Assembly: GCF_945873775.1 (NCBI RefSeq) | Contig: NZ_CAMCEC010000001.1 | Coordinates: forward strand, 186,001 to 250,000 | Origin: an uncultured Treponema sp. | GTDB lineage: Bacteria > Spirochaetota > Spirochaetia > Treponematales > Treponemataceae | Direction: 5' to 3' | DNA length: 64,000 bases | Part shown: positions 1 to 64,000 of the stretch, piece after piece | Position numbering within the stretch: position 1 is the first letter of the stretch | Layout of the letters: each line of letters begins with the position of its first letter | Made by a program: the position numbers and the translations under genes | Notes under the pieces: model-generated | The model's database searches: none | Seen by the model: only the letters and a program-made list of their open reading frames with translations | What the model was told of the DNA's origin: nothing

Positions 1-1
1 G

Positions 2-118
2 AACGGAAACACAGCTGCGGCAAAGTGCCTTGCTTATGCTCAGATTACTCCTTCTGTAAACGTAACTTCTGCAGATAGTCTGCAGATAGACTGGCAGATT
101 ACTGTAAGCGGTTCATGA
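2..118 (+). CDS. 3' end of a phage-type structural protein (partial)
   Basis: An open frame enters from the left edge and ends at TGA 116-118, giving 38 residues that finish in TSADSLQIDWQITVSGS. The next gene starts 2 bases after this stop, so they look like one operon. Short Thr/Ser/Val-rich tails of this kind are common in phage virion proteins. Family assignment is not possible from this fragment, and the phage label rests on the neighbours. Confidence 0.5.
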   Translation, partial: NGNTAAAKCLAYAQITPSVNVTSADSLQIDWQITVSGS

Positions 119-119
119 T

Positions 120-1529
120 ATGAGTAACTCGATTGTTGGTAACAACGCTAATCCGACTGAGTGTTATACATGGTACGAAACTGAAGTTGGTGATGATGAA
201 TATGAAGATTTAGAAGGTGAACTTGTTGATGAAGAGAATGTCTTTGGACACAGAGCTATCGTTCCAAAGAATTCTAATTCAACAAGTGTAACTATCTTCT
301 ATTATTATTTAGCTCCAACTTCATCCTGGTATTGGGACTATAGCTATGGTGACCCATATAAGCCTGTAATACCAGTAGTGTTTGCAGCAGATTCTAACTG
401 GCAGCTTACGCAATGCCTCAATACAACTTTTGTTGAACATACACTGACTGGACAAAGTAACGGCTGGAAAAGTTTTACTATTACACTTACTAGAAAACTT
501 GTAGAAGGGGAACGGATCTTTTTTGGTGTGTATTCTGATCTTCTTGGCTATACGTCAACAGGAGAAATTGAAAGTTCAGAAACAACTACGAGTTACTTTT
601 ACTGGACCAGGGCTAGAAGACGGGATTATGCAAATCAGATTACTTATCTTAGTTCTCCAGAGTTTATAAACCAGCAGAGAAACATATTTTGTGATTATGA
701 AATGTGTATTTATATGCAATACGAAAATGAGCCGGATGGATTTTTCTATACTCGTACTGTACTTGGTAATGTGGGAGCTGCGGCAAGATTTAGCGGTAGA
801 AGACTTGGAGCTGTAAGAAAGCCTACAGGACTTTGTGCACTTGGAAGTTCAAACAGAAGGATTGCTTTCTTTAAGTTTTCAAAAAATGAAAGCCTAAGTT
901 TTTTAGATTCTGTTCAGAAGCTTCTTATTTTAATACGTTCATGCCTTTCCGGATTTTATTCAAGTGACAGCACAAGCCACATTGGAAATTATAAAAAAGA
1001 AATTGAAACAACGGCTGGAAACTATGAAAGTCTTACACGCTTTGGAGAGAACAAAAGAAGCTTTGAGGATGAGACAGAAATTATAGCACATCCATTTGCT
1101 TCGAGAATATTCTTCCGCACTGTTGAAACTGTAATGAGCTTTTGGGATTGGCTGAGAGGAAAAATTCGTGAAGCTAATTACGTTGTTACTTTATATACTC
1201 CTGTGGTTCTGGAAATTTCTTTGGGGGAAGACAATATGAAAAGGATTTATAAAGGGAAAAGTAAGCTTCGTGTATTGCTGAATTGTGGAGTTGATTTGAA
1301 CGGTTATGCGAGTGTGAATCTTGTTTGCCGTAAGCCTGATGATACTGTGGTGAGTTTTCCTTCTGTTGTAAAGGATGCGGATAATGGAATCATCTTTTAT
1401 GATGTTCAGTCTGCAAATGATTTTGACCAGAGTGGCTGGTGGACCTTTTGGCCAGAGTTTGTTTTTGATGATGACAGAACAAGCTGCGGAAAAGCAATCA
1501 GACGTTTTGTTTACGAGGTCGGAACATGA
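120..1529 (+). CDS. Hypothetical phage-like structural protein, 469 aa
   Basis: A soluble protein rich in aromatic residues, Asp/Glu, Ser and Thr, with no signal peptide or membrane segment. The C-terminal about 100 residues (around 370-469) read as a beta-rich, Ig-like module, as in phage tail or receptor-binding proteins that carry small beta domains. The middle, around 225-350, is more helical. It follows the preceding partial gene after 2 bases, and its stop overlaps the next start (ATGA at 1526-1529), so it is translated in a coupled array. I do not recognise a named family. A virion, tail or baseplate role is inferred from context and composition only. Confidence 0.55.
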   Translation: MSNSIVGNNANPTECYTWYETEVGDDEYEDLEGELVDEENVFGHRAIVPKNSNSTSVTIFYYYLAPTSSWYWDYSYGDPYKPVIPVVFAADSNWQLTQCLNTTFVEHTLTGQSNGWKSFTITLTRKLVEGERIFFGVYSDLLGYTSTGEIESSETTTSYFYWTRARRRDYANQITYLSSPEFINQQRNIFCDYEMCIYMQYENEPDGFFYTRTVLGNVGAAARFSGRRLGAVRKPTGLCALGSSNRRIAFFKFSKNESLSFLDSVQKLLILIRSCLSGFYSSDSTSHIGNYKKEIETTAGNYESLTRFGENKRSFEDETEIIAHPFASRIFFRTVETVMSFWDWLRGKIREANYVVTLYTPVVLEISLGEDNMKRIYKGKSKLRVLLNCGVDLNGYASVNLVCRKPDDTVVSFPSVVKDADNGIIFYDVQSANDFDQSGWWTFWPEFVFDDDRTSCGKAIRRFVYEVGT

Positions 1530-1870
1530 CAAAACGAAAAATCAAAATGCCTGATGATTATATTCCCATAGACATCTGGCATGAGGCAAAAGACTTTGTT
1601 GTAAATATTGGTGACGATATTACGATTTATAAGTCATTCAAAAATTTTCCAAACTGGAAACCAAGTGAGGAAGCTGACAAGTTTTGTGCCTGGTGGGATT
1701 TTGGACGATTCCGGGATTATCCACATTCTTTGATTCTTCTTTATGAAAAACTCGATGAGATTTATAAAACGATTGGAAGTGATGACGTTATGAATGGATA
1801 TGAACAGCTTATTTTTAAGCTTGTTCAGTTTTACAGAATCTTAAAAGAAAATGGAATGATTGATGACTGA
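1526..1870 (+). CDS. Hypothetical protein, 114 aa, between structural gene and primase
   Basis: Small soluble protein with several Trp and Phe residues (WHEAKDF, NFPNW, CAWWDFGRF) and a helical C-terminal half. The start overlaps the stop of the previous gene in ATGA, and its end overlaps the primase start, so it belongs to the same coupled operon. No motif is recognised. It may be a small phage replication or packaging accessory protein, but nothing in the sequence proves this. Confidence 0.6.
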   Translation: MTKRKIKMPDDYIPIDIWHEAKDFVVNIGDDITIYKSFKNFPNWKPSEEADKFCAWWDFGRFRDYPHSLILLYEKLDEIYKTIGSDDVMNGYEQLIFKLVQFYRILKENGMIDD

Positions 1871-3299
1871 TAAAGAACTTGAGAACATGGCTAGAGAAGC
1901 AGCCGTTGCAATTGGTCGTGATATGAAAACAAATAAGTTTGTTACAGGTGAAATGCAGTTTACAGACCTGACTAACGCAACTTATTTTATTAAGACATAC
2001 GGAAGCATCATAAGATACTGCATTACCTGGAACAAGTTTTTATTCTGGAATGATACCTGCTGGGAAATTGATAACCGCGGCCGTGTTGAAGAACTGATTC
2101 CAATTTTTGTTCATCAGATTTACAGAAGCAGAAGGTATATAGAAGACAGACTGCAGCAGGAATCTTTTGAAAAACACCTCATAAAAAGTGAAAGCTTTAG
2201 AAGACTCCAGGCGATTGCTGGAATTCTTAAAATGAGTAAAGAAATAAAAGTTGAAGACTGGGAACTGGACAGCGACAACTATTTATTTAATGTAGATAAT
2301 TTAACTCTGAATCTTAGAACCGGAAAAGCCCGAGAGCCTAATACAAAACATCTGATTACAAAGAAGAGCAATTTTATTTATGACAAAACTGCAGACTGCC
2401 CTGTGTGGAAAATGTTTCTGATGCAGATTTTTAATAAGGATACTCAGCTGATAAAGTTTATTCAAAAAGCAATGGGCTACACTTTGAGCGGTGATGTAAG
2501 TGAACAGTGTCTTTTTATTTTATGGGGAACAGGTGCTAACGGAAAATCAACTTTCTTAAATGTTCTGCAGGAGCTCTTTGGAGATTACTCTTGTTCGGCT
2601 AGTACAGAAACATTTATGAAAAAGACTTCTGAACAGAGTAACGACCTGGCACGTCTCAAAGGTATGAGACTTGTTACTACAACCGAGGTTGAACAGGGAA
2701 AGCAAATGAGCGAAAGCCTTATAAAACAGATTACCGGTGAAGACGAGCTTACAGCCAGATTCTTGTACGGTGAGTATTTTTCTTTTAAGCCTACATTCAA
2801 AATCTTTATGGCTACAAACCATAAACCAAAAATTCGTGGAGCTGATAACGGAATCTGGAGACGAATTAAAATGATTCCTTTTACTGTAACGATTCCTCCG
2901 GAACAGAGAGATAAGAAACTTATGGAAAAACTGATAGCAGAAAATTCAGGAATCTTAAACTGGCTGATTCAAGGCTATGCAATGTGGAAAAAAGAAGGAC
3001 TTACTGACGAGCCGGATGCAGTACGCGAAGCCAACGAGGAATACAGAATGGATATGGACAGCGTTGGAATGTTTGTTACTGACTGTCTTGAAATTGACGC
3101 AAGCCTAAAATGGCGGCTTCCTACTGCGCTGCTTTATCAGACATATATTAAATGGTGCAACAAAAATAATGAACGTATTATGAGCCAGAAATGGCTTGGC
3201 GGAAGAATGAGCGAGAAAGGATTTAAGCGAGTAATTACCAATGGGCAGAGGCTCTGGTGCGGTCTTTGTGTTAAGGGTGAATGGCTTGCAATGAAATAA
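1863..3299 (+). CDS. Phage/plasmid primase-helicase, P4/D5 type (SF3 helicase C-terminal region)
   Basis: Probable replication helicase of the element, 478 aa. Residues about 10-180 form the D5-N type region. The superfamily 3 helicase core follows: Walker A GTGANGKST near residue 223, then an acidic Walker B-type strand, and a sensor motif ATNHKPKIRG with GIWRR near 317-335, which is the classic phage P4/poxvirus D5 signature. No N-terminal zinc or AEP primase domain is present, so it is the helicase/C-terminal half of such proteins. ATG at 1863 is preferred over the TTG one codon earlier. Overlap with the upstream gene indicates translational coupling. A replication protein beside virion-like genes supports a prophage or satellite origin. 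Confidence 0.88.
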   Translation: MTDKELENMAREAAVAIGRDMKTNKFVTGEMQFTDLTNATYFIKTYGSIIRYCITWNKFLFWNDTCWEIDNRGRVEELIPIFVHQIYRSRRYIEDRLQQESFEKHLIKSESFRRLQAIAGILKMSKEIKVEDWELDSDNYLFNVDNLTLNLRTGKAREPNTKHLITKKSNFIYDKTADCPVWKMFLMQIFNKDTQLIKFIQKAMGYTLSGDVSEQCLFILWGTGANGKSTFLNVLQELFGDYSCSASTETFMKKTSEQSNDLARLKGMRLVTTTEVEQGKQMSESLIKQITGEDELTARFLYGEYFSFKPTFKIFMATNHKPKIRGADNGIWRRIKMIPFTVTIPPEQRDKKLMEKLIAENSGILNWLIQGYAMWKKEGLTDEPDAVREANEEYRMDMDSVGMFVTDCLEIDASLKWRLPTALLYQTYIKWCNKNNERIMSQKWLGGRMSEKGFKRVITNGQRLWCGLCVKGEWLAMK

Positions 3300-3316
3300 T
3301 AAAGGAGACTAAGAAT

Positions 3317-3571
3317 ATGCATTTTGAAGATTTACAGGCATTTGACGGTATGTGTCGTGGCGAGTTTAAGACAAGTTATGAATATCCAGGAGACAGAATA
3401 ACTTGCAGATTTATTGGGTTTGTTGATATTTCTGATGGCATTGCTGCGTGTGAGTTTGAAAAGGAACTGGAGCAGCTTATTAACAGGTATGAGAAACAAG
3501 GTGTTTTGGGATTCAAAAAAAAAAGCTCACCGAAATTGGTGAGCCTTGAATGTTCTATTTTCTGTAATTGA
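3317..3571 (+). CDS. Small hypothetical protein, 84 aa, running into a hairpin
   Basis: An open frame starting at ATG 3317, with AAAGGAG at 3301-3307 as a good ribosome site; a longer frame begins inside the primase but lacks such a site. The first about 60 residues are acidic and partly helical (EFEKELEQLINRYEKQG). The last about 20 are encoded by an A-tract and hairpin (3515-3544), so the native C-terminus may have been replaced by intergenic DNA and the protein may be a truncated relic. No family is recognised. Confidence 0.5.
   Translation: MHFEDLQAFDGMCRGEFKTSYEYPGDRITCRFIGFVDISDGIAACEFEKELEQLINRYEKQGVLGFKKKSSPKLVSLECSIFCN
3525..3544. terminator. Hairpin beside an A10 tract, possible bidirectional terminator
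   Basis: GCTCACC pairs with GGTGAGC across a 6-base loop. Ten A residues (3515-3524) precede it, so read on the minus strand it is a perfect intrinsic terminator (stem then T10). On the + strand the stem is followed by a weaker T-rich stretch. It lies inside the end of the small frame above. Confidence 0.55.
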
Positions 3572-3590
3572 TAGCAGCAGTTACAGAAAA
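3558..3590. repeat. Perfect 10-bp inverted repeat
   Basis: TTTTCTGTAA (3558-3567) and TTACAGAAAA (3581-3590) are exact reverse complements 13 bases apart, with a further GTTC/GAAC pair outside. It directly follows the phage-like operon. It could be a second terminator-type hairpin or a protein-binding site; no T-tract follows it. Confidence 0.6.
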
Positions 3591-3682
3591 CCTTGAACAC
3601 TACCTGCCGATCTGGATAGGTATTTATATTTTAGTATGGATTAGATTATTGATCAATTTATAATTTGCTGATTGATTATTGC

Positions 3683-3750
3683 AAAAAGCTTTCCCCAATA
3701 GCGAGGGGCTTACTACTTGGCAAATTGGAGAGAGTTTGGAAGCTTTTTTT
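3683..3750 (+). terminator. Long composite hairpin with T-tract, terminator or structured RNA
   Basis: AAAAAGCTT at 3683-3691 pairs with AAGCTTTTT near 3740-3748, with a bulged T and further CC/GG pairs. Inside it CCAAT (3695-3699) pairs with ATTGG (3724-3728), leaving a loop of about 24 bases. A run of seven T residues ends it. It separates the phage-like operon from the cargo operon. The 3572-3777 interval holds no gene beyond this and the inverted repeat at 3558-3590. Confidence 0.5.
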
Positions 3751-3777
3751 ACATGATAAAGTTATTTTATTATTAAC

Positions 3778-3808
3778 ATCACGATTTGATAGACCTCTTG
3801 TTTATAAT
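3778..3808 (+). promoter_or_regulatory. WYL-regulon site 1 with -10 box
   Basis: ATCA (3778-3781), a 5-base spacer, then TGATAGACC (3787-3795). A perfect TATAAT lies at 3803-3808, 16 bases from the start of the right arm. No -35 hexamer is visible at the usual distance; the site occupies that place. It controls the DnaB-like ATPase and metallophosphoesterase pair. Confidence 0.75.
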
Positions 3809-3825
3809 AAAAACAGAGGAACAAA

Positions 3826-4728
3826 ATGGATATTGATGAACATTCATATAATTATGAACAATTAGACAAATTATTATATAGGTTTTTATCATCTAGAAAA
3901 AAGTATAAAAATACAGCACCTAATGATTCTCTAATTATATATGATAATAAACAATTATATTTTGAAAAAGGAGAGTTCATAATTTTAGCATCCAGACCTT
4001 CAATTGGAAAAACTGCACTTGCATTAAACTGGGTATATGATTTTGCAGCAAAACAAAATAAACCTGTTGGATTTATTACATCTGGAATACCTGACTCAGA
4101 ATCTTTGATTTTACGTTTAATAACATTAGAGTCAAAAATCAGTCCTGCAAAGTTAAGAACTGGACTCTTGAATGAAAATGATACAGAACTGATAGCAAAT
4201 GCTACTACAAAACTTTGTAATCTTCCTATCTTTCTAAGTGATATTCCAAATGCAAAATTCGAAGATATAGAAACAATTGCCACAGAAATGCTAAATAAAG
4301 AAAAAATAGAAATTCTTTTTATCGATGGTTTTGAGTATTTATATGAAATTGCAGTTTCAAAAAGCTTTTGCAATAATGCGCAATGGGCAGAACAAATGGC
4401 TCCCTATTATGATGAAATCTATTTCATGATGGAAAACTTAAAAACGCTAGCAAATAAATTGCAGATTCCAATTATCTTGCTAGTTCCAATAAAGCAAGAC
4501 ACATTTTGTGACGAGCCAACTATAAAATCTTTTGAAGATAAATTAATTATTCCTCGAACTGCAGATAAAGTAATTTTTTTACATAGAGACAGAGTAAAAG
4601 ATGCTGATAAGTGGCAAACTGCCAAACTTATTGTTGCGAAAAATGAACATGGAACAGGTGGTGATATGTTGATAAGATTTTGTTGCCGAACTGGTGAAAT
4701 TATATATGATGACAAGGATGCAAAATGA
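3826..4728 (+). CDS. DnaB C-domain-like RecA-fold ATPase, 300 aa
   Basis: Resembles only the C-terminal ATPase domain of replicative helicase DnaB: the strand FIILASRPSIGKTALAL (about residues 51-67) is the DnaB-type P-loop, a hydrophobic strand ending in ILFIDGFEYL (about 160-170) is the Walker B region, a later strand IPIILLVPIKQ corresponds to the DnaB glutamine sensor region, and LIVAKNEHGTGGDMLIRF near the end matches the DnaB terminal KNRxGxxG segment. The DnaB N-terminal domain that binds primase is missing; only about 45 residues precede the ATPase. It is preceded by regulatory site 1, and its stop overlaps the next gene (ATGA at 4725), so the two are coupled. It may be an oligomeric DNA-dependent motor or sensor of the cargo system. 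A diverged relative is encoded at 10609-11478. Confidence 0.75.
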   Translation: MDIDEHSYNYEQLDKLLYRFLSSRKKYKNTAPNDSLIIYDNKQLYFEKGEFIILASRPSIGKTALALNWVYDFAAKQNKPVGFITSGIPDSESLILRLITLESKISPAKLRTGLLNENDTELIANATTKLCNLPIFLSDIPNAKFEDIETIATEMLNKEKIEILFIDGFEYLYEIAVSKSFCNNAQWAEQMAPYYDEIYFMMENLKTLANKLQIPIILLVPIKQDTFCDEPTIKSFEDKLIIPRTADKVIFLHRDRVKDADKWQTAKLIVAKNEHGTGGDMLIRFCCRTGEIIYDDKDAK

Positions 4729-5486
4729 TTTATATAACTGGTGACACGCATAATATAACAGATATGTCGAATCTCTCTTCTAGCACTATGAAGCTTTGTT
4801 GCATGGAACAAGGTGTAGATTATAACAAAATAACAAACGTAATTGTTCTTGGCGATTTTGGGTTACCTTGGTGTTCTTGTTCTATAGATTCAGATGGAAT
4901 TCATCCGAAGGATAAAACAGATAAATACCTTCTTGATTGGTATAAAAAGAAACCTTTTAGGATTCTAGCAGTAATGGGGAATCATGATAATTACGATATG
5001 CTCGAAAAATTGCCAAAAGTTCAGATGTTTGATTCTTCAGTTCTTAAAGTAAGTGAAAACATCTTTTATCTTAAAAGAGGCGAAAGTTATAATATTGAAG
5101 GAAAAACTTTCTTAGTACTTGGAGGAGCACTAAGTGATGACAAAGCACATCGTAAAGTTCACGAAAGCTGGTGGCCACAGGAAGAATGGTCTGATGAAGA
5201 AAGATTAAAATGCATAGAAAGAATCAAAAAAGCTGAAGCAAAGTTTGATTATGTTCTTTCCCATACAGGAACTACAAAAGGAATTGCGAGTTTAGATACA
5301 TATTATGAGAATAATGAAAACCTTGCTGAACTTAAAAGAGATACAACTGTAGTTTTCAACGATAAAGTTGAGTCTATGGTTGTCTGTAAAAAATGGTTCT
5401 TTGGACATTGGCATAGCGACTGGGGATATGAAAATTATTCTACAAACAAATATGTTCCATTGTATCGTATGGGAATCCTCCTTTAG
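4725..5486 (+). CDS. Calcineurin-like metallophosphoesterase, 253 aa
   Basis: All metal-binding blocks of the metallophosphoesterase superfamily are visible in order: GDTH (residues 6-9), GDFG in VVLGDFGLPW-type context near 42, GNHD near 86, a lone His in LSHTG near 180, and GHWH near 226. The family hydrolyses phosphomono- or diesters using two metal ions; the substrate here (nucleic acid, nucleotide or protein) is not evident. The start overlaps the stop of the DnaB-like gene, so it probably acts with that ATPase. Phosphoesterase plus ATPase pairs are common in DNA-processing and defence loci. The protein appears complete. Confidence 0.88.
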   Translation: MIYITGDTHNITDMSNLSSSTMKLCCMEQGVDYNKITNVIVLGDFGLPWCSCSIDSDGIHPKDKTDKYLLDWYKKKPFRILAVMGNHDNYDMLEKLPKVQMFDSSVLKVSENIFYLKRGESYNIEGKTFLVLGGALSDDKAHRKVHESWWPQEEWSDEERLKCIERIKKAEAKFDYVLSHTGTTKGIASLDTYYENNENLAELKRDTTVVFNDKVESMVVCKKWFFGHWHSDWGYENYSTNKYVPLYRMGILL

Positions 5487-5574
5487 TGAAACTATAATTC
5501 TTTTCGTTGTTTTATCCTGAGTTCAGTGTTAAAATTGTACTTTGATACAAACATGAAAAATCAGAGGAAAAAAC

Positions 5575-6693
5575 ATGCGTACTAAGAATAAAAATCATGT
5601 AAGCGTTGCCTTGATTATAATCTTTTCCGTAGCATTTTTAATTACATCTGTACTTTTTAAAGTTTATGGAATAACCGGCATTCTTGCTCAGCTTACAGGA
5701 ACTTTACTTGGAACCATTATTACAGCAATTGTTACTTTACTTCTTCTTGGTGTTCAAACAGATAAAGAGTTGGAACATGAAAAAGATTCCGGTATCTTTG
5801 AAAAGAAACAGGAAATCTATCACAATTTCCTGAAAGAACTTGAAGTTATTACTGAAGATGGGAAAATTACGGTTGATAATAATAAGGATGAATTGCAGAG
5901 ATTAATCTATCAGCTTGGATTATTACAGATGCATGCAGATAAAGAAGTTGCTGAAAAGATTACTGCTTATGTTGGCGAAATAATAGGAATTATTACAAAA
6001 AAATCAAATCCAGAGATTAAATCAAAAAAATACGCAAATCTTTCAGAAAAAGTTTTTGCTATTGTTGAATTACTGCGAAATGATTTGTACGGAAATAGCA
6101 CAGGAGTTATTAATCCTGATTACTTCTATATTACTCTAGCACAATCAGGACTCTTTGAGGGAGAAATTAGAAATACAGAAACGATGAAACGACTTCATGA
6201 AAAATGGTGGAATCTGTTCATCGATGAATTAAAACTAAAACGAAATAAATTAGATTATATTTTCTACTGTGGAGATGAATGTGAGGAAACTGATAATACA
6301 AAAGAAGTTGTAGATTATTTCGAAAACCAGAATAATATTATGTTTAGTTTAATTATCAGTAACAAGAATAGTAATCGTATCTGTTTTTATCTGAATTATG
6401 ATTATCAGACAACTCCAGTTTATGGTTTTGAAGTCGAAAGCAAAGACAAAACGGATAATGACAAATATCTGTATGCTCTTCCAGATAGTTTCTCTCGTAA
6501 TGGATTTGGGAATCCGGGAATCGGAGCCAAAAATATTGATTCAAAATACGATATAGATTTCTATGGAAAGAACAAAAACTATTTTGATTTTGCAAAAGCA
6601 AATGAAAATCAGAAGAAAGAAATTGTAGCAGCATTTGTAGATGAGATAAATAACAATATTGAAGAGTTTCTTAAAAATCTAGAAAATAAATAA
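5575..6693 (+). CDS. Membrane-anchored hypothetical protein, 372 aa
   Basis: Two hydrophobic segments at the N-terminus (about residues 10-30 and 38-60) form a hairpin anchor. A charged, mostly helical cytoplasmic region follows (KELEHEKDSGIFEKKQEIYHNFLKEL type heptads), with a mixed C-terminal domain. No catalytic motif is recognised. The arrangement of two TM helices followed by EKKQEIY helices recurs in accessory-region proteins of many gut bacteria, but I know no tested function. It lies 88 bases after the phosphoesterase gene. No copy of the WYL-regulon site is seen in front, so it may be read through from site 1 or have its own promoter. The ribosome site is AGAGGAAA at 5562-5569. Confidence 0.7.
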   Translation: MRTKNKNHVSVALIIIFSVAFLITSVLFKVYGITGILAQLTGTLLGTIITAIVTLLLLGVQTDKELEHEKDSGIFEKKQEIYHNFLKELEVITEDGKITVDNNKDELQRLIYQLGLLQMHADKEVAEKITAYVGEIIGIITKKSNPEIKSKKYANLSEKVFAIVELLRNDLYGNSTGVINPDYFYITLAQSGLFEGEIRNTETMKRLHEKWWNLFIDELKLKRNKLDYIFYCGDECEETDNTKEVVDYFENQNNIMFSLIISNKNSNRICFYLNYDYQTTPVYGFEVESKDKTDNDKYLYALPDSFSRNGFGNPGIGAKNIDSKYDIDFYGKNKNYFDFAKANENQKKEIVAAFVDEINNNIEEFLKNLENK

Positions 6694-6701
6694 TTTACTA
6701 C

Positions 6702-6732
6702 ATCAAGATTTGATAGACCTGCTGTGTATAAT
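6702..6732 (+). promoter_or_regulatory. WYL-regulon site 2 with -10 box
   Basis: ATCA (6702-6705), N5, TGATAGACC (6711-6719), then TATAAT at 6727-6732, again exactly 16 bases from the right arm start. It lies in front of the zinc-ribbon genes. Confidence 0.75.
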
Positions 6733-6766
6733 ATAAGTAACTAATTGCCAATAGGAGGATTTAGAT

Positions 6767-6967
6767 ATGGCTTACGGAAAACCAATACCAAGTAATCAAC
6801 ATGCAAAGTTTATATGCACAAAGTGTGGAAAACAATGGTCTCCAGGTTCTTATGCAACTGGCGGTAGCTTACCAAAAGGAACTCACGCACCATTGATTCC
6901 ATCACCAACAGCTGGTGGCAAATGTCCAGATACTTCTTCTGGAAATCATGTTTGGGAACAAATGTAA
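6767..6967 (+). CDS. Small zinc-ribbon-like protein, 66 aa
   Basis: Contains CTKCGKQW near residue 17 and a lone CPDTSSGNHVW near 51, a CxxC plus Cys/His arrangement typical of a small treble-clef or ribbon zinc site. The remainder is Gly/Pro/Ser rich. A strong AGGAGG at 6753-6758 supports the start. It is the first gene behind regulatory site 2. The function is unknown; nucleic-acid or protein binding is the usual role of such folds. Confidence 0.65.
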   Translation: MAYGKPIPSNQHAKFICTKCGKQWSPGSYATGGSLPKGTHAPLIPSPTAGGKCPDTSSGNHVWEQM

Positions 6968-6970
6968 TAG

Positions 6971-7008
6971 AAACAGGGCTCAGGTAAGTAGTTATCTGAG
7001 TCCTGTTT
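6971..7008 (+). terminator. Intergenic hairpin, attenuator or partial terminator
   Basis: AAACAGGGCTCAG (6971-6983) pairs with CTGAGTCCTGTTT (6996-7008), 13 pairs with one G-T wobble and a 12-base loop. No T-tract follows, so it may tune expression between the two zinc-binding genes or stabilise a processed end rather than terminate fully. Confidence 0.5.
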
Positions 7009-7028
7009 ATTTAGAAGTAGGTCTAATT

Positions 7029-7280
7029 ATGTCAAATTTTTATTGTGAATATTGTGGCAGAAAGTTTATATCAGTCAGAGGGCTAACAGCAGAACACTGT
7101 TATAGACATCCAAGTGGCGCAAATAAAGGTTTTCATAAGCTTTATGAAGGCAGTGAAAAATCACAATATATTTGCAAATATTGTGGAACAAAAACAGGTT
7201 CCATAGCAACATTAACAAGTAGCCATTGTGGACGGCATCCAAATGGAGCATATAAAGGTTTTCACACACCTGCACTGTAA
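7029..7280 (+). CDS. Tandem zinc-finger protein, 83 aa (two repeats)
   Basis: Two internal repeats of about 36 residues: CEYCGRKF...LTAEHCYRHPSG and CKYCGTK...LTSSHCGRHPNG, each ending GxxKGFHK or GFHT. Each has CxxC plus a CxRH pair, so each likely binds one zinc ion. The ATG at 7029 is chosen because the upstream extension overlaps the previous gene and does not resemble the repeat family. The repeats suggest a DNA- or RNA-binding or protein-bridging adaptor. Small proteins with this finger occur in accessory regions of gut bacteria; no tested role is known to me. Confidence 0.75.
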   Translation: MSNFYCEYCGRKFISVRGLTAEHCYRHPSGANKGFHKLYEGSEKSQYICKYCGTKTGSIATLTSSHCGRHPNGAYKGFHTPAL

Positions 7281-7298
7281 AACCAAGGAGTAACTGAA

Positions 7299-8042
7299 AT
7301 GAGTAAAGAATCATTAGAAAAATTAAATCAAACATTATTAGAGCATTTTGAAGAAACTGGTATTAAAAATGCATTTTATTATGCGCCTGCTGATGATCAT
7401 TATTGGAATAAAAGTGAGACTGCAAAACGTATTGCATTTTGTAATCTTGAACCATACAAGAAAGATGAAAAAACACCATTAAATGGCTATGAATTGCTTT
7501 CAAAAGAAATTCTTTATGACAATTGGTTTTATACAAATACTCCTGGTAGAATTTTTTTATTTAATTATTTCCTAAGTAAGGCTCTATATAATGATGAAGA
7601 AAATACTCCTGAAGAATTAGGTGATATATTTAGAAAAATCAAAAAATCTGAAGAAATAGATAACTTACTTTGGGAAGAATTTGACAACTCATTATATTTT
7701 AATTTCCGCTATACTTGTAATGAAACAGGCTCTACAAATGCAGATATACTTTATATTGTTAATCAATATAAGGATCCATTTTATTGTCAGTTTTATCGTG
7801 ACTTTGTAAAAGAAGCTCAAATTGATGTTTTAGTTATTGGAAGCAAGGATGGGTGTAATTTAATAAATAAGATTTATCCAGAATTACATCTAGAATATAA
7901 AGGTAAACCAGTAAAATTTCAAAATACGATTTTTATCTCAACGGAACATCCTTCAAGAATTAGTTACGATGATATGCTAAATAATATTGAAATGATATAC
8001 GAGGCTGTATATCACAATAATTATATTACTATCACAGACTGA
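7299..8042 (+). CDS. Hypothetical protein with uracil-DNA-glycosylase-like motifs, 247 aa
   Basis: The segment RIAFCNLEPY (residues 44-53) resembles the UDG-superfamily motif 1 loop (GxxPY type), a later strand IDVLVIGSKDG resembles the central beta strand, and STEHPSRIS with HPS at 217-219 resembles UDG motif 2 (HPSP). Spacing and the hydrophobic pattern are compatible with the UDG fold. Motif 1 lacks the usual Gly and catalytic Asp/Asn placement, so enzymatic uracil excision is uncertain; a DNA-binding or sensor role is equally possible. Ribosome site AAGGAG at 7284-7289. Its stop lies inside the next regulatory site (8030-8048). The assignment is inference from motifs. Confidence 0.5.
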   Translation: MSKESLEKLNQTLLEHFEETGIKNAFYYAPADDHYWNKSETAKRIAFCNLEPYKKDEKTPLNGYELLSKEILYDNWFYTNTPGRIFLFNYFLSKALYNDEENTPEELGDIFRKIKKSEEIDNLLWEEFDNSLYFNFRYTCNETGSTNADILYIVNQYKDPFYCQFYRDFVKEAQIDVLVIGSKDGCNLINKIYPELHLEYKGKPVKFQNTIFISTEHPSRISYDDMLNNIEMIYEAVYHNNYITITD

Positions 8043-8062
8043 TAGACCTCTTGTGCTATTCT
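8030..8062 (+). promoter_or_regulatory. WYL-regulon site 3 with -10 box
   Basis: TATCA (8030-8034), N5, TGATAGACC (8040-8048), and a weak -10 CTATTC/TATTCT at 8056-8062. It overlaps the stop codon of the preceding gene (8040-8042), so the site is kept despite coding constraints. Confidence 0.7.
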
Positions 8063-8080
8063 GTAAACACGAGGTAACAA

Positions 8081-8644
8081 ATGGAATATTTTGCAATTGA
8101 TTTTGAAACCGCTAATGATTATCAGAATAGCGCATGCTCGGTTGGTGTTGTCCGTTTTGTTGATGGAGAAGAAAATGATTCTGTTTATTCTCTGATCAAA
8201 CCGGCTAAAATGTATTTTAGACCAGATTTTATAGATATTCATGGAATCAGCTATGGCGATGTTCGTCATAGTCCACAGTTTCCTGAAGTCTGGCAGACAA
8301 TTATTGAACCTTTCATAAAAAAATCAGATAGCGAAAACATATATTTTATAGCACACAACGCTCAATTTGATATGGGCGTAATCCGCGGATGCTGTGAATA
8401 TTTTAGGGTGCCTATTCCAAAAATAAATTACGCCTGTACGCTCCAGATTGCACGAAAAGCCTGGAAAGAATTAAAATGTCATAAACTAACTTATCTGGCT
8501 GAACAATTTGGCATTGAATACGATGCTCATAATGCTCTTGCAGACTCCCAAACTTGTGGCAAAATTTTTTCTTTAGCTGCAGAAAAACTAAACTGTACTA
8601 CACAAGACCTTTTTCTTACTAAAGGTTTCTGTAAAATTTTATAA
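8081..8644 (+). CDS. DEDDh 3'-5' exonuclease (DnaQ-like), 187 aa
   Basis: The four acidic blocks of the DEDDh family are visible: IDFETA near residue 6 (Exo I), IAHNAQFDMGV near 88 (Exo II), and HNALADSQTCG near 152 with the His-x4-Asp of Exo III. These bind two metal ions and remove 3' nucleotides from DNA or RNA. It is a stand-alone domain, shorter than polymerase proofreading subunits with extra modules; about 20 residues follow the fold. It has its own regulatory site 3, so it is expressed with the cargo rather than with host replication genes. Ribosome site CGAGGT at 8070-8075. Confidence 0.88.
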   Translation: MEYFAIDFETANDYQNSACSVGVVRFVDGEENDSVYSLIKPAKMYFRPDFIDIHGISYGDVRHSPQFPEVWQTIIEPFIKKSDSENIYFIAHNAQFDMGVIRGCCEYFRVPIPKINYACTLQIARKAWKELKCHKLTYLAEQFGIEYDAHNALADSQTCGKIFSLAAEKLNCTTQDLFLTKGFCKIL

Positions 8645-8659
8645 AATCTTTTTCATAAC

Positions 8660-8690
8660 CTCACGATATGATAGACCAGCCATGTTAATC
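8660..8690 (+). promoter_or_regulatory. WYL-regulon site 4 with -10 box
   Basis: Left arm CTCA (8660-8663) is degenerate, then N5 and TGATAGACC (8669-8677). GTTAAT/TTAATC near 8685 is in the -10 position, 16 bases from the right arm. It drives the secreted and membrane protein operon that ends with the second DnaB-like ATPase. Confidence 0.65.
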
Positions 8691-8721
8691 TATTTTCAAC
8701 AAATAAATCAGGAGGCTTCAC

Positions 8722-9195
8722 ATGAAGAAGTATATTACAATTTTGTTGGCGCTTTGCATTGTTTCGCTTGGATTTTCTCAGACTGTTCTTACACCTAAGG
8801 AAAAGGTTTATTCACCTCAGTTTCAGAAACTTATGAAATATAAACTTGCAGAAAAAAATGGATCTGCCTATGTGCATTCTTCCGGCAAGATTTCAAAACA
8901 TGTAGAAAACGATGCTGAAGGCATTCTTGTTTATGAAACTGACTTTGGTGGTTTTAGAGGGCCAAATGGATTATGGAAAAAAGGAACTATTCTTGCTGGA
9001 TATAAAGGTAATGAAGTTTACACTTCAATTTTATTTATTGAAACTGCTCCAGATTTTCTAGAAATTTTAATATACAACACTCCTACATATAGAGAATATG
9101 GTTTTCTTACAGACACCGAGTATGATATTGATACAATTATTGAAAATTTCATCGAAGGAAAAACTGAAATGAAATGGGTAATGGATACTTTATAA
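8722..9195 (+). CDS. Exported hypothetical protein, 157 aa
   Basis: Starts with a clean signal peptide: MKK, a hydrophobic run of about 13 residues, and a probable cleavage after LGFSQ near residue 20, with no lipobox Cys. The mature part is small and mixed alpha/beta. Ribosome site CAGGAGG at 8710-8716 is strong. It is the first gene after regulatory site 4, so a periplasmic or secreted product is part of the same regulon. No family is recognised. Confidence 0.7.
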   Translation: MKKYITILLALCIVSLGFSQTVLTPKEKVYSPQFQKLMKYKLAEKNGSAYVHSSGKISKHVENDAEGILVYETDFGGFRGPNGLWKKGTILAGYKGNEVYTSILFIETAPDFLEILIYNTPTYREYGFLTDTEYDIDTIIENFIEGKTEMKWVMDTL

Positions 9196-9222
9196 ATAAT
9201 TAAAAACAAGAGGAGGACTTTT

Positions 9223-10005
9223 ATGAACAAATTTTTGAAAATGATAAGAGATTGTTATCCTATTGTTGTTTTGATGCTAGGTATATTTTTTATCTTTATT
9301 CCGCTGCCTATGTTTGTTATAGAAGTCCTTCTAGTTTTAGATTATATGCTTGCTATATTTTTATTCTGGTTAAAAACAAATTGTGGAAATGAAAAATTAT
9401 TATTCTATGCAAGATTTGTAATTAGTTTCTGTCTTCTTACCTGTGGAATTATGATTTCAACACTCAGAACATTTTTAACTATAAAAGATATTGAATCCCA
9501 ACTTCCGATTGTTAGAGTTATAGGCACTTGGATTTGCAGGGAAAACATAGTTTGTGGATTTTTTACTACACTTTTATTATGCGGAGCTCTTATACTTTTT
9601 TGTAAGTTATTTCTTTCAAGGCATGCCAAAATTGGTTCATGTTATTGTTTTGATGCAATGAATACAAAACTCTTCAATATTGATAATTTGTATAATATTA
9701 ATCTAATTACTGAAGAAGAAGCAAACTGTAGAAAAGAGGCTGTACGCAAAAATGTAGATTATTTTTCTAGCATGGATGGGGCTATTCAATATTATACAGG
9801 AACAATAGTAGCTTTTATGGCTATGTATGTCATTGAAATTGTAGGTGGATTTTCATTAGGAATGATTGAACTAAAACTGACCTGGCAGGAAGCCTTATGG
9901 CAGTATGTAATGCTTTCAACTGGTTATCTGATTCTTTTTACTATACCAATCTTTATAGTTGGATTAACTCTTAGAATAGCAAAGGAGCAGTTTTTAAATG
10001 ACTAA
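9223..10005 (+). CDS. Integral membrane protein, 260 aa
   Basis: About six hydrophobic segments: two close together near residues 12-48, one near 64-84, one near 108-130, and two at about 190-212 and 228-250. Between the fourth and fifth lies a soluble loop that includes ITEEEANCRKEAVRKNVDY and a DG/Gly segment. That layout (helix pairs around a cytoplasmic loop) partly resembles FHIPEP/FlhA-type loop proteins, where a related EEAxxR stretch occurs, but I do not assign it. AGGAGG at 9211-9216 sets the start. Its end overlaps the next gene by 8 bases. Confidence 0.65.
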   Translation: MNKFLKMIRDCYPIVVLMLGIFFIFIPLPMFVIEVLLVLDYMLAIFLFWLKTNCGNEKLLFYARFVISFCLLTCGIMISTLRTFLTIKDIESQLPIVRVIGTWICRENIVCGFFTTLLLCGALILFCKLFLSRHAKIGSCYCFDAMNTKLFNIDNLYNINLITEEEANCRKEAVRKNVDYFSSMDGAIQYYTGTIVAFMAMYVIEIVGGFSLGMIELKLTWQEALWQYVMLSTGYLILFTIPIFIVGLTLRIAKEQFLND

Positions 10006-10597
10006 TGAAATTGTAAACAAATTTATTCAATTCTTAGAAAACGAACAAATTAAACATCCAGAATGGCGAAAAGGTCAAACTATTGTAAATTGTTCGTATG
10101 TTTACTGTTATCATTTAGTAAGAAATCTTATAAATACAAAAGTTGATTGCTTTTATGAAGATTCAAAAATAGATACTTTTATAAAAGCATTTAAAGAAAA
10201 TCTAAAATTTTCTGAACCGTTTGTAGGAATTTTCTGGTTCTATAATGGTCTTGTAATGTTTTCTCATGCAGTTTCATTAACAGAAGGTCTTATTTATGGA
10301 GATGCAATTACAGGTGTAAAAGATCATGCAGATTACTGGGAAGAATTATCAAAAGAACAGCTTTCATTCTTACCAGAATCTTTAAGGCAAGAATATTTTT
10401 CTATTCCACGAGGACGTGTCGTTTACCATAAAGACACAGATAAGTTTCATATATTGCATGGTAGTAATATTAAGAAAAAAGATTTACAGCAAGTTAGAAA
10501 ATTGTTCTGTATACCAAAAGAAAAATCAGTTTTTGAAATTGATACTCATTATTGCGAATATACATCGGAAGAATGGAATTCTTTAATTTCGTATTAG
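9998..10597 (+). CDS. Hypothetical protein, 199 aa
   Basis: Soluble protein with no signal peptide. The C-terminal third (PRGRVVYHKDTDKFHILHG followed by a helix and FEIDTHY) looks like a small beta-hairpin plus helix module that I have seen at the end of proteins of unknown function, but I cannot name it. It overlaps the membrane protein gene, and the second DnaB-like gene starts 11 bases after its stop, so the three are co-translated or tightly co-expressed. AAGGAG at 9982-9987 is the ribosome site. Confidence 0.65.
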   Translation: MTNEIVNKFIQFLENEQIKHPEWRKGQTIVNCSYVYCYHLVRNLINTKVDCFYEDSKIDTFIKAFKENLKFSEPFVGIFWFYNGLVMFSHAVSLTEGLIYGDAITGVKDHADYWEELSKEQLSFLPESLRQEYFSIPRGRVVYHKDTDKFHILHGSNIKKKDLQQVRKLFCIPKEKSVFEIDTHYCEYTSEEWNSLISY

Positions 10598-10608
10598 AGA
10601 GGAAATAT

Positions 10609-11478
10609 ATGAATGCTATATGTTGCATAAATGAACTTCTGACGCAATTTATTGATGACTTATCTAACAGAAATGTGTTTAACCAGACTGATTCTATAAC
10701 AGTGAATGAAAAACTGGCTTTTCGCAAAGATAGTTTAAATATATTAGGAAGTCATACTGGAAAAACTAACTTCTCACTTTCATTAGTTCGTGAACTTTCA
10801 ATAAACAAGAATGTTCCTGTAGGTTTATTTACATGTGGAGAAAACAATAAAAAGCAAATAGTTAGGAGATTTATTTCACAAGAAGCTAGAGTTAATTACA
10901 GCAAAATAGCCAATGGTCATTTACAGCAACAAGAAAAACAACGAATAAATGATTGTATGGAAACTATATATAAATGTCCATTTTTTGTGAATGATGAGGT
11001 TCTTTCATTTAATAAATTGAAAGAATATATAAAAACTATGGTTTTAGAAAACAATGTACAATTCATTATTGTGGATGACTTTTATAATTTATCTGACATT
11101 TTAGATTATGCCTTTTTTTGGGAATGCAAAACTTCTTATGAAACAAATGATAATTACCGTAATGCAGTAGCAAAACTTCTGAATTCAATAAATAATCTTG
11201 CAGAAAAATTTAATATCCCAATTCTTCTAACAATGAATATAAGTCGTTCCTTTGGAGAGCCTACAATGCGTTGTTTTAAGGAATTATCAAGTTTAATTAA
11301 AGAAAAATCTGACATGATAATCTTTTTATACAAAGAAAAAGATTATCTCGAAGAAACCGCAGCTGTTGATTATTACATTATAATTGAAAAAAATAATTCT
11401 GGTAGAAAAGAAAGAACTCGCTATATATATGAAGTACCATACTTAAGATATGATTTTGATTCAGTGTTGGAAAACTGA
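10609..11478 (+). CDS. Second, diverged DnaB-C-like ATPase, 289 aa
   Basis: Same architecture as the 3826-4728 product: a short N-terminal region, a P-loop-like strand (LNILGSHTGKTN, residues 43-54), then VPVGLFTCGE, matching PVGFITSGI in the first protein, a Walker B-type strand FIIVDDFYNL, IPILLTMNISR, and a terminal IIEKNNSGRKERTR that corresponds to the DnaB KNRxG segment. The P-loop is shorter than in DnaB and lacks the Pro-Ser, so ATP hydrolysis may be weakened. ATG 10609 is chosen because GAGAGGAAA precedes it; the longer frame overlaps the previous gene. The two ATPases probably arose from one ancestor and may form a hetero-oligomer; that is inference. Confidence 0.65.
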   Translation: MNAICCINELLTQFIDDLSNRNVFNQTDSITVNEKLAFRKDSLNILGSHTGKTNFSLSLVRELSINKNVPVGLFTCGENNKKQIVRRFISQEARVNYSKIANGHLQQQEKQRINDCMETIYKCPFFVNDEVLSFNKLKEYIKTMVLENNVQFIIVDDFYNLSDILDYAFFWECKTSYETNDNYRNAVAKLLNSINNLAEKFNIPILLTMNISRSFGEPTMRCFKELSSLIKEKSDMIIFLYKEKDYLEETAAVDYYIIIEKNNSGRKERTRYIYEVPYLRYDFDSVLEN

Positions 11479-11570
11479 CATAGGGCTATAAGACATATTT
11501 GTTTTTAATAAAAAATTAAAAAATAAAATAGCATTTGATTTTTTTATAATTAAAATTTTTATTCTTTCCA

Positions 11571-11602
11571 TATCAGCATATGATAGACCAGATGTGTTAT
11601 TA
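11571..11602 (+). promoter_or_regulatory. WYL-regulon site 5 with -10 box
   Basis: TATCA (11571-11575), N5 GCATA, TGATAGACC (11581-11589). A -10-like TTATTA begins at 11597, 16 bases from the right arm start. It stands in the 158-base gap before the AAA+ gene. Confidence 0.7.
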
Positions 11603-11637
11603 ATGTATTTATAATAATCAATAATCGAGGTTGTTTT

Positions 11638-13305
11638 ATGAAGGATTTTACTACGAAAGAAACAATAGTCAGATGGAATATTTCAAAGGCAATGTCTTGC
11701 GTGTGTGACTCTCTTAATAAATCTAAACTTAAACCAAAATGTACACAGAAATATAAAAACTCAATGGAAAATCTCAAAGAATTGTATAATCTATCGCAAG
11801 TACAAGTCTGGATTATAAGTCTAACTTGTAGTCATTATGTTGAACGAGAAGACAGTTCTACCTTACGTAGTTTGGCAAATAACATTGATGTATCTGCTAT
11901 GTCAATTATGACCTGGAAAAAGGAGATAGATAATCTTATTGAAAAAGGTTTTCTTGAATTATACGGAACAGAAGGGGATTTCATACCTGTAAGAGAATTA
12001 AAAGATTCTCTTTATACGAATACAGTTTTTACACCACAACCCAAACATGAACTGAATGAAATCGATTTTCTAAATACGTTCTCAGAGCGTTATGAAAACA
12101 GAAGAAGTTTGGGTATATCTGATTACACAAATCAACGAGAATTAGCCAGATATGAAATACAGCATCAAACTCTTCCAATGATTCAGCGTTTAATAAAAGA
12201 AATAGAGGATTGCAATAACCGATTTATCCTTTATGATGTTGCAAATGATGTTCTAAAAGGAGGTGATTCAAGTCTAAATGAAACACTCTCAGATTTGTTC
12301 GATGGTGAAACACGTTATTTAGTTGCAACAGAAATGATGGAGGAAGAGCACATATTATTACAGAAGGGCCTTATTGAATTCTGTAAAAAAGGTAATCTGT
12401 CTGATGCATGTATCACTCTCTCTGATAAAGGTCGAAAACTTGTTCTTGGTGAAAAAGCCTTTCTGTTCGAGGACTCAATCAATGAGAAAAATCTGATTAA
12501 AAAAGACTACATCAAAGAAAAAATACTCTTCTATAGTGAAGAAAACCAGAAAGAAATCGACCGACTCAAAAATGCCCTGAAGGAAGATAAATTAAAACAA
12601 ATACAAAAGAGATTAATGGATGATGGTCTGCCTGTAGGAATTGCAGTCTTGCTTTACGGTGCTCCAGGAACAGGAAAGACGGAATCTGTAATGCAAATTG
12701 CTAAAGAAACAGGACGAGATATTGTTCACGTAGATATAAGCGAGGCAAAGTCTGCCTGGTTCGGTGAAAGCGAAAAGCGTATCAAAAAGATTTTTATCAA
12801 CTATAAGAATGCCTGCGAGATTGCAGAAAGGAAAAATGAGAAAATACCAATTCTTTTATTCAATGAAGCTGATGCCATTATTTCAAAACGCAAGAACGAT
12901 ACTTCTGGAAATTGTGCGCAAACCGAAAATGCAATTCAAAACATACTCTTGGAAGAACTTGAAAATGTTAAAGGTATATTTATAGCAACAACAAATCTAG
13001 TTTCGAACCTGGATCCAGCCTTTGAACGACGCTTTTTATTCAAAATTAAGTTTGAAAATCCATCGACAGAAGCAAAGACTTTAATCTGGATGAATAAACT
13101 TTCCTGGATAGAAGAACAGGATGCAAAAATATTTGCAAAAACCTACGATTTTTCTGGTGGTCAGATAGATAACATTGTACGAAAAATTGCAATGAATGAA
13201 ATAATTACAGGCGAACGTCCGGAAATCTCAGAAATTCACGAAATGTGTAAATCGGAAAAAATAGAAACTCCCGAATGTGCAAAACACATTGGATTTGAAT
13301 TTTAA
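11638..13305 (+). CDS. AAA+ ATPase with N-terminal winged-helix-like region, 555 aa
   Basis: Residues about 60-125 read as a helix-turn-helix-like region (SQVQVWIISLT..., RSLANNIDVSAMSI), the middle (to about 330) is a helical adaptor, and the C-terminal third is an AAA+ module: Walker A GAPGTGKTES near 341, pore or loop segment AWFGESEKRIKKIF, Walker B LLFNEADAI near 405 with Asn in place of the first Asp, sensor 1 ATTNL, and arginine finger ERRFLFK. Proteins of this Asn-Glu type are a recognised subgroup of bacterial AAA family ATPases of unclear function, related in sequence to FtsH/p97-type domains. No protease domain is attached. Regulatory site 5 precedes it, so it belongs to the cargo regulon. 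It could be an unfoldase or remodeler. Confidence 0.8.
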   Translation: MKDFTTKETIVRWNISKAMSCVCDSLNKSKLKPKCTQKYKNSMENLKELYNLSQVQVWIISLTCSHYVEREDSSTLRSLANNIDVSAMSIMTWKKEIDNLIEKGFLELYGTEGDFIPVRELKDSLYTNTVFTPQPKHELNEIDFLNTFSERYENRRSLGISDYTNQRELARYEIQHQTLPMIQRLIKEIEDCNNRFILYDVANDVLKGGDSSLNETLSDLFDGETRYLVATEMMEEEHILLQKGLIEFCKKGNLSDACITLSDKGRKLVLGEKAFLFEDSINEKNLIKKDYIKEKILFYSEENQKEIDRLKNALKEDKLKQIQKRLMDDGLPVGIAVLLYGAPGTGKTESVMQIAKETGRDIVHVDISEAKSAWFGESEKRIKKIFINYKNACEIAERKNEKIPILLFNEADAIISKRKNDTSGNCAQTENAIQNILLEELENVKGIFIATTNLVSNLDPAFERRFLFKIKFENPSTEAKTLIWMNKLSWIEEQDAKIFAKTYDFSGGQIDNIVRKIAMNEIITGERPEISEIHEMCKSEKIETPECAKHIGFEF

Positions 13306-13310
13306 ACATA

Positions 13311-13347
13311 GGTCTATCACTATATGATAGATCTATAGTATTATAAT
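13311..13347 (+). promoter_or_regulatory. WYL-regulon site 6: full palindrome and -10, autoregulatory
   Basis: GGTCTATCA (13311-13319), N5, TGATAGATC (13325-13333) form a nearly perfect 9-bp inverted repeat, the most complete copy in the window. TATAAT follows at 13342-13347. It sits directly in front of the WYL regulator gene, the usual position of an autoregulatory operator. Confidence 0.8.
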
Positions 13348-13382
13348 ATATATGATTAAGTTTGAAATCAGGAGGAATACTT

Positions 13383-14378
13383 ATGGCTACGGAAAAAAGA
13401 CATATCGATAATCATTTAATGCTGGAGAGACTCTCAAAGATTCACGCAAAAATCAAATCGGGGTGTTATCCTAATTCACAGCAGCTGGCTTTTGATAACG
13501 AAGTATCATTACCTACAATAAGCAGAGATATTCAATTTCTAAGAGACCGTTTTGGTGCAGATATTCAGTATGATGCTGCACAAAGAGGATATTATTATGC
13601 CTCAGATTTTGGCATGCCTTTGAATATGATTTCCACTAAAGACATTATTTCACTTTCTCTTGCGAAACAGCTTTTATCGCAATATGAAGGAAGTCCAATT
13701 TTTAATGAGATTTCAAATATTATTGATTTTCTTTCTGATTCACAGGGGATTGGAAAAGCAGATTTCCTAAAAAGAGTTGCAATGCCACCACTTCCAAAAG
13801 TTTTAGTAAATGAACTTGTCTGGAAAACGGTAATGGAATGTTTGCAGAGAAATACTATTTTGAAGTTTGATTATAATGGACGATGGAATACCTCAACTAC
13901 ACACAGAATGCTTCGACCTTATCAAGTACTTTTACAGGATGGAATGTATTTTGTCTTTGGTTATGACGAAAATGCTGATGATTGCAAAGGAGGAGAGAGA
14001 TTATTCAATCTTTCCCGAATGAAAAATCTGGAAAATACAGGACGTTCTTTTGAATTACCAGAAAATTTTGAATTTGCTTCACGCTGTGGCGGAGGAAGAT
14101 TTGGAGCTTTTAAGGAAGCAAAAAAAGTTCACTATGAAATTGATTTTTATGATGATGCACGACAATTTGTAAAAGACTGTGTATGGGCAGATGATCAGGA
14201 ATTTTCTGAAATAGAAGAAGAACATACAACTACAATAAAATTTACGTCTTCTCAATCTACAAAGGTTCTTGAATGGGTTCTTGCACAGGGTGTAAATGCA
14301 AGACCTATAGCCCCAGCTGAATTTGTAGAAAGATGGAGAAATGAAATAAGAGGATTAGCTAAAGCGGCTGGTGTTTGA
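13383..14378 (+). CDS. WYL-domain transcriptional regulator, 331 aa
   Basis: N-terminal winged helix-turn-helix of the DeoR/HTH_11 kind (residues about 8-65: LERLSKIHAKIK..., SLPTISRDIQFLRDRFG, then the wing with RGYYY), followed by a central WYL-fold region (about 145-225: ILKFDYNGRW, RPYQVLL, MYFVFGYD, RLFNLSRM) and a C-terminal WCX-like region. Such proteins sense nucleic-acid or nucleotide ligands in known cases (BrxR/CapW, PafBC, DriD) and often control phage-defence loci. ATG 13383 is chosen for AGGAGG at 13370-13375. The gene is preceded by the full palindrome at 13311. It probably binds all six sites seen in the cargo; whether it represses or activates is not shown. Confidence 0.88.
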   Translation: MATEKRHIDNHLMLERLSKIHAKIKSGCYPNSQQLAFDNEVSLPTISRDIQFLRDRFGADIQYDAAQRGYYYASDFGMPLNMISTKDIISLSLAKQLLSQYEGSPIFNEISNIIDFLSDSQGIGKADFLKRVAMPPLPKVLVNELVWKTVMECLQRNTILKFDYNGRWNTSTTHRMLRPYQVLLQDGMYFVFGYDENADDCKGGERLFNLSRMKNLENTGRSFELPENFEFASRCGGGRFGAFKEAKKVHYEIDFYDDARQFVKDCVWADDQEFSEIEEEHTTTIKFTSSQSTKVLEWVLAQGVNARPIAPAEFVERWRNEIRGLAKAAGV

Positions 14379-14423
14379 TTTTTTTTGCTTTTCCCCCGTG
14401 CCCCCGATAGGCTTCGCCTTTTA

Positions 14424-14690
14424 TGCGTTGCCAAGAATAAATATCAGAAAGCAGTCCTTGCGGTGGATTGAAAATAATGCGTTGTTTGCAACGCGTTAAA
14501 AAGCGTATGCGTTGCAAAAGCGTTGTTGTGTTTGAGTTTGTTTGACTTTGCTTGAAATATTTTTGAGTGGTTTTGATTTGCCTTTATTTTTTAAATTTCT
14601 TTAGCAACGCTTTACTAAAGAAAAAAGATAAATATTAATAAGAGTATAGATATATAATCTAAAAATACGGATATAAACAACTATGCGTTG
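14424..14690. repeat. Cluster of TGCGTTG / CAACGC repeats, iteron- or arm-site-like
   Basis: TGCGTTG occurs at 14424, 14478, 14508 and 14684, with a shorter GCGTTG at 14520. The reverse form GCAACGC occurs at 14488 and 14604. One pair forms the hairpin GCGTTG-N4-CAACGC at 14479-14494. Repeats of this kind near an element end could bind an integrase, excisionase or replication initiator. No Rep gene is next to them. Confidence 0.5.
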
Positions 14691-14778
14691 TTTTGATTGA
14701 ACGTTATCAGATTAAAACTTTTTGCAAGTTTTTCAAGACTGCTGCGCGCGCTCCCCCCGCGAAATTAAAAATCATCGC

Positions 14779-14798
14779 GTCGCCGCGACAGCGGCGAC
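14779..14798. repeat. Perfect GC-rich hairpin
   Basis: GTCGCCGC and GCGGCGAC are exact reverse complements around GACA. No T-tract follows. Confidence 0.6.
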
Positions 14799-14823
14799 AT
14801 CAGGCAGAATCAGTTCGGAGTGA

Positions 14824-15146
14824 AGACTGCTTTTCAAACTAAAGCGGTTGCGAAGCATCCGCAACTTTTGAAAGCTGTCTGAACGGAGCTTTCGGTGAAT
14901 TGATTGGCGAACGGAAATCACGTTGTCCGCCGAAGGCGAACTGTACGAGACATTTTAATTTTGGAAGAGGAACTCGGAAGAAGCAGTCTTGCTTCAAACT
15001 CAAGGGCGCTAAGCGGCCATAACTTTTGGCAAGTCTGCTTCTGGAGCTGGAAGAATCCTCGGCCCACTGAGCGGCGGGAGCACAAGGACGTGCGACCAGA
15101 GCGACCTGTGTAAGAGGCATATTCATTTTGGAAGAGAAACTCAACG
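14824..15146. repeat. Two tandem diverged units of about 160 bp, each beginning with a long imperfect hairpin
   Basis: Unit 1 (14824-14980) and unit 2 (14981-15146) align along their length: both start with a 57-60 base imperfect hairpin (14824-14880; 14981-15040), share TTCAAACT and AACTTTTG in the two arms, and end with TTTTGGAAGAG followed by AACTC. In unit 2 AAGCAGTCTTGC pairs with GCAAGTCTGCTT with one mismatch. Arm changes are partly compensatory, so the structure rather than the sequence seems conserved. They resemble mobile palindromic repeats. Confidence 0.55.
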
Positions 15147-15154
15147 TGGTAAGG

Positions 15155-15178
15155 GGCGGCAACACGGACGTTGCCGCC
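15155..15178. repeat. Perfect 9-bp GC-rich hairpin
   Basis: GGCGGCAAC and GTTGCCGCC surround a 6-base loop. A second hairpin with AGGGG/CCCCT follows near 15195-15210. Confidence 0.6.
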
Positions 15179-15710
15179 TTGCCGATTGAGTGCAGGGGCT
15201 TGTCCCCTGTGCGATTGAGGCAACCATTTTTCCCACACAAAGATAGTTCCCAAAAAAAAGCCGCCATTGTAAGACCAACTGAGCATCTTAAAACGGTGGG
15301 ACAGCTGCAATGCTGAGCAAAAGGTTTCCCCCTTAATCCCCCCGAGAGCGGTATATAGCATTCTATATTTTTTGGAAGGGGGTTGTGGGGGGGTGCCCCG
15401 CGGCAGGGGGGAAGGGGGAAAACTTTTGCGTGCCCACCGTTTTAAGTTGCGAAACCCGCGGACTGCACTTTATTTTTTCACGACCAGTTTACAGCGCGAG
15501 GAAGAGATTTGGCGGCTTCTACAAAAAGAGTGCTTACTGCAACGATGGGCTCACCTGCGGAAACAGGCAGATGCACAAAGCGGAAGGTGTGGCAGATGCT
15601 TTGCTTCTTCGCTTTTCTTCTGCCACTCCTGGAGCGACTGCAGCTGACTGTGCTTGTATTGCTTCTTGCGCCGCTTTCACAAAGGCCACCTTGCGAGCCC
15701 GCTAGTAAAT

Positions 15711-15775
15711 GCAAACAGTGTGTGAACGAATGGAGTGAAACGAAGTGAAGCGGAATGAGAGAACACTCTGTTTGC
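15711..15775. repeat. Third long imperfect hairpin
   Basis: GCAAACAG at 15711-15718 pairs with CTGTTTGC at 15768-15775, and the adjoining bases pair imperfectly for about 17 positions. The loop holds short GGAGTGAA / GAAGTGAA / GGAATGA repeats. Similar in size to the hairpins at 14824 and 14981 but different in sequence. Confidence 0.5.
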
Positions 15776-16036
15776 TACCTTTTTGGGAAAGAGCGTTTAC
15801 TGGAAACAAGAAAAATGTAGAGAGCGGAAGCGGTACGAAGTACGGCTGGAGCGAACGGCAATTAACGAACAGTATTTGGAATAGCGAATTGGACAGTGAA
15901 TTGGATAGTAAACCCATACTAATGGGTGATACTCAAAACCATTCAGTTTGACTAAGACCAAATAATACATTAAGATACAAGTACTTAATTCGTAAACGAT
16001 AGGCAGAGTTATTTTTTATGAGCTACACGCTTAAAA

Positions 16037-16078
16037 CTTTTAAGGCGTGGGTCTCGTGTTCGAATCACGAGTAGCTCA
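16037..16078 (+). tRNA. 3' half of tRNA-Lys(UUU), attachment-site remnant (attR)
   Basis: Reads in order as anticodon loop CTTTTAA (anticodon TTT), anticodon-stem 3' strand GGCGT, variable loop GGGTC, T-arm TCGTG-TTCGAAT-CACGA, acceptor GTAGCTC and discriminator A; CCA is not encoded. The matching D-arm is absent. Immediately left, GAGCTAC (16020-16026) could pair with the acceptor strand, and ACGC-TTAAAA (16027-16036) is an inverted, one-base-shorter copy of TTTTAAGGCGT, as expected of inverted integrase core sites centred on an anticodon loop. It is therefore a truncated tRNA, not a functional gene, unless a D-armless tRNA is made. Confidence 0.7.
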
Positions 16079-16082
16079 GTAG

Positions 16083-16113
16083 AAGGCACTTGATTTTCAA
16101 GTGTCTTTTTTTA
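16083..16113 (+). terminator. Intrinsic terminator behind the tRNA-Lys remnant
   Basis: CACTTGA and TCAAGTG pair around a 3-base loop, extended by G-T, G-C and A-T pairs, and are followed by a seven-T run. Its position 5 bases after the tRNA end suggests it is the original tRNA-Lys terminator. Confidence 0.8.
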
Positions 16114-16151
16114 TTTTAAATCAATTTCAAACATAAAAAATAAAGGCATTT

Positions 16152-17801
16152 TTATTTTATAACTTTCCAGTCCGCGCCGTTTTTTCCGCCGAAAACTTTT
16201 GTTCGATTTTTAAACTTTCCGCAGTTTTCAGATAAAAACGCAACATCGTAGCCGCTCATCAAATCGTCAGGATGATAATGAAGCTCAATACAAGACTCTT
16301 TTCCTTCCGCAGTAAAAAGGCTCAACGCATTATTCAAAACAATTATGTCAGAAACAAACGGAATCATTTTTTCAAGATGACGATTTTTGTATTGCGACAA
16401 AATAAATTCAAGCTGAAGCTTTTGAATTTCTGAAAATGAAAAATCCGTATTTTTTTTCAGTTCTAAAAAGCGCGAAAAATTTTCAAGAAAAACAGAAGGC
16501 TTTACATGAAGCGGAAACAAAATCAAATTGAACCAAGGAACGGCTCTGCCTTTGTTGTAAAAAATATCGGCGGCAAAAGAAAATTTTCTGGCTTTGTCTA
16601 TGTCTTGAGATGAAAAAGTTTTTGTTTTTAAAACATTGTAAGGCGGAACTTGCTGCCACTCAAGACCCAAAGACGCGGCTTTGTCATGCAAATCAGTTCC
16701 AGGCAAAACGCTAAGGCAAAAAAGCTCAAGGTTGTTCGGATAAAGAGAAAGCGCAAAATCCACGCTTTGCTTGAACCCAGAAAAACTGTCGCCCGGAAGT
16801 CCGAAAATCAAATCGAATCCAAAGACAACGCCTTCCCTATTTAAAATGCCGATGTTCTTTACAAATGTTTTTTTATCAAAGCTGCGATTCACTAACGCAA
16901 GAACTTCTTTATGCATGCTTTGAAGTCCAAACTGAAGGCTGCATGGAATAGAAGCAAACGCCTGGGCAAGTTCCCTGTCAATAAATTCCGCGCGGGCTTC
17001 AAAGCTAAAAAATGTTCCGGGAGATTTTCTTTTTATAAGCTGAAGAATTTCCAGCGCGCGTTTTTTATTCGCATTGTAAGTCGGATCAAGAACAAAGACT
17101 TGCGGCACTTTTTTTTCAGCAAAAAATTCAAGTTCACGTTCTATGCGTTCCATTGAAAAATACTGAACTTTTTTTTCACCTTTGCTTTCATAGCAGTACG
17201 AGCATTTAAATGGACAGCCACGGGCAAGTTCCCACAACGCTCCGCAATAATCAGAAGGATTTAAAGTTCCATCAAGCCACGGTGAAGACAAACTTTGCAA
17301 TGACGGAGGCAAACTTCGGCATAAGGAATTTTTGTTTTCTCCTTTTTTATATACGCCTTGAATTTCAAAGTTTTCGTTTTTGTTTTCAGAATTAAAAAGT
17401 TTATTTATAAGCAACGGCACAGATTCTTCACCCTCGCCGCAAACAGTCCAGTCAAAATTTTTAAACGAAAGCGGAGACGCTGTAACTTCAGGACCGCCAG
17501 CAATAAGAATGGCAGAAGGAAATTTTTCTTTTATCTTTCGCGCCAAACTTTCAAGCTGCGTTCTATTCCACACAAAAACACTAAAGCAGACCGCAAAAAG
17601 ATTTTCAGCGCAGGAAAAAATTTCAGATTCAATCTTAGAGGAACTTCCGCCTTCCAGAGAAAAAGAAGCCAAGCGGACTTCAAAAATATTTTTTGTAAGC
17701 GGACTGTTTTTTACAGCGGAAGCAATGCAAGCAGCGCCAAGAGGAACAGCCTGAGGAGATGTTTCCGCCAAAGCAGTAACGCAGTAAACAATCTTGCTCA
17801 A
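16152..17801 (-). CDS. B12-binding-type radical SAM protein, 549 aa
   Basis: The N-terminal about 140 residues form a cobalamin-binding-like Rossmann domain (PLGAACIASAV, ILIAGGPEVTASP). The radical SAM core carries ARGCPFKCSYCYESKG near 195, whose CxxxCxxC holds the 4Fe-4S cluster that cleaves S-adenosylmethionine. A C-terminal region of the DUF4080 kind follows. Such proteins modify varied substrates; this one is not assignable. The start is TTG at 17801, supported by GGAGG (rc of 17806-17810 region) 4-5 bases upstream; no ATG fits the conserved N-terminus. It follows the EF-G gene after 15 bases and is probably co-transcribed with it. Confidence 0.85.
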   Translation of the reverse strand: MSKIVYCVTALAETSPQAVPLGAACIASAVKNSPLTKNIFEVRLASFSLEGGSSSKIESEIFSCAENLFAVCFSVFVWNRTQLESLARKIKEKFPSAILIAGGPEVTASPLSFKNFDWTVCGEGEESVPLLINKLFNSENKNENFEIQGVYKKGENKNSLCRSLPPSLQSLSSPWLDGTLNPSDYCGALWELARGCPFKCSYCYESKGEKKVQYFSMERIERELEFFAEKKVPQVFVLDPTYNANKKRALEILQLIKRKSPGTFFSFEARAEFIDRELAQAFASIPCSLQFGLQSMHKEVLALVNRSFDKKTFVKNIGILNREGVVFGFDLIFGLPGDSFSGFKQSVDFALSLYPNNLELFCLSVLPGTDLHDKAASLGLEWQQVPPYNVLKTKTFSSQDIDKARKFSFAADIFYNKGRAVPWFNLILFPLHVKPSVFLENFSRFLELKKNTDFSFSEIQKLQLEFILSQYKNRHLEKMIPFVSDIIVLNNALSLFTAEGKESCIELHYHPDDLMSGYDVAFLSENCGKFKNRTKVFGGKNGADWKVIK

Positions 17802-17816
17802 GCGTCCTCCAAGAAT

Positions 17817-19850
17817 TTACGCCTTTACTTGGAAGTGGCTGAACACCATTCCGAAGCTTGCTCTTCCTTGTGTTACAGAGCGAAGGTTTGTTGAAAAGCC
17901 GAACATTTTTGCCATTGGAGCTTTTGCATGAATTACATTTTCACCTGATTTTTCATCCATGCTAACAATCATTCCACCACGCTGAGTAATCTGGCTCATT
18001 GCGTCTCCAACAAATTCAGAAGGACATTCAATGTCAACTTCCATTACAGGCTCAAGCAGTTCAGGAGTTGCAGACTCACACGCTTTGTCAAACGCTTCGG
18101 CGGCGGCGGCTTCAAATGCAAAAGTAGAGGCTGTAAGCTCATCGTATTTTATATCAGTTACAGAAACCGCGATGTCTGTGCAAGGATAGCCCATCCGTAT
18201 TCCAGAAGCAAAGCAGCTTTCAATGCTCTGTTCAATCGCTTCATAAATTTCCTTTGGAATTGAATTGTCATGCACTGCGCAAGTATAAGAATTTCCGGCT
18301 CCAGTTTCTCTTGGCTCAATATGAATTGCAAGGCAAGCCGCATTTTCTTTTCCGGCAAGAACTTTGCTGAACTCTTCTTTATAATCGGCGGCAGTAGAAA
18401 TTGACTCTCTGTAAGTAACCTGCGGAGAACCAACTCTGCACTGAACTTTAAAGTCGTCTCTGATTCTCGTAACAAGAACATCAAGGTGAAGCTCACCCAT
18501 TCCAGAAATAACAAGCTGCCCGGTTTCTTCATCATCACGGAAAGTAAACGTAGGATCTTCACGGCTAAGAATTTCAAGAGTTTCCTGAAGCTTTGCACGG
18601 TCGCCCATTGTTTCAGGCTCAATCGCAATTGAAATAACCGGCTCCGGAAATTTTACGCTTTCAAGAAGAACAGGCATTCCTTCACTTCCCAAAGTATCTC
18701 CAGTCTGCGCAAATTTCAGTCCAACAAAAACAGCAATGTCGCCTGCGCTTACACTGTCCATCTGTTCCATTCTGTTCGCATTCACACGGAGAATTCTATT
18801 TACACGCTCGCGCTTCTTTTTTCCCACGTTATAAACTTGAGTTCCTGTTGAAATTTTTCCAGAGTACATTCTCACAAAGCAAAGAATTCCTGCCTCGCGG
18901 TCATACTGAATTTTAAACACAAGGCCAGCAGGAGTCTTTGAATCTGGATCGCATTTTACAAGAATTTTTTCCTCTTCATTTTTCTTTACGTGGATTCCTT
19001 CAGCAGGAGGAACTTCATCTGGAGAAGGAAGATAAGCGACAATCGCATCAATAAGAGGCTGAACACCCTGATTATGCCGGCTTGAACCGCAAAGAAACGG
19101 AACTAGAGTTCTGTTAATTGTAGCTTTGCGCAACGCAGACACAAGCTGCTCAACAGAAATTTCTTTGCCTTCTATGTAAAGATCTGTAAGCTCTTCATCA
19201 TTTGAAGCGACTACATCAACAAGCTTTTCGCGCCATTCCTGGGCAAGTTCTTTATATTCATCGCTGATTTCTGATTCTGTAAATTTTTCGCCTTCAGTTT
19301 CTGCATCCCAGCGGATTTCTTTCATTTTTAAAAGATCTATAACGCCTTCAAAGTCCTGCCCGCTTCCCATAGGAATTTCAAGAGCAACAGGCTCGCAGCC
19401 GAATTTTTTACGGACATCTTCCATTGCGCCAAAAAAGTCCGCGCCGACTCTGTCCATCTTGTTTACAAAACAAATACGCGGAACATGGAATTCATCAGCC
19501 TGCTTCCAGACAGTTTCAGTTTGCGGCTGAACCCATCCAACTGCGCAAATAACGGCAACAGCTCCGTCCAGAACACGCAAAGACCGCTCAACTTCCGCAG
19601 TAAAATCAACGTGGCCCGGAGTGTCAATAATGTTTATCTTGTAGCCTTTCCATTCTGTTGTGATTGCAGCCGAAGCGATTGTGATTCCACGCTCCTGTTC
19701 CTGCTTCATAAAATCCATTGTAGCCGCGCCGTCATCAATTTCACCGATTTTATGAATTTTTCCAGAGTAATAAAGAATTCTTTCTGTTGTGGTTGTTTTT
19801 CCAGCATCAATATGAGCCATGATGCCAATGTTTCTCATTTTTTCAAGCAT
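17817..19850 (-). CDS. fusA: Translation elongation factor G (spirochaetal second-copy type)
   Basis: GTPase that moves tRNA and mRNA through the ribosome or aids ribosome recycling. 677 aa. G1 AHIDAGKTTTTE, switch and G2 around ERGITI, G3 DTPGHVDF, G4 NKMD, then domains II-V complete to FGFSTNLRSVTQGRASFGM. ATG at 19850 is used because GGAAA lies 6 bases upstream; a TTG four codons earlier is less likely. The gene is not beside rpsL, rpsG or tuf, so it may be the second EF-G that spirochaetes carry (spdEFG group), which divide translocation and recycling; deciding which needs a tree. One difference from canonical EF-G is Trp in the CAVGWVQPQ segment where Gly is usual. Confidence 0.92.
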   Translation of the reverse strand: MLEKMRNIGIMAHIDAGKTTTTERILYYSGKIHKIGEIDDGAATMDFMKQEQERGITIASAAITTEWKGYKINIIDTPGHVDFTAEVERSLRVLDGAVAVICAVGWVQPQTETVWKQADEFHVPRICFVNKMDRVGADFFGAMEDVRKKFGCEPVALEIPMGSGQDFEGVIDLLKMKEIRWDAETEGEKFTESEISDEYKELAQEWREKLVDVVASNDEELTDLYIEGKEISVEQLVSALRKATINRTLVPFLCGSSRHNQGVQPLIDAIVAYLPSPDEVPPAEGIHVKKNEEEKILVKCDPDSKTPAGLVFKIQYDREAGILCFVRMYSGKISTGTQVYNVGKKKRERVNRILRVNANRMEQMDSVSAGDIAVFVGLKFAQTGDTLGSEGMPVLLESVKFPEPVISIAIEPETMGDRAKLQETLEILSREDPTFTFRDDEETGQLVISGMGELHLDVLVTRIRDDFKVQCRVGSPQVTYRESISTAADYKEEFSKVLAGKENAACLAIHIEPRETGAGNSYTCAVHDNSIPKEIYEAIEQSIESCFASGIRMGYPCTDIAVSVTDIKYDELTASTFAFEAAAAEAFDKACESATPELLEPVMEVDIECPSEFVGDAMSQITQRGGMIVSMDEKSGENVIHAKAPMAKMFGFSTNLRSVTQGRASFGMVFSHFQVKA

Positions 19851-19974
19851 ATAGATTTCCAAAAATAAACGCGAAATTTTTTCAGTATTTTAAAAAAATA
19901 CACACCAGATGTCAAGGCAAAGCAGATTATCAGGTCAAGCCCGATAACGGCATAAAATCTAAAAAGTTTATTTC

Positions 19975-20002
19975 TTTACATTTCAAAATGATATGATATA
20001 AT
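19975..20002 (+). promoter_or_regulatory. Sigma-70-type promoter for the response regulator
   Basis: TTTACA (19975-19980), a 16-base spacer, TATAAT (19997-20002), 64 bases before the chosen start at 20066. Confidence 0.55.
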
Positions 20003-20065
20003 TGAATTGAAATATTTAAAAATTCAGTTTCAGTGATTTTTGATATTCAACAACTGGAGCAAGAG

Positions 20066-21091
20066 ATGACAACGATTTTAATAGTTGATGATTCTGAAAT
20101 TGACAGAGCGGTTTTAAAAAACATACTGGCAAGTTTCTACAATGTAATTGAAGCAGATTCAGGATATGCGGCGCTTGATATTCTAAACAATCCGGCGTTA
20201 AAAATAGACGGACTTATTATTGATATAAATATGCCTGGACTAAGCGGATTTGAAGTTCTCAGTCTACTCGACAAGTCAAGGCACTCGGGAATGGTGATTC
20301 TGCTCATTTCTTCAGAAGCAAAAAAAGACAACATTATAAGAGCCGCAAATTTTGGAGCGTCGGGATTTTTCAAAAAGCCTTATGACAGCGAACAGATTCT
20401 TTCAAAACTGAAATCGATATTCGCAAAAAAAGTTCTTGCCGCTTCAATGCTAAAAGGAACAGTTTCAGACAATGAGCTCAAGGCGACAATTCTTTACGCA
20501 GACAAGCTCCGCCGTGTTTATCTTACTTATCTTAAAGGTGAAAAAAAGAACGATGACCTTTACATCCACGTAAGCGAAATTGTGCATATCATGCTTGAAA
20601 ATTATTTTGCGACAAAAGCTCCAAAAGATCTTACGCCGGAAGGAATTGAAATAATCAGCCGCGCGGCATATTTTTATGACATAGGCAGAATGATTGTAAG
20701 CCACGAAAAATTCAAAGTCTATTCCCAGTCAGAAATCGATGACATTCCAGAAACACACACAATTGCAGGAGCGGATTTTGTGGGCGTAAACAGCTCGCCG
20801 AGTGTCGCCTACTTTGTAAAAGTCTGTTCCGACATCTGCATGCATCACCACGAACGCTACGATGGAAGAGGAATGCCTCACGGACTCAAAAGCAGCATCA
20901 ACAATATCTATACCCAGATGTGCGCAATCGCAATAGAATTCTGCATAAACTTTTTTTCCGCGGAAGAAATAAGCGCAGCCGAATTCAATATGGCAATGAA
21001 CACAATTATGGAAGACAAAGACGCGTTCCGACCAGATGTAATAGAGCTTCTTAAAAACAGCCAGGACGACATTCTAGCCTGCTATACATAA
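20066..21091 (+). CDS. Response regulator with degenerate HD-GYP-like output domain, 341 aa
   Basis: Receiver domain at residues 1-122: DD near 8-9, phospho-acceptor Asp in IDINMPG near 56, Thr/Ser switch in LLISSEAKK, and Lys in FFKKPYD. The C-terminal part matches HD-GYP cyclic-di-GMP phosphodiesterases (ICMHHHERYDGRGMPHGL corresponds to HHE-DGxGYP), but the signature HD is YD (Tyr204-Asp205 in YDIGRM), and GYP is GMP. Loss of that His suggests impaired metal binding. Start ATG 20066 has GGAG 8-11 bases upstream; a GTG at 20033 is less likely. It likely responds to an unlinked histidine kinase. Confidence 0.82.
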   Translation: MTTILIVDDSEIDRAVLKNILASFYNVIEADSGYAALDILNNPALKIDGLIIDINMPGLSGFEVLSLLDKSRHSGMVILLISSEAKKDNIIRAANFGASGFFKKPYDSEQILSKLKSIFAKKVLAASMLKGTVSDNELKATILYADKLRRVYLTYLKGEKKNDDLYIHVSEIVHIMLENYFATKAPKDLTPEGIEIISRAAYFYDIGRMIVSHEKFKVYSQSEIDDIPETHTIAGADFVGVNSSPSVAYFVKVCSDICMHHHERYDGRGMPHGLKSSINNIYTQMCAIAIEFCINFFSAEEISAAEFNMAMNTIMEDKDAFRPDVIELLKNSQDDILACYT

Positions 21092-21131
21092 AAAAATTGA
21101 ATTTTCTGCTGATAATTCGTATAATCGATTT

Positions 21132-23120
21132 ATGAACTACGGATTTTTCAGAGTTGCAAGCGTTTCACCTTCGCTGTCTGTGGCGGACTGCGACTTCAAC
21201 TCTAAGCAGATAATTGAACTTGTAAAAAAAGCCCAGGACAAAAAAATAAAACTTCTCGTGTTCCCAGAGCTTTCTATTTGCGCCTACACTTGCGCCGATT
21301 TATTCGCACAAAAAATGCTTCAGGAAGAATGCTACCTTGCCTTGAAAAATATTTGCGCGGAAACAAAAAACTGCAATGTTCTTTTTTGCGTAGGACTTCC
21401 TGTTGAACTGGATTCGGAGCGATTCAACTGCGCAGCTTTTGTTTACAAAGGAAAAGTTCTTGCTTTAATCCCAAAATCTTTTATTCCAAATTATTCTGAA
21501 TTCTATGAAAGCCGATGGTTCACTTCATTTTCAGAAAACACAGTAAAACAAATTTCACTTTGCAAAGGCTTGGAAGACATTCCGTTTGGCACAGACATTT
21601 TTATTCAGGACGAAAATGATTCCTCCATAAAAATTTCCGCGGAACTTTGTGAAGATTTGTGGGTTCCGTTTTCACCTTCAACAAGGCATGCTTTAAACGG
21701 AGCTACGATAATTGCAAATTTGAGCGCAAGCAATGAAGTTGCAGGAAAAGCAGAATACAGGCGGATGCTTGTGGCAGGTCATTCCGCAAAAACAGTAAGC
21801 GCGTACATTTACGCAAACGCAAGCCACGACGAAAGTTCCACCGACATGATTTTCAGCGGGCACAGCATTATCGCAGCAAACGGCGCAATAAAAGCCGAAT
21901 CCGCTCTTTTTGAAAACACGCAGGATTTTCTTATAGCAGACATCGATTTGGAAAAACTCACACAAGACAGAATAAAATCCACAACATTTTCAAGAAGCAC
22001 AAGCTTTGCAAAATCTGAATACAAGACAATTTTTGTAAGCGGACTTCAGCAGGAACATTTTGCAGAAAACATAGACGAGCAGCTTTATGAAAAAATCGCG
22101 CTTCATCCATTTGTTCCTTCTGATATTCAAAAAAGAAAAGAAAGATGTTTTTCAATAATTGAAATGCAGTCGGAAGGACTTGCAAAACGGCTAAGGCACA
22201 TTCATGCGCAGGGAGCGGTCATAGGACTTAGCGGCGGACTGGATTCAACTTTAGCACTTTTAGTATGCGCAAGAGCTTTTGACAAGTGCAACATTTCAAG
22301 AGAAAAAATTTTTTCCATAACAATGCCCGCTTTCGGAACAACAGACAGAACATTCAACAATGCCTGCTTGCTTGCAAAGGAAATGGGAACAACCTTAAAA
22401 GAAATAAATATCAAAGACGCTGTGATTCAGCATTTTAAAGATATAGGCCAGGACATAAACACGCACGATGTAACTTACGAAAATTGCCAGGCGCGTGAAC
22501 GCACTCAAGTTCTTATGGATTTTGCAAACAAGTGCAACGGGATTGTAATCGGAACTGGAGATTTAAGCGAGCTTGCCCTTGGCTGGTGCACTTACAACGG
22601 AGATCAGATGAGCATGTACGGAGTAAATTCAAGCATTCCAAAAACTTTAGTCCGCCATCTTGTTGCATGGTTTGCTGACGAGGCACTTGAAAAAGGAAAC
22701 AAAAATCTTTCTGACGTTCTAAATGACATTCTTGCAACTCCTGTAAGCCCGGAGCTTCTTCCGCCTGCAGAAGGAAAAATAAGCCAAAAGACAGAAGAAA
22801 TTGTAGGTCCTTACGAACTTCATGATTTTTTCCTTTACTATGTTTTACGCTGGGGATTTTCTCCACGGAAAATTTATTTTCTTGCGCAAAAAGCATTTCT
22901 TGGAAAAGAAGACAAGGCAACAAAAACAATATACACAAAAGAAATCATCTTAAAATGGCTCAAGAATTTCTACAAAAGATTTTTCAGCCAGCAGTTCAAA
23001 AGAAGCTGTATGCCAGACGGAGCAAAAGTTGGAACAGTAAATCTTTCGCCAAGAGGAGACTGGAGAATGCCTAGCGACGCAAGCGCACAGCTTTGGATAA
23101 AGGAAATTGAAAAATGCTAA
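21132..23120 (+). CDS. nadE: Glutamine-dependent NAD+ synthase
   Basis: Last step of NAD synthesis: amidation of nicotinate adenine dinucleotide with ammonia from glutamine. 662 aa, the usual size of the two-domain form. N-terminal nitrilase-type amidase with Glu (FPELSICAY), Lys (LIPKSFIPNY) and Cys (SAELCEDLWVP); C-terminal synthetase with ATP pyrophosphatase loop SGGLDSTLAL near residue 370 and the GTGDLSELALGWCTYNGD segment. Both active sites look intact. The stop overlaps the rlmJ start by 7 bases, so the two are translated in a coupled fashion. Confidence 0.95.
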   Translation: MNYGFFRVASVSPSLSVADCDFNSKQIIELVKKAQDKKIKLLVFPELSICAYTCADLFAQKMLQEECYLALKNICAETKNCNVLFCVGLPVELDSERFNCAAFVYKGKVLALIPKSFIPNYSEFYESRWFTSFSENTVKQISLCKGLEDIPFGTDIFIQDENDSSIKISAELCEDLWVPFSPSTRHALNGATIIANLSASNEVAGKAEYRRMLVAGHSAKTVSAYIYANASHDESSTDMIFSGHSIIAANGAIKAESALFENTQDFLIADIDLEKLTQDRIKSTTFSRSTSFAKSEYKTIFVSGLQQEHFAENIDEQLYEKIALHPFVPSDIQKRKERCFSIIEMQSEGLAKRLRHIHAQGAVIGLSGGLDSTLALLVCARAFDKCNISREKIFSITMPAFGTTDRTFNNACLLAKEMGTTLKEINIKDAVIQHFKDIGQDINTHDVTYENCQARERTQVLMDFANKCNGIVIGTGDLSELALGWCTYNGDQMSMYGVNSSIPKTLVRHLVAWFADEALEKGNKNLSDVLNDILATPVSPELLPPAEGKISQKTEEIVGPYELHDFFLYYVLRWGFSPRKIYFLAQKAFLGKEDKATKTIYTKEIILKWLKNFYKRFFSQQFKRSCMPDGAKVGTVNLSPRGDWRMPSDASAQLWIKEIEKC

Positions 23121-23956
23121 GCTATCAGCACGAATATCACGCCGGAAATCTTGCAGACGTTTTAAAGCACACTTGCCTTTGCCTTATTTTGGATTCTCTT
23201 TGCAAAAAAGAAAAGCCTTTTACAATAATCGACAGCCATTCGGGAGCCGGAATTTTCAGCCTTGATGACGAACGCCTTTTAAAGACAAACGAAGCAAAAG
23301 ACGGAATAGAAAAAATATACAGATTCTACAAACGGACTTCGCAGGAATTTCCGCACGGACTAAAAGAATACATAGAACGAGAATCTTCTTATCTTGAAGA
23401 AAAAAAATACGCAGGAAGCCCGGAACTTGAACGGCTTTATTCAAGGGAAAAAGACAGCCTCCATTTTGTCGAAAAACATCCGCAAGCGATTGAATCTTTA
23501 AAAAGCAACATGAAAAACTGCAAAGTTGTAATTCACAACGAAGACAGCTACCATGCGCTTTGCGCGCTTACACCGCCACTAATAAAACGCGGACTTGTCC
23601 TATGCGATCCAAGCTACGAAGATGCAGATGACTACAAAAAAGTCTGTGAGGCATTAAAAACCGTAAGAAAAAAATGGAACACGGCAATCATTGCGCTTTG
23701 GTATCCGCTTTTGCTGCGCAGAAAAAATGAAACTTCCCAGCTTTTAACAGAACTTGAAGACTTCTGTAAACTAGGAACAACTCCTTGCGAAAGCTTTAAA
23801 GTTGAGCTACTTACAAAAAATCCAGAAGAAACAAAGGCAGAATCAGGCTCTCATCTTTACGGAAGCGGAATGTTTATAATGAATCCGCCATGGAAACTAA
23901 AAGAAGACATGGAAAAAAACTGCGCATTTATAAATAAAATCCTTGAAATTTTATAA
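23114..23956 (+). CDS. rlmJ: 23S rRNA (adenine2030-N6)-methyltransferase
   Basis: 280 aa, starting with MLSYQHEYHAGNLADVLKH, the highly conserved RlmJ N-terminus. SAM-binding loop DSHSGAGIF near 41 and catalytic motif CDPSYED near 159 (usually DPPYE), C-terminus GSGMFIMNPPW. It methylates a single adenine of 23S rRNA. Overlap with nadE suggests co-expression. It converges on the next gene with 2 bases between stops, and no terminator is visible. Confidence 0.92.
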   Translation: MLSYQHEYHAGNLADVLKHTCLCLILDSLCKKEKPFTIIDSHSGAGIFSLDDERLLKTNEAKDGIEKIYRFYKRTSQEFPHGLKEYIERESSYLEEKKYAGSPELERLYSREKDSLHFVEKHPQAIESLKSNMKNCKVVIHNEDSYHALCALTPPLIKRGLVLCDPSYEDADDYKKVCEALKTVRKKWNTAIIALWYPLLLRRKNETSQLLTELEDFCKLGTTPCESFKVELLTKNPEETKAESGSHLYGSGMFIMNPPWKLKEDMEKNCAFINKILEIL

Positions 23957-23958
23957 GC

Positions 23959-24777
23959 CTAGTCGTACCACTCTTCTCGTATTGAAACCGAGCCAAGGTG
24001 AAGCAGTTTGCTGTAAGACGGAGAATAGCTTGAATCCCGTCCCACAGAAACCGCCCACATATCAACATACCAGACTCCATCTTCGGAACTAGAACTTGAC
24101 CAGCTTACATCTTCATCGCTTGAAACAGGAAGCGGATTATCATTGTCAGTTTTATTGAAGTCAAATCCGTAGCCAGATCCAGAACTCACATTGCGCAAAG
24201 GCTTTCCAATCAAAGTTACACCGCTTGAGCCAGAAACATAACTTTCCATTGCAGAAGTTCCGTAGCAAACGACAGAAGCATATTCAGATGACTCTTTAAT
24301 GCTATTCAGGCGGATATAAACATAGCGGTCATCGTTTTTTTCTGGAATCAAAGGAGTTTGGTTATAGGAAGAAAATAAAAGCGTCTTGTAATTTCTTGAG
24401 TTTATAATATTCGTTGCCGCCGCCGAAACATCACTGCTTGAGTTCAACGAGTCAATAGAACTTTGCGCGCTGACCATTGCAGAATAATTATTATAAATTT
24501 TGTAATAGACTTCAGTTCCAAGAAAAGAAAAATCAGACGAACCGTAATCAGAATTGTCGCCTTCTTCGTTGGTCAGAAAAGAAAAATAAAGCTGAGGCCT
24601 ATCAGTGCTTGTGTATTTTGTCGTGTGTCCGTCAGTTTTTGGCGGCTCAAGGTAATAAAAAGTATCCAAACCGCAACTGACAAAAAGCATGGCAAATAAA
24701 AAAAAGGCGGTTTTTAATTTTTTTGCAAAACAAACACCGCCAATTTTTTCTTTATAAGAATACTGATTTTTAGTCAA
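23959..24777 (-). CDS. Lipoprotein of unknown function, 272 aa
   Basis: Signal sequence KKLKTAFFLFAMLFVSCG with lipobox Cys at about residue 36. The mature part is unusually rich in Ser, Tyr and Asp with a central SSSS segment (SWSSSSSEDGVWYVDMW) and a repeated aromatic pattern, suggesting a beta-rich extracytoplasmic domain. The start is TTG 24777, backed by AAAGGA 5 bases upstream inside the end of the TPR gene, so these genes are coupled. No family is recognised. Confidence 0.72.
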   Translation of the reverse strand: MTKNQYSYKEKIGGVCFAKKLKTAFFLFAMLFVSCGLDTFYYLEPPKTDGHTTKYTSTDRPQLYFSFLTNEEGDNSDYGSSDFSFLGTEVYYKIYNNYSAMVSAQSSIDSLNSSSDVSAAATNIINSRNYKTLLFSSYNQTPLIPEKNDDRYVYIRLNSIKESSEYASVVCYGTSAMESYVSGSSGVTLIGKPLRNVSSGSGYGFDFNKTDNDNPLPVSSDEDVSWSSSSSEDGVWYVDMWAVSVGRDSSYSPSYSKLLHLGSVSIREEWYD

Positions 24778-25444
24778 TTTTTCCTTTTGCCTTTAAATCA
24801 ATAAGGCGGCTTTCTGAAAGATTTGCCCACTCATATCCGCTGTAAGAATCAACTGTCTTTTGATAAAGCTCCGCGGCATTAGAATAATTTTCTGAAAGCT
24901 CTGAAACTCTTGCGGCGTTAAAAAGCGCGTGGGAAGCAAGATAAAAATCTTTTACATCTGCGGCAGACTTATAATAAGCCACAGCATCGTCATTTTTAGA
25001 AAGCTCTTCTGCGCAAACAGCGGCATTGTACATACATTCTGCATAAGTATACGCTTTTTTAGAAGCATTAGCAGCCTTTAGATAACAATCAAGCGCTTTT
25101 GCAAAATCCTTTTTTCCAAAGGCAATGTCCGCATAAAGCATATTTGCACGAACACCTGCAACATTTTTCTTTGAAAGATAAGGAGCTAGAGTTTCCTCTG
25201 CCTTTGCCTGGCGAGAAGCAATTTCATCATCTTCAATTCCGCCTGACTTTGCAACATAAGAATATTCAATTGAATCAATAGACGCAAGATCCTTTTTCTT
25301 ATTTGAATCAGAAATTGCAAACACTGTGCAAACAACCGCGGCAGCAACAACCAAAACAGCCACAGCGCAAACGAATATTTTTCTATTTTTAATAATGAAA
25401 TCTTCAATTTTTACATTTGCAGTAGCTTTTTTTCCCTTAGACAT
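24770..25444 (-). CDS. Membrane-anchored TPR protein, YfgM/BamD-like, 224 aa
   Basis: One N-terminal membrane segment (about residues 24-46) with a cytoplasmic basic start, then three to four TPR-like repeats to the end (ALDCYLKAANAS, CAEELSKNDDAVAYYKSA, SELSENYSNAAELYQKTV). YfgM-type proteins act near the Sec translocon as chaperone partners in the periplasm. The assignment is by architecture and is not certain. It sits in front of a lipoprotein with overlapping start, so it may support that product's export or assembly. Confidence 0.7.
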   Translation of the reverse strand: MSKGKKATANVKIEDFIIKNRKIFVCAVAVLVVAAAVVCTVFAISDSNKKKDLASIDSIEYSYVAKSGGIEDDEIASRQAKAEETLAPYLSKKNVAGVRANMLYADIAFGKKDFAKALDCYLKAANASKKAYTYAECMYNAAVCAEELSKNDDAVAYYKSAADVKDFYLASHALFNAARVSELSENYSNAAELYQKTVDSYSGYEWANLSESRLIDLKAKGKID

Positions 25445-25504
25445 TTTTTACTCCGAATATTTTTTTATTATATAGAATATCAGTTTTTTTGTCAAAACCT
25501 GAAG

Positions 25505-27052
25505 TCAAGTCCTGCGGATATTCAGCTCAGAAATAAGCTTTGAAACATAAGTGCGCTGAATATCAAGAATTTTTGCGGCGGCTGTCTGATTCCAATTCGT
25601 TTCCCGTAGAATTCTTTCAACATACTGTTTTTTAAATTCCGAAAGCGCATTCTTTAAGCTACGGTCTTTCATAAGTGAAAGTTCTTCTGCGCAATTTTTA
25701 ATTTCAGTGTTTTCCTGCAAATTTTCAGAATCCACAGGAAGCCGCAAGTCGTTCAGCTGAATAAAAGGCGGATTCCCGATTATACAAGCCCGCTCAATTG
25801 TATTCTCAAGCTCGCGGATATTTCCCGGCCACATATAAGAATAAATCGCTTTTTTTGCCGCTTCTGAAAATCCAAGAAAATCCTTGTGTATTTCAGCCTT
25901 GAATTTATTCAAAAAGAATTCGCACAAATCTTCAAGCTCGTCTCTACGCTCACGCAAAGGCGGAACTGCAATCGGAAGAACATTCAGCCTAAAATATAAG
26001 TCGCTTCTAAAAGTGCCTTCCTTTATCATTGCTTCCAAGTCGCGGTTTGTTGCGGCAATGATTCTTACATCAACTGAAATCGTATCGCAAGAACCAACAC
26101 GCTCAAACTTTTTTTCCTGAATCACACGCAAAAGCTTAGCCTGCAAGTCAAAAGGCAGCTCACCAATCTCGTCAAGAAAAATCGTTCCGCCGTCAGCCAT
26201 TTCAAACCGGCCTTTTCTTGCGGAAACAGCATCGGTAAAAGCGCCCTTTACGTGGCCAAAGAATTCAGACTCAAGCAAAGACGGACTTAAAGAAGCGCAG
26301 CTCACGCGGACAAACGGCTTGTTTTTTCTGTTGCTCAAAAGATGAATCTGCTCTGCAAAAAGCTCCTTGCCAACTCCGCTTTCACCGGTAATCAAGACAG
26401 AAGAATTAATCGCAGAAGCGCGCTTTATGTTTTCAATTAATGAAAGAACAAGAGGATTCCGCGCAATAAAAGGATGGTAGTCCTTGCCAGCGTCAACTAC
26501 ATATTGAAGCGCATTAAGCTGAACCTTGTTTTTTCTGTAGCGCAAGGCATTTTGGTAAGCAACAGCCGCCTGTTCGCCCAAAAGCTCAAGAATTTCAAGG
26601 TCGTCAGCAGTAAAGTCGCCATTATTCGCTTTATTAATCAGCTCGATAACGCCAACGCACTCGCCTTTCACGCTCATAGGAAAAGCTATCATGTTTCTTG
26701 TAACATATTTTGTTGTGTTTTGAACTGTGGAATTAAAGCGGGGATCGCTGTTTACATCATTGATTATGACCGACTGGCAATTTTCTGCAACCCAGCCAGC
26801 AATTGATTCTTTTTCAACAAGGATTTTTTTAACTTCGGAATTTTTAGGACCAAGACTGATATAAAATTCCAGTGAATTGATTTCTTTCCGCACAAGAAGA
26901 AGAGATGCGGCTTCACATTTGACCATAAGCATTGCTGATTCCAAAATTGAAACCAGCAATGTATCTGGATCTGCATAATTTAAATTTATGCGTGTATTAA
27001 TTTCAATGAGTGACTTTAGTCTGTCTAAAGAAATCAAACTGTTTCCACTCAT
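25505..27052 (-). CDS. Sigma-54-dependent activator: GAF + AAA+ + Fis-type HTH, 515 aa
   Basis: A GAF sensor fills about residues 15-185, followed by the sigma-54 activator AAA+ core: Walker [12 protein letters not shown] near 222, Walker [14 protein letters not shown] near 290, sensor and [10 protein letters not shown] arginine segments, and a C-terminal Fis-type HTH ([19 protein letters not shown]) that binds DNA. The loop that contacts sigma-54 reads GAFTDA instead of GAFTGA (codons at 26228-26245). The sensor has no obvious iron or cyclic-nucleotide signature. The regulated genes are not evident; it lies 12 bases from cmk-rpsA, on the same strand. Confidence 0.88.
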
Positions 27053-27063
27053 TGATTTTGTTT

Positions 27064-29409
27064 TTACTCTGCGTGGCTCTTTACGCTGTCGCCAATTGTG
27101 TAAGCTCTGTCATCATTGCTAGAAGACATATACTGTGAAATTTCAGCACGATCCTGAGCTCTCTTGTATTCCTTTACAGAGAAAGCAACGCGCTCCTTGT
27201 CCACATCAATTGAAACAACGTAAACGTTAACTTTATCACCAACATTGTATTTCTTTACAGCTTCTTCAAACGGAACATCACGGTCATCGCTAAGGTTTGC
27301 TTTGTTAACAAGACCTTCAATTCCATTAGGAGCTTTTACAAAGATTCCAAAGTCATTGATAGAAGTAACTTCACCTTCAAGAGTTCCGCCAACTTTATAT
27401 TCTTCAGCAAAAGCCTTCCAAGGATTGTCTGTAAGCTGCTTTACACCAACACGGATTCTGTGGTTTTCTGGATCGCAGTCCAAAACAACAACATCCAAAG
27501 GCTGGTCAACTTTGATTTCGCTTCCAGGGTGCTTGATTTTCTTTGTCCAAGAAAGATCCTCGCCAGCAAGGAAAGCGTCAATGCCTTCTTCAAGCTGAAC
27601 AAATGCGCCGCTGTTTGCAATCTTTACAACTTTGCCAGAAACTTTTGTTCCAACAGGATATTTTTCAGCAATTGAATCCCAAGGATTTTCTGTAACCTGC
27701 TTAAGACCAAGAGAAACGCGTCCGCCCTGAATATCATAGCCAAGAATCATGCATTCAACATCATCGCCTTCTTTTACCATGTCAGACGGCTTGTTGATTT
27801 TCTTTGTCCAGCTGAATTCAGAAATATGCGCAAGACCTTCAATTCCCTCTTCAAGCTCAATAAATGCGCCAAAGTCAGGAACTTTAGTAACTTTTCCCTT
27901 TACAATATCATTTACATGGTACTTTTCTTCAAAGTGAACCCACGGATCTTCTGTAAAGTGCTTAAGAGAAAGGTTGATTCTCTTTCCCTCTGGATCAAGA
28001 CGGATAACCTTAAGCTCGATTTCCTGTCCTTTTTTTACAAAATCCTTTGGACGAGTTACGTGTCCCCAGCTCATGTCATTGATGTGAAGAAGTCCGTCAA
28101 ATCCGCCAAGATCAATAAATGCGCCAAAGCTTGTGAATGACTTTACAACACCTTTTACTGTATCGCCAATCTTTACAGTTTCAAAGAATTTATCGCGGTT
28201 TTCGTTAATCTGCTCTTCAAGATACTTGCGGCGGTTTACAACAACATTGCGCTTGCCGTTGCTATAAAGCCGCTCAACATAGAACTTAGACTTTACGCCG
28301 ATAAGCTTGTCTTCTTTTTCAACTTTCTGAGCATCTGCCTGGCTGATTGGAAGGAATGCAGAAATTCCACCGCCAAGATTAACCATATATCCGCCTTTTG
28401 TAACAGAAGAAATAACACCTTCTACAGGAGTTTTCTGTTCAGAAGCAACCTTGAGTTCTTCCCAAAGACGTTTTTCATCGGCCTTCTGCTTTGAAACAAC
28501 AGGACCGTTTTTTCCAAACTGACTTACGAGATATACTGTAATTACATCTCCCTCTTTTGGAAGATTGCCAGCAAATTCAGCTACAGGAATTTTTCCTTCT
28601 GACTTGCAGTTTACGTCAACGAATACAATATCATCTGTAACTTGAACAACAGTAGCCTTTACATTAGCACCGTCTTCAACCGGCTCCATGTTATTAATAG
28701 ATGCTTCTAATTGTGTGTAAATGTTGTCGGAGCCCTGGGCACCATTCTTTTCCACTTCCTTTTCCATAGCAAACCCTTTTGATTTTATTTTGCTTTCGAT
28801 TATTGCACAAACATCATTTATGGTCAAGTCTGAAGTGTCAATATAGAATGCGTCTTTTGCTTTTTTTAGAGAGCCTTCCGCTTTGTTTCTGTCCATTTCA
28901 TCGCGCTTGATTATGGCGGCTTTTATTTCTTCAAGTGAAAGTCCGCTGACTCCCTGATCAAAACGTCTTTTTGCCTGAACATCAATGCTGGCATCAAGAT
29001 AAAACTTGAATTCCGCATCGGGAAACACAACAGTTGTCATGTCCCTGCCCTCGCAAATTATGCTAAGGCTTTTTACAATCTGCCTCATCCTTGAATTGAC
29101 AAAATGCCTAAGCTCAACAAAAGAAGAAACTTTTGAAACATTCGCGTCAACTTTATCCTGATGAAGCAAATCGTCAACATCTTTTCCGTTTAGAATAAGC
29201 CTTGCGTTCACATAGTCAAGCTTTTGCTTTTTTGCAAAGTCAACCACGGATTTTTCATCGTCAAGATTTATTCCAGAATCAAGCAAAGCAAGCGTAAGGG
29301 CGCGGTAAAAACTTCCGCTGTTTAAATATGTAAGATTCAAGTCTTTTGCGACTTTTCCAGCAACTGTGCTTTTTCCTGTTCCTGCAGGACCATCTATAGC
29401 AACAACCAT
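27064..29409 (-). CDS. cmk-rpsA: Fused cytidylate kinase and 30S ribosomal protein S1, 781 aa
   Basis: Residues 1 to about 215 are cytidylate kinase: GPAGTGKST near 7, GSFYRA (usually GAMYRA), CEGRDMTTVVFP and RRFDQG. After an acidic linker the rest is ribosomal S1 with six S1 RNA-binding repeats (from about 240), each with the GxVxxVxxxGAFVxL pattern, such as GVVKSFTSFGAFIDLGG and GKVTKVPDFGAFIELEEG. The two activities are normally separate, neighbouring genes. A single frame runs through both without a break, so the fusion is real. A separate S1 could still form by internal start. Treponema pallidum has the same arrangement to my knowledge, so this is lineage-typical. Confidence 0.95.
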   Translation of the reverse strand: MVVAIDGPAGTGKSTVAGKVAKDLNLTYLNSGSFYRALTLALLDSGINLDDEKSVVDFAKKQKLDYVNARLILNGKDVDDLLHQDKVDANVSKVSSFVELRHFVNSRMRQIVKSLSIICEGRDMTTVVFPDAEFKFYLDASIDVQAKRRFDQGVSGLSLEEIKAAIIKRDEMDRNKAEGSLKKAKDAFYIDTSDLTINDVCAIIESKIKSKGFAMEKEVEKNGAQGSDNIYTQLEASINNMEPVEDGANVKATVVQVTDDIVFVDVNCKSEGKIPVAEFAGNLPKEGDVITVYLVSQFGKNGPVVSKQKADEKRLWEELKVASEQKTPVEGVISSVTKGGYMVNLGGGISAFLPISQADAQKVEKEDKLIGVKSKFYVERLYSNGKRNVVVNRRKYLEEQINENRDKFFETVKIGDTVKGVVKSFTSFGAFIDLGGFDGLLHINDMSWGHVTRPKDFVKKGQEIELKVIRLDPEGKRINLSLKHFTEDPWVHFEEKYHVNDIVKGKVTKVPDFGAFIELEEGIEGLAHISEFSWTKKINKPSDMVKEGDDVECMILGYDIQGGRVSLGLKQVTENPWDSIAEKYPVGTKVSGKVVKIANSGAFVQLEEGIDAFLAGEDLSWTKKIKHPGSEIKVDQPLDVVVLDCDPENHRIRVGVKQLTDNPWKAFAEEYKVGGTLEGEVTSINDFGIFVKAPNGIEGLVNKANLSDDRDVPFEEAVKKYNVGDKVNVYVVSIDVDKERVAFSVKEYKRAQDRAEISQYMSSSNDDRAYTIGDSVKSHAE

Positions 29410-29422
29410 AACAACCTCTTTT

Positions 29423-30127
29423 TTAATTTTTGCAAAGTCTAAGAAGGGCTTTAACTTCGTCTTGAGTCAAATCCCTGAACTGCCCAAACTGAAGTTCTCC
29501 AACTCCAACGCAGCCAATTCTTATGCGCATAAGGCTTTTTATTCCCACTTCATACTTTTCAAATACACGGCGGATTTCACGGTTTTTTCCTTCAACAAGA
29601 ACGATTCTCATTCTATGTGAATTAAGCTCGCGGGCATCTTTGCAGCGGTAGAAAACTCCGTCGATTCTGATTCCGTCCATAAAATCATCCGCAAGAAAAC
29701 GCGGCATAGGAAGGCTTGTGTCCACAATGTATTCTTTTTCAAGCTCCGCGGAAGGATGTGAAAGTTTTGCGGCGAAGTCTCCGTCGTTTGTAAAAATAAT
29801 AAGGCCGCTTGAAAACATATCAAGTCTGCCAACATTGTAAAGACGCTCCGAATAAGCTTCCTTGAGCAAATCCGCCGCAACAGGCCGACCTTTTTCATCG
29901 CTTGCGGAACACACGTATCCAGAAGGCTTATTTAAAAGAACATAACATTTTTTTTCTTCAAGGTGGATTTCTTTTTCATCAACACAGACTTTGTCTTGGA
30001 CGTCGACTTTAGTTCCAAGCTCTGTTACAACAGTTCCGTTTACGGTAACGCGTCCAGCGCAAATAATCGCTTCGCTGGCACGGCGGCTTGCAACACCGCA
30101 TTTCGCCATGTACTGCTGAAGGCGCAT
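29423..30127 (-). CDS. rluB: rRNA pseudouridine synthase, RsuA/RluB family
   Basis: S4 domain at the N-terminus (MRLQQYMAKCGVASRRASEA) and catalytic Asp in NVGRLDMFSSGLIIFTNDGD near residue 97, the RsuA/RluB/RluE class. It isomerises a uridine in 23S rRNA, most likely by analogy with RluB. ATG 30127 fits the S4 domain start; the longer frame would overlap scpB by 83 bases. It lies 28 bases after scpB, as in many bacteria where scpA, scpB and rluB are linked. Confidence 0.9.
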   Translation of the reverse strand: MRLQQYMAKCGVASRRASEAIICAGRVTVNGTVVTELGTKVDVQDKVCVDEKEIHLEEKKCYVLLNKPSGYVCSASDEKGRPVAADLLKEAYSERLYNVGRLDMFSSGLIIFTNDGDFAAKLSHPSAELEKEYIVDTSLPMPRFLADDFMDGIRIDGVFYRCKDARELNSHRMRIVLVEGKNREIRRVFEKYEVGIKSLMRIRIGCVGVGELQFGQFRDLTQDEVKALLRLCKN

Positions 30128-30155
30128 AACGTCTTCTTTTTTCTCTTTTGAATTA

Positions 30156-30815
30156 TTAACGGGCAAGTTCGAACCTCTCGCTTTCTTTTTCATCAAGCTG
30201 CGGCAAATCGGCAATGCTCTGTAAATGGAAGAATTCAAGAAACTCTTTTGTTGTGCCGTACATGACAGGTTTTCCGGGAATATCTTTTTTTCCGACTTCC
30301 TTTATAAACTTTCTGTCAAGCAAAACACGCATCATGTTGTCCACATTTACATGGCGGATGCTTTCGATTTCCGCACGCGTTATAGGCTGACTGTAAGCAA
30401 TTATCGACAAAGTTTCAATAGCGGCACGGCTTAACCTGCCTTCATTCTTTTTTCCATACCGCTCTTTTACAAAGTCAAAGCATTCTCTTTTTGGCGTAAG
30501 AGTCCAGCCTCCGATAATCATCGAAAGCTCAATTCCTGAATCCGCATTTGAATATTTTTCTTTTAGACGCTCTATGCATTCTTCAATTACATTAGGAGCC
30601 ATCTTTGTTATCTTTGAAAGATTTTCAACAGTCTGAGGCTCGCTTTCCAAAAAAAGAACAGTTTCCAAAAGAGCAGTTTCTGTATCAAGATTTAATTCTG
30701 CCCGGCGCTTTTCAAGGTCATTTTCAGCTTCATCCAAGGTATCTTCCAAAGCCTCTATATTTTCATTTGGTTCTTTTTTTTCCTCTGAAATCATGCCGCT
30801 TTCTGCTTCCTGCAT
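30156..30815 (-). CDS. scpB: Segregation and condensation protein B
   Basis: 219 aa. Two winged-helix domains form the kleisin-binding partner of the SMC complex: the N-terminal part begins after an acidic tail (residues about 1-40), then SLPKSQPITRAEIE-type winged helix with RAAIETLSIIAYSQPITRAEIE near 140-165, the diagnostic ScpB motif. The acidic extension of about 40 residues is longer than usual. ATG 30815 has GGAG about 12 bases upstream and overlaps the end of scpA by 25 bases, so translation is coupled. Confidence 0.93.
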   Translation of the reverse strand: MQEAESGMISEEKKEPNENIEALEDTLDEAENDLEKRRAELNLDTETALLETVLFLESEPQTVENLSKITKMAPNVIEECIERLKEKYSNADSGIELSMIIGGWTLTPKRECFDFVKERYGKKNEGRLSRAAIETLSIIAYSQPITRAEIESIRHVNVDNMMRVLLDRKFIKEVGKKDIPGKPVMYGTTKEFLEFFHLQSIADLPQLDEKESERFELAR

Positions 30816-31546
30816 ATTTTTATATCTCCAAACATTTTATTTTGATATATTTCAACTAAATTCAATTTTACTGCTTCAAGAATCGCCATAAAAGCGCAAA
30901 TCACGTCAAGTTCGTTGCCTTTTCTAGTTATCAAGTCTGTAAACATGCATTCGCTTTTCTTTTCCAAAAGCTCGTTTATCAAGGCTATTTTTTCATTCGG
31001 AGCAATATCCTCGCCCATGTTCAAAAGACGCTCATCCGGATTTACATTTGTAAGATTCCTAAAAATCTTCTGCATATCCTGAAGCAAAGCCCAAGTGTCC
31101 ATTTTTTTCCACTGGGAATCATCTTCGTCAAATGGAAGCGTTCTTTCTATTTTTTTTCGCTCAAAGCTCCATTCGCTCTGCTCTTCCTGCTCTTCCATTA
31201 AAACAGAAAGCTTTTTAAAACGCTGATATTCAATAAGCTGCTCAACAAGTTCTTCGCGGGGATCTTCCATGCTTTCATCGTCATCATAGCGGACTTCAAC
31301 AGGCAAAAGCAAACGGCTCTTTATGCACGCAAGTTTTGCAGCCCAAAGATAGAATTCGCTCAAATCCTGCAAGTCAAGCTCAACCGCATAATCAAGATAG
31401 TCCTGAAACTGCTCTGTAATTTCCGCAATCGGAATATCATAGATGTTTATTTTATTTTCGCGTATAAGGCTCCATAAAAGATCAAGAGGTCCTTCAAATG
31501 TTCCTGCCATAAATTTTCTATGACAAACTGTCCGTTCTTGTTCCAT
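30791..31546 (-). CDS. scpA: Segregation and condensation protein A (kleisin)
   Basis: 251 aa. N-terminal FEGPLDLLWSLIRENKINIYDIPIAEITEQF is the conserved ScpA start, and the C-terminal winged helix lies in the last about 60 residues. It bridges SMC heads and is required for chromosome compaction and segregation. The gene starts at ATG 31546 and overlaps scpB at its end. folK lies 22 bases upstream. Confidence 0.95.
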   Translation of the reverse strand: MEQERTVCHRKFMAGTFEGPLDLLWSLIRENKINIYDIPIAEITEQFQDYLDYAVELDLQDLSEFYLWAAKLACIKSRLLLPVEVRYDDDESMEDPREELVEQLIEYQRFKKLSVLMEEQEEQSEWSFERKKIERTLPFDEDDSQWKKMDTWALLQDMQKIFRNLTNVNPDERLLNMGEDIAPNEKIALINELLEKKSECMFTDLITRKGNELDVICAFMAILEAVKLNLVEIYQNKMFGDIKICRKQKAA

Positions 31547-31568
31547 TTTGCGCTCCGAAGCAATATTT

Positions 31569-32075
31569 TTAAAACGAACAATATTTTTCCACCCGCTGAT
31601 CCTTTAAAAGCTCCAGTTTTTTTCCGTAGAATTCTATGTCCGCTTTATTAACATCGGCATTTTTTTGCAAAACTTCAAGAAAAGGCGCAAGAACAAACGC
31701 TCTTTCTAAAAGACGCTCATGCGGAATCACAAGATTTTCTTTTTTTACAGTCTGATTTCCAAAAAGCTCTATGTCAATGTCCAAGGAGCGCGGGCCGTTT
31801 CTAAATTCAAGGCTTCTGTCGCGTCCGAATTTCTGTTCAATTGAATGGATTTTTTCAAGAAGAGAATCAGGAGTTCCGCTGAAATTTCCAACGGCAACCA
31901 TATTATAAAAATCATCTTGCTCGCAGACATACATGGCAGCAGTTCTATATATAGAAGAAACTTCAAGCTCATGTATAAAATCTGCAAGGCAAGAGCAGGC
32001 TCTTTTTAAAAGCTCAAGGGAAGAAAACGCCCCGAAACTTTTATTAGAGCCAAGCCCCAAAACAACACGTTCCAT
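31569..32075 (-). CDS. folK: 6-hydroxymethyl-7,8-dihydropterin pyrophosphokinase
   Basis: 168 aa. GLGSN near the N-terminus (residues 6-10) and RNGPRSLDIDIELFG near 94, the HPPK signature with the metal-binding DxD pair, plus the C-terminal IPHERLLERAFVLAPF segment. It makes the activated pterin for folate. It lies 6 bases from recA on the same strand. Confidence 0.93.
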   Translation of the reverse strand: MERVVLGLGSNKSFGAFSSLELLKRACSCLADFIHELEVSSIYRTAAMYVCEQDDFYNMVAVGNFSGTPDSLLEKIHSIEQKFGRDRSLEFRNGPRSLDIDIELFGNQTVKKENLVIPHERLLERAFVLAPFLEVLQKNADVNKADIEFYGKKLELLKDQRVEKYCSF

Positions 32076-32081
32076 AAAAAA

Positions 32082-33359
32082 TTAGAAAAGCTCGTCTGGA
32101 ACAGGCTTGTCTTCCGAAGCGGCTTTTGCAAGGCTTGCTGCCTTTGACTTTGTTGTTTTTGCAGGTTTTTCTTCTGCGGCAGGAGCAGCTGGAGCTTTTT
32201 CAGCAGGCTTTTCTTCTTTTGCAGGAGATTCAGCAATAGAGCCAGTTCCAACGCCTTTTGCACGCATTTCCTTTTCGTATTGAAGAATCTGCTCTTTTGT
32301 TACAACTTCGCCTTCTTTTGTGCGCAAAATCTGTCCGGGGAAAATCTTTTCACGCAGAGTATTTTCAAGCTCCATTTTAAATGCCGGATTGTTTTCTATG
32401 TAAGCGACCGCATTTTCTTTTCCCTGGCCAACTTTTTCATCTCCTCTTGTGTACCAGGCGCCGCGTTTGTCTATAAGCCCATGTTTTACAGAAGAGTCCA
32501 AAATAGATGCAGCGGAAGAAATTCCTTTTCCGAAGTAAATATCAAGCTCAACCTTGCGGAATGGAGGAGCAACTTTGTTCTTTACAATTTTTACACGCAC
32601 GCGGTTTCCTACAGCATCCTCTTCGCCCTTGCCGTCAATTGATTCAATTCTGCGGATTTCAAGACGAATAGAAGAATAGAATTTCAGCGCGTTTCCGCCC
32701 GTTGTAGTTTCAGGATTTCCAAACATAACGCCAATTTTCATGCGAATCTGGTTTATAAAGACTACAATGCACTTGCTCTTTCCGACAATGGCAGTAAGCT
32801 TTCTAAGCGCCTGGCTCATAAGACGAGCCTGCAAGCCCATAACGGAATCTCCCATTTCGCCTTCAATTTCTTTTTGAGGAGTAAGGGCGGCAACTGAATC
32901 CACAACAATTATGTCAACTGCGCCAGAACGTACAAGGTTTTCACAAATTTCAAGAGCCTGCTCTCCAGTATCTGGCTGGCTCACCCAAAGCTCGTCAATG
33001 TTTACACCAAGATTTTTGGCATAAACAGGATCTAAAGCGTGCTCAGCGTCAATAAAAGCCGCAATTCCGCCAAGCTTTTGAGCCTCGGCAACAGCATGAA
33101 GCGCAAGAGTTGTTTTTCCAGAGCTTTCAGGACCGTACATTTCAATTACACGTCCGCGCGGATAGCCTCCGATTCCAAGGGCTTCGTCAAGCAATATTGA
33201 GCCTGAAGGAACAACATCAATAGAAGCAGTGTCTGTTTTTGTTCCAAGCTTCATCAAAGAGCCAGTGCCGAACTGCTTTTCAATCTGAAGCCTTGCAGCT
33301 TCCAAGGCCTTTAACTTTTCCGACATTTCAACCGGAAACTTTTCTTCTGTCTTAGCCAT
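32082..33359 (-). CDS. recA: Recombinase RecA
   Basis: ATP-dependent strand-exchange protein of homologous recombination. Walker [10 protein letters not shown] near residue 70, [16 protein letters not shown], Walker B region [12 protein letters not shown]2 region [20 protein letters not shown]. About 425 aa, longer than the usual 350: after the normal core (to about residue 365) follows an Ala/Pro/Lys/Glu-rich tail with the repeated EEKPAEK / EEKPAKT motif, a low-complexity extension. ATG 33359 has GGAG 6 bases upstream; a TTG four codons earlier is not needed. I see no LexA-type box in the upstream DNA. Confidence 0.97.
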
Positions 33360-33556
33360 TTTTTTCTCCAATATAACAGCAGGAATAAAATCTTAAACAG
33401 AAAACAGTGGAAACTAAAGCTCCAAACTTCTTAGTTTAAGATTTTATAACTTTATATACATTTTTTTTAATTTTATGCACTGAATTCAAAAAAATCTTTA
33501 AAAATATACCATAAAAAAAAATAGTTTTAAAGTGGGGAGAAGAAATGCAATTGATT

Positions 33557-33680
33557 TTTGTCAGGGGACCTTGCAAGAATTTTTTGCAAGGGGTGCTGAC
33601 ATGTACACGCAAGGGGGTCTTGCAAGCATTTGTCAGGGGGCCTTGCAAAGCCACGCAAGCCTATTTGACGTGTACACGTA
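33557..33680. repeat. Direct repeats and CGTGTACACG palindromes in a gene-free stretch
   Basis: TTTGTCAGGGGACCTTGCAA (33557) and TTTGTCAGGGGGCCTTGCAA (33629) differ by one base, with CTTGCAAG palindromes nearby at 33569 and 33619. ACATGTACACGC (33599) and ACGTGTACACGT (33668-33679, a perfect palindrome) repeat around them. The stretch 33372-33892 holds no complete gene; the remnant at 33699 is the only coding-like piece. Confidence 0.6.
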
Positions 33681-33698
33681 AGAACATAATGCAGAATG

Positions 33699-33779
33699 CT
33701 ATTTAGCAGTACGGACAAGGCGGAAACCGTAGTCAGCATTGTCAGTTTCATCACGATAATACAGATAGTAGCGTTGCTG
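33699..33779 (-). pseudogene. 3' remnant of an FGE-sulfatase/C-type-lectin-fold gene
   Basis: Read on the minus strand, the last 26 codons spell QQRYYLYYRDETDNADY followed by GFRLVRTAK and a TAG stop at 33699-33701. This is the typical end of formylglycine-generating-enzyme-type (SUMF1) domains, GFRLVR, common as repeated genes in Treponema. In-frame TAA lies about 11 codons further upstream, and no N-terminal part is found, so only the last few dozen bases remain. In other Treponema this domain is the diversified target (TvpA) of a diversity-generating retroelement, but no reverse transcriptase is seen here. Confidence 0.7.
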
Positions 33780-33892
33780 GACAAAGACAAATAAAAAACA
33801 AAACTTGCCTTTTTAGCAAATTTCAAGTATTATTTTTTTAGAAGATTTCTATATTAATAGAAGTTTTCCACACACACAAACCGAGGTATTTT

Positions 33893-34063
33893 ATGGCTTA
33901 CAAAATTTCATCGGACTGCATCAACTGCGGAGCATGTGAAGGCGAATGTCCTTCAGAAGCAATCAGCGAAGTAAACGACAAGCGTCAGATTAATGCTGAC
34001 AACTGCGTAAGCTGCGGATCTTGCGCTTCTGTATGTCCAGTTGGAGCAATCTCAGAAGAGTAA
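33893..34063 (+). CDS. 2[4Fe-4S] ferredoxin, 56 aa
   Basis: Small electron carrier: CINCGACEGECP (residues 9-20) and CVSCGSCASVCP (38-49), two CxxCxxCxxxCP clusters as in clostridial-type ferredoxin. ATG 33893 fits the conserved MAYKISSDC start; CCGAGGT about 10 bases upstream is the ribosome site. A strong terminator follows, so it is its own transcription unit. It is too short for usual ORF cut-offs. Confidence 0.95.
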   Translation: MAYKISSDCINCGACEGECPSEAISEVNDKRQINADNCVSCGSCASVCPVGAISEE

Positions 34064-34086
34064 CAGCCACAAGCTGTTAAAGAACA

Positions 34087-34125
34087 AGGCTGTTCAAGAA
34101 TGTTTTCTTGAGCAGCCCTTTTTTT
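34087..34125 (+). terminator. Strong intrinsic terminator after ferredoxin, touching the next start codon
   Basis: GGCTGTTCAAGA and TCTTGAGCAGCC pair perfectly but for one G-T wobble around a short loop, then eight T residues. The next gene's ATG (34126) follows directly on the T-tract. Confidence 0.85.
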
Positions 34126-35013
34126 ATGAAGCAAAAACTTTTTTTTATAATAGGAATATTTTTTTCACTTTTCTGCGTGCAGGCGCAAACTTTTCCGCAA
34201 ATTCCGTTCTTGGAATCGCGCGACTTTCTTTTTTCCCAGTATCAGCAGGAAGTCCAGCAGTGCCAGAAAGATTTTTTTAGGTCAAACACAAGCGTTCCAA
34301 CTTTCTATTCATACAAAGCAAAAAAAAGCGACACAATTTTTACCGTAGCGGCAAGATGCAGCATCTGGCAGGAAACTTTGTCAACCGCAAATTCCATAGA
34401 AAACAGTGGAGAAGTCCTTGAAGGCAAAACAATAATTCTTCCTTCCGCGAACGGACTTTTTATCCCAGAGTCTCCTGCTACTTCCATAGAATTTCTGCTT
34501 GCAAACGAGCATAAAGAAAAAATTCTGCAAGGAACTTTTGAGCAGTACAAAATAAACGGAAAGCTTTTCTATTTTATTCCCGGAGAAAGATTCAGTCCGG
34601 CAGAACGAGCGTATTTTTTAAATCCCGGAATGTCCATGCCGCTAGAAAAAAGCATTCTTACTTCCGACTACGGAAAACGCCAAAGCCCCATAACCGGCAG
34701 GTGGCAGTTTCACAAAGGAATAGACCTTGCAGCTCCAGCGGGAACTTCTGTATTTGCCTGCAAAACTGGAACCGTAAAATCCGTGGAAAGAGGAAACAGA
34801 ATCTACGGAAACCACATTACAATTTCCCACGCAGGCGGAATGGAAAGCTCCTACGCCCACCTTTCTGAAATCCTAGTTGAAGAAGGAGAAGCAGTTTCAA
34901 CAGGGCAGAAAATCGGCAAAGTCGGAACAACAGGACTTTCAACAGGCCCGCACCTTCACTTTGAAATAAAGCAGAACGGCTCTTCATTAAATCCCGGAAA
35001 ATACTTGAAATAA
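34126..35013 (+). CDS. M23-family peptidoglycan peptidase with LysM-like region, exported
   Basis: Signal peptide MKQKLFFIIGIFFSLFCVQAQ, cleaved near residue 21. The middle (about 65-110, SYKAKKSDTIFTVAARCSIWQETLS..., GKTIILP) is LysM-like and probably binds glycan strands. The C-terminal 110 residues are a LytM/M23 domain: FHKGIDLAAPAGT supplies His and Asp zinc ligands, and HLHFE the last His. It cuts or regulates peptide cross-links during growth or division. The ATG touches the previous gene's terminator, and no clear ribosome site precedes it, which is unusual; a TTG at 34108 lies within that hairpin. The PEGA protein gene follows after 47 bases. Confidence 0.88.
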   Translation: MKQKLFFIIGIFFSLFCVQAQTFPQIPFLESRDFLFSQYQQEVQQCQKDFFRSNTSVPTFYSYKAKKSDTIFTVAARCSIWQETLSTANSIENSGEVLEGKTIILPSANGLFIPESPATSIEFLLANEHKEKILQGTFEQYKINGKLFYFIPGERFSPAERAYFLNPGMSMPLEKSILTSDYGKRQSPITGRWQFHKGIDLAAPAGTSVFACKTGTVKSVERGNRIYGNHITISHAGGMESSYAHLSEILVEEGEAVSTGQKIGKVGTTGLSTGPHLHFEIKQNGSSLNPGKYLK

Positions 35014-35060
35014 AAGAAATTACACTAGAAATCCGAGCGATTTAGGATTATAATATCAAC

Positions 35061-36065
35061 ATGAAATCTTGCATTGCTAGGAAAAACAAAAAAGTTTTCT
35101 CTTTGATGTTTTTGGCTTTCTTTGGAATCCTTATGTCCAAAGCCGAGCCTTTCCGTGTGCGCAAGACAAATTTAATTACAATAGATTCGCTGTTTGAAAA
35201 AAAATCAGTTGAAGCTGGCGTAAACGATGCTGTTGCAATAAAGCTTCCAGAAGACAAGACTTTTATAGAAGGAATTGAAATTTCAGTAAAAGTTCCAAAA
35301 ATTGTCGCAGAATGGCGGGATTCCGTGGCATGGTCGTTGTATTCAGGAATTTCGCCAGTTCCAGAGGAAAAGCTGATTGACTACAGCGGAACAAGGGCGG
35401 AAGTCGGAACATTCGGTGAAAGCCTAAGCTTTAATATAAAAGTTCCAACCAAGAAAAACAATTCAATAAAAAGCGACGCATATTCGTACACTGCGCAGAT
35501 GATTCCTGCAAATGCCGATGGATTTTTGTTCTTTAGGCTTCAGCTTGCAATGAAAGGCTCAAGCGATTTAATTTCAAAGTCAAAATTCAGCGTATGCGCA
35601 TATCCGATTCTTTCAAATGAAGGAAAAATTTCTCTTGCAATAAATTCAGAGGAAAATGAAGAAGCAAAAGAATTTACTGTTTTTGTTGACGGAAAGCAGT
35701 CGGAGCTTGGCAAAAAAGATATTCTTGTTCCGGCGGGAAGCCATAACGTAAACATTGTAAGCGACTTTTACCGTAATGAAGTGCGTACAGTGAGCGTTGA
35801 GCAGGCAAAGACTTCAAGCATTGAAATTTCGCTTAGGGAAATAAAGCCAATAATCAGGCTTATTGCTCCGGAAGGCACAAAAATAACATTTGATAATGAC
35901 GAATATACAGCTCCAGTAGAACAATTTTACACAACAAGCGGCGACCACACAGTAAAATTCATTGTTAGCGACTACGAAATAACAAAGACAGTTTCCGCAT
36001 TGGACGGACGAAGCTACAATATTTCTGTAAACATTGACGCAAGCATTGAAGAAACAGACGAATAA
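35061..36065 (+). CDS. Exported PEGA-domain protein, 334 aa
   Basis: N-terminal hydrophobic signal (KKVFSLMFLAFFGILMSKAEP), probable cleavage near residue 28. Two copies of a PEGA-like beta module in the C-terminal half: FTVFVDGKQSELG... with VPAGSHNVNIVS, and IRLIAPEGTKITFDNDEYTAP with TTSGDHTVKFIVSDYEI. PEGA modules are common in exported cell-surface proteins. The N-terminal half is not recognised. The start follows the M23 gene closely, so the two are likely co-expressed. Confidence 0.78.
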   Translation: MKSCIARKNKKVFSLMFLAFFGILMSKAEPFRVRKTNLITIDSLFEKKSVEAGVNDAVAIKLPEDKTFIEGIEISVKVPKIVAEWRDSVAWSLYSGISPVPEEKLIDYSGTRAEVGTFGESLSFNIKVPTKKNNSIKSDAYSYTAQMIPANADGFLFFRLQLAMKGSSDLISKSKFSVCAYPILSNEGKISLAINSEENEEAKEFTVFVDGKQSELGKKDILVPAGSHNVNIVSDFYRNEVRTVSVEQAKTSSIEISLREIKPIIRLIAPEGTKITFDNDEYTAPVEQFYTTSGDHTVKFIVSDYEITKTVSALDGRSYNISVNIDASIEETDE

Positions 36066-36147
36066 GCAGCTTAAAATGCAAATTCAATAAATTTTCAAAC
36101 TGTAAAAAAACAATTCAAGAAAAACGGAATGCGCTCCGATATATAAA

Positions 36148-36235
36148 TTACCAGGTGTTCAATTTATCCCCTCCCACCCATTGGAGCCTGGATGCCAAAA
36201 GGCATGGCCGGTGTAAAAGCCGGTCTTTTTATTTT
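36148..36235 (+). ncRNA. Candidate small RNA with C-rich loop
   Basis: Between two genes lies a compact structured piece: CCAGG (36151) pairs with CCTGG (36187-36191), CAAT with ATTG inside, leaving an open loop with CCCCTCCCACCC (36168-36179); then a perfect ATGCC/GGCAT hairpin (36192-36205), and a terminator hairpin with T-tract (36206-36235). TATATA-like -10 elements occur at 36140. A C-rich single-stranded loop next to a terminator is the layout of trans-acting small RNAs that pair with ribosome sites. It could also be the 3' end of the upstream message; no reading frame occupies it. Confidence 0.5.
36206..36235 (+). terminator. Terminator hairpin of the candidate small RNA
   Basis: GGCCGGT pairs with GCCGGTC (two wobbles) around GTAAAA, followed by a T-rich run TTTTTATTTT. 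Confidence 0.7.
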
Positions 36236-36289
36236 AAAGACAGTTTGCTTTTTTAATGCAATTGGATTATCATTCTTTTAGAGGTAAAA

Positions 36290-36589
36290 ATGCCAGAAAC
36301 AAAAAACAGCCAGAACGATCAAATTAAGGAAATATGCATGCTTCTTTCAAAAATTCAGGACGAAAATCTTATATTCGATTTTTTCGGCTGTCTTTTTACA
36401 AAGTCTGAACTAAAGGATTTTTCCAAGAGATGGAGCCTTGTAAAGGAACTTGACGAAGGAACAACCCAGCGCGAAATTGCAAAAAAATACAATTTGTCTT
36501 TGTGCAACATAACGAGAGGTTCAAGAGAAATGAAAAAGGAAAATTCAGCGTTCCAAAAAGTTCTTGCCCTCTTGAAATCGCTGAAATAG
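36290..36589 (+). CDS. trpR: TrpR/YerC-family DNA-binding protein, 99 aa
   Basis: All-helical protein with a helix-turn-helix near residues 60-85 (TQREIAKKYNLSLCNITRGSREMKK), matching TrpR in LxxGxTQREIAxxxxxSxxxITRGSR. That helix binds the trp operator, and tryptophan is the corepressor in the enterobacterial protein. YerC/YecD relatives exist, and no trp genes are next to it, so the ligand is unproven. Ribosome site AGAGGT at 36280-36285. It ends 12 bases before the convergent purine gene. Confidence 0.85.
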   Translation: MPETKNSQNDQIKEICMLLSKIQDENLIFDFFGCLFTKSELKDFSKRWSLVKELDEGTTQREIAKKYNLSLCNITRGSREMKKENSAFQKVLALLKSLK

Positions 36590-36601
36590 TAAAAATTTGC
36601 C

Positions 36602-37315
36602 TTAGTTCTTGTTTATAATCTTTGTCTGGACTTTTCCTGTTGCAATTTCAATAAAGCGCACAAAAAGCGAAACCTTGTTGTCTTCGTTCAAGTTTTCCCA
36701 GATTAAATTTGCAGTTTCTTCTATAGAAGTTCCGTCCAGTTCCAAAAGCTCAGGCTCGCCTTCAAAGCTAGGAAGCGGATTTCCGTTCTGCATATAAGTG
36801 TGAATGTAGCGGCCGATTCCTGCGCGCGGATTTTCATAGTCAAAAGTGTATCTGTTTACAGAAGATTCGTTTCCGCAGTCGCTCTTTAAAATCGACATTG
36901 AAAAATTAAAGCTTCCGTTTTCAACTTCAAGCAAAGCCGAAATACGCGGAGTAAAATTCGGAGAGTCTGGCTCAAACTTTCTTGACTGCAATGATTTTTC
37001 AAAGCTAAGTCCGTTTTTAAGTCCGTCATAAACTGTATCTGTCTGGTCGCCGTTTGTTACAATTGTCTTGGAGCCAAGAACTTTTACAGGCGCATAAATT
37101 ATAAGGCTTGGGTCTGTAAGTTTTGAAGGGTCAAATGCCTGTGTGCGGATTCCGTCTCCGTCTTCCACAAAAATTCTATTGCGGCTGTTTTCGCTTCTTC
37201 CCATAATCCAATAGGCAGAAACCGCGTATTTTCCATCGGCAGATTTTCCTACAATAATTCCGCGTCCAGGATATTCGTTTTTAGAAAGAGCCTCTTTCAA
37301 TGTTTTTTGAATCAT
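36602..37315 (-). CDS. IMP cyclohydrolase, PurO-type family, 237 aa
   Basis: The segments YPGRGIIVGKSADGKYAVSA, YWIMGRSENSRNR and VTNGDQTDTVYDGL with the following FEPDSPNFTPRISAL are the signature of the IMP_cyclohyd family. This closes the purine ring in the last step to IMP. In most bacteria the activity is part of PurH; the separate form is known from archaea and some clostridia and spirochaetes. It appears complete. No purine genes adjoin it in this window, so it stands alone between trpR and the foldase gene. Confidence 0.88.
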   Translation of the reverse strand: MIQKTLKEALSKNEYPGRGIIVGKSADGKYAVSAYWIMGRSENSRNRIFVEDGDGIRTQAFDPSKLTDPSLIIYAPVKVLGSKTIVTNGDQTDTVYDGLKNGLSFEKSLQSRKFEPDSPNFTPRISALLEVENGSFNFSMSILKSDCGNESSVNRYTFDYENPRAGIGRYIHTYMQNGNPLPSFEGEPELLELDGTSIEETANLIWENLNEDNKVSLFVRFIEIATGKVQTKIINKN

Positions 37316-37445
37316 AATTCCTCCGAATAAATTTAGTATAGCATGAAATAGAAAGTTTGTGTATTGAAAGGCAAAACGCGTGCAAAAATTTTATGAAGCC
37401 ACTAAAAACTAACTGCAAAGTGAGTTTTTACAGAAGAGCTTTACA

Positions 37446-37474
37446 TTGACACTTGTATTTTACAATGATAAAAT
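37446..37474 (+). promoter_or_regulatory. Sigma-70-type promoter for the foldase gene
   Basis: TTGACA (37446-37451), 17-base spacer, TAAAAT (37469-37474), about 40 bases before the start. The -35 is a perfect match and the -10 five of six. Confidence 0.65.
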
Positions 37475-37515
37475 AGTTTCACTTCTATTTATATATAAAA
37501 AGGATGAATCTTCTT

Positions 37516-39033
37516 ATGGATCAAGAAAACAAAATCACTGAACAGAAAACAAAAAAAGACAGTTCAAAAATCGGAGCTGTAATCATACTTGTAATTTCGG
37601 CGCTGGTATTTCTTCCCTTTGGAGCTAGCGCAGTTTTTCAGTCAATTTTTAACAAGCAAAAGGTAAACTCTTACGGTTCTTACAACGGGAAAAACATAAC
37701 TTACGAGCCAGGTTCAGACTTCTATATTGCAGTTTCAAATCTTGCGCAGTCATATCAGGCTAGCGGCTACAAAGTTGATGAAAATTCATACTACCGCATT
37801 ATGAGAGAAGCTTTTTATCAGACTGTAATCAACATGGCGTTCACTGATTCAGTAAAAAAATCAGGCTACATAGTTCCAAAAGAAGCTGTAAACAGATTCG
37901 TAATTGAAAGATTCACAGATCCTTCAACAGGAAAATTCTCACAGAAGGCCTACAATCAGACAAGCGCAGTTGAACTTGAAAAACTAAGAAAGGACATTGA
38001 AGGCAGCCTTGTTTACAGACGCTATTTCTACGACTTGTTCGGAACTGACAATTCAGATTCTTTCAACGGCGCTCCATTGTACGGACTTAAAAGAAGCGGC
38101 GCGGAAAAGAAATTCCTTGCTTCAATGGGAGCAGAAAAACATTCATTTGACGCAGTCGCATTCAGCACATCGAATTTTCCAAAAGAAGAAGCTGTAAAAT
38201 TCGGAAAAGAAAACGCTGAAAAATTTATCAAGTACGATCTTTCCGTAATTACTGTTGACGATGAGCAGGAAGCAAAGGCTCTCTTAAAGCAGATAAACGG
38301 AAACGAAATTACATTTGCAGATGCCGCAAGCGAAAAATCCCAGAAATACTATTCTGACACAGAAGGAAAAAATGCAGGCGCATACCGCTATCAAATTGAA
38401 AACATGCTTGACAATGTGGATTCACTTGCAGAGCTTGAAAAACTTCAGAAAGATGAAATCAGCGCAGTTATAAAAACAAAACGCGGATATTCAATATTCA
38501 AGTGCGACGGTTCTGTAGCTGCAGCGGATTTTGAAGACAGCGCAGTTCAGGATGCAGTTCTTGGCTACATAAATTCAAACGAAAAAAGCTATATTGAAAA
38601 CTACTTCCTTGAAATTGCAGAAAACTTTGTTTCAGAAGCTGCTATTTCAAGTTTTGACAGCGCATGCAAAAAATTCAATGTGGAAAAATTAGAAGTTCAG
38701 CCTTTCCCTGTAAACTACGGAAGCTCTAGCATTTACTCTTCTGTTTCTGAAACTGGACCGCTTGCAAGAATCGCTTCAAATGAAGACGCATACAAAACAG
38801 CATTTTCTTTAAAGCAGGATGAAATCAGCTCGCCGTTCATTCTTGGCTCAAATATTGTTGTTCTTAAATGCACAGGAATTCAGACTGAAGAAGTGGAAGA
38901 TGCAAGCGAAACAGAAATCCGCAACGCAGACTTAAACACAGCAAATTCCGCTCTTTTTGCAAATCCAAAAGTTGTAGACAATTTCTTTGCAACTTACATT
39001 ACTCTCATGAGCGAAAACAAAAACAGGAAATAA
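37516..39033 (+). CDS. Membrane-anchored PpiD/SurA-like foldase, 505 aa
   Basis: One N-terminal membrane helix (about residues 20-42, IGAVIILVISALVFLPFGAS) puts the rest in the periplasm. SurA_N-type chaperone helices follow (about 50-150), then a parvulin-like region around 235-345 (AKALLKQINGN...FADAASEKSQKYYSDTEGKNAGAYR...SAVIKTKRGYSIFKCDG), and a second helical part. The catalytic residues of active parvulins are not all evident, so it may be a chaperone without isomerase activity. ATG 37516 is preferred, since AGGA lies 11 bases upstream; an ATG four codons earlier touches that site. It probably helps fold outer-membrane proteins. Confidence 0.8.
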   Translation: MDQENKITEQKTKKDSSKIGAVIILVISALVFLPFGASAVFQSIFNKQKVNSYGSYNGKNITYEPGSDFYIAVSNLAQSYQASGYKVDENSYYRIMREAFYQTVINMAFTDSVKKSGYIVPKEAVNRFVIERFTDPSTGKFSQKAYNQTSAVELEKLRKDIEGSLVYRRYFYDLFGTDNSDSFNGAPLYGLKRSGAEKKFLASMGAEKHSFDAVAFSTSNFPKEEAVKFGKENAEKFIKYDLSVITVDDEQEAKALLKQINGNEITFADAASEKSQKYYSDTEGKNAGAYRYQIENMLDNVDSLAELEKLQKDEISAVIKTKRGYSIFKCDGSVAAADFEDSAVQDAVLGYINSNEKSYIENYFLEIAENFVSEAAISSFDSACKKFNVEKLEVQPFPVNYGSSSIYSSVSETGPLARIASNEDAYKTAFSLKQDEISSPFILGSNIVVLKCTGIQTEEVEDASETEIRNADLNTANSALFANPKVVDNFFATYITLMSENKNRK

Positions 39034-39034
39034 A

Positions 39035-40663
39035 TTGAACGAATCAGTTCAGGAGAAGCCCCGTCTGGTAAATGCCGGTCAGGGCTTTTCTGTTTTAAAG
39101 ACAGTAGAATATAAGGGCCGCTTTTTATATTCAAAGTACAATCCTGCGAAGGCAATTGAAACTTACATAGACAAAATGCAGGTTTTGAGCGGAACTCTCA
39201 TAATAGCCTGCTCTCCTCTTCTTTGGTATGGAATTAAAAAATTAAAATCGCTTCTGCCGGAAAATTGTGAAATCATCGCGCTGGAAAATGACGAGAACCT
39301 TTTTGAACTTGCAATGCAAAACAACAGCGCAAACGTTCCGTTGTTCAAGCTAAGTGAAGGCGAAAAAATAGATTCATTTGTAAGAACCCTTTGCAAGGGC
39401 GGAAGCATAAAGCGCGCATTAAAGATTGACTTTAGCGCAGGAGTAAATTTTTCAAGCGAAAAGTTTGATTTTACAGCCAATGCAATAAGTGAAATAATCG
39501 CCACATTTTGGAAAAACAGAATTACACTTGTAAAATTCGGGCATCTTTTTTCCAAAAACTTTTTAAGGAATATTGCGCGTCTTGAAAAGTCAAAAACATT
39601 GGAAGATGTTGTAAAGACAGTTTCAAAGCCATTGCTTGTTTTGGGCGCAGGCGAAGGATTGGACAGCTTGCCGTATTCAAATTTCAGTCCAAGCGACTTT
39701 TTTATAATTGCAGTTGATGCCGCGCTGTCTCCACTGCTAGCAAGAAATATAACGCCGGATGCGGTTGTTACAATGGAAAGCCAGCTTGCAATTGAAAAAG
39801 CATTTTTAGATGCGAGAAACAAGAAAATTCTTTTGTTTGCAGATTTGTGCGCAAGGCCAGAAGCCACAAAAATTCTTGGCGGAAATACAATTTGGTTTGC
39901 AACAAAATATGCTGATGGAATTTTCTTTGACAATCTAAAAAAAGAAAACGTCATTAGAAATTTTATTGAGCCAATGGGTTCTGTTGGACTTGCGGCAACA
40001 TATATTGCGCTAAAACTTAGAAGCAGTTCTTCTGTTCCGGTCTTTGTTGCAGGCTTGGACTTTAGCTATTCAATAGGAACAACGCACGCAAAAGGCACTA
40101 TGGCTTTAAAGCAGCGTTTTATAAATTCATGCAGGCTTGTTCCAATAGAAAACTATGATGCGGCTTTTTCCATGGTGGCGCAAACGGTCATTTCAAAAAA
40201 CGGAAAAAAAATATGCAGCACAAAAATTCTTTTGCAGTACGCCCAGCAGTTCAAGTTGATGTTCCAAAATGAAAAAAATCTTTTTGACTGCTCAAGCACA
40301 GGAATAAATCTCGGAATAGCACAAAGCAACCTTTTCACAATAAAAGAAAATCCGTCAAAAGAAAAATGCGAATCAAACAAAAGTATTTCAAACTTTTGTG
40401 AAAAAGAAAAAAGAAAACTTGAAGAACTTAGAAGCCTGCTTTCAGATGGGGAAAAGTCGCCTTTTATAAATAATTTGCCTGAAGAAATTTCTCTTAGCGA
40501 GCAGATAAAAAAACTTGCGGAAGAACGGGAATATCTTTTTCTGCATTTTCCTGATGGCTACGCATTCAAAATGGAGCAGTCGTTTTTAAAAAGAATCAGG
40601 GCAGAAACAGATTTTTTTATAAAGCAGCTTGAAATCGCCATAAGGGAAAACAAGCCGCTTTAG
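39035..40663 (+). CDS. DUF115/MptE-like motility-associated protein, 542 aa
   Basis: Core domain with LVLGAGEGLDSLP near residue 200, FFIIAVDAALSPLLARNITPD and VVTMESQ, as in the DUF115 family (6-hydroxymethylpterin pyrophosphokinase MptE-like); bacterial members are often called motility-associated factor glycosyltransferase family proteins. The first about 190 residues form a second, Rossmann-like domain. In bacteria it lies with flagellar genes and may modify flagellin; here no flagellar gene is nearby. TTG 39035 is taken as the start, two bases after the upstream stop (TAA at 39031-39033), with AGGAA 5 bases upstream; the next ATG would cut 46 residues. Confidence 0.82.
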   Translation: MNESVQEKPRLVNAGQGFSVLKTVEYKGRFLYSKYNPAKAIETYIDKMQVLSGTLIIACSPLLWYGIKKLKSLLPENCEIIALENDENLFELAMQNNSANVPLFKLSEGEKIDSFVRTLCKGGSIKRALKIDFSAGVNFSSEKFDFTANAISEIIATFWKNRITLVKFGHLFSKNFLRNIARLEKSKTLEDVVKTVSKPLLVLGAGEGLDSLPYSNFSPSDFFIIAVDAALSPLLARNITPDAVVTMESQLAIEKAFLDARNKKILLFADLCARPEATKILGGNTIWFATKYADGIFFDNLKKENVIRNFIEPMGSVGLAATYIALKLRSSSSVPVFVAGLDFSYSIGTTHAKGTMALKQRFINSCRLVPIENYDAAFSMVAQTVISKNGKKICSTKILLQYAQQFKLMFQNEKNLFDCSSTGINLGIAQSNLFTIKENPSKEKCESNKSISNFCEKEKRKLEELRSLLSDGEKSPFINNLPEEISLSEQIKKLAEEREYLFLHFPDGYAFKMEQSFLKRIRAETDFFIKQLEIAIRENKPL

Positions 40664-40666
40664 TTT

Positions 40667-42472
40667 TTAAGAATCTTCTTTTTCCTTTAAGACAGCAAGG
40701 AATGCGCTCTGCGGAAGCTCCACATTTCCTGCCATAAGCATTCTCTTTTTTCCGGCTTTTTGTTTTTCAAGAAGCTTGCGTTTTCTTGTTACATCTCCGC
40801 CGTAGCATTTTGCAAGAACGTCTTTTCTAACAGGATTTACAGTTTCTCTTGCAATTATCTGGCTTCCGATTGCGCCTTGAATCGCAACTTTAAACTGCTG
40901 GCGGGCGATTTCTCCTTTTAGGCGTTCACAGACAACTTTTGCGCGCTCAACAGCACTCGGCCTGTAGCAAAGCTGAGCCAATGCGTCAACAGGTTTTGAA
41001 TTTATTAGAATATCAATTTTTATCAAGTCTGTCGGTCGGTAGTCTATAACTTCATAGTCAAAGCTTGCATATCCGCGGCTATAAGATTTAAGCTTGTCAT
41101 AAAAATCAAAGAGAACTTCGGAAAGCGGCATTTCATAAGTAAGCTCAACACGCTTTTCATCAAGGTACTGCATATTTTTTTGTGTTCCGCGCTTTAGACG
41201 GCAAAGTTCCATGATAGAGCCAAGATACTCTGCAGGAGTGATTATTGAAGCTTTTATGTAAGGCTCTTGCGAAGACTCAATTTTTCCTTCAGGATAGTCA
41301 GCAGGATTGTCTACAAAAATTTCTTCGTGGCCGGGAATCTTTACCTTGTACTTTACGCTTGGAGCAGTAAAAATTACAATTTGGTCAAAGTCCCTCTCAA
41401 GGCGTTCCTGAATTATTTCCAAGTGAAGCAATCCTAAAAAGCCACACCTAAAGCCATTTCCGAGCGCAAGGGAATTATCCTTTTCGTAAATAAGAGACGC
41501 ATCGTTAAGCTTAAGTTTTTCCATTGCCTCTTTGAGCTCTTCGTAGTCATTTGAATCAATCGGGTAAATTGAAGAGAACACAACAGGCTTTACTTCCTTG
41601 AATCCTGGCAAAGGAGAAGCGGCCGGCTTTGAAGCAAGAGTTACAGTGTCGCCAACGCTTACATCGCTTACAGTTTTTATTCCGGCAATAATGTAGCCAA
41701 CGTCTCCAGCTTCAAGCACTCCAGTTTCTTCATACTTAATTTTAAAAACGCCAACCTGTTCCACTTTGTAGTCAGTGTTGTTGCTCATAAAGCGGATTAT
41801 GTCGCCAGTTTTTACGCGTCCTTCCATAACTCTCAAATGGACAATAACACCGCGGTACTCATCATAATGGCAGTCAAAAATCAAAGCCTGAAGCGGCGCA
41901 TTCACATCACCTTTTGGCGGCGGAAACTTTGTAACAATGGCTTCAAGCAAATCATCAATTCCTTCTCCTGTTTTCGCGCTTACAAGCTGAGCTTCAGAAG
42001 ATTCAAGTCCCAAGTCATGATCGATTTGTTTTTTTACAGATTCAACATCCGCGCTTGCAAGATCAATTTTATTTATGACAGGAACAATTGTCAGGTCGTG
42101 CTCCATCGCCATATAAAGGTTGCTCACGGTCTGGCTTTCAACACCTTGAGTAGCATCAATAAGAAGCAAAGCGCCTTCACAAGAGGCAATCGCGCGGCTT
42201 ACTTCATAGCTAAAGTCAACGTGTCCCGGAGTGTCAACAAAATTCAGCTCGTAGTCATGTCCGTCTTTTGCCTTGTACGGAATTGTAACGGCCTGGCTTT
42301 TTATTGTAATTCCACGCTCGCGTTCAATATCCATGTTGTCAAGAATTTGATTTTTCATCTGGCGGTCTTCAACAATTTTTGCTTTTTGAATAAGCCTGTC
42401 CGCCAAAGTTGATTTTCCATGATCAATGTGCGCAGTAATACAAAAGTTCCGCTTATACTTTAATTCTGTCAT
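40667..42472 (-). CDS. lepA: Elongation factor 4 (back-translocase)
   Basis: 601 aa, the family's usual length. G1 AHIDHGKSTLADR, G3 DTPGHVDF, G4 NKID, and the unique LepA C-terminal domain ending CYGGDVTRKRKLLEKQKAGKKRMLM. It resolves stalled or mistranslocated ribosomes. It converges with the DUF115 gene at 3 bases without a visible terminator. The upstream neighbour is a lipoprotein protease on the same strand, 25 bases away. Confidence 0.97.
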   Translation of the reverse strand: MTELKYKRNFCITAHIDHGKSTLADRLIQKAKIVEDRQMKNQILDNMDIERERGITIKSQAVTIPYKAKDGHDYELNFVDTPGHVDFSYEVSRAIASCEGALLLIDATQGVESQTVSNLYMAMEHDLTIVPVINKIDLASADVESVKKQIDHDLGLESSEAQLVSAKTGEGIDDLLEAIVTKFPPPKGDVNAPLQALIFDCHYDEYRGVIVHLRVMEGRVKTGDIIRFMSNNTDYKVEQVGVFKIKYEETGVLEAGDVGYIIAGIKTVSDVSVGDTVTLASKPAASPLPGFKEVKPVVFSSIYPIDSNDYEELKEAMEKLKLNDASLIYEKDNSLALGNGFRCGFLGLLHLEIIQERLERDFDQIVIFTAPSVKYKVKIPGHEEIFVDNPADYPEGKIESSQEPYIKASIITPAEYLGSIMELCRLKRGTQKNMQYLDEKRVELTYEMPLSEVLFDFYDKLKSYSRGYASFDYEVIDYRPTDLIKIDILINSKPVDALAQLCYRPSAVERAKVVCERLKGEIARQQFKVAIQGAIGSQIIARETVNPVRKDVLAKCYGGDVTRKRKLLEKQKAGKKRMLMAGNVELPQSAFLAVLKEKEDS

Positions 42473-42497
42473 TTTTATTCCTTTTTTCTGTTTAGTT

Positions 42498-44162
42498 TTA
42501 AAAATAATACGGGCTGTCCAGTCCTGCTGAAAATCCGAGGCTCACATCAAGATAGCCGTTTTTTCTTTTCTTTGCGTAAAGCTTTATGTATGCGGCTTCT
42601 TTTTCAGGGCTGAAATCAATTCCAAGAAGCTCGATAGGATCATTTTCGCTGAATCCAGTTTCATCCGCAACAGAGCCTTTTATAATTTTTACTATAGAAT
42701 ATTTTTTCTTGTTTGAAGGCGAAACTCTTACAATCTTCATTCCGAACATCGGATAAAAAGAATTTTCAAGTGAATCACGCTTAAAAAATTCATAGCCTGG
42801 AGATGACGGACGTTTTTCAAGGTAAACAATTTTTTCAGATTCAGTTCCATCCGAAGACAAAATTCCAAGTTTTGTTATAATTCCAGAAGGCTGTTTCATA
42901 AACGCAATCTGCAAATCCGCAAGCGAATTAATTTTTTCGCCATTAACAGAAATCACAATATCATCTTCTTTAATCCCTGCACGGTCTGAACTTCCGCCCG
43001 GCAAAACATAAAAAACGGTAACGCCTTCATTCTTTGCGCCTGAACCAGGAAGCCTTTTTGTCTTTCCATAAGAAGCAACCCAAGGATGCTCGCGCTCGCC
43101 TCCATTAAACAAAAACGGAAGCTCATTTTTTAAGTATTCAACTGGAATCGCAAAGTTAAGTCCCTGAAAATTCTGAACTCCGGCAAAAACAACAGCCTGA
43201 ACTTTTCCCTTTTCATCAATCAAAGGTCCGCCGGAATTTCCGCTGTTAATAGCCGCATCAACTTGAAAAACAGTTCCAGCTGTAAAAAGCTGCCTGTCCG
43301 TTGAAGAAATGATTCCGCTTGTCAAAGTTTTTTCCAGTCCCAAAGGAGAGCCGATCGCATAAACTTTATCGCCCACAGAAAGATCACTGCTAGAGCCAAG
43401 AGCAAAAACATAAGGCGCATCAATTTCAGTTTTTAAAAGAGCCAAATCCAAAGTCTTGTCATATCCAACAACTTTTGCAGGAATTCTTGTGTCTGGATCT
43501 TCCGCAAGTTTTATATACAGCCTTGAAAATCCTTCATATTTTTTGTCAACCATGTCAGCTATAACGTGATGATTTGTTACAATGTATCCGTCTTTTGAAA
43601 TAAAAAAGCCGCTTCCCAAAACAGCATCCGCATAGCCTATTCCGCGCTGAATTTTTATTCCCTTGTCAACAAAAACAGTTACCGTTCCTTTTATCATGTC
43701 AGAAACACTTGCATTTGAAATGGAAGGAACAGAACTGCCCGGAACATTCTTGTAAGCTAAAGTTTCCAGTTCAGTTTTTGACTTTGGAATTGAATTCAAT
43801 TCGGAATATCCTGCTGCTTCCAAAGACAAATAATATCCAAGCGCATCAAAATATTTTTCTTCATCTATAGCACGAATACAAGATTCAACGCAAATTTTAG
43901 TTGTCTGCTCAAAAATCTGTTTGCATTTTTCATCTGAAGAAATTTTATCATACAAAAGTTTTGCGCGCCACAAAGATTTTATTTCATTTTCCTTTGAAAG
44001 TTTTTCAATAAGATCAATTTCAATGTCAACTGCGCGTTCTTCACTGTAATCAACAGGAACAAAAATTTCACTGCCGCCTTTTATTGTTCCGCAGGAAAAA
44101 ACAAGCAGAACACAACCAATCACAAAAATTAAGCTGAAAAGTTTTTTAATTTTTATTTTCAT
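42498..44162 (-). CDS. HtrA-like serine protease lipoprotein with PDZ domain
   Basis: 554 aa. Lipobox VFSCG with Cys24 for lipid attachment, so it sits on the outer face of a membrane. About 150 residues of mixed, helical sequence precede a trypsin-fold protease: His199 (TNHHV), Asp239 (TLDLALL) and Ser310 (GNSGGPL) form the triad. Residues about 370-450 are a PDZ domain (YVLPGGSSDRAGIKEDD), and a second PDZ-like element follows. It resembles DegP-type quality control proteases but is lipid-anchored. It overlaps the upstream gene by 17 bases. Confidence 0.9.
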   Translation of the reverse strand: MKIKIKKLFSLIFVIGCVLLVFSCGTIKGGSEIFVPVDYSEERAVDIEIDLIEKLSKENEIKSLWRAKLLYDKISSDEKCKQIFEQTTKICVESCIRAIDEEKYFDALGYYLSLEAAGYSELNSIPKSKTELETLAYKNVPGSSVPSISNASVSDMIKGTVTVFVDKGIKIQRGIGYADAVLGSGFFISKDGYIVTNHHVIADMVDKKYEGFSRLYIKLAEDPDTRIPAKVVGYDKTLDLALLKTEIDAPYVFALGSSSDLSVGDKVYAIGSPLGLEKTLTSGIISSTDRQLFTAGTVFQVDAAINSGNSGGPLIDEKGKVQAVVFAGVQNFQGLNFAIPVEYLKNELPFLFNGGEREHPWVASYGKTKRLPGSGAKNEGVTVFYVLPGGSSDRAGIKEDDIVISVNGEKINSLADLQIAFMKQPSGIITKLGILSSDGTESEKIVYLEKRPSSPGYEFFKRDSLENSFYPMFGMKIVRVSPSNKKKYSIVKIIKGSVADETGFSENDPIELLGIDFSPEKEAAYIKLYAKKRKNGYLDVSLGFSAGLDSPYYF

Positions 44163-46263
44163 TTTCTATTAAAATTCCAAAGTCAAATTTTTCAATGCGG
44201 ATACAAAGCACCGACTGAGTTTCATTTTCAACTGTAATCATAGAAAAGCCTTGAACATTTTTTTTGTCAAGCTCTGATTTTGCATTTTTTGCCAGCGCAG
44301 AATATTTTTCAGGATTAAAAGAATTATTTTTTAAGAGCCAGTAAAAATTTGAATCAGCATCTTTATAAACAAAAAATTCTTCTTTGCCATTCGTCACTTT
44401 TTGCGGAACATTATTTTCAAATCTTACAACAACAAGATTTTTTTCTGGAACTGTATAGAACATCGACTCTTCTGAAATTCCGTCTGGATAAACAACATGG
44501 CGGACATTCCATTTGCCATCTCCGTCTGTGTCCCAAGAAGAAATTTTTCCGTTGTTCTCCAAATATTCTTCAGTAAAATCAGGAACCGTGTCTTTATCTC
44601 TATCAATCTGAATCATCTTAAGATAAAATTCCGCATTTTCAGCTGGAAGCCCAAAAAGATTTTTTACAATCTGCCTCTCATCTTCAAGCGAATGAAAATT
44701 CATTTTTTTATCTGAATCAACTGAATAAAATTCTGTGGCTTCAAAAATTCCGTCTTTATCAAAATCAACAGTTCTTAAAACCGGAATATTATTTTCAAAA
44801 TGCGCCTGAGCATAAAGCGTGCCGTCAGCTGAATAATACAACGCCTGCTGAATATTTCCATTTAAAAGAACAAAACGAATTTTTTCATTTGAAGAAGTTG
44901 TAATTTCAAAGTCAGAAGCAGAATCAAGAAGCTTGGCAACATTTAATTTTTGCTCATCATTTTTTACAATTGGGATAAAAAAGTCAAAATTAAACTTTTC
45001 TGAAATTTCAGAATCGCGCTCAATCAAAACTGGAGACCACTTCAATGTTTCTGGAACAAAATTAAATTTTTCAACAGGAATTTTTTCTTGAAGAAACTCT
45101 GCATAATTTAAATACGGAAAATTTGCCCAGGAAAAATTCATTTTCATTTCTCTGCAATATCCAGAAATTGGCGTTCCAAAATCGCACAAAACATTCCATT
45201 CAAGCTCGCCGTCCTGATTTTTATCAAATGAAATTTCATGAGGACGTCCACGTGAAAAGTTTACAATTAAATTTTCAATTCCGTCTTTGTCAGTGTCAAA
45301 AGAAAATGAACCAGAAAAAGCTTCAAGCCGTTTCTTCACATTATCGCAAGAATCATTTTCAGAAAGCTGCAAAATAAAATCTTTAAAAATCTCGTAGTCA
45401 ATTTTTTCATCTGCGAATTCAAAAATGTAATCAACTGCTTCCTGCTCGCTGATAAGATTTTCATTTAAAGCTTCCTTGGCATAAAGCGGATGTTTAAATC
45501 CTTTTGCATTGAAAGACTTTAAAATTCTATTTTTATTTTCGCCGGAAGAAAACAAAGCGGAATAAATTTCAAGTTCTGAATTTTCAGGCTCACGCTGCAA
45601 ATAAAAATCCAGCTGCGAAACAAAAAACGAAGCAAGTCTTTTTACGGTCGCATCAGAATCATTTGGATTTTCATTTTTAAAAAACACAAGCGGAAACCTT
45701 GTGTCAGAAGGATAAATTCTTCTTGCGCCGTCAATTTTATTTCGAGCCTTAGAAACAGAAGCAGAATCGCTCAATCTGTAAAGACATTTTATTCTAATCA
45801 ACTCTGAATCGGAAGAATACAAAAACGGCTGGCTATCCAAAATATTTAACGCCTCGGACATTTTTCCAGTATCACAAAGAATATCCGCATACAAAAGGCG
45901 CGCATTGTCGCGGTTGTAATTTGACCAGCTGTCATTTTTTATTGCATTTTCAATCAACGGAAGAACCGCGGATTTTGTTTTTCCCAAAGCATTTTCAGAA
46001 ACAGCATACAAATACCACAAGTCCGAAATTGAATCATCGTATGCAATTCCAAAGCAAGCCTGGCTTTTTGCAGCTTCCCAGTTTTTTTCAAAAATATAAT
46101 TTGAAGCGGTTTCCAGACAGCGCAAGGCAGTTTTCTTATTTGCAAGTTTAGAATTTTCATTTTCAGCAAAAGAAAAATTTATAAAATTCAAAAAGGCAAA
46201 AACAAATAAAATTCTTTTCAAAACATGCAGCGACTTCAATTTTTTATCCTGTTGCATTTTCAT
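44146..46263 (-). CDS. Exported large protein with TPR-like and EF-hand-like motifs, 705 aa
   Basis: Signal peptide at residues 1 to about 34 (LKRILFVFAFLNFINFSFAE). The N-terminal about 250 residues are TPR-like helices (ALGKTKSAVLPLIENAIK, DTGKMSEALNILDSQP). The C-terminal half contains acidic loops of the calcium-binding D-x-D-x-DG kind: DTDKDGIENL, DKNQDGELEW, DFDKDGIFEA, DRDKDTVPDF and DTDGDGKWN, five in all, like EF-hand or thrombospondin type-3 motifs. The protein is probably periplasmic or surface-exposed. No overall family is recognised. It overlaps tilS (ATGA) and the lipoprotein protease gene, so the three are one coupled unit. Confidence 0.75.
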   Translation of the reverse strand: MKMQQDKKLKSLHVLKRILFVFAFLNFINFSFAENENSKLANKKTALRCLETASNYIFEKNWEAAKSQACFGIAYDDSISDLWYLYAVSENALGKTKSAVLPLIENAIKNDSWSNYNRDNARLLYADILCDTGKMSEALNILDSQPFLYSSDSELIRIKCLYRLSDSASVSKARNKIDGARRIYPSDTRFPLVFFKNENPNDSDATVKRLASFFVSQLDFYLQREPENSELEIYSALFSSGENKNRILKSFNAKGFKHPLYAKEALNENLISEQEAVDYIFEFADEKIDYEIFKDFILQLSENDSCDNVKKRLEAFSGSFSFDTDKDGIENLIVNFSRGRPHEISFDKNQDGELEWNVLCDFGTPISGYCREMKMNFSWANFPYLNYAEFLQEKIPVEKFNFVPETLKWSPVLIERDSEISEKFNFDFFIPIVKNDEQKLNVAKLLDSASDFEITTSSNEKIRFVLLNGNIQQALYYSADGTLYAQAHFENNIPVLRTVDFDKDGIFEATEFYSVDSDKKMNFHSLEDERQIVKNLFGLPAENAEFYLKMIQIDRDKDTVPDFTEEYLENNGKISSWDTDGDGKWNVRHVVYPDGISEESMFYTVPEKNLVVVRFENNVPQKVTNGKEEFFVYKDADSNFYWLLKNNSFNPEKYSALAKNAKSELDKKNVQGFSMITVENETQSVLCIRIEKFDFGILIENENKN

Positions 46264-47624
46264 TTTACAATCCAGTCTTTAAAACCAAAAAGACTTCCCC
46301 ACACACAGCAAATTTCCTGAGCGGAATTATTTTTTTCCGGGCAAACATTTTGAATCAGCGGAATCGAATCTCTCATCTTTCCAGTTTTCCAGTCATCTAA
46401 AATTTTTGAAATCTGCCTAAAAGAACCGTCCGCATTTTTCACAAAGTCATCCGGCTGCCTGCTTCTAAAAACAAACGGAAATTTTAAATTTTTCAAGCAA
46501 ATCTCAGACAAGTCAGTTCTTAAAAAAATTTTATCATCATGCGAAAAAACTTCAAAAGAAATTTGTCCAGCCTGATAAATTCCATTTTTTTCTATTATAA
46601 CAAAAAAACCGCTTTCTGTCGCTACTTTTCTTTTCTTTTGAATTAAAAACCTTCCACAGCAAAATGAAAATTCAAGTCCGCCGCATTCTGAACGGCCGGC
46701 ATTTTCAAAACATCCAGAAGCCAAGTTGGATACAAAGGCATAAGGAATTCTTTCGGAAGCTTTTACAAAATCGATTCCTTTAAAAATTATTCTGATTTTT
46801 ATTGAAAGCGGAAGTGAAGAAAATTTTTCAGCATCAAATGAGAATTTTTCATTTTCAAACTTGCAGTCAATCTTTAAAAGCTCCTGTTCAGTAAAAAAAG
46901 AAAGAGCCTCATTTTCCGCGCGGCTTTTTTCAGCCAAAGAAAAAACTGCATTTTGCCAGCCTGAAAATTCATTGTCTAAAAAAGGAACAAGCTTATTTCG
47001 GATTCTGTTTCTAAAAATTTGGTTGTCAAAATTCGTGCGATCAGTTCTAAAATTTATATTTTGCAAATGAAGATATTTTTCAATTTCACTTCTGGAAATA
47101 TTCAAAAGCGGGCGAATAAATTTTTCCCGCGTCATAGGAATTCCACAAAGATTCGGAGAGCCTTGCAAAAAGCGCATAGCAAGAGTTTCGATCTGATCGT
47201 TTTTATTGTGAGCAAGGCACAAAAAAGAAATTTTTTCAGTTTCTATGAAATCTGAAAATTTTTCGTAGCGAATTTTTCTAGCGGCATCTTCAACGGAAGT
47301 CTTAAGATTTTTTGCAAGAGAAAAAATTTCGCCTGGAGCAATATTATAACGAACGCATTTTACGCCAAGAGAACGGCAGACGGATTCAACATAATCGGCA
47401 TCAGCGGAACTTTCCTCGCCGCTCCTGATGTTGTGATTCACAGTAACAGCCTTCACTTGAATATTTAAAATTTTTTTCAACGCAACAAGAAGCGAAATTG
47501 AATCAGCTCCGCCAGAAACCGCAACTCCGGCGCAACTGCAAGATTCAAGATTTGTCTTTAACTCGGCAAGGCACAAGTTTAAGTTTTCCAAAACCTTAGC
47601 CTGAAAATCCAAAATAAATTCCAT
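46260..47624 (-). CDS. tilS: tRNA(Ile)-lysidine synthetase
   Basis: PP-loop SGGADSISLL near residue 37 and TVNHNIRSGEESSADADYVES, LCLAHNKNDQIET with MRFLQGSPNLCGIP, then a C-terminal TilS domain. It changes C34 of tRNA-Ile(CAU) to lysidine, which is essential for AUA reading. About 454 aa with the ATG at 47624; a GTG eight codons earlier gives no better N-terminus. It is followed, via overlapping codons, by the 705-aa exported protein. Confidence 0.93.
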   Translation of the reverse strand: MEFILDFQAKVLENLNLCLAELKTNLESCSCAGVAVSGGADSISLLVALKKILNIQVKAVTVNHNIRSGEESSADADYVESVCRSLGVKCVRYNIAPGEIFSLAKNLKTSVEDAARKIRYEKFSDFIETEKISFLCLAHNKNDQIETLAMRFLQGSPNLCGIPMTREKFIRPLLNISRSEIEKYLHLQNINFRTDRTNFDNQIFRNRIRNKLVPFLDNEFSGWQNAVFSLAEKSRAENEALSFFTEQELLKIDCKFENEKFSFDAEKFSSLPLSIKIRIIFKGIDFVKASERIPYAFVSNLASGCFENAGRSECGGLEFSFCCGRFLIQKKRKVATESGFFVIIEKNGIYQAGQISFEVFSHDDKIFLRTDLSEICLKNLKFPFVFRSRQPDDFVKNADGSFRQISKILDDWKTGKMRDSIPLIQNVCPEKNNSAQEICCVWGSLFGFKDWIVK

Positions 47625-47650
47625 ACTCGTCAGACTTAAAAAAAACACAA

Positions 47651-47682
47651 CAAAAAATCCCCCTGCAGAACACAGAGGGATT
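47651..47682 (-). terminator. Intrinsic terminator after rplY
   Basis: On the minus strand AATCCCTCTG pairs with CAGGGGGATT across a short loop, then a T6 run follows. It separates rplY from tilS. Confidence 0.75.
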
Positions 47683-47728
47683 TTATTCAGAAATTAAAAA
47701 ATCTCATAATATGATTTTTAAAAACTGA

Positions 47729-48283
47729 TTATTTTTTTGGAGGTGCAATCGAAACAACAAGAGCTGCAGGATCAGAAAGAACTTCGATTTTATCACCAAG
47801 GTTAAAATCAGCAATTGTAAATTTCTGTCCAATATCAAGCTTTGAAACATCAGCTGAAATAAATTCAGGCAAATCCTGTGGAAGAGCCTTTATTTTAATT
47901 TCAGGAACGTGCTTAACCATGAATCCGCCTTTAAGAACTCCAGCAGCAGTTCCAGAATAACGAATCTTGTAAACATAAGCAAATTTCTTCTGGCCGCTTA
48001 CAATGTGGAAATCAGCATGAAGAGATTTGTCAGTCTTAATATCGTATTCTGTATCTTTTATAAATGCCTTGTTTTCAACACCGTCAATTTTCAAAACAAC
48101 AAGTGTAGTCTTTGTAATTGATCTCCATGCTTTTGAAAATTCATTGGCATCAATTTCAAGCATAAAGGATTCACCTTTTTCATTGTATGCAACTGCCGGC
48201 ATTTTTCCCTGTGCACGAAGTTTTTTTGCATATTTTTTTCCTGATTCCGTGCGTGTTGTTGCATTAATAACAAACTGTTCCAT
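47729..48283 (-). CDS. rplY: 50S ribosomal protein L25 / general stress protein Ctc
   Basis: 184 aa, the long Ctc type: an N-terminal L25 domain (residues 1 to about 95, KLRAQGKMPAVAYNE near 20-35) that binds 5S rRNA, and a C-terminal TL5-type domain (IKALPQDLPEFISADVSKLDIGQ). It helps ribosome assembly, and Ctc proteins are often stress-responsive. The start is ATG 48283 with AAGGAG 7-12 bases before it. Confidence 0.93.
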   Translation of the reverse strand: MEQFVINATTRTESGKKYAKKLRAQGKMPAVAYNEKGESFMLEIDANEFSKAWRSITKTTLVVLKIDGVENKAFIKDTEYDIKTDKSLHADFHIVSGQKKFAYVYKIRYSGTAAGVLKGGFMVKHVPEIKIKALPQDLPEFISADVSKLDIGQKFTIADFNLGDKIEVLSDPAALVVSIAPPKK

Positions 48284-48321
48284 TTTTAGAACTCCTTACA
48301 AATTTTAAAATATGTATAAAA

Positions 48322-48394
48322 CTGGGACGGCTGGACTCGAACCAGCGGAATGATGGCACCAAAAGCCATTGTCTTACCACTTGACGACGTCCCA
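48322..48394 (-). tRNA. tRNA-Gln (UUG)
   Basis: 73 bases form a full cloverleaf on the minus strand: acceptor TGGGACG/CGTCCCA, anticodon stem ATGGC/GCCAT with loop TTTTGGT (anticodon TTG), T-arm GCTGGTTCGAGTCCAGC, discriminator G. CCA is not encoded. It lies between spoVG and rplY. Confidence 0.95.
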
Positions 48395-48415
48395 AAATAT
48401 ATGTGGACTAAAAAC

Positions 48416-48694
48416 TTATTCTTCAGAAGAACCAGTTTCTATATGTCCCGCATTATATTCTTCAAGAATTTTGGACTGAATCGCATTGCGAAAGTCCGGG
48501 CTGATTGGATGAGCAACATCCTTGTACTCACCATTTGCAGTCTTACGGCTTGGCATTGCAATAAAAAGCCCAGAAGATCCTTCGATAATTTTTACATTAT
48601 GAACAACAAAGCAGTCGTCAAATGTAACAGTAACATAAGCCTTTAGCTTTCCTTCGCCTTCAACTTTGCGGATCCGAACATCTGTAATCTGCAT
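48416..48694 (-). CDS. spoVG: Putative septation regulator SpoVG
   Basis: 92 aa: [37 protein letters not shown], and [15 protein letters not shown] are the family's conserved blocks. In spirochaetes it is a nucleic-acid-binding regulator rather than a sporulation factor (Borrelia SpoVG binds DNA and RNA). The tRNA-Gln follows 21 bases downstream of its stop. Confidence 0.95.
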
Positions 48695-48789
48695 AACAAT
48701 CTTCCCTCTTTATAATAAAAATCTATAAAACCTCAAGCAAACGCCTTTGATTTTCATTTATCAAGCCATCAAGCTTGCATTTTATTATA

Positions 48790-49677
48790 TCAGCCGCCTA
48801 AACAAAGCGCAAGATTGAATTCTTTTTCAAGAAGAACTTTCGCTTTTAAAGCCGTTTCTTTTTTTTCAAAAATGCCGAACACAGTCGAACCAGAACCGCT
48901 CATGTCAGCAAAATCTGCGCCACAAGACTTGATCTTAACCAAAGCTTCAGCAATTCCTGCGTATTTTTTTGAAACAGGAACTGTAAAATCATTTTTAAAG
49001 CTCCAGCTTTTTACAGGCAGATTGTAAATTTCTTCAAGTGAAATTTTATTCCGCTTATTTTCCAAATCAAGAGTTTCATCTACAAGAGCATAAGCATCTT
49101 TTGTAGGAACGCTGACATTTGGAAAAACCAAAAGCACAGAAAAATCACTTCTATGCTGTATCTGCCTAACTTTTTCTCCTCGGCCTTCAACAACAGCCGC
49201 AAAAGGCTCAAACTTGCTGAACCGTTTTCCGTCCTGCGCCGAAAGTGCATAAGTAAAGAAAAAAACATCGCTTCCGACTTTTCCTGCAATTGCAGAAAGT
49301 GAATCAATGCCAAGACCAGCTTTAAATAGATTGTTTACGGATTGAATAAAAGAAGAAGCATCACTTGAGCCGCCCCCCAATCCACCGCCGGCAGGAATCC
49401 TTTTCTTAATTGAAACATGGACGCCTGAATCTATGCCAGTCAGCACGCAGAAAGCTTTGTACGCCGCAGTTATTGTATTCTGTTCTGGAAGCTCCATTCC
49501 AAAAGACTCAACTATGCAAGTATTTTTTTTATCAGTTTTAGAAACACAAATTTCATCAAACAAACCGACTGTTGTAAAAATACTATGCAACTCGTGATAA
49601 CCGTCTGCACGCTTCGGAAAAATTTCAAGTCCAAGATTTATTTTCGCAGGCGCTAAAACAGTTATACTGTCAGACAT
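48790..49677 (-). CDS. ispE: 4-diphosphocytidyl-2-C-methyl-D-erythritol kinase
   Basis: 295 aa GHMP kinase of the MEP isoprenoid pathway. N-terminal APAKINLGLEI and ATP loop PAGGGLGGGSSDASSF near residue 92, C-terminal MSGSGSTVFGIF. ATG 49677 is the start, since upstream codons are not conserved and the TTG at 49683 lies too near the promoter. No ribosome site precedes it; the perfect -10 box ends only 8 bases before the ATG, so the transcript may be leaderless. Confidence 0.94.
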   Translation of the reverse strand: MSDSITVLAPAKINLGLEIFPKRADGYHELHSIFTTVGLFDEICVSKTDKKNTCIVESFGMELPEQNTITAAYKAFCVLTGIDSGVHVSIKKRIPAGGGLGGGSSDASSFIQSVNNLFKAGLGIDSLSAIAGKVGSDVFFFTYALSAQDGKRFSKFEPFAAVVEGRGEKVRQIQHRSDFSVLLVFPNVSVPTKDAYALVDETLDLENKRNKISLEEIYNLPVKSWSFKNDFTVPVSKKYAGIAEALVKIKSCGADFADMSGSGSTVFGIFEKKETALKAKVLLEKEFNLALCLGG

Positions 49678-49685
49678 ACGCAAAT

Positions 49686-49715
49686 ATTATAGTGTTTAAT
49701 TTTATTCCTTGTCAA
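49686..49715 (-). promoter_or_regulatory. Consensus promoter right before ispE
   Basis: On the minus strand TTGACA (49710-49715), 18-base spacer, TATAAT (49686-49691). Both hexamers are perfect. Initiation about 7 bases beyond the -10 would put +1 within 2-3 bases of the ATG at 49677. Confidence 0.8.
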
Positions 49716-49764
49716 TAAGAAGAATCGAATTATGTATGTTTCTTTGTAAAAAAATAAAATTCAA

Positions 49765-49793
49765 TTGACAAAAACATAACAGTATTTTACTCT
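49765..49793 (+). promoter_or_regulatory. Probable promoter of the acidic protein gene
   Basis: TTGACA at 49765-49770 with TACTCT at 49788-49793 after 17 bases. The -35 is perfect and the -10 is weak. It is divergent from the ispE promoter. Confidence 0.45.
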
Positions 49794-49844
49794 TTGTGTG
49801 AGGCTTTGTCAGCGGCAAACTAAATTACAAAAAGGAATATAGCA

Positions 49845-50138
49845 ATGCTCAATGACGACGATGTTGAATTTTCATCAATGACTGGGTTTTCTTATGAAGA
49901 CGATGATTTTTCAGAAGAAATGTCTGATGACAATTTTGACGATGATTTCGAAGATGACGAATATGAAGATGATTTCGAGGATGATTTCCTAGAAGAGTCT
50001 GACAATTACGATGAGCCTTATGATGATCAAGAGCCGGAAGACGGATACGACAACAGAATCCACGGATTTGACGATGGATTTTATAATGATGAAGAAGAAA
50101 TAGAAGAGGATTCAGATCCTGCTGACATGAAAGGTTAA
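49845..50138 (+). CDS. Highly acidic low-complexity protein, 97 aa
   Basis: More than half of the residues are Asp or Glu, in runs such as DDDFEDDEYEDDFEDDF, with scattered Phe and Tyr; hardly any Lys or Arg and no Cys. The pattern EDDF/EDDEY repeats several times. It has a promoter, a clear ribosome site (AAAGGAAT at 49831-49838) and a terminator, so it is a real gene. It is probably disordered. It may mimic DNA or bind basic proteins or metal ions, but this is inference from composition. Confidence 0.75.
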   Translation: MLNDDDVEFSSMTGFSYEDDDFSEEMSDDNFDDDFEDDEYEDDFEDDFLEESDNYDEPYDDQEPEDGYDNRIHGFDDGFYNDEEEIEEDSDPADMKG

Positions 50139-50144
50139 ATTTAC

Positions 50145-50188
50145 AAAAGCATTGGTTAGATTTCAATTATCTTGCCAATGCTTTTTTT
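50145..50188 (+). terminator. Intrinsic terminator after the acidic protein gene
   Basis: AAAGCATTGG (50146) pairs with CCAATGCTTT (50175-50184) around a 19-base loop, then a T-run. Confidence 0.8.
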
Positions 50189-50226
50189 ATATATACAGTT
50201 TTTTTATTTCAACAACAAAATTTTTT

Positions 50227-51444
50227 TCAGTCTATAAATTCATGGAATAGTTTTTTTGCATCGATTCCGTTGATAATTTTTCCATCGTCATAAACTTTCA
50301 AAAGATTTGCCTTTCCATCCGTAAGCTGCTGGCTCGTTATTCCGTAGCGAATAGAAAGTCCGGCTTCAAGCAACGCAGAATAATGGTCGGCGACACGAAC
50401 CAACCTGCCGTCCACTGGATTATATTTGTCTTCATTGAATGCGGAATTCAGCTCTTCAAAACTTACAGGAAGCACGCAGCCGTCAAAAACACACCTGTTC
50501 ATAAATTCATCGCTAGTAAAATAAAGTATTTCATCGCAATAAAATTTTTCCATAAGCGGAACAAGTTCTTTGGAAACAATTTTATCTTCAATGTCTTTTA
50601 CAATCGCAGGAAGTCCGTCGGTCGCTCTTTTTACAGGCGAAATTATATCGCGCGTAACACTTTCAGGCAAATCATGAAAAAGCCCGGAAAAAAAGTTGTT
50701 GTAAAGACGTTTTGAGCACATTTTCACACCAGAATCCCGGCACAAAAGCAAAGTCAAAATCGCAACAAAAAAGCAATGTCCAAGAACTGAAGTCCGCGGC
50801 ACTCTTGGAGTTTGATTCCATCTTGTCTGAAAACGAAGCTGCTCAATGCGCATCAAAAATTCAAACGGCTTTTGCTTTGTAATTAAAAGCTGAAGTCCGC
50901 GCAAATCAAGGTATTTCTGCAAGTCGGCATTGAGTTCTTTTCGGATTGAATCAAGACGCTCAGTTTCATTCACTAGAGAAATCATTTCAAGTTCACGCAA
51001 AGTTGAATATTTATGCGCCGCCCGGAAAATTTTCACAGTAAGAGGAAGCTCTTTTTTTTCAGCGGAAAAACTGCTTAAATCCTTCAAATAGAATTCAAAT
51101 TTTTTATAAAGCTCCTTATCGTCAATTAAATCTTTGTAACGTTCCAAAACCCAGTCGTTAAGGCGCGCGTATTCTTCTGGATATTCATTTTTTATAAGAG
51201 TCTGAACCGGGCTTTTTATATCGCAAAGCTGAATTTTTCTGAGCAAATCAAAAAGGCTCGCATAAATCAGCCATTCCCAGTCAATTTTTGCGCCAAGATT
51301 TTCTTCGTATTTTGCAATTATGTACGCAACGACTGTTTTTTCAGCGTGCTTGTCCATTTCGATTATTTCAAAAGGACGAACCAAATCGTTCCAGCGTTCA
51401 ATAGAAAATGCTTCGAAAATTTTCAGCGTAAATTCTTTTTTCAT
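50227..51444 (-). CDS. HD-domain phosphohydrolase-like protein, 405 aa
   Basis: HD-superfamily blocks: LGHCFFVAIL near residue 225 (first His), FFSGLFHDLPES near 250 (HD pair), and a later DRLVRVADHYSALLEAG (final Asp). The layout resembles YfbR-type 5'-nucleotidases and related HD proteins. The N-terminal 190 residues are helical and unassigned. Its start shares the A of the stop of the next gene upstream (TAATG at 51444), so it is coupled to that gene. Substrate is unknown. Confidence 0.78.
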   Translation of the reverse strand: MKKEFTLKIFEAFSIERWNDLVRPFEIIEMDKHAEKTVVAYIIAKYEENLGAKIDWEWLIYASLFDLLRKIQLCDIKSPVQTLIKNEYPEEYARLNDWVLERYKDLIDDKELYKKFEFYLKDLSSFSAEKKELPLTVKIFRAAHKYSTLRELEMISLVNETERLDSIRKELNADLQKYLDLRGLQLLITKQKPFEFLMRIEQLRFQTRWNQTPRVPRTSVLGHCFFVAILTLLLCRDSGVKMCSKRLYNNFFSGLFHDLPESVTRDIISPVKRATDGLPAIVKDIEDKIVSKELVPLMEKFYCDEILYFTSDEFMNRCVFDGCVLPVSFEELNSAFNEDKYNPVDGRLVRVADHYSALLEAGLSIRYGITSQQLTDGKANLLKVYDDGKIINGIDAKKLFHEFID

Positions 51445-52244
51445 TATTTTGAGCTTCCGGCTTTTACGTCGGCTTCCATTTTAGTTTTCCAAACAAGAGC
51501 TTTTTTTCTTATGTTTTCGGATTCTGTGTTGTCGCCAAGAGCCATTGCAATTCTTCTGTTTGCAATAAGAAGATTTATCGCCATCCGCATATCGTCAAGC
51601 CGCCGGGAAGCAAGTTCGTAACGGTCTCGGTATTCCATCGCGCATTTGTCCAAAAGGCTGCGCAAAAGTCTGATGTAAGTTACAGTTGTTTCGTAAACTG
51701 GAGAATTGTGGTCAAAATAATCTTTGCAAGCCTGCTTCATGTCTATAAAATTTTTTGCAACAACAGCATGACGGCCACGCATTTCAACAAAGGACTCTTT
51801 CCATTTTGAATTTTCACCGAAAGCCTCAACAAGAAGGTCAATTGCAAGTCCGATTTTTTTTACAATGTCAAGTTTTCTTCCGACTGGAACAAAAGCAACA
51901 GAAGCCAAACGGCTTTCCAAATCAGAAAACGGGCAGTCAACAATATTTGTAACAAGCTCTTCAAGATAAATTATAGACTTATAAATTGACTTTCTGGCAT
52001 CGTTAAGAGTGTCGTTATTTTTTGTCTCAAGCATTTCAAGCGATATGCTGTTTATGCTCATCTGCAAAGTCGCCGTGTAAATCATTTCCTCGCAAAGAAA
52101 AATTTTCTTTTCTTCAATTCCTTCCTTCGCGCTTCTAAGGGCAAAAGATTCATCCTTTTCTTTTTTCAGGCAATCGTTGATTTTTTCTTTTATAGGGCGG
52201 ACTCTTTCATTAAATTCTTTTCGCAACTCATCTGATATAGCCAT
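51444..52244 (-). CDS. Coiled-coil protein of unknown function, 266 aa
   Basis: Almost wholly helical with heptad patterns (LRKEFNERVRPIKEKINDCLKKEKDE, SSKAGRLDIVKKIG-type), one AlaAla/Lys-rich end and no signal peptide. It lies between the HD-domain gene and recN, sharing single-base stop/start overlaps with both. No family is recognised. The arrangement suggests a role with recN or nadK products, but that is only position. Confidence 0.65.
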   Translation of the reverse strand: MAISDELRKEFNERVRPIKEKINDCLKKEKDESFALRSAKEGIEEKKIFLCEEMIYTATLQMSINSISLEMLETKNNDTLNDARKSIYKSIIYLEELVTNIVDCPFSDLESRLASVAFVPVGRKLDIVKKIGLAIDLLVEAFGENSKWKESFVEMRGRHAVVAKNFIDMKQACKDYFDHNSPVYETTVTYIRLLRSLLDKCAMEYRDRYELASRRLDDMRMAINLLIANRRIAMALGDNTESENIRKKALVWKTKMEADVKAGSSK

Positions 52245-53941
52245 TACCTTCCTCCGAATTTTTGCAGCATGGCAGCTGCGTGTTCAAGCGACTGTGAAGA
52301 ATCTGAATCCCCAGACAACATTCTCGCAATTTCTTTTACGCGTTCTTCTCCAGAAACTGCAAAAATATTTGAAGCTGTTGTATTTCCTTCCACGCCTTTT
52401 TGAATCTTAATTTGATTATCGGCATAAACGGCAATGCTCGCAAGATGTGTTATGCAAAGAATCTGCTTTTTTTCCGCAAGCTTTTTCATGTGGCTTCCAA
52501 CTGAAACCGCAACTTCTCCGCCGATTCCAGTATCAATTTCATCAAAAACAAGAGTTCCCGCCAAATCTCCATCTGAAAGAATTGTCTTTAAGGCAAGCAT
52601 TACACGGCTAAGCTCACCGCCAGATGCGATTTTTGCAAGCGGATTCAAAGGAGAGCCTGGATTTGCGCTGATTAAAAATTCGATATTGTCCATTCCGTAA
52701 GGACCGCATTTTTGCTCAACCGCATTTCCTTCTTTTTCTGTAAGCCCAACACGGAATTTTGTGTCTTTCATTCCAAGGCTGCAAAGAATTTTTTCCACAT
52801 CAAGCGACATTTTTTCCGCAGCGGATTTTCTTTTTTCACTAAGCGATTTTGCAAGAATATAAACTTTTTTTTCAAGCTCCGAAATTTCTTTTTCCAATGC
52901 CGATTTATCCAAAGCTGAGCCGCCAAGCTCTTCAAGCTGCCTAGAAGCATTTTCAGCATAAGAGAGAAGATCGGCGACAGATGAATTCCGTCCCGTATAC
53001 TTTTGCTTCAATTTAAAAATAAGCTCAAGACGTTCCTGAACTTGCTCAAGACGCTCCGGATCAAAAACAAGCGAATTTGAATATCGTCTAAATTCGCCTG
53101 CAATGTCGTCAATTTCGTAAAACGCAGACTGAAGCCGGCTTTCAAGAGATTCAAGGGATTTGTCAGAATCCAAGGCTTTTGACGCAGTTCCGCAAATTTT
53201 TTTCAGCAGGGAAATAATTCCATTTTCACCTTCGCCTTCAAAAGCGGAATTTATTTCTTCAATATCAGCGTAAAGTTTTTCAAATGATGACAATCTGTTT
53301 TCTTCTGCTTCAAGCTCCTCGTCTTCTCCAGCTTTTAAATTCGCATCAGAAATTTCAGAAACCGCAAAATTCAGCATATCAATTTTTGCATTTCGCTCAG
53401 ATTCATTGCTGTTTAGATTTTCAAGAATTTTTCTTTTTTCAACAAGCTGATTATAAATTGAAGTAAATGATGAAACTTCGCCGACAATTCCAGCGTAAAT
53501 ATCAAGATAACGGCGATGCTCGGAAACTTTCATAAGCGACTGCTGCTCATGCTGCCCGTGAATGTCAACAAGAAATGCAGAAAATTCAGAAAGAACTGCT
53601 CTTGTTACAGGAGTTCCGCCAATCCATGCTGAAGATTTTCCATTATCGCGGATAACCCGCCGGATTATTATGCGGTTTTCTTCGGATTCAATTCCGTGCT
53701 CGTCAAGCCAAGAAAAAGTCTCTTTGTTTTCAAGGAAAAATACGCCGGAAACTTGGGCTTCATGGCAGCCTGCGCGAATTTGTTCTGTGCCGGATTTTCC
53801 GCCGAGCAAAAAGGCAAGGCTTCCAATGAGGATTGATTTTCCAGCTCCAGTTTCACCGCTTAAAACAGTAAAGCCTTTTTCAAATTCGATATGCGCGCTT
53901 TCAATAAGAGCAAAATTTTTTATATCGAGTTCTTCAAGCAC
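52244..53941 (-). CDS. recN: DNA repair protein RecN
   Basis: 565 aa SMC-like ATPase: Walker A GETGAGKSILIGS near 30, long coiled-coil arms (about 150-360), C-terminal signature ASGGELSRVMLALK and Walker B TLVFDEIDTGIGG near 465. It helps hold DNA ends during double-strand-break repair. GTG 53941 is the start with AGGAGG 5 bases upstream. It overlaps nadK by 8 bases, as in many spirochaetes and firmicutes. Confidence 0.95.
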   Translation of the reverse strand: MLEELDIKNFALIESAHIEFEKGFTVLSGETGAGKSILIGSLAFLLGGKSGTEQIRAGCHEAQVSGVFFLENKETFSWLDEHGIESEENRIIIRRVIRDNGKSSAWIGGTPVTRAVLSEFSAFLVDIHGQHEQQSLMKVSEHRRYLDIYAGIVGEVSSFTSIYNQLVEKRKILENLNSNESERNAKIDMLNFAVSEISDANLKAGEDEELEAEENRLSSFEKLYADIEEINSAFEGEGENGIISLLKKICGTASKALDSDKSLESLESRLQSAFYEIDDIAGEFRRYSNSLVFDPERLEQVQERLELIFKLKQKYTGRNSSVADLLSYAENASRQLEELGGSALDKSALEKEISELEKKVYILAKSLSEKRKSAAEKMSLDVEKILCSLGMKDTKFRVGLTEKEGNAVEQKCGPYGMDNIEFLISANPGSPLNPLAKIASGGELSRVMLALKTILSDGDLAGTLVFDEIDTGIGGEVAVSVGSHMKKLAEKKQILCITHLASIAVYADNQIKIQKGVEGNTTASNIFAVSGEERVKEIARMLSGDSDSSQSLEHAAAMLQKFGGR

Positions 53942-54788
53942 GTGGACCTCCTGACCAGTTTAATTTGCTCTGCAATGCTGAAAAAAATTTTTCCTGCGTA
54001 GAACAAATAAGCTTTGCCCGAAATTCTGGTATTTTCAAAATCAAAACATCGCCTTCTTTCAACTCGAAATCAATCTGACCATCGCAAGTCAAAGAAGCGT
54101 CTGAACGGCTGCTCATCAAAGTTATTACAATTTCGCCCTTTTCTCCAAAAACCAACGGTCTTGCAGACAAACTAAAAGAACTCACAGGCGTCAAAACCAA
54201 AGCTGAAAGTTCTGGCTCCACAATCGGTCCGCCAGCAGCAGCAGAATAAGCAGTAGAACCAGTTGGAGTTGAAACAATTATTCCGTTCGTTTTAAAAGGC
54301 CCTAAAAGAGCATGGTTGTAAGCCACATTTAAATTTACAAGATGCGAAGAAGGACAGCTTGAAATAACGCAGTCATTCATTCCGCAGCATCTGAAAACTG
54401 TTTTTCCATTTCTCAAAACTTCACATTGAACAAGAGAACGGCTGCTTACGTAGCATTTTTCTTTTAAGAAAAGTTCCAGTTCTTTTTTCCAGTTGTCTTT
54501 CGGAACTGCGGCAATAAAACCAAACTCTCCTAAATTTATTGGAAAAACAGGAATTCCCAAAGGAGCGCATCCACGGCAGGCAAATAAAACAGTTCCGTCG
54601 CCTCCCAAAGTTACAACAAAATCATAGCCTGAAAAATCAATGTCAAGAATTTTTGAGCGGACTTCTTTTCCGTCATATAGAAAAAGCGAATTTTCAATAT
54701 TTTCTTTTTTCAAAAACGCTGAAATTTCATTTCCCAAAAGCCCGGCGTTTTCTTTAAAAGAATTAGCTATGATAAGACATTTTTTCAT
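53934..54788 (-). CDS. nadK: NAD kinase
   Basis: 284 aa. LGGDGTVLFACRG near residue 60 (GGDGT), PINLGEFGFIA (NxGxxGF), and SCPSSHLVN..., GSTAYSAAAGGPIVEP near 168, all diagnostic. It makes NADP from NAD. ATG 54788 overlaps the stop of the upstream gene (ATGA); a longer frame into that gene would not resemble NadK. It sits between an aminotransferase-fold protein and recN. Confidence 0.95.
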   Translation of the reverse strand: MKKCLIIANSFKENAGLLGNEISAFLKKENIENSLFLYDGKEVRSKILDIDFSGYDFVVTLGGDGTVLFACRGCAPLGIPVFPINLGEFGFIAAVPKDNWKKELELFLKEKCYVSSRSLVQCEVLRNGKTVFRCCGMNDCVISSCPSSHLVNLNVAYNHALLGPFKTNGIIVSTPTGSTAYSAAAGGPIVEPELSALVLTPVSSFSLSARPLVFGEKGEIVITLMSSRSDASLTCDGQIDFELKEGDVLILKIPEFRAKLICSTQEKFFSALQSKLNWSGGPRA

Positions 54789-55861
54789 GGCAAAGAAGAC
54801 AATACCTTTACAATCTGAGCCGCATCTTTTTGGCCCAGCCGAGGATACAATGGAAACAATGCGCAACGCAGCAAAAGTGAATTCGCGCAAATACATTCAG
54901 AAGAAAGCTCTTCCTGCTTAAGAGCAATTATAGAATTTTCAAAAGCCTGGCGAATTTCAATATTTTTTTTCTGAGCATAAGATTTTACATCTTTAAATCC
55001 AGAATTCAAAACTAAAGGAAATGAATAAATTGTAGAGCCGTCTTCCGCCGCACGCACAAAAGTTTTATGCCGGCCAGACATCACAGCCCTTGAAAATAAG
55101 GCAAACAGTTCTCGTCTTGTTTTTTCATTTCGTGAAAATTCCTTTAATTCAACAAGCGCCAAAGCCGCATTCATGTCAGGCAAAATATCTGTAGAAGGAG
55201 ATTCATCCGCAATGTGCTTTAAAACTGTCCACTCACGGCGATTTGGAGCTATAAGCAATGCGCCTCCGCCAGAAGTTACAATGTCTCGGTCTTCCATTCC
55301 AAGAATAGCGTAAAGACCGTACATTCCGGCTTTTTTTCCTACAGAAACTTTCTGTTCTTCGCCTTCTTTTTTTTCAGGCTGTTCTTCAGCAGGATATGTT
55401 GCAAAAACCGACTGAGAAATATCTTCAACTATAGGAATTCCAAGCTCTAAAAATGATTTTATTTCAGGAAGAATTCCCATTGTTTCATTTAAAATCAAAA
55501 GCCTGCCGCCATTTTTTATGCATTTTTCAACAGACTCAACTGTTACAAGTCCTGTTTCCTCACAAACATCAGCAGCAAGAACTTTATAGCCCAATTTTTC
55601 CGCAGTAAGAAGCTGATAAGACGGAGCAAGCGCGCTTACAATAACTCCGCTTTCTTTAGGCAGATCCAAGGCTTTAAAAATGTATTCCAATGCAATTGCA
55701 GGACTTCTTAAGGCAACCGCTCCATCAAATCCAATCAGTTCTTTTGCAGTCTGGACAAGCCTTGTGTTCATTTCGCCAGGTCCGATTTTCTCATCAACCA
55801 TGCAAGTAAGAACAGCTTCCATTTCTTTGCGGCGGATTGTAGAACTATAAGTATGAATCAT
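54785..55861 (-). CDS. DegT/DnrJ-type aminotransferase-fold protein, apparently without PLP lysine
   Basis: 358 aa with the fold-type-I aminotransferase plan: ALRSPAIALEYIFKAL (substrate and phosphate region), VIVSALAPSYQLLTAEKLGYKVLAADV, and IPIVEDISQSVFA, where DegT has EDAAQ. The next block, GMYGLYAILGMEDRDIVTSGGGALL (coordinates about 55257-55325), corresponds to the lysine-containing FSFxPxKNL-GEGG region, but no lysine is at that position. A 25-residue Lys/Glu loop precedes it. It is thus likely inactive as a PLP enzyme or uses another site. It is coupled to nadK. Confidence 0.75.
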   Translation of the reverse strand: MIHTYSSTIRRKEMEAVLTCMVDEKIGPGEMNTRLVQTAKELIGFDGAVALRSPAIALEYIFKALDLPKESGVIVSALAPSYQLLTAEKLGYKVLAADVCEETGLVTVESVEKCIKNGGRLLILNETMGILPEIKSFLELGIPIVEDISQSVFATYPAEEQPEKKEGEEQKVSVGKKAGMYGLYAILGMEDRDIVTSGGGALLIAPNRREWTVLKHIADESPSTDILPDMNAALALVELKEFSRNEKTRRELFALFSRAVMSGRHKTFVRAAEDGSTIYSFPLVLNSGFKDVKSYAQKKNIEIRQAFENSIIALKQEELSSECICANSLLLRCALFPLYPRLGQKDAAQIVKVLSSLP

Positions 55862-55974
55862 TTTAAATTCCTTAAAATAAAATATTCACAGAAACAATAA
55901 TCCTATTTCCGCACAAAAGCAAATCAAGCGGACAAAAGAGAAAGTGTTCTGAGAAAAACAAGCATGAACAGAAA

Positions 55975-56466
55975 TCAGACTGCTTCCGGCTCAAGAATTT
56001 TCTGAAGTTCCTTTGCGCTGAACAATCTGCGTGTATCAAGAATAATAAGATAATTATTTTCCTGACGAACTACACCATGAATATATTCAGTTCCAATTCC
56101 GCTGAGCATCTGTGGCGGCGGTTTGATTTCATCGCCCTGAACAGGAACAACACGCGCAATTCTATCTATAATAATTCCGATTTTATTTCCTTCAATATCA
56201 AGAATAATAAATCCGCCTTCATCCTCACCGATTTCGTCATCTGAAGCCTTCGCCATTTTCTTGATATAAAATCTTTTATGCAAATTTATTATGGGAATGA
56301 CTTCTCCGCGCAAATTTATAATACCTTCAACATAAAAAGGAGCATTCGGAATAGGACGCACATTTTGAATCTTAACGATTTCCTTGACATCCATAATGTC
56401 CACACCATAAAGCTCATCTCCAAGCTGAAAAGTTACAAGCTGCAACAATGTATCTTCATCTGCCAT
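55975..56466 (-). CDS. cheW: CheW chemotaxis coupling protein
   Basis: About 163 aa with two beta-barrel lobes: QLVTFQLGDELYGVDIMDVKEI near the start and IINLRGEVIPIINLHKRF, then LDIEGNKIGIIIDRIARVV. It links receptors to CheA. GGGAG lies 6 bases before ATG 56466, so that start is preferred to the ATG seven codons earlier. No cheA is in the window. Some Treponema have more than one CheW, so it may be a second copy. Confidence 0.92.
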   Translation of the reverse strand: MADEDTLLQLVTFQLGDELYGVDIMDVKEIVKIQNVRPIPNAPFYVEGIINLRGEVIPIINLHKRFYIKKMAKASDDEIGEDEGGFIILDIEGNKIGIIIDRIARVVPVQGDEIKPPPQMLSGIGTEYIHGVVRQENNYLIILDTRRLFSAKELQKILEPEAV

Positions 56467-56535
56467 AGATTTCTCCCATGAATCCATAAAGATTTTAAAG
56501 CTAATGCTTCTATTATTTTAATTCATAAAACAATT

Positions 56536-57297
56536 CTAGTCTACTACAAATAAAGACAAAACGTCTACTTTTGAAATTCCGGCGTTTTTCAAAATTTCAC
56601 AGCAGCTTTCAACTGTAACGCCAGTCGTCAAAACGTCATCAATTAAAAGTACTTGTTCAGGCAAAGAATTTTCAGAGCAAAGCCGCTTCAAAAGTTTTGA
56701 CTCTGTATAAATTTTTCCTTTAGAAGACAAACGTTTTTTTCTGTCCAGTTTTTTCTGCTGAATTTTTTCAGTGCGCTCCAAAAGCTTTAGAACTTTATAG
56801 CCAAATTTCACTTTAAGAATTTCAGAAAGCTCTTCAATTTGATCCCAGCCTCTCGACTTTATTTTTCCAGGGCGAGGCGGAACAGGAACAATGAAAATAT
56901 TTTCTGAAATTCTTTTTTTAATTACTGAATTGCAAATTTCAGCAAAGAAAAGCGAAAGGCTTCTTTGGTTCTGCATTTTCCATTCAAACAAAAGAGTTTT
57001 TGCCCAAAGTCTGTAAGGAAAAACAGGAACAACTTTATCTGAATTTTTCAGAATGCGCTCCTCACGGCAAGACATACAGATTTCATCTTCGCTGATTAAA
57101 GATTTTCCGCAGATACGGCATTTTTCGCAATGAGAATTTTCCGCTTCATAATAAAGTTTTTTAGAACACGAAATGCAAATTTTTCCATTGAAAGTGGAAT
57201 TTCCGCAGACACAGCATTTTCCATTTCCAAACATGAAGTTTAAAACAAGCATTGCAAAACGCTTAAAATCATAAATTGTAAATTTTCTAAAAGACAT
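56536..57297 (-). CDS. comF: ComF-family phosphoribosyltransferase-like protein, 253 aa
   Basis: N-terminal zinc-ribbon-like region with CCVCGNSTFNGKICISC and CEKCRICGKSL...EICMSC, i.e. several CxxC pairs, followed by a type I phosphoribosyltransferase fold with VLLIDDVLTTGVTV near the end (PRPP loop). In competent bacteria ComF is needed for DNA uptake. No other competence gene is here, so uptake is not implied. ATG 57297 is used; a TTG precedes it. Confidence 0.88.
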   Translation of the reverse strand: MSFRKFTIYDFKRFAMLVLNFMFGNGKCCVCGNSTFNGKICISCSKKLYYEAENSHCEKCRICGKSLISEDEICMSCREERILKNSDKVVPVFPYRLWAKTLLFEWKMQNQRSLSLFFAEICNSVIKKRISENIFIVPVPPRPGKIKSRGWDQIEELSEILKVKFGYKVLKLLERTEKIQQKKLDRKKRLSSKGKIYTESKLLKRLCSENSLPEQVLLIDDVLTTGVTVESCCEILKNAGISKVDVLSLFVVD

Positions 57298-57348
57298 CAA
57301 TATATGATTACGCAGAAAATTAAAAAAATGCAGTTTTCACAAAAAAAA

Positions 57349-59940
57349 TTATTTCTCAGCCAGACTTTTTTTCCATCGTAAAATATTTTGCAGTGCCGCC
57401 ATGGGAGTCATGTTGTCAATGTCGCAAGAAAGAATTTCGTCAAGCACAAGTTCCTCTTCTGAAAACAACGAGCCTGAAAAAATTTCAACTTTAGTTTTTG
57501 AAACTTCTTCTGTTTCAGTTTCTGGAATTATAACGGACGCATCGCCTTGAATTTTTTCCAAGATTTTTCCTGCGCGCTCAATAACTGACTCTGGAATTCC
57601 TGCAAGGCGGGCAACATGAATTCCGTAGCTGTTTTCGCTTGAACCTTCAACAACTTTTCTAAGGAAAACAATATCGCTGCCGTTTTCCGCAACTGCCATG
57701 CAAAGTCTTTTTAATGATTTATGTTCCAGCCTTGTAAGCTCGTGATAATGCGTTGCAAAAAAAGTCTTGCACTTCAAAGTATTTAAAAGATATTCGCTTA
57801 CGGCCCAGGCAATTGAAAGTCCGTCTTCAGTGCTGGTTCCACGTCCCACTTCATCCATTATAACAAGAGAATTTTTTGTTGCGGAACGAAGTATTCTTGC
57901 GGTTTCCGTCATTTCAACAAGAAAAGTCGATTCACCGCGCGCAAGATTATCGCTAGCTCCAACACGGCAAAAAATCCTGTCAACAATTCCAATCTTCGCT
58001 TCATCAGCCGGAACAAAACTTCCAGTCTGGGCAAGAAGCGCAATGAGAGCATTCTGACGTAAAAACGTGCTTTTTCCCGCCATGTTCGGACCGGTAATCA
58101 AAGCAAACGACGCAGAATTTTCAGGCTCAGGACCGCAAAGAGAAACATCATTCGGAACAAATTCTCCCGCAGGAAGATGACGTTCAACAACAGGATGCCT
58201 TCCGTTTTTCACAGAAAATTCCAAGCTGTCTGACAAAATTTGCGGGCGGTTCCAATTGTAAAGAATTGCTGATTCCGCAAAAGAACATACAACGTCAACG
58301 TAAGCGATTTTTTTTGCAGCCTGCTGAAGATACGGAATATATTTTTTCAGTTCATTTCTAACTTCAATAAAAAGGTCATGCTCAAGCTCAAGAATTTTTG
58401 CGCCGGATTCATTTAAAGAATTTTCAAGCTCTTGAAGTTTTTCAGTTGTATAACGCTCAGCATTTAAAAGTGTTCTGCGCATAATAAAGTGCGGCGGAAT
58501 TTTATCAAGCTTGCCTTTTGTAACTTCTATAAAATATCCAAGGTTGCCGGTGCTTTTTATTTTTAAATTCTGAATTCCAGTTTTTTCTTTTTCTGATTCA
58601 ATATATTCTTCAAGAATTCCATTAAAATCATTTCGCACTTTTTTCCAGTAGTCAAGTTCTTCTGACCAGCCGTCTTTTATAATCCGGCCTTCCGTAAAAA
58701 CTGTGGCTGGATCTTCCGCAATTGAATTTTCTATAAGATCAATAATTTTTTGCGCGGAATCTTTTTCGGGCATGGAAAAATCATAGCGTTCCAAAACAGC
58801 CTGCGACTTCAGCCAAAATTTTAAACTTGCCTTTAACGCCTGCAAATCTTTCGCATGAGCTCTGTCCATTGCAATTCTTCCAGCCAGCCGCTCAACGTCA
58901 AGAATTCCATCAAGATTTTCCCGCACGCAATGAAGCAAGTTTCTGTCTTTTACAAAAAGCTCAACATGGTTCTGTCTTGAATTTATTTCATTTTCATTTG
59001 TAAGCGGAAAGGAAAGCCAGGAGCGCAAAAGGCGGCTTCCCATTGCAGTTTTTGTATTGCTCACAGATTCAAGCAAAGTATAACTAGAAGTTCCGTCTCG
59101 CAAATTAAAAGTGATTTCAAGATTCCGGCGTGAAGAATCATCAATTATCACAAACTGAGAATCCTGATAAACTGAAATTCCTGAAATATGCGAAACAGGA
59201 GCATTTGTAGTTTTTTCTATATAATCGAGAAGAAATCCCGCTGGAGGAACTTCCGGACTTTCTTTTGTAAGTGAAAACGAATTCAGATTTGCAACTTTAA
59301 ATTGCTTTACAAGATGCTCATAATTTTTTTCAGCATTGAAATGCCAGTCAGGATACCAGGAAACGGATGCAACAGAAATTATTTCAAGGATAGTTTGAAT
59401 TTCCTTGTTGCTTTTTAAACTTTCAGGAAGAATTATTTCTTTTGGATTGCATCTTCCAAGTTCCTTAGAAACATTTTCTGCAAATTTAGATTCAGGAAAT
59501 TTTGTAGCCCGGAATTCTCCAGTCGTTACATCAATGTAAGCAAGACCTGCAAATCCGCCGGAAATAAAAATGGAAGCAAGAAAATTATTTGAGCCGCCAT
59601 CAAGATATTCACTTTCAACAGCAGTTCCCGGGGTTACAACTTCAACAACTTTGCGCTCTGTAAGTCCGCGTTTTGCAACTTCGCCAACCTGCTCAGCAAC
59701 CGCAACTTTTTTTCCCATTCGAAGCAACCGCGCGATATAACCTTTTGCAGAATGATACGGAATGCCGCACATAGGATTGTCGCCCTTATGTGTCAATGTA
59801 AGATTCAAAAGCCGCGAAACTTCAACGGCATCTTCATTGAACATTTCATAAAAATCCCCTAGCCTGAAAAACAAAACATCATTCGGATGCTGCTTTTTTA
59901 TTCCAAGATACTGTGTAATAACCGGGGTTTCTTCTGCCAT
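57349..59940 (-). CDS. mutS: DNA mismatch repair protein MutS
   Basis: 863 aa. Mismatch-contact motif GDFYEMF near residue 33 (Phe-x-Glu in DFYE), clamp and lever helices, Walker A TGPNMAGKSTFLRQ near 620, and ABC signature region with MTETARILRSATKNSLVIMDEVGRGTS, HYHELT. It binds mismatches and recruits MutL. ATG 59940 has GGAG 6 bases upstream; the TTG before it is not needed. Confidence 0.96.
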   Translation of the reverse strand: MAEETPVITQYLGIKKQHPNDVLFFRLGDFYEMFNEDAVEVSRLLNLTLTHKGDNPMCGIPYHSAKGYIARLLRMGKKVAVAEQVGEVAKRGLTERKVVEVVTPGTAVESEYLDGGSNNFLASIFISGGFAGLAYIDVTTGEFRATKFPESKFAENVSKELGRCNPKEIILPESLKSNKEIQTILEIISVASVSWYPDWHFNAEKNYEHLVKQFKVANLNSFSLTKESPEVPPAGFLLDYIEKTTNAPVSHISGISVYQDSQFVIIDDSSRRNLEITFNLRDGTSSYTLLESVSNTKTAMGSRLLRSWLSFPLTNENEINSRQNHVELFVKDRNLLHCVRENLDGILDVERLAGRIAMDRAHAKDLQALKASLKFWLKSQAVLERYDFSMPEKDSAQKIIDLIENSIAEDPATVFTEGRIIKDGWSEELDYWKKVRNDFNGILEEYIESEKEKTGIQNLKIKSTGNLGYFIEVTKGKLDKIPPHFIMRRTLLNAERYTTEKLQELENSLNESGAKILELEHDLFIEVRNELKKYIPYLQQAAKKIAYVDVVCSFAESAILYNWNRPQILSDSLEFSVKNGRHPVVERHLPAGEFVPNDVSLCGPEPENSASFALITGPNMAGKSTFLRQNALIALLAQTGSFVPADEAKIGIVDRIFCRVGASDNLARGESTFLVEMTETARILRSATKNSLVIMDEVGRGTSTEDGLSIAWAVSEYLLNTLKCKTFFATHYHELTRLEHKSLKRLCMAVAENGSDIVFLRKVVEGSSENSYGIHVARLAGIPESVIERAGKILEKIQGDASVIIPETETEEVSKTKVEIFSGSLFSEEELVLDEILSCDIDNMTPMAALQNILRWKKSLAEK

Positions 59941-60007
59941 TTTTTGCTCCAAATTTCAGTCCATTGCCTGAATGAAAATTCAAAGGCAGGTTTTTATTTT
60001 TATAAAA

Positions 60008-60541
60008 TTACATAAGTCCAAGCTGCGAAATAACTTGATCTGTAATATCAACAGAAGAACTGTACCACAAAATTGCGTTTGACTCCTGAAGATTTAAAAT
60101 CATGCTGTAGCCGCCAGTTTCCGCAACACGAGCAAGCGTATCATAAAGCTTTTTGTAGAAACTGTTATTTTCCTGAAGCGATTTCTTCAAAGACTCAAGC
60201 TCTATGTTTTTTGCATTTGTATATTCGTTTATAAAATCTGATTTTTTTGTAATCTGCGCTTCAATTTTCATAGCTTCTGTGTCATTGCCTTTGCGCTCAA
60301 ATTCTATTTTCTGATCATTTAAACGCTGAAGTTCTGCAACAAGACGATCGATTTCTCTTTTAAATTCTTCTTTTTTATTTTCGTAATTTCTTACAGGAGC
60401 TGAATTTCTAAAATACGCCTGATAAACTTTTGCAGTATCTACAACAGCGAATTTTGTAATCTGCTGCGCAAATGAAAACGCCGCTGAAAAAATTCCAAGC
60501 AAAGCAAAAACAGCAATTCTTTTTGTAAAAAAAACTTTCAT
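60008..60541 (-). CDS. skp: OmpH/Skp-family periplasmic chaperone, 177 aa
   Basis: Signal peptide KRIAVFALLGIFSAAFSFAQ, mature part a long helical hairpin (YENKKEEFKREIDRLVAELQRLND, QITKKSDFINEYTNAKNIELESLKKSL) framed by short strands (TKFAVVDTAKVY). It holds unfolded outer-membrane proteins on their way to BamA, encoded next to it (38 bases upstream). Ribosome site GGAG is 6 bases before ATG 60541. Confidence 0.9.
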   Translation of the reverse strand: MKVFFTKRIAVFALLGIFSAAFSFAQQITKFAVVDTAKVYQAYFRNSAPVRNYENKKEEFKREIDRLVAELQRLNDQKIEFERKGNDTEAMKIEAQITKKSDFINEYTNAKNIELESLKKSLQENNSFYKKLYDTLARVAETGGYSMILNLQESNAILWYSSSVDITDQVISQLGLM

Positions 60542-60579
60542 AAAAACTCCAATTAATTTTAAATTTCCGGCGAAAAAAA

Positions 60580-63057
60580 CTAGCGGTTTGTCATGCTGAA
60601 GGAAAGAACGAAATTCCAGTTTTTTCTCCAGTTGTAATCTCCGTCTCCGTCCTGATCAGTGAACACAGGAGAACCGTCTTTGATTTTAAATGTGTTTGCA
60701 AACAACAGACGCAAAGGAAACTGCTGAATAGAAAATCTAAAGCTCGGACCAAAACTAAAGTACCAGTCATCTTCTTTTAAATTAAAGAACTGATAAGGCT
60801 CATCTGTAATTGCAACTGCATCGCCCCAAAGGTCAAGCGAGAAAATTCCCGGAATCACAGGCATTCTAAGTTCAAGTGAATTGCACCACAAAGCTTTTCC
60901 GCGGCCTTTGTCTGAATTGTAAATTGTCCATCCGCGTCCATTGAACATTCCGTCTATATAAAGCTGGTTGTTCTTTTTTATTGTTGAATCCAAAGCCGAG
61001 AACTGGAACGAAAGTCCAGAATATCCCATAAGAACAAGCTTCAATGCCCAGCTGTCTGTTATAGGTTTATTTACAAGAGTGAAATATTTTTCAGCCTTTG
61101 TATCTGTGCGCAAATAAAATTCTGTTTCTCCCCAGTCAGGAGCAAAAGGTAAAAATCCTTCATGAACAAGTCCGTACCAAGAAAGACGCTGGCTTGCAAA
61201 CCATCCGCTTGAAGGATCCCACGAAATGTTTCTTCCGTCCATAGAAAATGAAGTCCAGATAGAATTGCGAGGCTCCCAGTTATCCGAATACTGGCTTATT
61301 GAAGTATCATAAGGAATCCAAAGCGAATCATCGTAAAGGTTGTTAATAAGGCTACTCGTAACGCCGCCAGAAAGTGTAAGAATCGCAAAGTTCGGAGTCC
61401 AGCGATGACCTAAAGAAAGTCCAAGGCTAAACTGATTCTGCTCATACTGCATATAATAATAGTCATTGTCAATGTCGCCGCTCGGAAGAATCTTATCCCT
61501 TAAAGCGTAATTGTTTGAATGAGAATAACTAAGAGAAATATTTGTGCTTATAGGTTTGTTGAAAAGCCAGCTCTGTCCATAACTTAAAGAAACAGACTGC
61601 TCATTTGTGGAAAGTGTTGTTCCAATAGAAGCAAGTTTTCCTTCGCCAAAAATATTTGAATCCTGAATTCTTGCAGTAAGCGCAATCGGAATTTCTCCAG
61701 GATCTGAAACTCCGCTAAACGTAAATCCAAAGTCAAGAGAAGTCGTGCTCTGCTCTTCCACAGTGAAAACAATATCAACAAGATTTTCTTCTGAGCCTTG
61801 AAGAACTTCCGGGGAAACAGCAGAAAAATACTGAAGGTTGTAAAGATTTCTCATTCCGTTTGAAATTTTTGCATTTGAAAAAATATCGCCTTCTTCAATC
61901 GGAATTTCACGGCGGATAACAAAATCCTTTGTTTTTTCATTTCCTTTTATAAGAATATTTTCAATATGGCTTCTAGGATTTTCTTGGATTCTGATTGTAT
62001 ATGAAATAACCTTGGATTCTGCATCTTTATTTATATCAGTTGCAAACCTGTTTGATGTATAGCCGTTTTCATAGTACAAGTTCTGAATATTCATTCTTGT
62101 TTCTTGAAATTTTGTTTCGTTGTAAACCGCGCCAGTTTTCAGGGTAACGAGATTTTCAAGTTCTTCTGTTGTAAAAACATGGTTTCCGTCAAAAGTAATT
62201 CCGCCGAAGTTATACTGAATTCCTTCCTGAATTTCAAAAGTTATTTCAATTTCCTCGCGGTTCTTTTTTTCATTGTACGAAGTTTGTTGATCAATATTTA
62301 CAACTTTTGCATCTGCATATCCGCGGTTCTGATAATAAGCAACAATTGCTCTGGAATCCGCAGACAAAGATGATTCTTGAAACGAGCCTTTCTTAAAAAG
62401 TCCAGCTTCTTTTAATGAGATTTTTCCTTTGAGAGTTTTTGAAGAAACAACTTGATTTCCTGCAAAGCCAATGCTCTTTACAACTGTCTGCCGGCCTTCC
62501 CTGATTTTGAAAGTAACATAAGCTCCGTCGTCTCGCATTTCAAAAGAAGATTCCACGGAGATTTTTGTATAGCCTTTTTCAATGTAATAATTTCTGATGG
62601 CTCTTTCATCTTCAAGAACTTTGCTTTCTACAAAAATGTCTTTTGCCTTTAAGGAAATTTTTGACTTTAAATCAGCGTCATGAATGTATCTGTTCCCGTC
62701 AAAATTCAGTTTCATAACGACAGGACGTTCAACAACACTCAATATAAGATTTACAGTTTTTCCATTGTCGGCATTTTTTGCAGCCTTGATTTCAACATCA
62801 TCAAAATATTCAAGTGAAAAAACTCTGTCATAAAGCTCGCTGATTAAATCATCAGAAAAAGGCTTGCTTATAAAACTGCTTGTAACGCCGTCCAAGTCGC
62901 CTTGCTTTACATTTTTCAGATTGTCAAAAACTATATTTTTTATAGGCTTTCCGTAAAACCAGTCTTCCGAATCTGTCTGAGAAAAAACAGGAGCAGCAGA
63001 AAAAATCGCCGCAACACAAAAAACAGCAAACACAAAAAAAGTGTTCTTAACGCGCAT
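60580..63057 (-). CDS. bamA: Outer membrane protein assembly factor BamA
   Basis: 825 aa. Signal peptide (VFAVFCVAAIFSAAPVFSQ), five POTRA modules (about residues 35-430; e.g. VKSIGFAGNQVVSSKTLKGKI, YNFGGITFDGNHVFTTEELENL and IENILIKGNEKTKDFVIRREI), then a 16-strand barrel to the end with the closing WNFVLSFSMTNR. It inserts beta-barrel proteins. The pallidum orthologue is TP0326 (Tp92), a well-known antigen. Neighbours tamB and skp form the same outer-membrane biogenesis cluster. Confidence 0.96.
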   Translation of the reverse strand: MRVKNTFFVFAVFCVAAIFSAAPVFSQTDSEDWFYGKPIKNIVFDNLKNVKQGDLDGVTSSFISKPFSDDLISELYDRVFSLEYFDDVEIKAAKNADNGKTVNLILSVVERPVVMKLNFDGNRYIHDADLKSKISLKAKDIFVESKVLEDERAIRNYYIEKGYTKISVESSFEMRDDGAYVTFKIREGRQTVVKSIGFAGNQVVSSKTLKGKISLKEAGLFKKGSFQESSLSADSRAIVAYYQNRGYADAKVVNIDQQTSYNEKKNREEIEITFEIQEGIQYNFGGITFDGNHVFTTEELENLVTLKTGAVYNETKFQETRMNIQNLYYENGYTSNRFATDINKDAESKVISYTIRIQENPRSHIENILIKGNEKTKDFVIRREIPIEEGDIFSNAKISNGMRNLYNLQYFSAVSPEVLQGSEENLVDIVFTVEEQSTTSLDFGFTFSGVSDPGEIPIALTARIQDSNIFGEGKLASIGTTLSTNEQSVSLSYGQSWLFNKPISTNISLSYSHSNNYALRDKILPSGDIDNDYYYMQYEQNQFSLGLSLGHRWTPNFAILTLSGGVTSSLINNLYDDSLWIPYDTSISQYSDNWEPRNSIWTSFSMDGRNISWDPSSGWFASQRLSWYGLVHEGFLPFAPDWGETEFYLRTDTKAEKYFTLVNKPITDSWALKLVLMGYSGLSFQFSALDSTIKKNNQLYIDGMFNGRGWTIYNSDKGRGKALWCNSLELRMPVIPGIFSLDLWGDAVAITDEPYQFFNLKEDDWYFSFGPSFRFSIQQFPLRLLFANTFKIKDGSPVFTDQDGDGDYNWRKNWNFVLSFSMTNR

Positions 63058-63078
63058 AAAATAAAGTCCTCTATATCG

Positions 63079-64000
63079 TTAGAATGATACACGCCATGAC
63101 AGTGTAATAGAAGTTGCCTGTGTCCACGATTGCTGGAGCTCGCCCAAGTCAGGAGCAAAATTCCATCTTATGTTGGCAAAAGGCGCTTCAAATTCCAAAC
63201 CGATTTCCGGCTGAAAAACAAGACCGCTGCCAGAAACTCCGCCAGAATCAACTTTAGTCTTGTCATAAGTCCAATGCAGCAAAGCATCAGCATAAATGTC
63301 ATTGCCGAAGTATTTACCAATATAAACAGTCGAATTGTCAAATAAGTTACCAATTATAGAATTATTATCAGAAGCTCTGTTCATATTGAGTCCCTGCATA
63401 ATTGAATTCTGCAGGATAGTGGTTCTGACAGAAAATATATCAAAATTACTCAAATCACGCAATGCACTTTCAATTTTTCTAAGAAGCGTAACCTGAACTC
63501 CATAATCGCCTGCCGCAACAAGAAAGTTTCCAACAGAAGACGCATCGCCTGAAGCAATCTGCCCCAAAATTTCCATAATTTCATTTTCAGATTTTGCAGG
63601 ACTAGAAGAAAGAACCGCATTGAATCTTGAAATATTCTGAGAAATTGCGGAAAGCGTGATTGTAACAGGATCACCGTTTGTATCGTGCTCACGAGTTTCC
63701 GCGCGTACAGTTATAACAGGATCAAATTTATTCTGGGTTTCATCCAAAATCAGCTGGCCTTGCTTAAGATAAAAGTTCCGGCTTAAATATGAAACTTCTC
63801 CTCCGCGCAAAACAATGTCGCCTTTTATTCCCCAAAGTCCAGTCGCGGTATCAGCATTTACAGAAATCGGAGTTGATGGAGCAACAAGGCTTCTAACCAG
63901 CGGATTTATTGCAATCTGAACTTTTCTTCCAATCATCAAATCCAAGTTTATGGAAAAGTCAATGTCATTTGACGCGGCAGGCTTTTTCTTCTGATTAAAA
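63079..64000 (-). CDS. tamB: C-terminal part of TamB-family translocation and assembly module (partial)
   Basis: The frame stays open to the right edge and ends 21 bases before bamA. The visible about 307 residues contain the typical DUF490 end: GLWGIKGDIVLRGGEVSYLSR with NFYLKQGQLILDETQ, VTIRAETREHD-like strands, IMEILGQIASGDASS, and the C-terminal beta segment LSWRVSF. TamB is a long beta-rich inner-membrane protein that bridges the periplasm to the outer-membrane assembly machine and moves lipids or autotransporters. The N-terminal membrane anchor lies beyond the window. Confidence 0.9.
   Translation of the reverse strand, partial: FNQKKKPAASNDIDFSINLDLMIGRKVQIAINPLVRSLVAPSTPISVNADTATGLWGIKGDIVLRGGEVSYLSRNFYLKQGQLILDETQNKFDPVITVRAETREHDTNGDPVTITLSAISQNISRFNAVLSSSPAKSENEIMEILGQIASGDASSVGNFLVAAGDYGVQVTLLRKIESALRDLSNFDIFSVRTTILQNSIMQGLNMNRASDNNSIIGNLFDNSTVYIGKYFGNDIYADALLHWTYDKTKVDSGGVSGSGLVFQPEIGLEFEAPFANIRWNFAPDLGELQQSWTQATSITLSWRVSF

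What the first reader, a model, noticed from the sequence alone, without database searches (positions are those of the whole stretch)
3778..14378. Six repeated operator-promoter sites link a cargo of 14 genes into one WYL-controlled regulon
The same sequence, ATCA or TATCA, N5, TGATAGACC, is found in front of five transcription units (3778, 6702, 8030, 8660, 11571) and, as a full 9-bp palindrome GGTCTATCA-N5-TGATAGATC, in front of the WYL regulator (13311). In all copies a -10 box lies 16-17 bases from the start of the right arm, and the usual -35 place is filled by the site. This strongly suggests one protein controls all units, most probably the WYL protein at 13383 (WYL regulators such as BrxR and CapW bind inverted repeats in front of defence loci). 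The cargo - two DnaB-C-like ATPases, phosphoesterase, exonuclease, AAA+ protein, zinc fingers, membrane and exported proteins - matches no system I know. It is a candidate uncharacterised defence or stress regulon.
Basis: partly seen in the sequence, partly recalled or inferred. Interest (0 to 1): 0.9.

Follow-up and report, generated by a model that had tools for sequence, protein, structure and literature searches.

The report
Mobile WYL regulon with shared promoters
In rumen-type Treponema bacteria, one small switch protein appears to control a whole set of DNA-handling and defence-like genes through an identical short promoter placed in front of each of them, and this set travels and swaps parts between species, which points to a previously undescribed stress or anti-virus response.

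Summary
The exact site TCA-N5-TGATAGACC occurs six times in this 2.59-Mb genome, all in the window. The same operator-promoter, with core TATCA-N5-TGATAG and a -10 box 16-17 bp after the start of the right arm, stands in front of orthologous WYL genes and of shared cargo genes across the genus. Site number per genome tracks the WYL gene: 3.75 versus 0.23 sites per genome.

The operator sits where the -35 box should be, at a fixed distance from a usually extended -10, with no -35. That is the geometry of WYL activators (DriD, PafBC), not of the CapW/BrxR repressors cited. The protein's predicted structure also matches DriD best. I therefore favour an activator, probably ssDNA-triggered; this is not proven.

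The array is the distal cargo of a roughly 30.8-kb prophage-like element at tRNA-Lys. It moves between species: 97.5% identical in a genome whose core genes are about 70% identical. One module is swapped with a breakpoint exactly at an operator. Related islands carry known defence-type genes (ToxN/AbiQ, GmrSD, PD-(D/E)XK) under the same promoter. Defence function in this window remains inferred.

The parts
3778..3808 (+). operator-promoter 1: ATCA-N5-TGATAGACC, -10 TATAAT 3803-3808; drives 3826-6693
3826..4728 (+). DnaB_C-like ATPase 1, 300 aa, no DnaB N-terminal domain
   Evidence: Pfam DnaB_C 9e-36
4725..5486 (+). calcineurin-like metallophosphoesterase, 253 aa
   Evidence: Pfam 4e-10; recurrent cargo
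5575..6693 (+). 372-aa protein with N-terminal membrane segments, unknown
   Evidence: ORF, no family match
6702..6732 (+). operator-promoter 2, -10 TATAAT 6727-6732; drives 6767-8042
6767..6967 (+). 66-aa zinc-ribbon-like protein
   Evidence: weak Pfam match 0.008
7029..7280 (+). 83-aa double C2H2-like zinc finger; swapped out in G111
   Evidence: Pfam
7299..8042 (+). 247-aa protein, unknown; swapped out in G111
   Evidence: ORF, no family
8030..8062 (+). operator-promoter 3, TATCACAGACTGATAGACC, -10 TATTCT 8057-8062; recombination breakpoint at 8040
8081..8644 (+). DEDDh 3'-5' exonuclease (DnaQ type), 187 aa
   Evidence: RNase_T 2e-19; under operator in 17/17 island members
8660..8691 (+). 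operator-promoter 4, left arm degenerate, -10 TAATCT 8686-8691; drives 8722-11478
8722..9195 (+). 157-aa exported protein (signal peptide by eye), unknown
   Evidence: ORF; relative in L047
9223..10005 (+). 260-aa FlhA (FHIPEP) transmembrane-domain homologue without the cytoplasmic domain
   Evidence: Pfam FHIPEP 3e-28; FlhA/LcrD structures 6e-20; 16 loci
9998..10597 (+). 199-aa protein of unknown fold (family u199), recurrent cargo
   Evidence: 12 loci; no PDB match
10609..11478 (+). DnaB_C-like ATPase 2, 289 aa
   Evidence: Pfam DnaB_C 3e-29
11571..11603 (+). operator-promoter 5, weak -10 TATTAA 11598-11603
11638..13305 (+). AAA+ ATPase, 555 aa, IetA/TRIP13-like ATPase domain
   Evidence: Pfam AAA 4e-25; PADLOC IetA 3e-26; operator upstream in 10/12 close homologues
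13311..13347 (+). operator-promoter 6 (autoregulatory), GGTCTATCA-N5-TGATAGATC, -10 TATAAT 13342-13347
13383..14378 (+). WYL regulator: wHTH, WYL, WCX-like domain; DriD-like predicted structure
   Evidence: Pfam WYL
1863..3299 (+). prophage D5-like primase/helicase, upstream of the array
   Evidence: phrog_1829 5e-129
16037..16053 (+). right att-like repeat CTTTTAAGGCGTGGGTC inside a tRNA-Lys-like 3' fragment; identical copy in intact tRNA-Lys at C1:171286-171302

Best explanation
The window holds one copy of a mobile, modular regulon spread through the genus Treponema. A homodimeric, DriD-like WYL protein (13383-14378) binds a 15-23 bp inverted repeat centred on the -35 position of each cargo promoter and of its own promoter. 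These promoters have no -35 box and often an extended -10, so the bound protein most likely acts as an activator that holds RNA polymerase on them. By analogy with DriD and PafBC it is probably switched on by single-stranded DNA from DNA damage or phage replication. It then turns on nucleases, ATPases, membrane and other proteins together. New genes join by landing behind a copy of the operator-promoter. Shown by computation: the sites, their conservation, their fixed spacing to the -10, their link to WYL and to cargo, horizontal transfer and a module swap. Inferred: binding by this WYL protein, dimerisation, activation rather than repression, the ssDNA signal and the defence/DNA-repair purpose.
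For: Motif confined to WYL islands. Genus-wide: genomes with a close WYL orthologue have 3.75 operator-promoters on average (27/44 with 3 or more) versus 0.23 (0/48) without, p about 1e-11; the reversed-pattern control gave 8 hits in 196 genomes. Search centred on cargo, not on WYL: operator upstream of 10/12 close AAA+ homologues (control 0) and 20/29 DEDDh homologues (control 2). 28 WYL genes carry the site in their own promoter. Best -10 at +16/+17 in 43% of 231 sites versus 6% by chance; TG extended -10 in 64/130; no -35; promoter spacer sequence between loci is random (27% identity) although its length is kept. Geometry and predicted fold fit DriD: Z 18.8 versus BrxR 13.4 and CapW 12.3. 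PafB ssDNA-contact residues R181, R208 and R214 are conserved as R175, R206 and R212, and Y196 as F192. Transfer: 97.5% identity over 6.4 kb versus 70-71% for core genes. Swap breakpoint inside operator 3; similarity breakpoints between islands enriched at operators, z 3.5.
Against: Extended -10 promoters can work without a -35, so a repressor covering this region is not excluded. Two of six -10 boxes in the window are weak, which fits an activator, but the WYL promoter has a perfect TATAAT, which would fit a repressor equally well. The WYL ssDNA-contact residues are common to most WYL proteins. Correlation between DNA-binding domain and operator sequence is no better than for the rest of the protein, so cognate recognition is not separated from shared descent. 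Some loci with the same operator carry a different, 33-35% identical WYL protein. LexA is present, so this is not a substitute SOS system. No expression data.
Confidence: 0.57

Rival explanations
1. Same regulon, opposite sign: the WYL protein is a BrxR/CapW-like repressor that covers the -35 region of extended -10 promoters and lets go on ligand binding during infection.
For: WYL proteins beside defence genes are mostly known as repressors (PMC9122588, PMC9122601); extended -10 promoters need no -35; 64/130 sites have TG; the WYL gene carries the site in its own promoter; R. leguminosarum CapW bound to ssDNA is in the PDB list.
Against: CapW/BrxR sites overlap or follow the -10, whereas here the site is at the -35 at fixed spacing over a whole genus while the spacer sequence drifts; predicted structure closer to DriD.
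Confidence: 0.33
2. The operators belong to another regulator, such as a host factor or a phage repressor, and the WYL gene is only one of its targets.
For: No binding data; a second, more distant WYL type accompanies the same operator in some loci; sites occur on contigs where no WYL gene was seen (L072, L088, L089).
Against: Site number tracks presence of the WYL orthologue; the site precedes 28 WYL genes; no other gene family is as constant in these loci, though most loci were chosen by WYL. Contigs without a WYL gene are fragments of incomplete genomes.
Confidence: 0.07
3. The cargo is not defence or repair but fitness genes of the prophage, switched on at induction; the WYL protein is a phage-encoded timing switch.
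For: The array is the distal part of a prophage-like element with integrase, terminase, portal and capsid genes; DnaB-like and DnaQ-like proteins resemble phage replication proteins.
Against: Cargo families scanned in other islands with the same operator showed no phage structural genes and include GmrSD, ToxN/AbiQ, AddAB-like and PD-(D/E)XK genes; almost no trace of the WYL protein in 50,697 phage genomes and one weak u199 hit in viral contigs.
Confidence: 0.2

Closest known systems
DriD regulon of Caulobacter crescentus (WYL activator, ssDNA-activated)
   Same: wHTH-WYL-WCX protein; pseudo-palindromic site over the -35 at constant distance from the -10; poor -35; several separate promoters including an exonuclease gene (recJ) (PMC12340889)
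   Different: DriD controls scattered chromosomal genes; here operators and regulator travel together as a mobile array; only about 13-16% sequence identity; ssDNA activation untested
PafBC of mycobacteria
   Same: WYL proteins acting at a -26 motif by sigma adaptation, DNA-damage response; best sequence-profile match in the PDB
   Different: Heterodimer in which one subunit contacts promoter DNA; here an inverted repeat and one WYL protein in the array
BrxR and CapW (WYL repressors of BREX/CBASS islands)
   Same: WYL regulator with autoregulatory inverted repeat (BrxR also has a 5-bp spacer) inside defence-type islands
   Different: Repressors; sites overlap or follow the -10; one or two sites per island instead of six; lower structural similarity

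Membership tests
WYL transcription factors (class with wHTH-WYL-WCX) | N-terminal wHTH, WYL domain, C-terminal WCX-like domain | tested here: met
   Pfam WYL 3e-9, WCX 8e-4 just under cut-off; predicted structure aligned to DriD over 310 residues
DriD/PafBC-type WYL activators | Binding site over the -35/-26 region at constant distance from the -10, no good -35 | tested here: met
   -10 at +16/+17 in 43% versus 6% chance; -35 match 2.76/6 versus 3.04 shuffled; geometry from PMC12340889. That the WYL protein binds the site is inferred.
DriD/PafBC-type WYL activators | Transcription activation dependent on ssDNA bound in the WYL domain | not testable with these tools
   Contact residues partly conserved (R175, F192, R206, R212), R211 of PafB not
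BrxR/CapW-type WYL repressors | Operator overlapping or downstream of the -10 of the defence operon | tested here: not met
   All six operators lie upstream of the -10, centred near -32
BrxR/CapW-type WYL repressors | Repression of the adjacent operon | not testable with these tools
   No expression data
Known anti-phage defence system | Complete gene set of a catalogued system | tested here: not met
   PADLOC models hit only single proteins in the window, mainly IetA-like AAA+, DEDDh and WYL
Prophage / integrative element | Integrase, phage structural genes, att repeat in a tRNA gene | tested here: met
   Integrase, terminase, portal, capsid; 17-bp repeat in tRNA-Lys
Prophage / integrative element | Empty site in a relative | tested here: inconclusive
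   Flanking genes not adjacent in the relatives searched

The most novel reading that the evidence does not exclude
A genus-wide, ssDNA-triggered WYL activator regulon in which each immune or repair transcription unit carries its own copy of one operator-promoter, so that genes are recruited into, and swapped within, a coordinated response by recombination at the promoter itself; cargo includes a free-standing FlhA membrane domain and DnaB-like ATPases as new effectors.
Probability: 0.35. Interest if true: 0.85.

Novelty: new variant of a known kind. Interest (0 to 1): 0.72.

Why it matters
WYL regulators of defence islands are known as local switches of one operon. Here the same promoter module is repeated in front of many unrelated genes across a genus and moves with them, which would explain how mobile defence gene sets stay under common control. 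The motif gives a way to find new defence or repair genes (for example u199, the FlhA-like protein and the AddAB-like pair) by their promoter alone, and the fixed geometry makes the activator-or-repressor question directly testable.

Tried and rejected
Viral contigs scanned with TATCAN5TGATAGACC returned 120 stretches, all but one of those listed with a single match, read as chance hits. u199 has no fold match in the PDB and one weak viral hit. WYL in phage records: only two weak hits. Correlation between operator flank and HTH sequence was significant but equal for the rest of the protein, so it shows common descent only. Empty-site search gave no answer. The idea that this replaces a missing SOS system was dropped: LexA is present in the own genome and in 55/59 genus genomes. 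A mobile repeat without promoter role was rejected because the core and the -10 spacing are conserved while promoter spacers are random between loci. A first cargo-centred count ignored strand for minus-strand loci and was replaced. Papers: searches for a description in Treponema found none in the open library; subscription papers were not searchable.

Full report
Observation. The exact form TNA-N5-TGATAGACC has six matches in the 2.59-Mb own genome, all within 9.6 kb of the window, and none for the reversed control. Requiring a -10 box adds only a second cluster on contig 2, one match inside a prophage gene and one stray. Three details need correction: the palindrome before the WYL gene matches in 8 of 9 positions, there are 13 genes (not 14), and two of the six -10 boxes are weak (8686 TAATCT, 11598 TATTAA).

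Anatomy. Operator 1 (3778) precedes a DnaB_C-like ATPase, a metallophosphoesterase and a 372-aa membrane protein. Operator 2 (6702) precedes two small zinc-finger proteins and a 247-aa protein. Operator 3 (8030) precedes a DEDDh exonuclease. Operator 4 (8660) precedes an exported protein, an FlhA transmembrane-domain homologue, a 199-aa protein (u199) and a second DnaB_C-like ATPase. Operator 5 (11571) precedes an AAA+ ATPase. Operator 6 (13311) precedes the WYL regulator (Pfam; FlhA match to solved structures). PADLOC recognises no complete system.

Context. To the left lie an intact tRNA-Lys (contig 1, 171254-171328), an integrase, an excisionase, terminase, portal and capsid genes and, in the window, a D5-like primase. 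A 17-bp piece of the tRNA recurs at window 16037-16053 inside a tRNA-like fragment. The array is therefore the distal cargo of a prophage-like element of about 30.8 kb. An empty site was not found.

The regulon across the genus. WYL orthologues occur in many Treponema genomes, and there is a paralogue on contig 2 of the same genome (54% identical) with its own cluster of diverged operators. The pattern TATCAN5TGATAGN{9,12}TANNNT occurs in 80 of 196 genomes; the reversed control gave eight hits in all. Genomes with a close WYL orthologue (E 1e-80 or better) have 3.75 sites on average, those without any WYL match 0.23 (Mann-Whitney p 1e-11; genomes are related, so the p-value is optimistic). Around these WYL genes the same cargo families recur under the operator: DEDDh in 17/17 cases, DnaB_C in 9/9, AAA+ in 15/20, u199 in 11/13 against a background of 35% of genes. 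To avoid circularity I then searched with cargo proteins alone: 10 of 12 AAA+ homologues of 55% identity or more and 20 of 29 DEDDh homologues have the operator upstream (reversed controls 0 and 2).

Promoter geometry. In 231 distinct sites the best -10 hexamer falls at +16/+17 from the T of TGATAG in 43% of cases (6% expected); 64 of 130 such sites have TG at the extended -10 position; matches to a -35 box are no better than in shuffled sequence. Promoter spacer sequence between loci is random (27% identity) while its length is kept. The three bases after TGATAG are shared within an island and differ between islands (49% against 31% identity, p 0.0005). The centre of the inverted repeat lies near -32. 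In published work CapW and BrxR repressor sites overlap or follow the -10 (PMC9122588; [quoted passage not shown]

The regulator. The sequence profile finds PafBC, DriD and CapW in the PDB. The predicted structure (mean pLDDT 83) is closest to DriD (Foldseek E 4e-15; Z 18.8 over 310 residues against 13.4 for BrxR, 13.1 for PafC and 12.3 for CapW; the large rmsd means domains are rotated relative to each other). By my reading of the alignment, the PafB residues needed for ssDNA binding (PMC11804915) correspond to R175 (invariant in 24 homologues), F192, R206 and R212; R211 of PafB is not conserved. These residues are typical of WYL domains in general.

Mobility and modularity. A contig of another species (L007, the same contig as G111:C213) carries the same array at 97.5% identity over 6372 bp, ending 29 bp after the WYL gene, whereas core genes next to the window's array are only 70-71% identical to that genome. 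Between the two arrays, window 7015-8039 (zinc finger and 247-aa gene) is replaced by a 230-aa gene that looks, by eye, like a uracil-DNA glycosylase superfamily protein (a similar recurrent cargo protein had no Pfam match). Strong identity resumes exactly at TGATAGACC of operator 3. Over all islands, ends of similar blocks that fall between genes lie near an operator more often than expected (30 of 57 against 18.2, z 3.5; ends are not fully independent).

Cargo of related islands. Genes under the same promoter elsewhere include GmrSD pairs, ToxN/AbiQ, an AddAB-like pair of PD-(D/E)XK and UvrD nuclease-helicases, PD-(D/E)XK proteins of the PADLOC candidate family PDC-S26, PLD nucleases and RhuM-Fic proteins. 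This makes a defence or DNA-repair purpose likely but does not prove it.

Verdict. The regulon is real and much larger than one window. I favour a DriD-like activator (about 0.6) over a repressor (about 0.33), with ssDNA as the probable signal (about 0.5). It is a new variant of a known kind: WYL-controlled islands are known, but a mobile array in which every unit carries the same fixed-geometry operator-promoter was not found in the literature searched.

Noticed in passing
L044, L061, L071, L074-L077, L082, L083, L092, L100, L101 (WYL promoters): In the 44-54% identity group the WYL start codon often lies only about 6-8 nt after the -10 box, so the regulator mRNA is probably leaderless, unlike the window's WYL, which has a Shine-Dalgarno sequence.
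   Followed up: partly
window 9223-10005: A free-standing FlhA transmembrane domain without the cytoplasmic part recurs as cargo in 16 loci; it could act on the flagellar export gate or as a membrane channel.
   Followed up: partly
L053, L055, L086, L087, L094-L096: A second WYL type (33-35% identical) accompanies the same operator, in L053 and L055 near the orthologue; possible heterodimer partner as in PafBC.
   Followed up: no
L066-L069 (G015 contig 3): About 15 operator-promoters spread over 170 kb of one contig, with AddAB-like, DnaB-like, PLD and u199 genes: an unusually large version.
   Followed up: partly
window 16018-16080: tRNA-Lys-like sequence apparently lacking a D arm, with a changed T stem, not called by ARAGORN.
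   Followed up: partly
window 14400-15950: About 1.5 kb without clear genes and with locally GC-rich sequence between the WYL gene and the tRNA-like fragment; the array similarity to L007 stops at 14407.
   Followed up: no

Follow-up and report, generated by a model that had tools for sequence, protein, structure and literature searches.

A tRNA-Lys(UUU) 3' half in an uncultured Treponema is the right attachment site of a tailed-phage prophage

The 42 bases at positions 16037-16078 of the window, by which we mean the whole 64,000-nucleotide stretch of Treponema DNA analysed (G000:C1:186001-250000), are the attR of a 30,751-bp tailed-phage prophage and hold the displaced 3' half of the host tRNA-Lys(UUU) gene. 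The recombinant structure, the rebuilt tRNA, the displaced half and the empty site were each observed directly. We regard it as close to certain that the attR arose when a tyrosine integrase inserted this prophage into the anticodon-loop region of tRNA-Lys(UUU). The features concerned are the following (window coordinates unless a contig or locus is named).

G000:C1:171286-202036 (window -14714 to 16036), whole prophage, 30,751 bp, with core-to-core boundaries
L032:5533-6915, tyrosine integrase gene, directly right of the intact tRNA; its ATG at 5533 is preceded by GAGG
1..16036, +, right-hand part of the prophage within the window, with primase, DnaB-like helicase and exonuclease genes
15889..15897, +, putative arm-type integrase site TTGGACAGT, right arm copy 1; the motif occurs three times in the left arm
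15901..15909, +, putative arm-type integrase site TTGGATAGT, right arm copy 2, 12 bp after copy 1
16020..16036, +, phage-side core flank, GAGCTAC plus ACGCTTAAAA (inverted copy of TTTTAAGGCGT), without counterpart in the attRs of G118, G198 and G023
16037..16053, +, exact 17-bp core common to attL and attR, CTTTTAAGGCGTGGGTC; second copy at G000:C1:171286-171302 in the intact tRNA
16037..16078, +, attR, the host's own tRNA-Lys(UUU) 3' half in displaced position; found letter for letter in 7 further genomes among the 200 searched
16084..16113, +, terminator native to the host tRNA-Lys gene, which stayed behind at attR; G167 has the same terminator after its intact tRNA
16152..17801, -, radical SAM/B12-binding gene (Pfam), right host flank; the same gene adjoins the empty site in G167

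The right junction

Positions 16037-16078 read CTTTTAAGGCGTGGGTCTCGTGTTCGAATCACGAGTAGCTCA; they begin at the first anticodon-loop base of tRNA-Lys(UUU) and run as far as the discriminator base. The 7-nt anticodon loop CTTTTAA and the 3' anticodon-stem strand GGCGT are followed by the variable loop, the T-arm and the acceptor strand GTAGCTC with A73; the D-arm is absent on the 5' side, and a hairpin with a T-run terminator lies on the 3' side. A preliminary description made from the sequence alone had matched these bases arm by arm to the 3' half of a tRNA with a UUU anticodon, had placed a tRNA terminator and core genes after them and had taken the whole as the footprint of site-specific integration at a tRNA gene. 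The arms do read as it said, the terminator at 16084-16113 is followed by the host radical SAM gene, and the footprint is borne out by the attR itself, the far-end integrase and an element-free relative. ARAGORN called no tRNA at 16037-16078, and the tRNA covariance model (RF00005) gives 21.9 bits on 16020-16078, the cut-off being 29. The identical 42 bases were found within intact tRNA-Lys genes of relatives, so that the match is far beyond chance.

The left end and the rebuilt tRNA gene

An intact tRNA-Lys(UUU) gene occupies G000:C1:171255-171327, 30.7 kb to the left of the displaced half and on the same strand of the contig, and the 17-base core CTTTTAAGGCGTGGGTC is present at both G000:C1:171286-171302 and 202037-202053. 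The T-stem strands are ACTGG/CCAGT in the intact tRNA versus TCGTG/CACGA in the displaced half; the T-loop and the acceptor strand agree, 36 of the 42 bases being the same and 6 different. A search of the genome allowing up to 3 mismatches revealed no second copy of the native core-plus-T-arm. When the host flanks are joined at the core, they yield a full tRNA identical to that of G011. The ACTGG/CCAGT stem of the rebuilt tRNA is common in other species of the genus, whereas the nearest host relatives carry TCGTG/CACGA. The T-stem of the rebuilt tRNA is thus phage-supplied and the displaced half is the native one, which suggests that the phage acquired its tRNA segment from a lineage other than the present host; this origin is read from the distribution of stems in 57 distinct core copies, not from a tree. 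The preliminary description had asked for an upstream intact tRNA-Lys repeating 16037-16078. Such a gene was found but, because its T-stem is different and phage-supplied, the repeat is limited to the 17 exact bases, the T-loop and the acceptor strand.

The element thus has an intact tRNA at one end and a displaced fragment in the same orientation at the other, as tDNA prophages do, with the integrase inside it and beside the rebuilt tRNA and with phage structural and packaging genes. It departs from tRNA-dependent lysogeny, where the tRNA is not rebuilt and a whole tRNA is carried by the phage: here the tRNA-Lys is rebuilt at attL.

The empty site in related genomes

A search of 200 genomes of the genus for the exact 42 bases returned 8, own genome included. 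The nearest relatives according to the elongation-factor-G-like protein of the window (G167, 99%; G213, 98%; G122, 83%) are all among these eight. Once the host flanks are put together at the first base of the anticodon loop, G167 matches them without interruption over 2,952 bp (96.24%), and this single block runs from RsgA at its left through an intact tRNA-Lys to the radical SAM gene at its right. G213 shares the left side and also has an intact tRNA-Lys, its right side agreeing for 93 bp, and in both genomes the exact 42 bases sit at the orthologous place. An integrase match at E<=1e-20 was obtained in 88 of the 200 genomes, G167, G213 and G122 not being among them. The element is therefore absent from these genomes, and what the window carries is the native host half together with its native terminator. 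In a first sample of 56 loci, RsgA/radical SAM flanks were seen at none of the relatives' loci, only the window's own matching, because the nearest species were absent from that sample; the wider search found them. The comparison with strains lacking the element, proposed at the outset, is therefore provided by the uninterrupted tRNA-Lys of G167. The preliminary description had also held that the same sequence in such strains would speak against integration, which is the wrong way round: the native half is expected there joined to its 5' half, and was found so.

Gene content of the prophage

Beyond the left edge of the window, where the preliminary description had advised looking for an integrase, a tyrosine integrase gene directly follows the intact tRNA-Lys. 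Its open reading frame is intact and matches the PHROG integrases (9e-43) and Pfam Phage_integrase (1e-19). R290, K322/K325, R403, H425 and Y434 are invariant among 19 homologues and H400 is present in at least 90% of them; we take these residues to be the catalytic RKHRH set and the nucleophilic Tyr. The integrase gene is followed by a gene for a 66-residue HTH_17 protein, likely the excisionase, and then by structural and packaging genes coding for the terminase small and large subunits, a portal, a head protease-like protein and a major head protein. The prophage genes in the window code for a D5-type primase/helicase, DnaB-like helicases, an exonuclease, an AAA ATPase and a WYL regulator. 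The element is thus a tailed-phage prophage, with open head genes, both junctions and both arm arrays present.

The integrase has 53 matches among phage records, all below 60% identity, the 20 listed of these 53 lying at 24-30%. The integrase protein has no match in viral_contigs, and the right-end-plus-core pattern had 0 matches in the same set, a result that is not decisive on a circular form. A search of genome_contigs revealed one relative (L112, from an uncultured Treponema sp.), whose integrase N-terminus and arm array are the same as those of G198, a member of the window's own genus.

Other observations concern the right-hand part of the prophage. For a 260-residue ORF at 9223-10005 (+), Pfam gives FlhA/FHIPEP at 2.7e-28, the match covering only positions 2-229 of 657, in the N-terminal part of that family; such a cargo is unusual in a phage and perhaps acts on the flagellar export gate. 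Near the right end, at 11638-14378 (+), an AAA ATPase similar to IetA defence models (PADLOC, 3e-26) precedes the WYL regulator, and the two are possible cargo defence genes. The interval 14379-16019, about 1.6 kb, is without convincing genes, and the G+C content is 0.49 at 15001-16000 versus 0.27-0.39 in the prophage to the left.

Other elements in tRNA-Lys genes

The closest integrases, from G118, G085 and G198 (73-79% identity), are all located at tRNA-Lys(UUU). Both junctions of the G118 element could be read, 26.7 kb apart, and the attR of the G198 element is on another contig. The 17-base core occurs in 114 of 200 genomes, and 11 of these, own genome included, have two or more copies. 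Inspection of all 11 multi-copy genomes revealed a non-tRNA left side in four (own, G118, G198 and G023, the last with a 2.9-kb element); in the remaining ones the copies are truncated at a contig end or by N, or belong to a second intact tRNA. In 4/4 elements (own, G118, G198 and G023) the break point is the first anticodon-loop base.

The G023 element in tRNA-Lys (L154 307-3236), with this same breakpoint, is either a mini-element or a deletion remnant. About 200 bp to the host side of the G198 attR, a DUF3800-VI RNA (RF02915, 43.6 bits, cut-off 35) is predicted at L099 1254-1304 (+). At element coordinates 22490 in G004 and 50222 in G039, the last ~18 tRNA-Arg bases only are present, with a common GACCGTCGCGGCGAATC lead-in, as from a second element class crossing over in the T-loop.

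Mechanism and alternatives

The arrangement can be accounted for by a phage whose attP would have carried a tRNA-Lys 3' half. The integrase would exchange strands inside the shared 17-bp core. As the sequence shows, the 3' half supplied by the left end of the element completes the host 5' half and gives the intact tRNA at attL. The integrase may bridge the core and arm sites, for which TTGGAYAGT repeats on both arms are putative candidates. This motif occurs 25 times in the 2.59-Mb genome, five of the occurrences being at the two element ends: three within 46 bp in the left arm, 11-56 bp 5' of the integrase ATG, and two within 21 bp in the right arm, 128-148 bp before the attR core. The Xis-like HTH_17 protein would direct excision. 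Because the left-arm repeats precede the start of int, and by analogy with KplE1 intS, an integrase bound to them just before its own start codon could repress int.

Partial tRNA sequences can also be left by decay, and the residue could be a tRNA pseudogene formed by duplication or decay, the phage genes being there by coincidence. The empty site with uninterrupted flanks in G167, the integrase adjoining the rebuilt tRNA and a breakpoint that is the same in four elements of four genomes make this explanation extraordinarily improbable. Only slightly more credible is a functional D-armless tRNA-like RNA of 59 bases (16020-16078) kept by selection, a fold that the preliminary description had entertained. 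It would draw on the complementarity of GAGCTAC (16020-16026) to the acceptor strand GTAGCTC, an anticodon-arm-like hairpin, an MFE of -22.4 kcal/mol with three helices, and the 21.9 bits against RF00005. This score is under the family cut-off, the anticodon loop has 10 nt in the MFE fold, not 7, the host tRNA promoter remains at attL, and the 3' half is simply the displaced native half. The inverted copy (ACGC TTAAAA C TTTTAA GGCGT) and GAGCTAC are indeed in the sequence, as the preliminary description said. When the flank is resampled by a Markov model, GAGCTAC turns up no further than 30 nt from the core in 0.13% of cases (1.8% if G-U pairs are permitted), and in 124 of 3000 resamplings the hairpin that the left flank forms with the core is at least as stable. 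None of the other three attRs at Lys sites (G118, G198 and G023) has these 5' elements, so that the D-armless tRNA finds little support, and we treat both as lineage-specific or due to chance. For the same lack of conservation, the idea that the inverted anticodon-stem copy is a conserved integrase core site was dropped.

Integration at tRNA-Lys would also be compatible with a prophage that is today an immobile fossil, its junction correctly read and its ability to excise lost; this concerns present activity. We think this state rather unlikely, although it deserves far more weight than the two explanations above: no free form was found in viral_contigs with the right-end-plus-core pattern or the integrase, and the G+C-rich 15.0-16.0 kb stretch has no convincing genes, against which stand the intact integrase ORF, the Xis candidate, both junctions, both arm arrays and the open head genes.

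Relation to known systems

Integration of the prophage at tRNA-Lys follows a familiar pattern. Islander, as described in PMC4383910, defines tDNA-integrated prophages and islands, those with an anticodon-centred attP forming class A. The present element resembles class A as defined there in its intact tDNA, same-orientation displaced 3' fragment, integrase between the two and anticodon-centred attP; we see no difference in kind from the elements of that account, the feature to record here being the phage T-stem of the rebuilt tRNA, by which 6/42 bases differ. For mycobacteriophage Boilgate, PMC10865867 describes a 43-bp common core over the 3' half of tRNA-Lys-TTT (attB-4) with five differences. 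The core over the tRNA-Lys(TTT) 3' half and the arm-type sites on both sides, putative in our case, are common to both, but the hosts are unrelated. In KplE1, attL has arm sites upstream of intS by which Int can repress itself, according to PMC2951348; attL arm repeats likewise lie upstream of int here, where regulation is suggested by position only.

The prophage is new, but its kind is well known and its biology is that of ordinary, documented prophages. In a 2024 survey of 38 Treponema prophages, the ends were estimated by software and gene context, and neither 'attL' nor 'integration site' occurs in its main text (PMC11144348). The present data fix the exact ends of a Treponema prophage and supply an empty-site control.

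Putative arm-type repeats and the integrase N-terminus

Other repeats occupy the same relative positions in related elements: TTGACAAA in G118 and GGTACCAA in G198 at Lys sites, GATTTCAGTAA, GATTGGATAA, TTTCGGAA and GATTGTACTAA at Arg sites, GATTGTAGTAA and CCTACATAA at Asn sites, and AATTTGATAA, ATGATACTAA and GATTGTCTAGA at Gly sites. The needed N-terminus was available for 28 of 31 integrase loci, three without the N-terminal pattern being dropped. These gave 23 distinct integrase upstream regions, 21 with a best repeat lag of 12 bp and the other 2 with one of 11 bp.

Seven elements were compared at both ends. Of six non-Lys regions fetched, G181 (no right junction within its contig) and G039 (whose far candidate is a complete tRNA-Arg) were left out, as was the 2.9-kb Lys-site element of G023 (no clear left-end arm repeats); G041, a near copy of G040, and G199, with right-arm repeats present and the right core off the contig, agree but were uncounted. 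Six of the seven have their own motif common to both ends, with 9-23 8-mers shared between the ends of the same element versus at most 6 between different elements. The seventh, G079, has CCTACATAA on the left, ATTGTAGTAA on the right and 1 common 8-mer. The differing arm repeats of this 21.9-kb Asn-site element (G079:C1, L171-L173) are at element coordinates 261-305 and 21836-21857, and only one related integrase and two cores were found in the stretch.

In several pairs of integrases that share a site but differ in motif, the first 50 residues are less alike than the catalytic part: 78% versus 99% for G202/G079 and 47% versus 88% for our element and G118. Other pairs lack this contrast, the Arg-site L058/L068 (69% versus 66%) being one example. 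Over all pairs, N-terminal and C-terminal means are 59% and 56% with different motifs, 92% and 90% with the same motif. At the DNA level, G202 and G079 are 28-47% identical over the left arm versus 87-100% in and after the catalytic part. The N-terminus gave no Pfam arm-binding match in 19 members and no PDB sequence match; it is a putative arm-binding domain and differs along with the arm motif in several pairs.

These facts fit arm-type sites that may change together with the integrase N-terminal domain in several pairs. We weigh evenly for and against a broader proposal, a Treponema integrase family with an exchangeable arm-recognition module. In it the left-arm repeats, held close to a 12-bp phase, and the N-terminal ~50 residues would co-change, with no change in the catalytic part or the tRNA core; the ~14 motifs would form a natural recognition code, and G079 would be a chimera with new left and old right arm sites, predicted to be impaired in excision. 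Divergence of arm repeats and integrase N-terminus at the same core site is already described in the accounts of mycobacteriophages (PMC3203893) and Oenococcus phages (PMC8074189). Compared with what those accounts describe, the present set has more motifs, spaced at a 12-bp phase that hardly varies, and includes one element, G079, whose left and right ends differ in motif. The paired change would allow tests of arm recognition with natural variants.

Two further blocks were noticed by eye in the left arms of related elements (L160, L165, L158 and L055-L080). One, CTAAAT..CTTAT..ATAAGGATTTAG, is conserved and palindrome-like, and the other reads CCCTACC..GGAAYGGGCG; in most members of the family they come after the tRNA terminator and before the arm repeats. 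Both are perhaps sites for an accessory protein or Xis.
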